Positions 1-24,454 of a DNA stretch of 24,454 nucleotides are shown piece after piece. The notes below the pieces were generated by a model that was not told the origin of the DNA, made no database searches, and saw only the letters and a program-made list of their open reading frames with translations. The position numbers and the translations under genes are program-made. Source of the DNA: a virus; IMG/VR virus record IMGVR_UViG_3300027782_000351, positions 1 to 24,454 of that record. One strand, given 5' to 3'. Within the stretch, counting starts at the first letter, position 1. Each line of letters starts with the position of its first letter.

Positions 1-5
1 ATAAT

Positions 6-284
6 ATGGGATCATTTACAAATCAACCAGACTTTGCTACAAGAGCAATGGAAATAACTCCGTCTGACGATCTTACTCCAGACAACAATCTTGGTAAGGC
101 CGCTTTATATATTAGCGATGCCGCAGCCGCTACTTGTACCGTAACTGTACAAATGCCTGACAGGAATGGTGATTTAGCTCCGGTAACATTTAAAAATGTG
201 CCTAGAGGAACTTTTCTACCTATTTGCGTAGACTACTTACTAGAATCTGGCACAACCGCAACTAGAATAATCGCATACTGGTAA
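6..284 (+). CDS. Small beta-rich virion protein, spike-base-like
   Basis: A 92-residue protein rich in short beta strands, with no signal peptide or membrane segment. The layout matches a small family I recall from phages and from the gene transfer agent of Rhodobacter (spike base protein, Rcc01079 type): a start like MGSFTNQPDF, a central 'GKAALYI' strand, then 'VTFKNVPRGTFLPICVDYLL' and a C-terminal 'SGTTATRIIAYW'. The family has been linked to receptor-binding spikes or head decoration. A role on the virion surface is therefore plausible but inferred from memory. Only five bases lie upstream, so the ATG at 6 cannot be tested against an earlier in-frame start; the N-terminus looks natural for the family. 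An A/T-only gap of 16 bases leads to the next gene, so the two are probably co-transcribed. Confidence 0.6.
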   Translation: MGSFTNQPDFATRAMEITPSDDLTPDNNLGKAALYISDAAAATCTVTVQMPDRNGDLAPVTFKNVPRGTFLPICVDYLLESGTTATRIIAYW

Positions 285-300
285 TATAAAATAAAATAAA

Positions 301-663
301 ATGACAACAGAAGAAATTGCAGGAAAGTTAGCATACTTTCACGAACAAATCCACATGATACACTGGGAAACCAGAAGTTTTGCAGAACACAAGGCAACTG
401 GTGGATTTTACGAATTTATACAGGATTTCAAGGATGACATCGTAGAAAAACTAATGGGTTATACCGGAAAAAGAATTAAAGCTTTGAAGATTGAAACTAT
501 TGTTGCAAATGCAGATGCAATGGGTATTGCAGATGATATTATGAAATTTTCAAAAGATTTAGAAAGTTTTGGGGATTCATCTGGGTATGGTGATATTAGT
601 AATTTAGCACAGTCTTTATCTGGAGAAACTGCAAAAGTAAAATATCTGTTAACATTATCATAA
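301..663 (+). CDS. Dps/ferritin-like protein (DUF5856 type)
   Basis: A 120-residue, mostly helical protein. Its first half carries a Dps-like pattern: an H-W pair (H21, W22), a second histidine nine residues later (H30), an acidic pair at D45-D46, and E49. In true Dps proteins the two histidines, an Asp and a Glu bind iron at the ferroxidase centre, and here the H30-D45-E49 spacing matches. The protein is shorter than bacterial Dps (about 150 to 170 residues), and its C-terminal third diverges. I recall this form as DUF5856, common in T4-like and marine phages. Its role in phage is not settled; iron or oxidant protection, or DNA binding, are options. It sits in a virion operon with a pure A/T leader before its ATG. 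Confidence 0.65.
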   Translation: MTTEEIAGKLAYFHEQIHMIHWETRSFAEHKATGGFYEFIQDFKDDIVEKLMGYTGKRIKALKIETIVANADAMGIADDIMKFSKDLESFGDSSGYGDISNLAQSLSGETAKVKYLLTLS

Positions 664-689
664 ATTAGTAATCAATTAAATTAAATAAA

Positions 690-935
690 ATGGAAGTAGT
701 AAAACAAGTAACACAAGAACAATTAGAAAAAATTCGTAACCAACAAAAAGATCTTAATTCTATATTAACCAACATTGGTATATTAGAATCACAGAAGCAT
801 TCACTTTTGCATTCTTTAGCAGATCTTAATAAAGTTATTGAAGAAACTAAGATGGAACTTGAAAATCAATATGGCGCTGTTAATATTAACTTAGAGACAG
901 GTGATTGTACTCCTATCGAAAAAACCGAGGAGTAA
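690..935 (+). CDS. Small coiled-coil phage protein
   Basis: An 81-residue protein. Residues about 8 to 62 form one long amphipathic helix rich in Q, K, E and L, probably a coiled coil with a weak hinge at 'NIGILESQK'. A short tail follows with the pattern YGAVNINLETGD, probably a beta hairpin. This helix-plus-'YG.v.I.l.tG' arrangement recurs in many marine phage hypothetical proteins and recalls prefoldin-like helical hairpins. I know of no defined function. The start at 690 follows a TTAAATAAA leader, the same type seen before other genes here. The stop is two bases before the next gene's ATG (938), so translation is likely coupled. Confidence 0.65.
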   Translation: MEVVKQVTQEQLEKIRNQQKDLNSILTNIGILESQKHSLLHSLADLNKVIEETKMELENQYGAVNINLETGDCTPIEKTEE

Positions 936-937
936 TC

Positions 938-1165
938 ATGAGTTCCGTTATTAGAAAAATAAGCATTGGCGCCGATTATAAAAATGACGCAATGCACTAT
1001 TCTATTTCACAAGTAGTATATGGGGGACACGAAATCTCCCATATCCTATTTGATGAGGAAGATAGGTCTTATAATATCTATATCAAAAAAGAAGACGAAA
1101 TAATGCCGTGGAAGAAATTTAATTTTAACATGGCAATCTCTGTTGAATATGATTTAGAATATTGA
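938..1165 (+). CDS. Conserved phage protein of unknown function
   Basis: A 75-residue protein starting 'MSSVIRKISIGADYKNDAMH'. I place the start at 938 and not at the upstream in-frame ATG at 905, because the earlier start would overlap the previous gene and add an unlikely MYSYRKNRGVI leader. The 'ISIG.DYKNDAMHY' opening and a C-terminal 'W.KF' block recur in small hypothetical proteins of marine phages. It has mixed alpha/beta character and no cysteines or membrane segment. A GAGGAG stretch precedes the ATG by a few bases but is also the coding end of the upstream gene, so it may not act as a ribosome site. The stop overlaps the next ATG by one base (TGATG). Function is unknown. Confidence 0.7.
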   Translation: MSSVIRKISIGADYKNDAMHYSISQVVYGGHEISHILFDEEDRSYNIYIKKEDEIMPWKKFNFNMAISVEYDLEY

Positions 1166-1764
1166 TGAAAAGTTTATTTAGTTTTATAGTTACACCTGCG
1201 GGGCAAAGATACGATAATAGTATTGATGTAAACGGTAAAGAATTAATTATAAATACCAAGATAGAAACTTTTAAAGCTGTAAATAATTTAGCCACAGTGG
1301 TTGCAATACCAATGGCTTTTAAAACTGATATAAAAGTTGGTGATATAGTTGTGATACATCATAATGTTTTCCGTAGATTTTATGGAATGAAAGGAGAACA
1401 AAAAAATAGTAGATCTTATTTTACAGAGGATTTATATTTTTGTGATGCAGATCAAATATATTTATACAAAACAGGCACGGAATGGAAAACATTTGGTGAT
1501 CGTTGTTTTGTTAAGCCAATTAAAAATACAGACTATTTAAAGCTTGATAAAGAACAAAAGCATATTGGTATATTAAAATATGGAAACAGCTCCTTAGACG
1601 AGCTTAAAATCAATCCTGGAGACCTTGTGGGTTATAAACCATTTGGTGAATTCGAATTTATTATAGATGACCGGCGATTGTATTGTATGAAATCAAATGA
1701 TATTGTAATTAAATATGAGTACAAAGGAAACGAAGTTGAATATAACCCAGCTTGGGCAAAATGA
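1165..1764 (+). CDS. Tandem GroES-like co-chaperonin-type protein (tentative)
   Basis: A 199-residue protein read from the ATG at 1165, which overlaps the previous stop by one base; an in-frame TTG at 1162 is a less likely start. Two stretches look like GroES beta-barrels. The first (about residues 40 to 120) has 'VVAIPMAFKTDIKVGDIVVI' and ends 'DADQIYLY'. The second (about 115 to 190) has 'RCFVKPI', 'NPGDLVGYKPFGEFEFIIDD' and 'LYCMKSNDIV'. This tracks the GroES order 'RVIVK', 'VGDIVIF', 'IDNEEVLIM.ESDILAI'. T4 gp31 is the known phage co-chaperonin that lets GroEL fold a large capsid protein, and the same job is inferred here. A flexible 'HHNVFRRFYGMKGEQKNS' loop could serve as the mobile GroEL-binding loop. 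The last 50 bases are shared with the next gene in another frame. Confidence 0.5.
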   Translation: MKSLFSFIVTPAGQRYDNSIDVNGKELIINTKIETFKAVNNLATVVAIPMAFKTDIKVGDIVVIHHNVFRRFYGMKGEQKNSRSYFTEDLYFCDADQIYLYKTGTEWKTFGDRCFVKPIKNTDYLKLDKEQKHIGILKYGNSSLDELKINPGDLVGYKPFGEFEFIIDDRRLYCMKSNDIVIKYEYKGNEVEYNPAWAK

Positions 1765-2257
1765 TTGGGTTGTTTATAGGCATATTAGATTAGATAAAAA
1801 TACGCCGTTTTATATTGGCATAGGGAAGGATATAAGTAGACCCTATAATAAAAAAGATAGATCCAATTTTTGGAAAAGTATAATTGGTAAAACAGAATAT
1901 GCTGTAGAGATTCTTTTTGAATACTTAACAAAAGATCAGGCAATAGAAAAAGAAATAGAGTTTATAGAATTATACGGTAGAGTTGATTTAAAAACCGGTA
2001 CTCTCTGTAACATGACTTGCGGGGGAGAAGGCACCGGAAAATTAAATGAGGACTTAGAGTTTATTAGAAGAAAAAAAATAATTGCCACCTTAACCGGCAA
2101 AAAAGCTTCTGAGCAATCTAAAATAAAAAATTGTTTGAGTAAAAAAAATAGGATGCCGGTAATAATTAATGGCATTGAATATCCTTCTTTAAGAAAAGCT
2201 GCGTTAGCTTTTGGAGTCCATAAGAGTACTATAAAAAAATTATATTATATTAAATAA
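1715..2257 (+). CDS. GIY-YIG homing endonuclease with C-terminal NUMOD-like domain
   Basis: A 180-residue protein. The GIY-YIG nuclease fold spans residues about 18 to 106. It shows 'VVYRH' (Y21) for GIY, 'FYIGIGK' (Y33, G35) for YIG, a catalytic arginine candidate at R42, a metal-binding glutamate candidate at E80 within 'AIEKEIEFI', and N99 in 'LCNMTCGGEG'. Residues about 149 to 178 ('VIINGIEYPSLRKAALAF' then 'GVHKSTIKK') resemble the NUMOD1 helix-turn-helix used by homing endonucleases to bind DNA. Such genes nick or cut a specific site in related phage genomes and copy themselves in. No other in-frame ATG lies before the nuclease core, so the start at 1715 implies a 50-base overlap with the upstream gene. 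It separates that gene from the terminase pair, which suggests insertion. Confidence 0.88.
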   Translation: MSTKETKLNITQLGQNDWVVYRHIRLDKNTPFYIGIGKDISRPYNKKDRSNFWKSIIGKTEYAVEILFEYLTKDQAIEKEIEFIELYGRVDLKTGTLCNMTCGGEGTGKLNEDLEFIRRKKIIATLTGKKASEQSKIKNCLSKKNRMPVIINGIEYPSLRKAALAFGVHKSTIKKLYYIK

Positions 2258-2258
2258 A

Positions 2259-2540
2259 ATGGACATTAAAGAAACTAAAAAAAATATTATAAGAGCTGGG
2301 CGAAAAGCAGTCGATGAATTAGTCAAAGTAGCGGAGGAAGCAATTATAGACAGCGGTGATGATATATCGGCAGATAGATTAAAGAATGCAGCAGCGACTA
2401 AGAAATTAGCGATATTTGATGCATTTGAAATCTTAACACGCATTGAGATGGAAGAAAAACTAATCAATGATGAAGAATTTGCTAAAACAGATACCACGCA
2501 AAAAGTATTCAAAGGTTTTGCAGAAGGGAGATCTAAATAA
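2259..2540 (+). CDS. Putative terminase small subunit
   Basis: A 93-residue, highly charged helical protein directly upstream of the large terminase, with a one-base overlap (TAATG at 2538-2542). The middle reads 'ISADRLKNAAATKKLAIFDA' followed by an 'FEILTRIEMEE' helix, a pattern I recall from small proteins paired with this terminase type in marine phages. Small terminase subunits recognise phage DNA and regulate the motor. The size is at the low end for the family (often 100 to 180 residues), and no clear helix-turn-helix is visible. Assignment rests on position, helical content and the recalled pattern. The start follows a TTAAATAAA leader one base after the endonuclease stop. A long open frame on the opposite strand here is a shadow. 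Confidence 0.6.
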   Translation: MDIKETKKNIIRAGRKAVDELVKVAEEAIIDSGDDISADRLKNAAATKKLAIFDAFEILTRIEMEEKLINDEEFAKTDTTQKVFKGFAEGRSK

Positions 2541-4762
2541 TGTACGAACAAACTTTATATAAGATATTGCCCGGTTATATAACAAAGAAGACTTTAGAGC
2601 AAGGCAATAGGAATAAGAAATGGAAGTACGGCTATGATAAGGATAATGATATGGTTGTCATTAGCAAAACCGGAAAGATTGGTGAAATATACGAGATCCA
2701 AAACTTAAAGATTGCACTGCCTTTAGAGGAGAATGTATACAAAAGATCAGAAGTAAAAGAAGAACAATTTTGGCAACAGTTTGTTTATCCAAAAGAATTG
2801 GATAAATTAAAAAGCGTTTTTGATTGGAATAAACAGCCAGATCACTTTAAAGAGAGATGGTATGATTATATAGATAATGAGTTTAAATACAGGGACGAAG
2901 GTTTTTTCTATTATAGTAATGGAAAACCAACATATATAACTGGGACTCATTACATGTACCTGCAATGGAGTAAAATTGATGTAGGTGCACCTGACTTCAG
3001 GGAATCAAACAGATTGTTCTTTATATTTTGGGAAGCATGTAAAGCTGATCCAAGATGTTATGGAATGTGTTATTTAAAAAATAGACGTTCCGGATTTTCT
3101 TTTATGTCATCATCAGAGCTTGTAAATCAAGCAACTATGTCCAGTGACTCGCGCTTTGGTGTGTTATCAAAGTCTGGAGCTGATGCTAAGAAAATGTTTA
3201 CCGACAAGGTTGTACCAATCTCTGTTAACTATCCTTTCTTTTTCAAACCAATACAAGACGGTATGGATAGGCCTAAAACAGAATTGGCTTATCGTGTGCC
3301 TGCTTCAAAATTAACAAGAAGAAAGCTAGATTCAAATGAACAATTAGCGGAACTTGAAGGACTCGATACAACTATTGACTGGAAGAATACCGGAGACAAT
3401 AGTTATGATGGTGAAAAGTTAAAACTATTAGTTCACGATGAAAGCGGTAAATGGGAGCGACCAGATAATATCTTAAACAACTGGCGTGTAACAAAAACAA
3501 CATTAAGGTTAGGTAGTAGAATTATTGGTAAATGTATGATGGGGTCAACCTCAAATGCATTAGACAAGGGAGGAGAAAACTTTAAAAGACTTTATCATGA
3601 TTCAGACGTATCAAAAAGAAACCGCAATGGACAGACTAGTTCAGGATTATATAGTTTGTTCATACCTATGGAATGGTCGTACGAGGGATTCATTGATACT
3701 TATGGGTTACCTGTGTTCGATACTCCAGACAAACCAGTAAAAGGTGTTGATGGAAATTGGATTGAATATGGCGTTATTGAACATTGGCAGAATGAAGTTG
3801 ATGGTTTAAAACAAGACGCAGATGGATTAAATGAATACTACCGCCAGTTTCCAAGAACCGAACAGCATGCATTTAGAGATGAGACAAAGCAATCTTTGTT
3901 TAATCTTACAAAAATATACGAACAAATAGATTACAATGAAGATATACGGAACACAAGTGTAGTAACTCGTGGTAGTTTTCAATGGGAAGGCGGAGTGCTT
4001 GATACACGTGTTCAATTCTTTCCTCATAAAGATGGAAGGTTTTTAATTTCATGGGTTCCACCTAAATATCTTCAAAATCGAGTAATAATAAAGGATGGGC
4101 TAAAATATCCAGGCAATGAGCACTGCGGTGCATTTGGATGCGATAGTTACGATATATCAGGAACAGTTAATTCAAGAGGATCAAATGGTGCATTGCACGG
4201 ACTTACTAAATTTACTATGGAGGATATTCCTGCTAATCACTTTTTCCTCGAGTATATTGCCCGCCCTCAAACATCTGAAATATTTTTTGAGGATGTACTT
4301 ATGGCTTGCGTTTTTTATGGTATGCCGATTTTGGCGGAAAACAATAAACCGCGTTTGTTATATCATTTCAAAAGGAGAGGGTATCGCGGATTCTCTATGA
4401 ATAGACCTGATAAAGTTTGGAATAAATTATCTCCATTTGAAAAAGAAGTTGGCGGAATACCTAATTCATCTCAAGATATTATACAAGCACACGCTTCGGC
4501 TATTGAGACATACATAGAAGAGCATATTGGTTTTAAAGGGGATGATCATGGCACAATGTATTTCCAAAAAACGTTGGAAGACTGGGCAAAGTTTAATATA
4601 AATGCTAGAACAAATCATGATGCCTCCATCAGTTCAGGCCTAGCTATAATGGCGTGTAACAAACACAGATACGTGCCAAACAATCCAATACAAAAAGAAA
4701 AAATCTTACTAGGTTTTAAAAAATACAATAACGAGGGTTATAATTCACAAATAATAAAATAA
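2540..4762 (+). CDS. terL: Terminase large subunit (packaging ATPase-nuclease)
   Basis: A 740-residue packaging motor protein that powers DNA entry through the portal and cuts the concatemer. The ATPase half has an adenine-side region around residues 130 to 165, a P-loop position at about 180 to 187 reading 'KNRRSGFS', and a clear Walker B, 'LKLLVHDESGKW', with D300 and E301. The coupling motif follows as 'KCMMGSTSN' (about 331 to 339). The nuclease half starts near residue 530, with an acidic metal ligand candidate at D535 in 'GCDSYD'. The P-loop lacks the usual GKS/T lysine. Length fits the large terminases of crAss-like and related phages (about 700 to 800) more than the 500 to 600 of many others. 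The portal follows immediately at 4763. Confidence 0.9.
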   Translation: MYEQTLYKILPGYITKKTLEQGNRNKKWKYGYDKDNDMVVISKTGKIGEIYEIQNLKIALPLEENVYKRSEVKEEQFWQQFVYPKELDKLKSVFDWNKQPDHFKERWYDYIDNEFKYRDEGFFYYSNGKPTYITGTHYMYLQWSKIDVGAPDFRESNRLFFIFWEACKADPRCYGMCYLKNRRSGFSFMSSSELVNQATMSSDSRFGVLSKSGADAKKMFTDKVVPISVNYPFFFKPIQDGMDRPKTELAYRVPASKLTRRKLDSNEQLAELEGLDTTIDWKNTGDNSYDGEKLKLLVHDESGKWERPDNILNNWRVTKTTLRLGSRIIGKCMMGSTSNALDKGGENFKRLYHDSDVSKRNRNGQTSSGLYSLFIPMEWSYEGFIDTYGLPVFDTPDKPVKGVDGNWIEYGVIEHWQNEVDGLKQDADGLNEYYRQFPRTEQHAFRDETKQSLFNLTKIYEQIDYNEDIRNTSVVTRGSFQWEGGVLDTRVQFFPHKDGRFLISWVPPKYLQNRVIIKDGLKYPGNEHCGAFGCDSYDISGTVNSRGSNGALHGLTKFTMEDIPANHFFLEYIARPQTSEIFFEDVLMACVFYGMPILAENNKPRLLYHFKRRGYRGFSMNRPDKVWNKLSPFEKEVGGIPNSSQDIIQAHASAIETYIEEHIGFKGDDHGTMYFQKTLEDWAKFNINARTNHDASISSGLAIMACNKHRYVPNNPIQKEKILLGFKKYNNEGYNSQIIK

Positions 4763-7180
4763 ATGATTTATACTAATAGTAATAGTTCCTTTCCAAGTCA
4801 GGTAGTACCAGACGAGGTAAAACAAAGTTATGATTACGGTAAAGCCGTTGGTCGAGCCATTGAGAATGAATGGTTTAGAGGAGACAGGGTCGGCTGGGGA
4901 ACTGGAAACCGTTGGGGATCAAATTGGCAAAGATTCCACAACTTAAGACTATATGCTAGGGGTGAACAATCTGTTCAAAAATATAAAGATGAATTATCAA
5001 TTAACGGCGACTTATCTTATCTTAATTTAGATTGGAAACCAGTTCCCGTTATTCCTAAGTTTGTGGATATTGTAGTTAACGGTATATCTAGTAAAAACTA
5101 TGATATTAAAGCTTACGCGCAAGACCCGGAATCAATAAAAGAAAAAACAGAATACGCTAGAGCAATCATGGAAGACATGGCTGCAAAACAATTCTTGATG
5201 GAAATGCAACAAAAACTTGGTATAAATGGATTCTCACAGGATCCAGCTAAGTTACCTGAAGATCAAGAAGAGCTTGAAATTCATTTACAATTAAGTTACA
5301 AGCAAGGCGTTGAAATAGCAGAAGAGGAAGTTATTAATCAGGTACTTGCAACAAACAAATACGAGCTAATTAATAGGAGAATAAATTACGACCTAACAAT
5401 ATTAGGTATTGCAGCGGCAAAAACCAATTGGAACAAAGCAAATGGTATTGTATTAGAGTATGTCGATCCTGCTAATTTAGTTTACTCATATACAGAAGAT
5501 CCAAACTTTGAAGACTTATGGTATGTTGGTGAAGTTAAATCTATTAGTTTAGAAGAACTTAAAAAAGAGTTTCCTGATTTAACCACAGACGACTTAAAAG
5601 AAATAGAAAAATTTCCAGGTGATAACAATTATACTCGTAACTATTACGGTCAAGACTATGATAATTCCTCTGTACAAGTATTGTACTTTGAATATAAAAC
5701 GTATTCAGAACAAGTATTTAAAATCAAACAAACAGAATTCGGATTAGAAAAAGCATTAGAAAAGCCTGATACTTTTAATCCGCCTGCAAATGACAATTTC
5801 AGTAGAGTATCTAGGAGTATAGAGGTATTATACAGTGGCGCTAAGATATTAGGGTACGAAAAGATGTTACGTTGGGAAATGTCAGAGAATATGACTAGAC
5901 CAGCGGCCGACACAACAAAAGTAGAAATGAACTACACCATTTGTGCCCCAAGAATGTACAAAGGTAAGATAGAATCTTTAGTTAGTCGTATTACAGGGTT
6001 TGCGGATATGATTCAGCTTACGCATTTAAAACTGCAACAAGTACTATCAAGAATGGTGCCGGATGGAGTTTTTGTCGATGTAGACGGATTAGCAGAAGTT
6101 GATTTAGGTAATGGAACAAACTATAACCCGACCGAGGCATTAAACATGTACTTTCAAACGGGTAGTATTGTTGGTAGATCCCAAACACAAGACGGCACAG
6201 GTAATCCTGGTAAAATACCTATTCAAGAATTACAAACATCAAATGCAAATGGTAAGATACAGTCTTTAATTTCTACTTACCAATACTATTTGCAAATGAT
6301 TAGAGATGTGACCGGATTGAATGAAGCAAGAGATGGTAGTACGCCTGATCCAAAAGCTTTAGTAGGTTTGCAAAAAATGGCAGCAGCAAATTCAAACACG
6401 GCGACCCGTCATATTACACAATCAAGTTTATATTTAACTTTACGTTTATGCGAAAATATATCATTGAGAGTGGCGGATTCATTAAAGTTTCCATTGACTG
6501 CACAATCATTACGTGAAAGTATATCAACATTTAATGTTAAAACGCTTGAGGAGTTAATGAATTTAAACCTGCATGACTTTGGTATATTCTTAGAATTAGA
6601 ACCAGATGAAGAAGAGAAAGCGCAGTTAGAACAAAATATACAAATAGCATTACAATCAGGCGGTATTGATCTTGAAGATGCAATTGATTTAAGACAAATT
6701 AAAAATCTTAAGTTAGCTAATCAATCTTTAAAATACAAAAGAAAGAAAAAACAAGAAAGAGATCAAGCAAACCAACAAGCAAACATACAAGCACAAGCGC
6801 AAGCAAATGCACAACTAGCGGAACAAACCGCTATGTCAGAAGTGCAGAAACAACAAGCATTAGCGCAAACAGAAATACAGATTGAGCAAGCAAAAGCGCA
6901 ATTCGTAATACAAAGATTACAACAAGAGATGCAAATCAAGCAACAATTGATGGCGCAAGAATTCCAATATAATCAGCAACTAGCTCAAATGCAAGTAGAT
7001 ATGCAAAAGCAAAAGCTTAACAGTATGGAAGACCGCAAAGACAGTCGCGTTAAAATGCAAGCCACTCAACAAAGTGAATTAATTGATCAAAGAAAAAATG
7101 ATACATTACCAAAAAACTTTGAATCACAATTTGATAATGTTAAAAGCGGCTTTGGCTTGGGTACTCTTGATCAAATGTAA
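4763..7180 (+). CDS. Portal protein
   Basis: An 805-residue portal starting on the base after the terminase stop. Twelve copies normally form the ring through which DNA enters and leaves the capsid. The strongest family mark is at about residues 517 to 552: 'TGLNEARDGSTPDPKALVGL' followed by 'QKMAAANSNTATRHI', which I recall in portals of marine, Cellulophaga and crAss-like phages. From about 655 to 775 the chain is a long Q/A/K-rich helix ('QAQAQANAQLAEQTAMSEVQ' is typical) that predicts a coiled coil. This resembles the C-terminal barrel of P22-type portals, which extends into the head. Length and position between terminase and scaffold agree. The C-terminus is polar, with no membrane segment. 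Confidence 0.88.
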   Translation: MIYTNSNSSFPSQVVPDEVKQSYDYGKAVGRAIENEWFRGDRVGWGTGNRWGSNWQRFHNLRLYARGEQSVQKYKDELSINGDLSYLNLDWKPVPVIPKFVDIVVNGISSKNYDIKAYAQDPESIKEKTEYARAIMEDMAAKQFLMEMQQKLGINGFSQDPAKLPEDQEELEIHLQLSYKQGVEIAEEEVINQVLATNKYELINRRINYDLTILGIAAAKTNWNKANGIVLEYVDPANLVYSYTEDPNFEDLWYVGEVKSISLEELKKEFPDLTTDDLKEIEKFPGDNNYTRNYYGQDYDNSSVQVLYFEYKTYSEQVFKIKQTEFGLEKALEKPDTFNPPANDNFSRVSRSIEVLYSGAKILGYEKMLRWEMSENMTRPAADTTKVEMNYTICAPRMYKGKIESLVSRITGFADMIQLTHLKLQQVLSRMVPDGVFVDVDGLAEVDLGNGTNYNPTEALNMYFQTGSIVGRSQTQDGTGNPGKIPIQELQTSNANGKIQSLISTYQYYLQMIRDVTGLNEARDGSTPDPKALVGLQKMAAANSNTATRHITQSSLYLTLRLCENISLRVADSLKFPLTAQSLRESISTFNVKTLEELMNLNLHDFGIFLELEPDEEEKAQLEQNIQIALQSGGIDLEDAIDLRQIKNLKLANQSLKYKRKKKQERDQANQQANIQAQAQANAQLAEQTAMSEVQKQQALAQTEIQIEQAKAQFVIQRLQQEMQIKQQLMAQEFQYNQQLAQMQVDMQKQKLNSMEDRKDSRVKMQATQQSELIDQRKNDTLPKNFESQFDNVKSGFGLGTLDQM

Positions 7181-7209
7181 TTAATTAACCAATTTTATAA
7201 TATTATATC

Positions 7210-8373
7210 ATGTCAGAACAAATTAAACAAGAGGGGGAATTCAAAATGCAAAAAAGAAAACCCGCTATGAAAAAACTTGAAAAACCATCTCAAGTAACTA
7301 AAGTAGACTTAAACCCTAAAAAAGAAGAAGATGCCATTCAAGAGCAAACAGCAAATGAAAGCGTGTTACGCACAGAACAGCCCGAAGTGGGATTGCAAGA
7401 AGTGGTCCAAGGAAACGAAGAGCATAAAGAGCCTGCCGAACAAGATGAAAAAGAAGTAATTGTAATTAATGCTCAAGAAGAACCTGCGGCGCAAGTTGTA
7501 GCGGAATTGGCAAAAGAGTTAGATGAAGCAATTGCGGAAAGCAAAAGTTCTGGTATACAATTACCGGAAAATGTTGAAAAGCTTGTTTCATTTATGCAAG
7601 AGACAGGTGGTACGGTAGAAGACTACGTGCGATTAAGTGCAGATTATTCTACAATCAGTACAGAAGCATTATTAAAAGAGTACTATAAAAAATCAAGACC
7701 TCATTTAGATAGCGAAGAAATTGAATTCATGATGGAAGACAATTTCAGTTATGACGAGGAAGAAGATGATGAGCGGGACATCAGAAAAAAGAAACTCGCA
7801 TTTAAAGAAGAAGTTGCAAAAGCAAGAACCTTTTTGGACAACCTTAAAAATAAATATTACGATGAGATCAAGTTGAAACCATCGGTAAGTAAGGAACAAC
7901 AAAAAGCACTTGACTTTTTTAACCGATACAATGAAGATCAAAAGGCTGCAGAGTCTAAGCATTCAAAGTTCAAGGATGATACAAAAAACTTTTTTACACA
8001 AGATTTCAAAGGTTTTGATTTCAATTTAGGTGAAAAAACATTTAAGTATAATATCCCGAACAGCGATGCGGTAGTTGAAAAACAATCAAATATTACAAAC
8101 CTAGTTAAGAAGTTCTTAAACAATAATGGTGAAGTTACAGATTTGGGTGGTTATCACAAAGCTATGTATGCTGCTGAAAACATCGACACAATTGCAAAAC
8201 ACTTTTATGAGCAAGGCAAAGCTGATGCTGTAAAAGAAGTGGTAGCAAAATCCAACAACATTACGACTGAGTCACGTAAGATGCCTACAGGTGATGTGTT
8301 TGTTAATGGATTAAAAGTTCGAGCGATTAACGGCGTTGATTCTTCAAAATTAAAAATACAAAGAAGAACTTAA
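7210..8373 (+). CDS. Putative head scaffolding protein
   Basis: A 387-residue acidic, helical, partly disordered protein between portal and major capsid genes, the usual place for a scaffold. Residues 1 to about 120 are low-complexity, rich in E, K, Q and A. A conserved block starts near residue 133: 'GGTVEDYVRLSADYST', then 'LLKEYYKKSRPHLDSEEIEF', then a very acidic stretch (SYDEEEDDERD) and basic helices. The last about 85 residues carry 'GYHKAMYAAENIDTIAKHFY' and a basic C-terminus, which in scaffolds often contacts the capsid protein. No protease motif is visible, so I do not assign protease activity. The start at 7210 follows an A/T leader ending TATATC before ATG. A helix-rich internal core protein is the alternative. 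Confidence 0.75.
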   Translation: MSEQIKQEGEFKMQKRKPAMKKLEKPSQVTKVDLNPKKEEDAIQEQTANESVLRTEQPEVGLQEVVQGNEEHKEPAEQDEKEVIVINAQEEPAAQVVAELAKELDEAIAESKSSGIQLPENVEKLVSFMQETGGTVEDYVRLSADYSTISTEALLKEYYKKSRPHLDSEEIEFMMEDNFSYDEEEDDERDIRKKKLAFKEEVAKARTFLDNLKNKYYDEIKLKPSVSKEQQKALDFFNRYNEDQKAAESKHSKFKDDTKNFFTQDFKGFDFNLGEKTFKYNIPNSDAVVEKQSNITNLVKKFLNNNGEVTDLGGYHKAMYAAENIDTIAKHFYEQGKADAVKEVVAKSNNITTESRKMPTGDVFVNGLKVRAINGVDSSKLKIQRRT

Positions 8374-8392
8374 CAATTAAAAATTAGAAATT

Positions 8393-9847
8393 ATGGCAAA
8401 TGTTACGCCTACCTTTGGGTCAATTACACCCTCACAGAAACAGCAAGCGCTGTCTACAAATTATTTAAACTTTACCGATCCTAACAACGCGGATTTCTCA
8501 TCTTTTGCGCAACAATATTTGCCAGAGATTTATGAAGCTGAAGTAGAACGTTACGGAAACAGAACTCTTTCTGGATTCTTACGTATGGTTGGTGCTGAAA
8601 TGCCAATGACTTCAGATCAAGTTATCTGGTCAGAACAAAACCGTTTGCATGTAGCTTACGATGATGTTGAAATTACTGATGGAAACACTATCACAATTCA
8701 AAACATCGATTTGTCTCCAGCAAACCCAGCTGATTACGTTGCTAACGTATTGTCAATCAACCAAACAATTGTTATTATGAACCCTACTACAGGCGTTGAA
8801 TTAAAAGCAATTGTAACAAGCAAACCAACCCCTGGAAGCGGTGTAGTAGATGTTGCATCTTATACTACAGCAAACTTGGTTACTGGAGCTTTCACAGCCG
8901 GTGACGTTGTTAAAATCTTTGTTTTTGGTTCTGAGTACGCAAAGGGATCAACATTAACTGGTGACGATTACCAAAGCATTACACCTTCATTTACTCAATA
9001 TTCAAACTCTCCAATTATTATCCGTAACAAATATGCGGTTAATGGTTCTGACACAGCTCAGATCGGATGGGTTGAAGTTGCTACAGAAGATGGAACAGGT
9101 GGTTACTACTGGTATTTGAAAGCTGAATCTGAAACTCGTTTGCGTTTTGAAGATTACTTAGAAATGGCTTTGATTGAAGGTGAATTAGCTACACCTACTT
9201 CTGCTGCTGCAAACTTAGGTACGCCTAAAAAAGGTACTCAAGGTTTATTCTCAGCTGTACAAGAAAGAGGTAACGTATTGAACAACTTCTCTGTAGCTGG
9301 TGGATTAACTGAATTTGACAGTATCCTTAAAAACTTAGATACTCAAGGAGCTATTGAAGAAAACATGCTTTTCTTAAACCGTGCTACCTCACTTGACTTT
9401 GATGATATGCTTGGTTCATTATCTTCTGGAGCTAATGGTGGTGTTGCTTACGGGTTGTTTGAAAACTCCTCTGAAATGGCATTGAATTTAGGTTTCTCTG
9501 GTTTCCGTCGTGGATCTTACGATTTCTACAAAACTGACTGGAAATACTTAAATGATGCTTCTACTCGTGGAGCTGTAGCAAACTCTGGAATTGATGGAGT
9601 TTTAATTCCTGCTGGAACATCTACAGTTTACGATCAAATCTTAGGAACTAACATCCGTCGTCCTTTCTTACACGTTCGTTATAGAGCTGCACAAGCTGAT
9701 GACCGTCGTATGAAATCTTGGGTAACAGGATCTGTTGGTGGAGCATACACTTCTGACTTAGATGCAATGGAGGTACACTTCTTATCTGAAAGATGTTTAT
9801 GTGTTCAAGGAGCTAACAACTTCGTATTGTTTACATCTGTAGACTAA
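8393..9847 (+). CDS. Major capsid protein (HK97-fold expected)
   Basis: A 484-residue protein in the canonical slot after the scaffold. The N-terminal arm is polar, followed by a helical region 'YLPEIYEAEVERYGNRTLSG' (residues about 43 to 62) and beta-rich segments. Residues about 95 to 190 look like an inserted beta domain ('NPTTGVELKAIVTSKP', 'FTAGDVVKIFVFGSEYAKGS') that could be a decoration or E-loop-linked insertion. 'GYYWYLKAESETRLRFEDYL' starts the central helix region. Arginine is coded by CGT in 15 of 19 cases, while neighbours prefer AGA, which fits a very highly expressed gene. No propeptide cleavage site is evident. A strong hairpin follows the stop by ten bases. The name rests on position, size, codon use and recalled family likeness. 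Confidence 0.85.
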   Translation: MANVTPTFGSITPSQKQQALSTNYLNFTDPNNADFSSFAQQYLPEIYEAEVERYGNRTLSGFLRMVGAEMPMTSDQVIWSEQNRLHVAYDDVEITDGNTITIQNIDLSPANPADYVANVLSINQTIVIMNPTTGVELKAIVTSKPTPGSGVVDVASYTTANLVTGAFTAGDVVKIFVFGSEYAKGSTLTGDDYQSITPSFTQYSNSPIIIRNKYAVNGSDTAQIGWVEVATEDGTGGYYWYLKAESETRLRFEDYLEMALIEGELATPTSAAANLGTPKKGTQGLFSAVQERGNVLNNFSVAGGLTEFDSILKNLDTQGAIEENMLFLNRATSLDFDDMLGSLSSGANGGVAYGLFENSSEMALNLGFSGFRRGSYDFYKTDWKYLNDASTRGAVANSGIDGVLIPAGTSTVYDQILGTNIRRPFLHVRYRAAQADDRRMKSWVTGSVGGAYTSDLDAMEVHFLSERCLCVQGANNFVLFTSVD

Positions 9848-9857
9848 TACAAATAAA

Positions 9858-9900
9858 GGTAAAGATTGCCCCTGTGGTATTAGCAGGGGTAAATCTTACC
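9858..9900 (+). terminator. Strong hairpin after the major capsid gene
   Basis: A near-perfect inverted repeat starts ten bases past the capsid stop. GGTAA (9858-9862) pairs with TTACC (9896-9900), GATT (9864-9867) with AATC (9892-9895), G9868 with T9890 as a wobble, and CCCCTG (9869-9874) with CAGGGG (9884-9889). This gives about 16 pairs, one bulged base on each side and a nine-base loop. The following sequence has a short T run (ATTTTTAAATT, from 9910) but not immediately after the stem, so it could be a leaky terminator or a 3'-end stabiliser for capsid mRNA. Confidence 0.65.
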
Positions 9901-9930
9901 CATTAATAAATTTTTAAATTATATTTTATC

Positions 9931-10701
9931 ATGGCAAAAGCTGCACAAACAACAACAAACCCAGAACAATGGGAAATTAAAAGTAGAACTTACTTATTAA
10001 AAGGACCACATACTCCTTTAACTTATACAATTTCATCCAGACACTCAAGAAGATTTCCATTATTATGGTTCGACAGAGAGAATGGAGAACAAAAAGAATT
10101 AAGGTATGCAACTAATCAATCTTCACCATTTGTACAAGATCAAAAAGGGGAAGCAACTTTAGGACATATCACATTTAAAGACGGTGTATTAACCGTATCA
10201 GAAGAGAAACAAAATCTTCAAAAACTATTATCACTTTATCATCCGATGCTAAATAAAAAATACTACGAGTTTGACGCGGTAGTACAAGCAACAGATGAAT
10301 TAGATGACTTAGAAATTCAATTAGATGCAATGAACGCTGCAAAAGTAATGGATGTTGATCAAGCAGAAGCAATCTTGCGCACAGAGATGGGATCTAAGGT
10401 ATCTAAGATGACTTCTAAGGAGATAAAAAGAGATTTACTAATATTCGCTAAGAGAAATCCTAAACTCTTCTTAAACTTAGCCGAAGACGAAAATATACAA
10501 TTAAGAAACTTCGCTATTAAAGCATGTGAATTAAACATTATTAAATTGTCTCAAGACCAACGAGATTTTAAATGGGCAGCAAACGGTAAAAAATTAATGA
10601 CCGTACCATTTGATGAAAATCCATATGGAGCATTTGCTTCATTCTTGAAGACAGATGAGGGTGTTGAAATCTACAAATCAATAGAGAAAAAAATGGAATA
10701 A
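9931..10701 (+). CDS. Conserved phage protein, likely virion-associated
   Basis: A 256-residue soluble protein isolated between two hairpins. The N-terminal about 110 residues are beta-rich: 'YLLKGPHTPLTYTISSRHSR', 'LLWFDRENGEQKELRYATNQ', 'HITFKDGVLTV', then a helix 'LQKLLSLYHPML'. The remainder is helical and charged, with 'DELDDLEIQLDAMNAAK' and 'KRDLLIFAKRNPKLFLNLAE'. I recall this family at the same position after capsid genes in marine phages, with no confirmed function. Candidates are a head-completion protein or a virion assembly factor. Arginine codons are mostly AGA (8 of 11, none CGT), unlike the capsid gene just upstream, so expression is probably lower. The ATG follows a leader ending TTTTATC. 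Confidence 0.65.
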   Translation: MAKAAQTTTNPEQWEIKSRTYLLKGPHTPLTYTISSRHSRRFPLLWFDRENGEQKELRYATNQSSPFVQDQKGEATLGHITFKDGVLTVSEEKQNLQKLLSLYHPMLNKKYYEFDAVVQATDELDDLEIQLDAMNAAKVMDVDQAEAILRTEMGSKVSKMTSKEIKRDLLIFAKRNPKLFLNLAEDENIQLRNFAIKACELNIIKLSQDQRDFKWAANGKKLMTVPFDENPYGAFASFLKTDEGVEIYKSIEKKME

Positions 10702-10711
10702 CACGTAATAC

Positions 10712-10750
10712 TAATATTAAGCGGTAGCTCAGGTTACCGCTTTAATATTA
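10712..10750 (+). terminator. Hairpin terminator after the 256-residue gene
   Basis: TAATATTAA then GCGGTA (10712-10726) pairs with TACCGC then TTTAATATTA (10735-10750), leaving one bulged base and an eight-base loop that may close further by a G-T pair. The stem has a GC-rich top and an AT-rich base, which is terminator-like, and it starts ten bases past the stop. The downstream sequence is A/T-rich but not a clean T run. It separates head genes from the adaptor and tail genes. Confidence 0.6.
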
Positions 10751-10765
10751 TAATAAATATAGACA

Positions 10766-11680
10766 ATGGCAATAAATGTAGATACAGTTTATAAGACTGT
10801 CTTATTAATACTTAATAAAGAACAACGGGGCTATATGACCCCAGACGAGTTTAATAGGACAGCGGCTCAGGTACAGCTTGAGATATTTGAAAGTTATTTT
10901 GATGATCTTAATCAACAATTAAGGGTGCCGGATAATGATAGCGAATATGCTGACCGACAAAAAAATCTACAAGAAAAATTAGCAGTGTTCCACACAATAG
11001 GTGAATGCGAGTATGTTGGGCCATACTTTAATGTTCCAGCTTCATCAAATTCATCGCTTGTTGCAACATTGACAACCGTGTTGAATCAATCGCAATATAC
11101 AATAATCTCACTAACCGCGGCTCAACTATCAGATGGCATAGTTACCGTTGCGTTCGATGGTGTATTACAACCATCTTCAGCTTGGAGTATAAATGGAAAT
11201 ATATTATCGTTGACGGCTTTACCTTTGGCTGGAATTGAAATCAATGTAACTTTAAAACCATATGATTTTTACAAATTGGGCACTGTAATATATAAAGACG
11301 AAAAAGAGGTTCAATATGTTCAGCCTCATGAATTACTGGAATTAAATTTATCATCGCTTACAAAGCCAACATTATACTATCCGGTATATAAATATAATAG
11401 TTATAGATTATACGTTTATCCAACATCGATTGTAAACGATATAAGTGTAACATACTTACGCAAACCATTAAATCCTTCATGGAACTTTACCGCAACCGCT
11501 CCATACTATCAATATGTATATAACCCTGGTTCTTCTGTTAATTTTGAATTACACCCAACAGAGCAGATAAGTGTTATTACAAGGATATTACTTTATTCTG
11601 GAGTGGTTATAAAAGACCCACAAATTATACAGATAGCTGCACAGCAAATACAAGCGGAAAATATAAATTCAAAAAGCTAA
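10766..11680 (+). CDS. Head-tail adaptor / ring-type protein 1 (putative)
   Basis: A 304-residue protein. The first about 85 residues are helical and carry 'VYKTVLLILNKEQRGYMTPD' and 'FESYFDDLNQQLRVP', a signature I recall in structural proteins of marine and flavobacterial phages at this position. Residues about 92 to 175 form a beta-rich insertion, with 'IVTVAFDGVLQPSSAWSING' typical of small beta-sandwich modules. The core then resumes with 'KEVQYVQPHELLELNLSSLT' and 'ISVTYLRKPLNPSW', which reads like a small barrel. In podoviruses the proteins directly after the capsid gene form rings that bind the portal, and that role is inferred from order and length. The next gene starts seven bases after the stop. 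Confidence 0.6.
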   Translation: MAINVDTVYKTVLLILNKEQRGYMTPDEFNRTAAQVQLEIFESYFDDLNQQLRVPDNDSEYADRQKNLQEKLAVFHTIGECEYVGPYFNVPASSNSSLVATLTTVLNQSQYTIISLTAAQLSDGIVTVAFDGVLQPSSAWSINGNILSLTALPLAGIEINVTLKPYDFYKLGTVIYKDEKEVQYVQPHELLELNLSSLTKPTLYYPVYKYNSYRLYVYPTSIVNDISVTYLRKPLNPSWNFTATAPYYQYVYNPGSSVNFELHPTEQISVITRILLYSGVVIKDPQIIQIAAQQIQAENINSKS

Positions 11681-11686
11681 TAAAAT

Positions 11687-12913
11687 ATGGCATTTCCAAA
11701 CGGTGGTTTAATAACCGAAACAAATAGACAGTATTACGAAGGAGCCCAGGGGTTCCAAGTAATGGGTTTTGTACAAAATGAATTCACATTTACGTTTGAC
11801 ACTGAAATAATTTACGGTAGTTGGGATTCTAATGATCCAGACTACGCGTTAAATAATTTCAAGTTATATATAAGTCCTGACGGTTTAAATTATAGTGAGG
11901 CGTTACAGGAATATTATATAATTGATAAAACAGTATATTTTGGTTCGCCTGAAACGCCGGTGTATATTGGTAATGGTTACGTGGTTGTAATGCAATTAAA
12001 ACGTGTTGATGGAGGAAACTATGGTGACCGAGACGCGTATGGCAATACTGTAGAAGAAAATTATGGAGGTTATTCATATATAACGTTAAACGATGTTATC
12101 AACAACTTTATGGTAGCTTATGTTGGTAATGGGAAACTTATTGGTGATGCAAAAAGAACAGACGTTATTTTCCATGCTAAGCGTGCGTTACAAGAGTTTA
12201 GCTACGATACCCTAAAAAGCATGAAGTCCCAGGAATTAAGCGTCCCGGCAAATTTGTCAGTACCGTTACCTCAAGACTATGTTAATTATGTAAAATTATC
12301 CTGGGTTGATCAATCGGGTGTTAAACATATAATATACCCAACTACGCTAACAAGTAACCCGACTGAATTGCCAATACAAGATTCACGCGGTGTTGCAATA
12401 CAGAGTAGTTATGATGACAATATTCAATCAACTTCATTAACAGAAGAAAGATGGAACACAAATAATACCGGAGGAACAATTGCTCAATCAATGAACTTGT
12501 ACTCCAATGGTTGGAGCGGATATAATTGGGGATACGGCGGTTTTTATGGGCAAGCTTATGGGCTTGATCCACAGTACGCCAACTACAATGGTACCTATAC
12601 TATAAATGAGCGCGAAGGTAAAATAAACTTTTCAAGTGATCTTGTTGGTTTAGTTATTATATTTGAATACATATCTGACGGACTGGCGTATGATTTAGAC
12701 TCAAGAATACCAAAGTTAGCCGAGGAAGCAACTTATGCTTATATTTTGCATGCTATTATCTCAACCCGCGCGAATCAACCAGAATATTTGGTAAGAAGAT
12801 TGCGAGATGAAAAGAGCGCAAAACTTAGAAACGCTAAAATAAGACTATCTAACATTAAGTTAGAAGAAATTACTCAAGTGATGAGAGGAAAATCTAAATG
12901 GATTAAACACTAA
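11687..12913 (+). CDS. Head-tail adaptor / ring-type protein 2 (putative)
   Basis: A 408-residue protein. The N-terminal about 120 residues are beta-rich ('TETNRQYYEGAQGFQVMGF', then several YI/YF strands). A helical core begins at about residue 129: 'SYITLNDVINNFMVAYVGNG', 'KRTDVIFHAKRALQEFSYDT', 'VPLPQDYVNYVKLSWVDQSG'. I recall this core in virion proteins of many marine phages, and it is reminiscent of the T7 gp11-type tail adaptor. Residues about 255 to 310 are an unusual G/Y/N/W-rich loop ('SNGWSGYNWGYGGFYGQAYG'). The C-terminus is helical ('IISTRANQPEYLVRRLRDEK'). It is followed two bases later by the large tail gene. The exact ring position is unknown. Confidence 0.6.
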   Translation: MAFPNGGLITETNRQYYEGAQGFQVMGFVQNEFTFTFDTEIIYGSWDSNDPDYALNNFKLYISPDGLNYSEALQEYYIIDKTVYFGSPETPVYIGNGYVVVMQLKRVDGGNYGDRDAYGNTVEENYGGYSYITLNDVINNFMVAYVGNGKLIGDAKRTDVIFHAKRALQEFSYDTLKSMKSQELSVPANLSVPLPQDYVNYVKLSWVDQSGVKHIIYPTTLTSNPTELPIQDSRGVAIQSSYDDNIQSTSLTEERWNTNNTGGTIAQSMNLYSNGWSGYNWGYGGFYGQAYGLDPQYANYNGTYTINEREGKINFSSDLVGLVIIFEYISDGLAYDLDSRIPKLAEEATYAYILHAIISTRANQPEYLVRRLRDEKSAKLRNAKIRLSNIKLEEITQVMRGKSKWIKH

Positions 12914-12915
12914 TT

Positions 12916-15900
12916 ATGGCTGAAATTAAAAATACTTTCTTACAGTCCAAGATGAACAAAGACTTGGATGATAGATTAATCCCGAATGGGCAGTACAGAG
13001 ATGCTTTAAATATTCAAATAGGCAAATCAGAACAAGATGATATTGGCGCGTTACAAAGCGTATTAGGCAATAGTAATCTGCCTATACCTGCTGATGACTC
13101 TGATTTAATCTGTATAGGGTTTTTTATGGACAACCAGAACAACCGTATATATAGATTCTTAACAAATTACATAGACGCAAATCCAAATTTAATAAATTAC
13201 CCCGATGCAGCGGCTAAGATGAAAATATCGGTATACGATATTAATTCACAGACCTATACTACATTAGTAAGCGGGATATTTTTAAATTTTTCAGCTAATA
13301 ACTCTTCATATATAAACGGGGTTAATTTAATTGAAAATTTATTATTCTGGACAGACAATAGAAATCAACCTAGAAAAATAAATGTAAATACAGCTTTAGT
13401 AAACCCGGGATATTATACAACTGAAACTCAAATTTCCGTAGCAAAATATGCTCCGGTAGAACCTATATCTTTAATAAAAAAATCCGTAACTACGGTAACA
13501 AATGTAATCTCATCAAACGAAATAGAAGTAGATGATGCTACAGGTATTGTTGTTGGAATGACAATAATATCGGGCGCCATTGATTCTACTGAATTTGTTA
13601 CAGTATATGAAGTTGATGGAAATAATATTATACTTTACCAGGACACAACCCTAATTAACATTGGGGATACATTAACATTTTTAATCTCTACTATGACGGA
13701 TCAATCTGGCGATGAAAATTGGCCTGGAGATCCAGATTTCCTTGAGGATAAATATGTTAGATTTAGTTATAGATTTAGATATGATGATGGAGAATATTCA
13801 CTAATGGCTCCATTTACACAGATTGCATATATACCAAGACAAAAAGGTTATTTTATAAATGGCGACGAAACTGCTGCGTATAGAAGTACAATTGTAAGGT
13901 GGATGGAAAATAATGTTAATAACATTGAATTATTAATACCATTACCTGATACGGGATTAAATATAGTTAATTCGTATAAAATAACAGAACTTGATATTCT
14001 ATATAAGGAATCTAATTCAAATGCCGTTAAAGTGATAGAAACGGTAACTGTGCAAAGAATAGCATCAGAATCACCAAATATAAATGTTTTTGTACGGCCA
14101 TACCAATCACAAAAACCGTATAAAACTCTAACAGAAGATCAAACAACGCGGGTTACTGATATTGTACCAGTAAGAGCGCTTGCCCAAGAAATTACAGGCA
14201 ATAGAGTTATGTATGGTAATTATTATTCTACATATACAGCGCCTAGTTCTATCAACTATAATGTTACCGTAAGCCCTAAAACTTTTTATTTTACAAGTTT
14301 TATAGAATACCCAAATCATACATTAAAGCAAAATAGAAATTATCAAGTAGGATTTATATTGTCTGACAAGTTTGGCAGGCAATCACCCGTTATATTATCG
14401 ACTGTTGATTTAACAACAGTAGGTGGGGGGGCGGTGCCTGTCTTGTATGGCGGGTCGACTGTATATGCTCCATATGTTAGCAAAGAAGCAGGTTACCCCC
14501 CTACTAGAGATTGGAATGGTAACGCGCTACTAGTGCTATTAAATAGTGTTATTACTTCAAATCGTAATATACCAAATGGCACACCCGGGTTATATGCTGA
14601 ATCAATTGGTGGAGTTGGTGGATTTACAGTAACTTATTCCACGGTAACTGGAAACGCATATGTATTTGGATTAGACCCTTCTGTTAGTAATAGTCCGCCA
14701 AAAGAGGGTGATTATCTAAGAGGGGAATATACAGATTATGTAGAAATTCTTACCCTTTACAATGTAGGAGATAACTACTTTTTAACCACCGATGGGCAAG
14801 CTAATAATTTATATAACTTTAACCCAGCTAATGATCCAGACATTAAATATGCTTATAGATTAAATCAAATAGGCTGGTATTCTTATAAAATTGTAGTAAG
14901 ACAGCAGGAGCAGGATTATTATAATGTTTATTTACCAGGCATGTTAAATGCATACCCATTAAATCAAACATATGGTTCGCAAGTAATATATACAGGCGAT
15001 CCAACAACACCTACATTAGAGAATGGAATAAATACTTCAGACTTTCCAACAAATGAATTTAATAAAACAGCACATATTGTTTTAATTAATGATAATATAA
15101 ACAAAGTGCCTCGTGATTTAACAGAAGTTGGACCTGACCAAAAACAATATCGAAGTAGTGTTGAATTGTTTGGTAGAGTAGAAAATGACGTAACATTGTT
15201 AACGTTTGAGGTTGATCCCGTTGTAGATGACCCTTCTGCTTCACAATTTATTTATGATTCCGTAATGCTCCCAAATATATTCCCGCAAATAAGCGTTGGT
15301 GATGCAATAAATTATGAGTCACCGGAGCCTTGGTATGCAAATACCGTTATTACAGAAATATTAGAAGACACACCAACTGTTGGTAAATGTACAATAAAAT
15401 TTTCGCCTGATAATATTACCGTTGAAGACTTTGACACAATAAGCATATTGCTTGGTAAAAACAAACAATATTATCCAACAAGAAAACCAGATACAGTATC
15501 ATCGATTGCTAATTCAAGAGACTTTGATTTTTTACCAAACTCAGTTGAAAATATTATAGGCACAGCTGGTTTAAATTTATATCAACTACAAACGAATCCA
15601 ATGATCGGCCGTGTTTCTACAATATCAGGAATTGGTATTGATGGGCAATATATGGTACCTTATCTTGGCGTATATGAAACTCGTCCTGATGAATCTTTAT
15701 TAGACTTGTTTTGGGAAACCGCAACAACAGGTTTAATATCAGATTTGAATTGGGATGTTTTAACCGGCTCAGACGCGCCAGTTGCTTTGAATGATTTTGA
15801 ATATTTATTTTTTGAAGATCAAGATAAAAATGGTCCAGATAGCGGAACCGGCGAGGATACATCCCCATATATAACCGAGAACATATATGCAATTAATAAT

Positions 15901-18189
15901 TCAGGAGCGCCAATAATAGCAACAGACGCTCAGATAATATCTGTTTTTGATAATTCAATTCCAGCAAACCCCTGCGCTAGCCGTTTTGCAATTGAACCAG
16001 CCGGGTTAGGTCAATTTAGAATAAAGATAGCTGATAGTTTTATTTTTAATCACGATGCACTTACTGCTGGATTATTTAATTTCGAAATACAGTTGCAATA
16101 TAATGGTGTATGGTATCCATTTTCATTCCAAATACCATTAGGCAATAGAGCTCCAAGATTTACAAACGAACCTTTTGATAACACTATAAATAGAACAACA
16201 ACTATTATAGAAACATTAACAGCGGTAAACGGATCTTTTACGAATGCTACCACTGATTTATATTGGGAAATAACAAGCGGTAATGACGAAGGTTATTTTG
16301 CTATAAATGATTATACAGGAGAATTTTCATTAATTCGTTCTGATATACCAAATGGGATATATACTATTGGCGCGTCCGTTACAGACGCAACTGATTTCAC
16401 ACAAGTTCCGCCATTAAAATTAAATGGAGTTGGAGCATTTCAAAGCTTAACTGATACTACAACTTTTACTATAGTTGTTGTAGGTGATCCATTAACTCCT
16501 TGCTTGCGCGATTTTGACTCGGGGGTATTGTGTTATCAAAGTAGGCCTTATGGTTGGGGCCCGGGTTGGACGATAAACAATACGCCAAAAGGTTTTGGCG
16601 CGGTATATGTTGGAAAAAAAGACATAATGCCATTAGCAGATGGTATTACATGGCCAGATCTGCCAAGTTGTCCGTGGAATGGACAAAAATACCAAAATGC
16701 ATTAAATGTAGCAAAAGAAAATGGCTGCACAACATTAACTGGATTAACACAAGGTACTATGCGTTGGGATGTTAAATTGCATGTTGGGATTAGCGACACA
16801 ACTCAAGGACCTTATTGTATTGGTTCTACTAGACCAGAAAATGTATGGACCGGAGGCAGAGTCAGAACTATTTTATGGTATAGAGAAAACGAAAACGCGG
16901 TTTGGCAAACAGCGACAGATGATAATGGTTTCAATTGTTCTATAGAAGCAACTCCTCCGCCTGTTGGTTTTTATGGTGCTCAGCAATTATGGGGTTGGAA
17001 TACGCCAGCTCGCTTGCAAATTGATCAAGCAATTGAACCAAGGGACGCTTATCGCTTACCTGGTTCTATTTATACCGGAAGTGTTGTAACAAGAGGTTTT
17101 TCTTTTTTTACATCAACTCCTGGCGAGTACTGCTTATGTGTTTATGAAGAAGATTCTTTTTATGACAACAGTGGAGTCTTGGGTGCGCAATGTTTTAACC
17201 CAGCTAGCGTAGGAGAAGGAATAGGACCTTATGTAAGTGTTGAGATTAGTGATGCAAATTTTACATATCCACTAGGGGTTCAAACTAGAACAGCTTATAA
17301 ATATAATTTAAGATTAGCAGAACCATTTGATGATGCGCCAACCGCTTTAGCGTCTAATCAACAAATTTCTAATAAAGGAGAATATGCTTCTCGTCCCGCT
17401 CCGTTATATACATTTGAACTTCAATTAACAGTTGCAGAAGATCAAGTAGAGCCAGATAAAGTAGTTGTCACACAAGCCAGTTTGGATGCAATACAACCCG
17501 CATTATTAGTGCCTGGAGTTAGATGTATAAACGATGACCATATAAACCCTGGCACTGTAAGAAAAATAGCAAATATATCAGGTACAACTATAACATTTGA
17601 TGGCAATACCGATTCTTATTTTGTAGCCAATGATACTCTTATTGCAACATATAATGTGCTTGAAAATGACACTGAAGTCTGGTCTGACAGTGCTGATGGT
17701 CTTAATGTAAAACAATTTTATACAGATTCAAGTCTGCTTACCACATGGGAACCGCCAATGCCAGATAAATTTTACATTTTTAAACAATTAGATAAAGATT
17801 ATAACTCTGGTGATACTCCACCAGACGAAGTGTGGCCAGGAACTACCTCGCCTTACTCGGTTTTAGGATACGCAATGAGTCATCCTTGGTGGGGAGCTAA
17901 ATTTGATGCTAATGGTTCGTTAGTGTCTATTTCTCAAGCAAATCCTCCAAGAGCTATTAATACCCCGGTACTTGGAACTATAGACGCTGGAGGTAATACA
18001 GTGAACATAGTAACTTGTTATGCTCAATCAAATTTCATTACACCTAATACACCATCAAATAACAATACGTATGGCACCGAAAATGTTGACAAACTTACTA
18101 GCATTCCGTTTGGTTATGCTGCTAAAAATGGTGGTTATTATGCGGCTAATATATATTTAGATTTAGATTACGTGCCTTGGGTTCCTTAG
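12916..18189 (+). CDS. Very large tail structural protein with cadherin-like domain
   Basis: A 1757-residue protein, the largest complete one here. Recalled family blocks in order: 'NKDLDDRLIPNGQYRDALNI' (about 14 to 33), 'YKTLTEDQTTRVTDIVPVRA' with 'LAQEITGNRVMYGNYY' (about 400 to 440), and 'YLGVYETRPDESLLDLFWET' (about 916 to 935). These occur in tail or nozzle-type proteins of marine phages. Residues about 990 to 1075 are an Ig-like beta domain. Residues about 1080 to 1190 look cadherin-like ('ITSGNDEGYFAINDYTGEFS'), a fold used for adhesion. From C1196 on, the chain is rich in Trp, Gly and Cys, possibly a receptor or glycan contact. Small beta modules sit near residues 192-257 and 1515-1580. 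There is no signal peptide. The likely place is the short tail, but the exact part is not shown. Confidence 0.75.
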   Translation: MAEIKNTFLQSKMNKDLDDRLIPNGQYRDALNIQIGKSEQDDIGALQSVLGNSNLPIPADDSDLICIGFFMDNQNNRIYRFLTNYIDANPNLINYPDAAAKMKISVYDINSQTYTTLVSGIFLNFSANNSSYINGVNLIENLLFWTDNRNQPRKINVNTALVNPGYYTTETQISVAKYAPVEPISLIKKSVTTVTNVISSNEIEVDDATGIVVGMTIISGAIDSTEFVTVYEVDGNNIILYQDTTLINIGDTLTFLISTMTDQSGDENWPGDPDFLEDKYVRFSYRFRYDDGEYSLMAPFTQIAYIPRQKGYFINGDETAAYRSTIVRWMENNVNNIELLIPLPDTGLNIVNSYKITELDILYKESNSNAVKVIETVTVQRIASESPNINVFVRPYQSQKPYKTLTEDQTTRVTDIVPVRALAQEITGNRVMYGNYYSTYTAPSSINYNVTVSPKTFYFTSFIEYPNHTLKQNRNYQVGFILSDKFGRQSPVILSTVDLTTVGGGAVPVLYGGSTVYAPYVSKEAGYPPTRDWNGNALLVLLNSVITSNRNIPNGTPGLYAESIGGVGGFTVTYSTVTGNAYVFGLDPSVSNSPPKEGDYLRGEYTDYVEILTLYNVGDNYFLTTDGQANNLYNFNPANDPDIKYAYRLNQIGWYSYKIVVRQQEQDYYNVYLPGMLNAYPLNQTYGSQVIYTGDPTTPTLENGINTSDFPTNEFNKTAHIVLINDNINKVPRDLTEVGPDQKQYRSSVELFGRVENDVTLLTFEVDPVVDDPSASQFIYDSVMLPNIFPQISVGDAINYESPEPWYANTVITEILEDTPTVGKCTIKFSPDNITVEDFDTISILLGKNKQYYPTRKPDTVSSIANSRDFDFLPNSVENIIGTAGLNLYQLQTNPMIGRVSTISGIGIDGQYMVPYLGVYETRPDESLLDLFWETATTGLISDLNWDVLTGSDAPVALNDFEYLFFEDQDKNGPDSGTGEDTSPYITENIYAINNSGAPIIATDAQIISVFDNSIPANPCASRFAIEPAGLGQFRIKIADSFIFNHDALTAGLFNFEIQLQYNGVWYPFSFQIPLGNRAPRFTNEPFDNTINRTTTIIETLTAVNGSFTNATTDLYWEITSGNDEGYFAINDYTGEFSLIRSDIPNGIYTIGASVTDATDFTQVPPLKLNGVGAFQSLTDTTTFTIVVVGDPLTPCLRDFDSGVLCYQSRPYGWGPGWTINNTPKGFGAVYVGKKDIMPLADGITWPDLPSCPWNGQKYQNALNVAKENGCTTLTGLTQGTMRWDVKLHVGISDTTQGPYCIGSTRPENVWTGGRVRTILWYRENENAVWQTATDDNGFNCSIEATPPPVGFYGAQQLWGWNTPARLQIDQAIEPRDAYRLPGSIYTGSVVTRGFSFFTSTPGEYCLCVYEEDSFYDNSGVLGAQCFNPASVGEGIGPYVSVEISDANFTYPLGVQTRTAYKYNLRLAEPFDDAPTALASNQQISNKGEYASRPAPLYTFELQLTVAEDQVEPDKVVVTQASLDAIQPALLVPGVRCINDDHINPGTVRKIANISGTTITFDGNTDSYFVANDTLIATYNVLENDTEVWSDSADGLNVKQFYTDSSLLTTWEPPMPDKFYIFKQLDKDYNSGDTPPDEVWPGTTSPYSVLGYAMSHPWWGAKFDANGSLVSISQANPPRAINTPVLGTIDAGGNTVNIVTCYAQSNFITPNTPSNNNTYGTENVDKLTSIPFGYAAKNGGYYAANIYLDLDYVPWVP
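13489..13686 (+). other. Small beta module, copy 1 (inside the 1757-residue gene)
   Basis: Residues about 192 to 257 form a compact beta unit: 'IVVGMTIISGA', then 'VTVYEVDGNNIILY' and 'NIGDTLTF'. It interrupts the flow between the conserved N-terminal blocks. The pattern 'vG..I.G......V..v.g..I.l.....i..Gd.LTF' is shared with the next gene. Confidence 0.5.
17458..17655 (+). other. Small beta module, possible copy 2 (C-terminal, same gene)
   Basis: Residues about 1515 to 1580 carry the same layout: 'LLVPGVRCI', 'TVRKIANISGTTITFDGN', 'FVANDTLIATY'. Likeness to copy 1 is in pattern, not in long identity, so common origin is only suggested. Confidence 0.4.
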
Positions 18190-18229
18190 TAATTTATTAA
18201 AAATCATTAAAAACAAGTAATTATAAGAT

Positions 18230-19804
18230 ATGGCAGCAGTATTAGAATTAAAATATTTTAACTCATTCTGGTTGAAGAAAATGCAATCCATTACCCACGT
18301 AAAAAATACTACGGGGGTATTGGATGGAGCTGTAACTACCGATACTTTGGTTTTAACAGAAGCAAATGATTTTATAGGCGTTGGACAACAAGTGACCGGC
18401 GGACCAACAAGTGGAATTACTACAAATCCGTCTCCGGTTGTTGTATACGTAAATGGCGCAACTATTACGTTAGACTCATCTCAGTCTATTGCGGATGGAG
18501 AAGAATTAACATTTGGGCCTATAACTAACTTTGATCATATACCGGCGGCTTATGAATCAACACTTCCGGAAGGAACAGATTGGTACATTGAAGAAGCAAG
18601 GATTAGAGGCGGGTATAACAATACTATTGTTGATTTAGGCGTAAAAGCTTATATAGTTGAAGACATCAATGGGCAGCAATACCGCGGAAGTTCAATTATA
18701 TACTCTGGTATTTATAATTCCAGAACCGGTGTAAATAATACAAATCAATTTTCTACTGCGCAAGACATAACAAAAAGCGTTGATCCATCTAATGGAACAA
18801 TTCAAAAGTTATATTCAGAAAATACAAATTTAATTATATTCCAAGAATCAAAAGTAAATCAGGCGTTGATTGATAAGAATGCAGTTTATTCTGCTGACGG
18901 ACAACCAATGACAACTTCAGGCGGATTAGTGATAGGTCAAATACAAGCTTATGCTGGTAATTATGGAATATCAACCAACCCGGAAAGTTTTGCTGTTTAT
19001 GGGTATAGAAAATACTTCGTAGATAGAAATCAAAATGCAGTACTAAGATTATCACAAGATGGCATAACCGAAATATCTGCTTATGGTATGTTGGATTACT
19101 TTAGAGATAATTTATCTGCAATTAGTAATAGCGGCCGAATAGTTGGAATGTGGGACATGCATAATAAGCAATACTTATTATCAATGCAGCCCCTTGAAAA
19201 TACATCCGGTCAAAAACCAACACCTACTCAAGCTACAACAGTTGCTTTTGATGAAGATATTAATGGTTGGACAAGTAGATTTTCATTCAAACCAGAACTT
19301 GGCGGAAGTTTAAGAAATAATTTTTACACTTTTAAATCCGGTGGTATATGGGAACATTATTCAACATCTGTTAATAAAGGTACTTTTTATAATGTTAATA
19401 CAAATTCAACAGTTACTCTTGTATTTAATGCTTCGGCTTCAGAGGTTAAAAATTTTAGTACATTAAATTACGAGGGTACAACAGGGTGGGAATTAATTTC
19501 ATTAGTAACAGACACAGATACATCTGTACCTATACAGCCGTTTTCTCAAACATATAATTTAGCGAGCATAGAAAATCAATTATTTTCAAATAATTTTAAA
19601 CGTAAAGAAAATAAATACTTCGCAAATATAATGAATAACTCGCCTGCTGGAAGCGGGGATGTTGTTTGGGGTCAATCCATGACAGGGATAAAAGGGTTTT
19701 ATGCTGTAGCAGATATGCAAATAAATAACTTAACGTATGGATCCCCATCAAGCCGATCAGAGTTGTTTGCAGTCTCAACTGAATATGTAAATTCATCATA
19801 CTAA
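18230..19804 (+). CDS. Tail structural protein (nozzle/propeller-like, putative)
   Basis: A 524-residue beta-rich protein starting 'MAAVLELKYFNSFWLKK'. After an inserted beta module (residues about 36 to 95), family blocks follow: 'WYIEEARIRGGYNNTIVDLG', 'SIIYSGIYNSRTGVNNTNQF', 'KLYSENTNLIIFQESKVNQA', 'AGNYGISTNPESFAVYGYRK' and 'NAVLRLSQDGITEISAYGML'. I recall these from virion proteins of marine and crAss-like phages, often next to or fused with the family of the preceding gene. Repeated beta strands with aromatic turns suggest a propeller-like fold, as in podovirus tail nozzles, but this is inference. The spacing to the 1757-residue gene is 40 bases with no hairpin, so the two are probably co-transcribed. 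The stop overlaps the next ATG by one base. Confidence 0.7.
   Translation: MAAVLELKYFNSFWLKKMQSITHVKNTTGVLDGAVTTDTLVLTEANDFIGVGQQVTGGPTSGITTNPSPVVVYVNGATITLDSSQSIADGEELTFGPITNFDHIPAAYESTLPEGTDWYIEEARIRGGYNNTIVDLGVKAYIVEDINGQQYRGSSIIYSGIYNSRTGVNNTNQFSTAQDITKSVDPSNGTIQKLYSENTNLIIFQESKVNQALIDKNAVYSADGQPMTTSGGLVIGQIQAYAGNYGISTNPESFAVYGYRKYFVDRNQNAVLRLSQDGITEISAYGMLDYFRDNLSAISNSGRIVGMWDMHNKQYLLSMQPLENTSGQKPTPTQATTVAFDEDINGWTSRFSFKPELGGSLRNNFYTFKSGGIWEHYSTSVNKGTFYNVNTNSTVTLVFNASASEVKNFSTLNYEGTTGWELISLVTDTDTSVPIQPFSQTYNLASIENQLFSNNFKRKENKYFANIMNNSPAGSGDVVWGQSMTGIKGFYAVADMQINNLTYGSPSSRSELFAVSTEYVNSSY
18335..18514 (+). other. Small beta module, copy 3 (inside the 524-residue gene)
   Basis: Residues about 36 to 95: 'FIGVGQQVTGGPTSGITT', 'VVVYVNGATITLDSSQS', 'IADGEELTF'. 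It separates 'FNSFWLKK' from 'WYIEEARIRGGYN', which I recall as close neighbours in relatives. It therefore looks like an insertion and matches copy 1 in pattern. Confidence 0.5.
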
Positions 19805-20277
19805 TGACAAATGAAATTCAATTAAATACAGAAAATAGAGTAATAAATAAAGACTTTATCGGCAAAGTCACCGCACTTGAACAAGAAATGTTAAACAGTG
19901 ATCTTCCCGGTATAGTTAAAGGTAATTCTGACAGCTTTCCATTAACTCATTCTTTTTCAGACGGAGTTTATATACGCGAAATGTTTATGGCTAAAGGAGG
20001 GTTTGTTATTGGAAAATTGCATAAATATAATCATACATGGTTCTTACTTAAAGGGGAATTAGAGGTGGCTACAGAAGATGGCGTAAATCATTATATAGCT
20101 CCATGTTATGTAAACGCACCATGCGGAACAAAAAGAGTAATACATGCTATTGAAGATTCAATTTTTATCAACGTGCATGCAAATCCCCATAATATAACTG
20201 ACATAGAAACTTTGGAAAAAGAGTTGGTATGTGATTCATATGAGGATTACGAAGAATATAAACTTTTAAATAAATAG
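19804..20277 (+). CDS. Cupin-fold phage protein
   Basis: A 157-residue protein with a cupin-type beta-barrel at about residues 45 to 128: 'DGVYIREMFMAKGGFVIGKL', H73 and H77 in 'HKYNHTWFLLKGELEVATED', then 'APCYVNAPCGTKRVIHAIED' and H125 in 'FINVHANPH'. H73, H77, H125 and perhaps H114 are candidate metal ligands, though the standard cupin glutamate is not obvious. 'GTKR' after the central turn is shared with small cupin-like proteins that I recall in many phages, whose task is unknown (assembly factor, minor virion part or enzyme). The acidic C-terminal tail (CDSYEDYEEY) is also typical. It overlaps the upstream stop by one base and precedes the ejection-type genes by three. Confidence 0.75.
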   Translation: MTNEIQLNTENRVINKDFIGKVTALEQEMLNSDLPGIVKGNSDSFPLTHSFSDGVYIREMFMAKGGFVIGKLHKYNHTWFLLKGELEVATEDGVNHYIAPCYVNAPCGTKRVIHAIEDSIFINVHANPHNITDIETLEKELVCDSYEDYEEYKLLNK

Positions 20278-20280
20278 AAT

Positions 20281-21258
20281 ATGAGTTTTATAGGAGTAGC
20301 AATTGCCGGAGCGGGTATCGTAGGTAGCGTTGCAACCGGCATAATGGGACAAAATGCAGCCGATAAAATGGCTAGGGCTTCCGCAGCGGATAGAGCAAGG
20401 TTAGAAGCTGAAATAGCTGCGTTTGAAAAAAGTAGACAAGCTATTATAAATCCGTACGCAAGTTTTAAAAATGTTAGCGGACTAGCAAAAGATTTATCTG
20501 GAATGGTTAGTAACCCATATGCAAATTTAGGTGTTGCAACTCAAGCGGCTAAATTTGAGGCAGAAGAAATTGACTTATCATTGGCAAACACATTAGATAC
20601 ATTGAGAGAAACTGGAGCAAGCGCTGGCGGAGCAACTGCATTAGCTATGGCTGCTTTAAAAAGTAAACAAGGTATATCATCTAGCATTGAACAACAAGAG
20701 GCCCAGAATGAAAAATTAAGAGCGCAAGGTGAGCAGCAATTACAGCAAATGCAAATGGCTGAAGCTCAAAGAATACAAAACTTACAAATAACTGAAGCAC
20801 AAAGATTACAACAAGCTGGCGCGGCAGGAAAACAATTTATGTTCCAAGCTCAAGAAGAAAGAGATCAAGCTAAATTAGATAGGTTAGCCGGGTTATCTGA
20901 CTTTGCGGCTAATCAACAAGCTCAAGCTCAATCCGACAGTTTATCTGCAATGACAGGTATGATTGGCGGGATAACAAGCTCTTTGGCCGCCGGGGCTTCC
21001 GCTTACGCTTCCACACAGAACACACCGCCACCTCCACCTCCATCAGATAGACGACTTAAGAAAAATATAAAACCAATGGGTGTTTCTAAAAATGGATTTA
21101 ACATTTATTCATTTGAATATAAAAATGTTAATTTTGGCAAAGGTGTTTTTCAAGGCGTTATGTCTGACGAGATCCCGTCAGAAGCTGTAATAAAAGGGAC
21201 TGATGGATACGATAGAGTAAATTATTCTATGTTGGACGTAGAATTTAAACAAATATAA
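20281..21258 (+). CDS. Putative ejection / internal virion protein with C-terminal S74 chaperone domain
   Basis: A 325-residue protein. Residues 2 to about 23 are a Gly/Ala-rich hydrophobic helix ('FIGVAIAGAGIVGSVATGIM'), as in podovirus ejection proteins. The middle is helical and Q/A-rich, with an imperfect repeat ('MAEAQRIQNLQITEAQRLQQ'), probably a coiled coil. A second Gly/Ala hydrophobic run (about 225 to 245) precedes a proline tract. The last 71 residues start 'SDRRLKKNI' at S255 and include 'GFNIYSFEYKN', 'GVMSDEI' and 'DRVNYSMLDVEFKQI'. These are marks of a short S74 intramolecular chaperone, which aids trimer folding and cuts itself off at the Ser. Cleavage would fall between P254 and S255. 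S74 is usual on tail fibres, so its place here is notable; a fibre-like part remains an alternative. Confidence 0.7.
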   Translation: MSFIGVAIAGAGIVGSVATGIMGQNAADKMARASAADRARLEAEIAAFEKSRQAIINPYASFKNVSGLAKDLSGMVSNPYANLGVATQAAKFEAEEIDLSLANTLDTLRETGASAGGATALAMAALKSKQGISSSIEQQEAQNEKLRAQGEQQLQQMQMAEAQRIQNLQITEAQRLQQAGAAGKQFMFQAQEERDQAKLDRLAGLSDFAANQQAQAQSDSLSAMTGMIGGITSSLAAGASAYASTQNTPPPPPPSDRRLKKNIKPMGVSKNGFNIYSFEYKNVNFGKGVFQGVMSDEIPSEAVIKGTDGYDRVNYSMLDVEFKQI

Positions 21259-21263
21259 TAAAT

Positions 21264-22787
21264 ATGTCATACGCAAATCCACAAAGACAAGTTATATCAA
21301 ACGCACCGGCTTTCCAGAATTTACAGCAGAATATAACATCTGCGGTAAGCACTGTTGCCGGAGCGGTTATTAAACGAGCAGAACAAGAACGGGAAGACCA
21401 GAAAAATAAAGAGCTTCGAGAGTTTAAAGAGTATAAGGAATTGTTTGCCGCAAGTACGGGAGCGACTCAAAATTTTGGAGAAGCCGCTTTAAAAACTCAA
21501 AATGAAAGCAAACTTCGCGTTGATCTTACCTCTGATACTTTAGCTGGTAAAAAAGAAATTTTTAATGCGTCAATGCAAATTAAACCCGGTACAGCGTCTG
21601 ATACTTTAGCGACATCACAACAAATTGTTGCAGAGATTAACGCTTATCCAAGTGTTGTTACAAAAGGACTTGCTCTTTTAGCGGGAACAATTGACACAAC
21701 AAAAACTGGTATGACGAATAATAGAATGTCGTCATTAATAACTGATAATCCTACTGATAATAATAAAGCTTTAATAATAGTTAGCACTGGAAATCCTGAA
21801 AGTGGAAACATTACTGTTGACCGTAGTACTGGATGGAATAATCCTACGTATGTTGTTGAAGCAATAGACCCAACAACTAAGCAAAAAGTTACGGGGCGAT
21901 ACCTTCATTCTGAATTAGTAAAAGCAGAAGCGGCAGGTGGTATAATGCAATTAGTTCCGGATGTTAATGCTAGTTTAGAATCTACTAAAAAAAGAGCTAC
22001 CGGAATATTTCAAGTAGTTACTACTACCGGAAAAAAAGGAGAGACCATACAAGAAACAGACGGTTCTGTTCTACCACAATTCTTAGATCTAGCCAATGCT
22101 AAACCTGACCCAAATAATCAAACTACGGTTGAGAGCTTAGATGGCAAAACATTGTTGAAAAAAGGAATAGTAGTTGCTCCTATTAACAAGGAAGCAATTG
22201 CTAAAAACCCTGATTTTATAGCTTCGACCAACGCGATTGCCGAAGGCATATTAACTAATTTTAGTGAGGCTTATTCTTTGAATAACGATGTAATGGTTAA
22301 AGCTCTTGGTAAAGACGCTGCTTTAACTAAACCAGCTGAGGGCATTACAGACGAATGGAAAGATAAATTTAAAGAAAACTGGAAAGCTTATACTTTAAAA
22401 AATATTCCCGATACACAACCAATCAAAAATGAAGCAGGCGAATTTGTAACAGAAACATTGAAAGCCGAGAAACCAGTTAAACCGCCTAAAGGTGGCGGAG
22501 GAGGGAAACCAACAATGGATATGAAGATTGCAAGTAGAAATTATAGAATACTTACTGGACAAAATAAACATGAGCCAATTGTTGATCCATTAAATAAAAA
22601 AATACAATACGCATATAGTGCCGATGGCAAATTCCGTAAGCAAGAATACATGTCCGGAGTATCCGGAGCCCCTGGCATGTGGGTAGATGCAGCTGATGGC
22701 CCTGGAAATACATACACTAATATTAAGGAATTTTACAATGAACATTCCGATTGGTTTCAAAAACCAGCGTTACCAACTAAAAAATAA
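21264..22787 (+). CDS. Putative internal virion (ejection) protein
   Basis: A 507-residue protein starting six bases after the S74-bearing gene. Residues about 15 to 80 are helical, with a short Ala/Val-rich stretch ('AVSTVAGAVI') and a strongly charged coil ('KRAEQEREDQKNKELREFKE'). The rest is soluble and mixed, rich in Thr, Asn and Ala. A glycine linker (G410 to G414) separates a C-terminal domain of about 90 residues with 'ASRNYRILTGQNK' and a Trp/Gly-rich end. I do not recognise an enzymatic motif and see no lysozyme or transglycosylase residues. The function is inferred from position between two other likely ejection genes. In P22- and T7-type phages, three such proteins leave the head to form a DNA channel through the envelope. 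Confidence 0.5.
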   Translation: MSYANPQRQVISNAPAFQNLQQNITSAVSTVAGAVIKRAEQEREDQKNKELREFKEYKELFAASTGATQNFGEAALKTQNESKLRVDLTSDTLAGKKEIFNASMQIKPGTASDTLATSQQIVAEINAYPSVVTKGLALLAGTIDTTKTGMTNNRMSSLITDNPTDNNKALIIVSTGNPESGNITVDRSTGWNNPTYVVEAIDPTTKQKVTGRYLHSELVKAEAAGGIMQLVPDVNASLESTKKRATGIFQVVTTTGKKGETIQETDGSVLPQFLDLANAKPDPNNQTTVESLDGKTLLKKGIVVAPINKEAIAKNPDFIASTNAIAEGILTNFSEAYSLNNDVMVKALGKDAALTKPAEGITDEWKDKFKENWKAYTLKNIPDTQPIKNEAGEFVTETLKAEKPVKPPKGGGGGKPTMDMKIASRNYRILTGQNKHEPIVDPLNKKIQYAYSADGKFRKQEYMSGVSGAPGMWVDAADGPGNTYTNIKEFYNEHSDWFQKPALPTKK

Positions 22788-22809
22788 GTAATAAACCATA
22801 AATTAAGTT

Positions 22810-24454
22810 ATGAAGTTATACAAAAGCACCGAAGGATACGAATATACAGAAGACGAAGTTCTAACAGCGGCTAAAGAAAGCAATATGTCTCTTGACGATT
22901 ATGTTGCCGAATTTGGAATTACACCATCTACTCAAGGTGAGCCGGGAAAGAAAAAGCCTGTTGCGGAAAAGGGTGCGCCTGCAACAGGGAAAGCAAAAAG
23001 TACGGCATCCAAGCCGGCACCTACTTCTTCGGCTTCCAGAAAGAAACTATTTAAAGAAGAAGTTCAGCCACAAACGCAAACTGATGGAACGTTTTTTGCA
23101 AAACCAAAAATACTAAAACCCAAAGTTGCAAAAGAACCTACAATAAAAGAGAAGGTAGAAGAGGGTAAACAAATTTTGCAAGAAGCAAAAGAAATAAACA
23201 AACCAAAACGTGAATTAAAAGCTAAAATATCATTGCCTTCAGAAGAAGATATTTTAGATATATCAACAAATGTTCAGGGTGTTGAATATGATAAATTAGA
23301 ACCTGAAGAAAAATTATATGTAGACAATAAATCTGCAGACATATTGCAAAAAGCTTATGGTGAAGGCGCTGAATATGATTTATCCCCATCGGAAATAGAA
23401 CTAAAGTCAAGAGAAATTTTATCCAAAGCAAAGCAAACAAAGAAAACAATTGAAGAGGAATCTTACACAAGTAAATTACTCAATGTAGATCTTCTAAAAG
23501 GTTTAAATTATTTAGGTGAAGCATTTGCTTCTGTGCCTGAAACTATTTATAATGTTTTTTCTTTACCTCAAAATGCCTATGCTGCCGTATCTGGGAACAA
23601 AGACTGGGCAGAGAGCGCTAAACAATTTAAAAAAGAAAGAGGAATAGAAAATCCCATAATGGATAATTTTATTGCCGAACAGGAGCGTCTTGGCAAGATG
23701 CAAACTATATATAACAATGCGAACTACGATTCAACTAGCATAACAGAAAATATCGGCGATGGTAATTATGTTGATGCTTTTAAATTAATGGGTAGTGGTT
23801 TAGCAGAAAGTGCCCCTATGAGTATAGCCATGATGGCTGGTGGTGCAGAATTAAAATTAGCAGAATTAGCGGCAGGATCAACAGCATTACTAGCCGGTCC
23901 AAATATAAGACAACAAGAAGAGGAAAACCCAGAGCAATCAGAATTAGCTTCTGTTATTAAAGGATTTGGAATGGCTGGAGCAGAAAGTGTTTTTTCAGCA
24001 ATTGGAGAAGGTAGTCTTGGTAAAGTATATAAGGATATAATCAAGAAGGAAGGGGCTGAAATAGGTTCTAAAATATTTAAAGACGGATTAGTTACCATGT
24101 ACCAATCCGCCCTTAAAAAGTTTGGCGCACCAGCTGCAATGCTTGGCGAGGGTATTGAGGAGGTAGCTACTACCATTACTCAAAACATGATTAACAACAA
24201 GAATCCTTTTGAAGGCGCCTTAGACTCTTTTGCTTTAGGCGTTGGTGGTGGTGGATTATATGGATCCCCACTAACTATAGCTAAAGGCATAAGTGGTTTT
24301 AAAGACGGTGTAACCGTACATAAAATAAATAAACAGTTAAAAACTGAAAATATAAATAATTTAGTTACTGCATTTAAACCTGAATTTCAATCAAGTCCAG
24401 CTAAAATAAAGGCAGCAATAATACCAGGTTCTATTAAAATACTTGATAATCAAG
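22810..24454 (+). CDS. Large internal virion-type protein, 5' part (runs off the right edge)
   Basis: An open frame from the ATG at 22810 to the last base, at least 548 codons with no stop, so the 3' end lies outside the window. It opens 'MKLYKSTEGYEYTEDEVLTA' and 'LDDYVAEFGI', a start I recall in very large internal virion proteins of marine phages. Residues about 45 to 140 are low-complexity, rich in K, P, A and E. A helical region follows. Around residues 330 to 365 there is a hydrophobic, Ala/Gly/Met-rich segment ('ESAPMSIAMMAGGAELKLAE'), and further Gly/Ala-rich helices with 'EGIEEVATTITQNMINN' lie at about 445 to 465. This style fits an ejected membrane-active or cargo protein. Shorter open frames inside it on either strand are shadows. 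Confidence 0.65.
   Translation, partial: MKLYKSTEGYEYTEDEVLTAAKESNMSLDDYVAEFGITPSTQGEPGKKKPVAEKGAPATGKAKSTASKPAPTSSASRKKLFKEEVQPQTQTDGTFFAKPKILKPKVAKEPTIKEKVEEGKQILQEAKEINKPKRELKAKISLPSEEDILDISTNVQGVEYDKLEPEEKLYVDNKSADILQKAYGEGAEYDLSPSEIELKSREILSKAKQTKKTIEEESYTSKLLNVDLLKGLNYLGEAFASVPETIYNVFSLPQNAYAAVSGNKDWAESAKQFKKERGIENPIMDNFIAEQERLGKMQTIYNNANYDSTSITENIGDGNYVDAFKLMGSGLAESAPMSIAMMAGGAELKLAELAAGSTALLAGPNIRQQEEENPEQSELASVIKGFGMAGAESVFSAIGEGSLGKVYKDIIKKEGAEIGSKIFKDGLVTMYQSALKKFGAPAAMLGEGIEEVATTITQNMINNKNPFEGALDSFALGVGGGGLYGSPLTIAKGISGFKDGVTVHKINKQLKTENINNLVTAFKPEFQSSPAKIKAAIIPGSIKILDNQ

Follow-up and report, generated by a model that had tools for sequence, protein, structure and literature searches.

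The window analysed here, i.e. the whole 24,454-base virus record, is by its gene content part of a crAss-like phage, since it encodes a terminase, a portal protein and a capsid-type protein with matches to head-and-packaging families of PHROG, together with a protein bearing the Crassvirus muzzle C-terminal domain. The genes and features considered below are as follows:

2540..4762, + strand: terminase large subunit (phrog_6681, E 1.8e-165)
4763..7180, + strand: portal protein (phrog_6547, E 2.1e-150)
8393..9847, + strand: probable major capsid protein (virion structural protein, phrog_13704, E 5.1e-94; the name MCP derives from gene order)
18230..19804, + strand: muzzle-like tail protein (crAss_MUZ_C, PF25729, E 8.1e-7)
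19804..20277, + strand: 157-aa cupin-like protein (Cupin_2 only at E 0.11)
20281..21258, + strand: predicted ejection/cargo protein 1 with a C-terminal mini-S74 domain, 325 aa (ORF, synteny, PHROG 6121)
20281..21042, + strand: predicted ejection-protein body, residues 1-254 (AlphaFold2 model; 514 relatives in viral contigs)
boundary 21042/21043, + strand: predicted scissile bond P254-S255
21043..21258, + strand: mini-S74 domain, residues 255-325, and stop codon (Pfam, domain alignment, AlphaFold2 model, Foldseek)
21043..21045, + strand: Ser255 codon, predicted nucleophile (invariant in 226/226 distinct domains; equivalents S587 in MYRF and S911 in endoNF)
21058..21060, + strand: Lys260 codon, predicted general base of the Ser-Lys dyad (invariant in 226/226 distinct domains)
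21264..22787, + strand: 507-aa protein, by position the probable second ejection/cargo protein
22810..24453, + strand: beginning of a giant protein that runs off the end of the window, by position the probable third ejection/cargo protein

The best named-phage relatives of the muzzle-like ORF infect Flavobacterium, Cellulophaga, Tenacibaculum and Maribacter. Upstream of this ORF the window encodes a 1757-aa protein (12916-18189), the place of which is spanned by a single long gene in phi38:1 and elemoA; the muzzle may therefore have been split in the window's lineage. The 325-aa ORF lies two genes downstream of the muzzle. Judging from the sequences compared, the slot preceding it is conserved and holds exchangeable small enzymes, cupin-like in the window and GNAT-like elsewhere: Pfam GNAT was found in 7 of 67 upstream proteins at E<=0.01 (examples of GNAT-like slots are L003 5491-5895, L091 7710-8108, L093 10135-10560, L096 and L099), and a GNAT-like acetyltransferase is also annotated in that slot of podovirus-like phage records. 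No Pfam or PHROG family was matched by the 507-aa protein. Many counterparts of the third cargo slot in relatives exceed 1000 aa. P0002 and P0003 had no match among phage records.

Gene order and annotation make a cargo/ejection protein much the likeliest identity of the 325-aa product. Synteny was analysed in 68 ejection-type loci, obtained from 80 of the 139 domain relatives by leaving out seven non-ejection proteins (L037, L040, L043, L044, L053, L075, L087), near-duplicates, the window and phage records. The next gene is directly downstream in 67 of these loci (median class 500-650 aa, with lower values at contig ends), and a further gene, mostly very large, follows in 60. A recognisable crAss muzzle was detected just upstream in 37 of the 67 loci of the window type, window included. 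In isolated relatives the slot of the window gene is annotated as virion structural protein; in phi38:1, Gundel and elemoA it is filled by bodies of 200-225 aa lacking S74. Outside crAss-like phages, a short S74 domain ends, or sits within, proteins whose annotations read ejection, DNA transfer/injection or internal virion protein. These observations agree with the sequence-only reading, which had placed the domain on a likely ejection protein. That reading regarded the combination of S74 with an internal-type protein as unusual; it appears less odd now, as a short S74 domain on the first ejection protein recurs across many podovirus-like phages. The PHROG family phrog_598 ('DNA ejection') was matched by 1 of 20 bodies (1.2e-5), the window body not being among the matches, and the body profile found only chance matches and no relative among PDB chains. 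A search of the open-access literature retrieved no paper that connects S74 with ejection proteins or internal virion proteins of this kind, which does not imply absence from print; the accessible part of PMC10783043 describes acetyltransferase and chaperone-of-endosialidase phams common to alphaproteobacterial phage clusters, and there makes no link to ejection.

In the AlphaFold2 model the body comprises a hydrophobic Gly/Ala N-terminus, helices at residues 20-50 and 87-111, and a long Q/A-rich helix at 116-228, which corresponds to the Gly/Ala hydrophobic N-terminus and Q-rich coil noticed earlier; it ends with a low-complexity linker finishing PPPPPP. The suggestion that this might be an unusual fibre-type protein was not supported, and we regard an external protein of this kind as extremely improbable. 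S74 domains usually cap fibres and spikes, and the seven proteins named above, out of the 80 listed domain relatives (80 of 139), are of other kinds, but such a role is at variance with the helical body, the nearby muzzle, the ejection-type gene order, the virion structural protein occupying this slot in the isolated relatives and the annotation of the domain relatives.

Within that group of seven, the mini-S74 of L037, L040, L043, L044 and L053 is carried by fibre- or collagen-like proteins. The last of these (L053 2157-2864) is a 236-aa collagen-like Gly-X-Y protein ending in a mini-S74 domain, which shows that ejection proteins are not the only carriers of the module. In L075 (2721-5213) and L087 (2736-5213), a segment ending ...YYANGILTHN, which we take to be Hint/intein-like, directly precedes the mini-S74, so that two putative self-processing modules adjoin.

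The known functions of S74/ICA domains are those of a trimerising chaperone in tail spikes and of the protease in MYRF. The presence of an S74-type domain on the last 71 of the 325 residues (255-325; coding 21043-21255, with the stop codon extending to 21258), proposed earlier from its Ser-Asp-x-x-LKKNI start, was confirmed by profile comparisons and structure prediction. This segment begins with SDRRLKKNI at 21043 and has the C-terminus ...EFKQI. The scores of the window protein (16.3 bits, E 0.012) and of the domain alone (19.2 bits) against PF13884 are below the Pfam cut-off of 22; this family was matched by 51 of the 52 members of the window-domain alignment at E<=1 (best 1.2e-5). Residues 136-317 were matched by PHROG 6121 'virion structural protein' (E 3e-7). 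A domain search of viral contigs yielded 139 relatives, of which 80 were kept for analysis, and a scan of genome contigs pointed to two places, both in MAG contigs.

The domain is the most confident part of the AlphaFold2 full-protein model (pLDDT 91-97 in blocks of ten residues running from 261 to the chain end; the mean for the domain modelled alone is 71.5). In Foldseek searches of BFVD the top match, at E 8.7e-7, bears the name 'Intramolecular chaperone auto-processing domain containing protein'; further matches are an 'Internal virion protein' (E 1e-5) and A0A516LUV2, which is 48% identical and superposes with an rmsd of 1.0 over 69 columns. The predicted fold of the globular part is thus shared with viral proteins named as S74-type domains. 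For both the full and the domain model, neither Foldseek against the PDB nor VIA-align returned a solved ICA structure. The latter produced mainly helical proteins and kinases, a listing that counts as no evidence for a new fold. Only chance matches were found in PDB sequences with the window protein (phmmer) and with the domain profile, and comparison of the domain set with NCBIfam brought up no S74 match.

On the evidence of sequence and model, the window domain is a mini-S74 and not a canonical ICA chaperone, because both the C-terminal alpha4 coiled coil and the upstream triple beta-helix are missing. It ends 10 residues past its V-N-Y motif. The number of residues after the V-D-Y motif is 24-39 in 8/8 fibre-type S74 records and 1-12 in 11/11 ejection-type records, counted with a loose pattern, so that an individual count could err by a few residues. 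The alpha4 coiled coil, present as a tail in all eight fibre-type domains, is absent from the window domain; instead of a triple beta-helix stalk, the AlphaFold2 model is helical and then unordered, with strands only within residues 255-325. According to PMC8326128, the alpha4 coiled coil is the chief trimerisation force of MYRF, and cleavage requires the trimer.

The Ser/Lys dyad of the S74 domain has been retained. PMC8326128 gives S587 of MYRF and S911 of endosialidase NF as the counterparts of Ser255, and K592 and K916, respectively, as those of Lys260. In 226 distinct domains (283 domains from 236 loci, among the matches listed), the only invariant positions are Ser1, Asp2 (D256 in the window, codon 21046-21048) and Lys6, the domain start being set by the profile in this count, while in the earlier alignment of the crAss-like set S255/D256 had been located via the letters SD. 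The conservation profile was built from such domains, although loss of Ser alone or Lys alone should still be detectable. Structural Gly, Tyr and Val positions vary among the same 226 domains. The pattern S-D-x-x-x-K is also present in 8/8 fibre-type domains. Residue 1 of the conserved part is the nucleophile itself, and the residue preceding it is unconserved in the crAss-like set. Since Ser, Asp and Lys alone are invariant, catalysis looks to be under selection.

A search of viral contigs with the body only identified 514 relatives. Among the best 80 of these, 78 have a complete 3' end, and the module is present in 7 and absent from 71 of them, which indicates that it is optional. The nearest body relative of the window among the matches listed, L001, is module-free at 87% identity, and its 45-kb record contains no S74 copy elsewhere. 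Relocation of the module to another gene was considered for module-free genomes, but none of the 13 such records searched contained a match; the 17 module-bearing records each carry one domain.

A tree of 116 bodies (45 with the module, 71 without) requires at least 27 gains or losses, at least 19 of them forced by well-supported branches. It leaves out 25 module-bearing proteins too distant from the window body, as well as L134 and L136, which were excluded from the tree and the length counts because their 3' ends are cut, the numbers barely shifting without them. The two tree sets come from different searches and their ratio is meaningless; the proportion of 7/78 is derived from the body search alone.

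Comparison of lengths showed that, on average, the module starts where module-free relatives end: the distance from a body landmark to the Ser (module-bearing, n=45) or to the C-terminus (module-free, n=71) has a median of 53 aa in both sets (Mann-Whitney p 0.43). In the pairs L010/L175 and L052/L117, with bodies 87-90% identical, the junction offsets are 1 and 0 residues; across the 27 closest pairs with identities of at least 60% they range from -37 to +30 residues, 10 of them within 5. In DNA alignments drawn for four pairs, the module forms an extra block between the related body end and the conserved start of the downstream gene. The GC content is 30.5% in the module and 43.0% in the body; as a sign of foreign origin this is uninformative, the body being Gly/Ala-rich.

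The optional nature of the module (7/78), its repeated gain or loss and its placement at the natural end of module-free relatives argue against a required folding chaperone, and the existence of relatives lacking it rules out that it is required for folding. The same data bear on the idea, one of two options in the sequence-only reading, that the domain acts as a trimerising chaperone for an internal coiled coil and then departs. This was not supported and is in our opinion improbable. What S74 does on fibres and in MYRF (PMC8326128, PMC3742443) and the long Q/A-rich helix upstream of the domain would suit such a chaperone; the missing alpha4 trimer helix would not, nor would the 71 of 78 close body homologues (best 80 of 514) without the domain, its absence from homologues 87-90% identical in body, or L001, with no copy elsewhere in its record.

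Frequent gain and loss, together with the extra-block DNA pattern, could also be expected of a mobile or selfish module, whose self-removal would make C-terminal insertion harmless and for which conserved DNA would serve as a recombination foothold. The variety of carriers fits this view (ejection proteins, the collagen-like L053, the fibre-like L040, L043 and L044, and the position behind a Hint-like segment in L075 and L087), as does the weak correlation of domain and body identities (Mantel r 0.36, 45 proteins). This correlation, however, lies above all 999 permutations, so the module is also inherited, and the domain scans relied on exact motifs lying within it, which biases domain identities upwards and favours look-alike domains. 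We consider a selfish origin very improbable.

In other phages the module occurs within ejection polyproteins. A scan for the phage-type domain identified 348 relatives, and the 79 of them that were kept comprise 22 C-terminal, 56 internal and one cut module; the stop codon lies within the contig in 47 of the 56 internal cases. The segment before a polyprotein module is most often 270-317 residues long, like the free-standing proteins. Among 36 segments following a module, transglycosylase (7), cell wall hydrolase (5) and GH108 (3) domains were recognised, and domains of these types are also encoded by some downstream genes of the C-terminal class. Two mini-S74 domains were found in 29 of the 79 listed proteins (79 of 348), and the polyproteins reach about 2000 aa. 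Two-module examples are L241, L233, L234, L249, L212 and L239. In L006 (MW202675, 8173-11730), a 1185-aa ORF annotated as internal virion protein D combines the first ejection protein with a mini-S74 and a transglycosylase-like region.

Homologues of the first part (80 of 503 listed) carry the module at its end in 61 cases and lack it in 19. Of the module-free polyproteins, 16 continue as one ORF, none stops at that point and three are cut by the contig end. L006 and L227 likewise have no second internal module, and their flanking polypeptide is continuous. A need for the module to separate the polyprotein parts was thus not supported, and these sequences indicate that a cut in the polyproteins, if made, is dispensable.

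Fusion of the polyprotein irrespective of gain or loss of internal modules, as well as the missing trimerising helix, would be understandable if the domain were left uncut, or its cut were immaterial, and it acted as a small folded anchor binding the portal, a cargo protein or a host factor, and swapped together with this partner. We consider this rather unlikely, as it leaves unexplained the invariance of Ser and Lys in 226/226 domains, in which nothing structural is invariant except the neighbouring Asp.

The reading to which we give an even chance is that the tail cuts itself off between P254 and S255, so that the 254-aa ejection protein in its ancestral form remains. It is suggested by (i) the invariant dyad, (ii) the nucleophile being the first residue of the conserved part, (iii) the position of the module at the natural C-terminus and (iv) its easy gain and loss; the 27 gains or losses agree with a module that leaves the mature protein almost unchanged. 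While the cargo proteins assemble around the portal, or afterwards, S255 would attack the P254-S255 bond with K260 as the base, the 71-residue tail would depart, and the mature 254-aa protein would be equivalent to that of relatives that never had a tail. The subunit contacts needed for cleavage would be provided by the assembled helical bodies and not by the domain. Against self-removal stand the requirement of MYRF-type cleavage for a trimer (PMC8326128), the window domain having no trimer helix, the lack of solved ICA structures among the Foldseek and VIA-align matches of both models and the spread of the junction offsets in the 27 pairs, and against essential cleavage the module-free polyproteins that remain fused.

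A broader proposal can be put forward only tentatively, i.e. that the trimer-helix-free S74 autoprotease is an optional processing module, activated by ejection-protein assembly, which serves as a C-terminal tail of the first ejection protein and as single or double internal cutting points of giant polyproteins, freeing the first protein from the peptidoglycan-degrading part. If true, a widespread helix-free S74 domain with an invariant dyad on probably injected proteins would separate the protease from the chaperone, and ejection proteins, including crAss-like ones, would gain a processing step visible to virion proteomics. The repeated gain and loss of the module in relatives makes its purpose a testable puzzle, for which natural pairs with and without it (L010/L175, L052/L117, window/L001) are ready-made controls.

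Several known systems resemble the window protein in part. The slot of the window gene is occupied by bodies of similar size in Cellulophaga phi38:1 (gp99), Flavobacterium elemoA (gp23) and Tenacibaculum Gundel (gp72), although these proteins (200-225 aa) lack the S74 tail; a phmmer comparison within a set of nine linked gp72 to the window protein (E 5.8e-8). The gene of the crAss001 cargo protein gp45 presumably follows the muzzle gene, but gp45 is larger (about 91 kDa) and no sequence relation to the window body was found among PDB chains. As described in PMC10172136, gp45 is stored in the capsid and tail.

Peptidase S74/ICA (PF13884; endosialidase NF, MYRF) shares with the window domain the Ser-Asp...Lys start, a mid-domain Gly and V-[DN]-Y near the end, and the predicted fold is common to the window domain and viral proteins of that name. 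In contrast to the canonical form, the window domain has only 71 residues, lacks the alpha4 coiled coil and the upstream triple beta-helix, is optional and is borne by a helical ejection protein.

Podovirus-like ejection proteins of Pseudoalteromonas phage H6/1 (gp17), Vibrio phage 199E37-1, Sulfitobacter phage pCB2047-C and Rhizobium phage RHph_I3_18 are annotated as ejection, DNA transfer, virion structural or S74 structural proteins. Only their S74 part matches the window protein, their hosts are Proteobacteria and no crAss muzzle is annotated; yet, as in the window, each is the first protein of the ejection set, ends in a mini-S74 and is followed by a large cargo or lysozyme-like gene.
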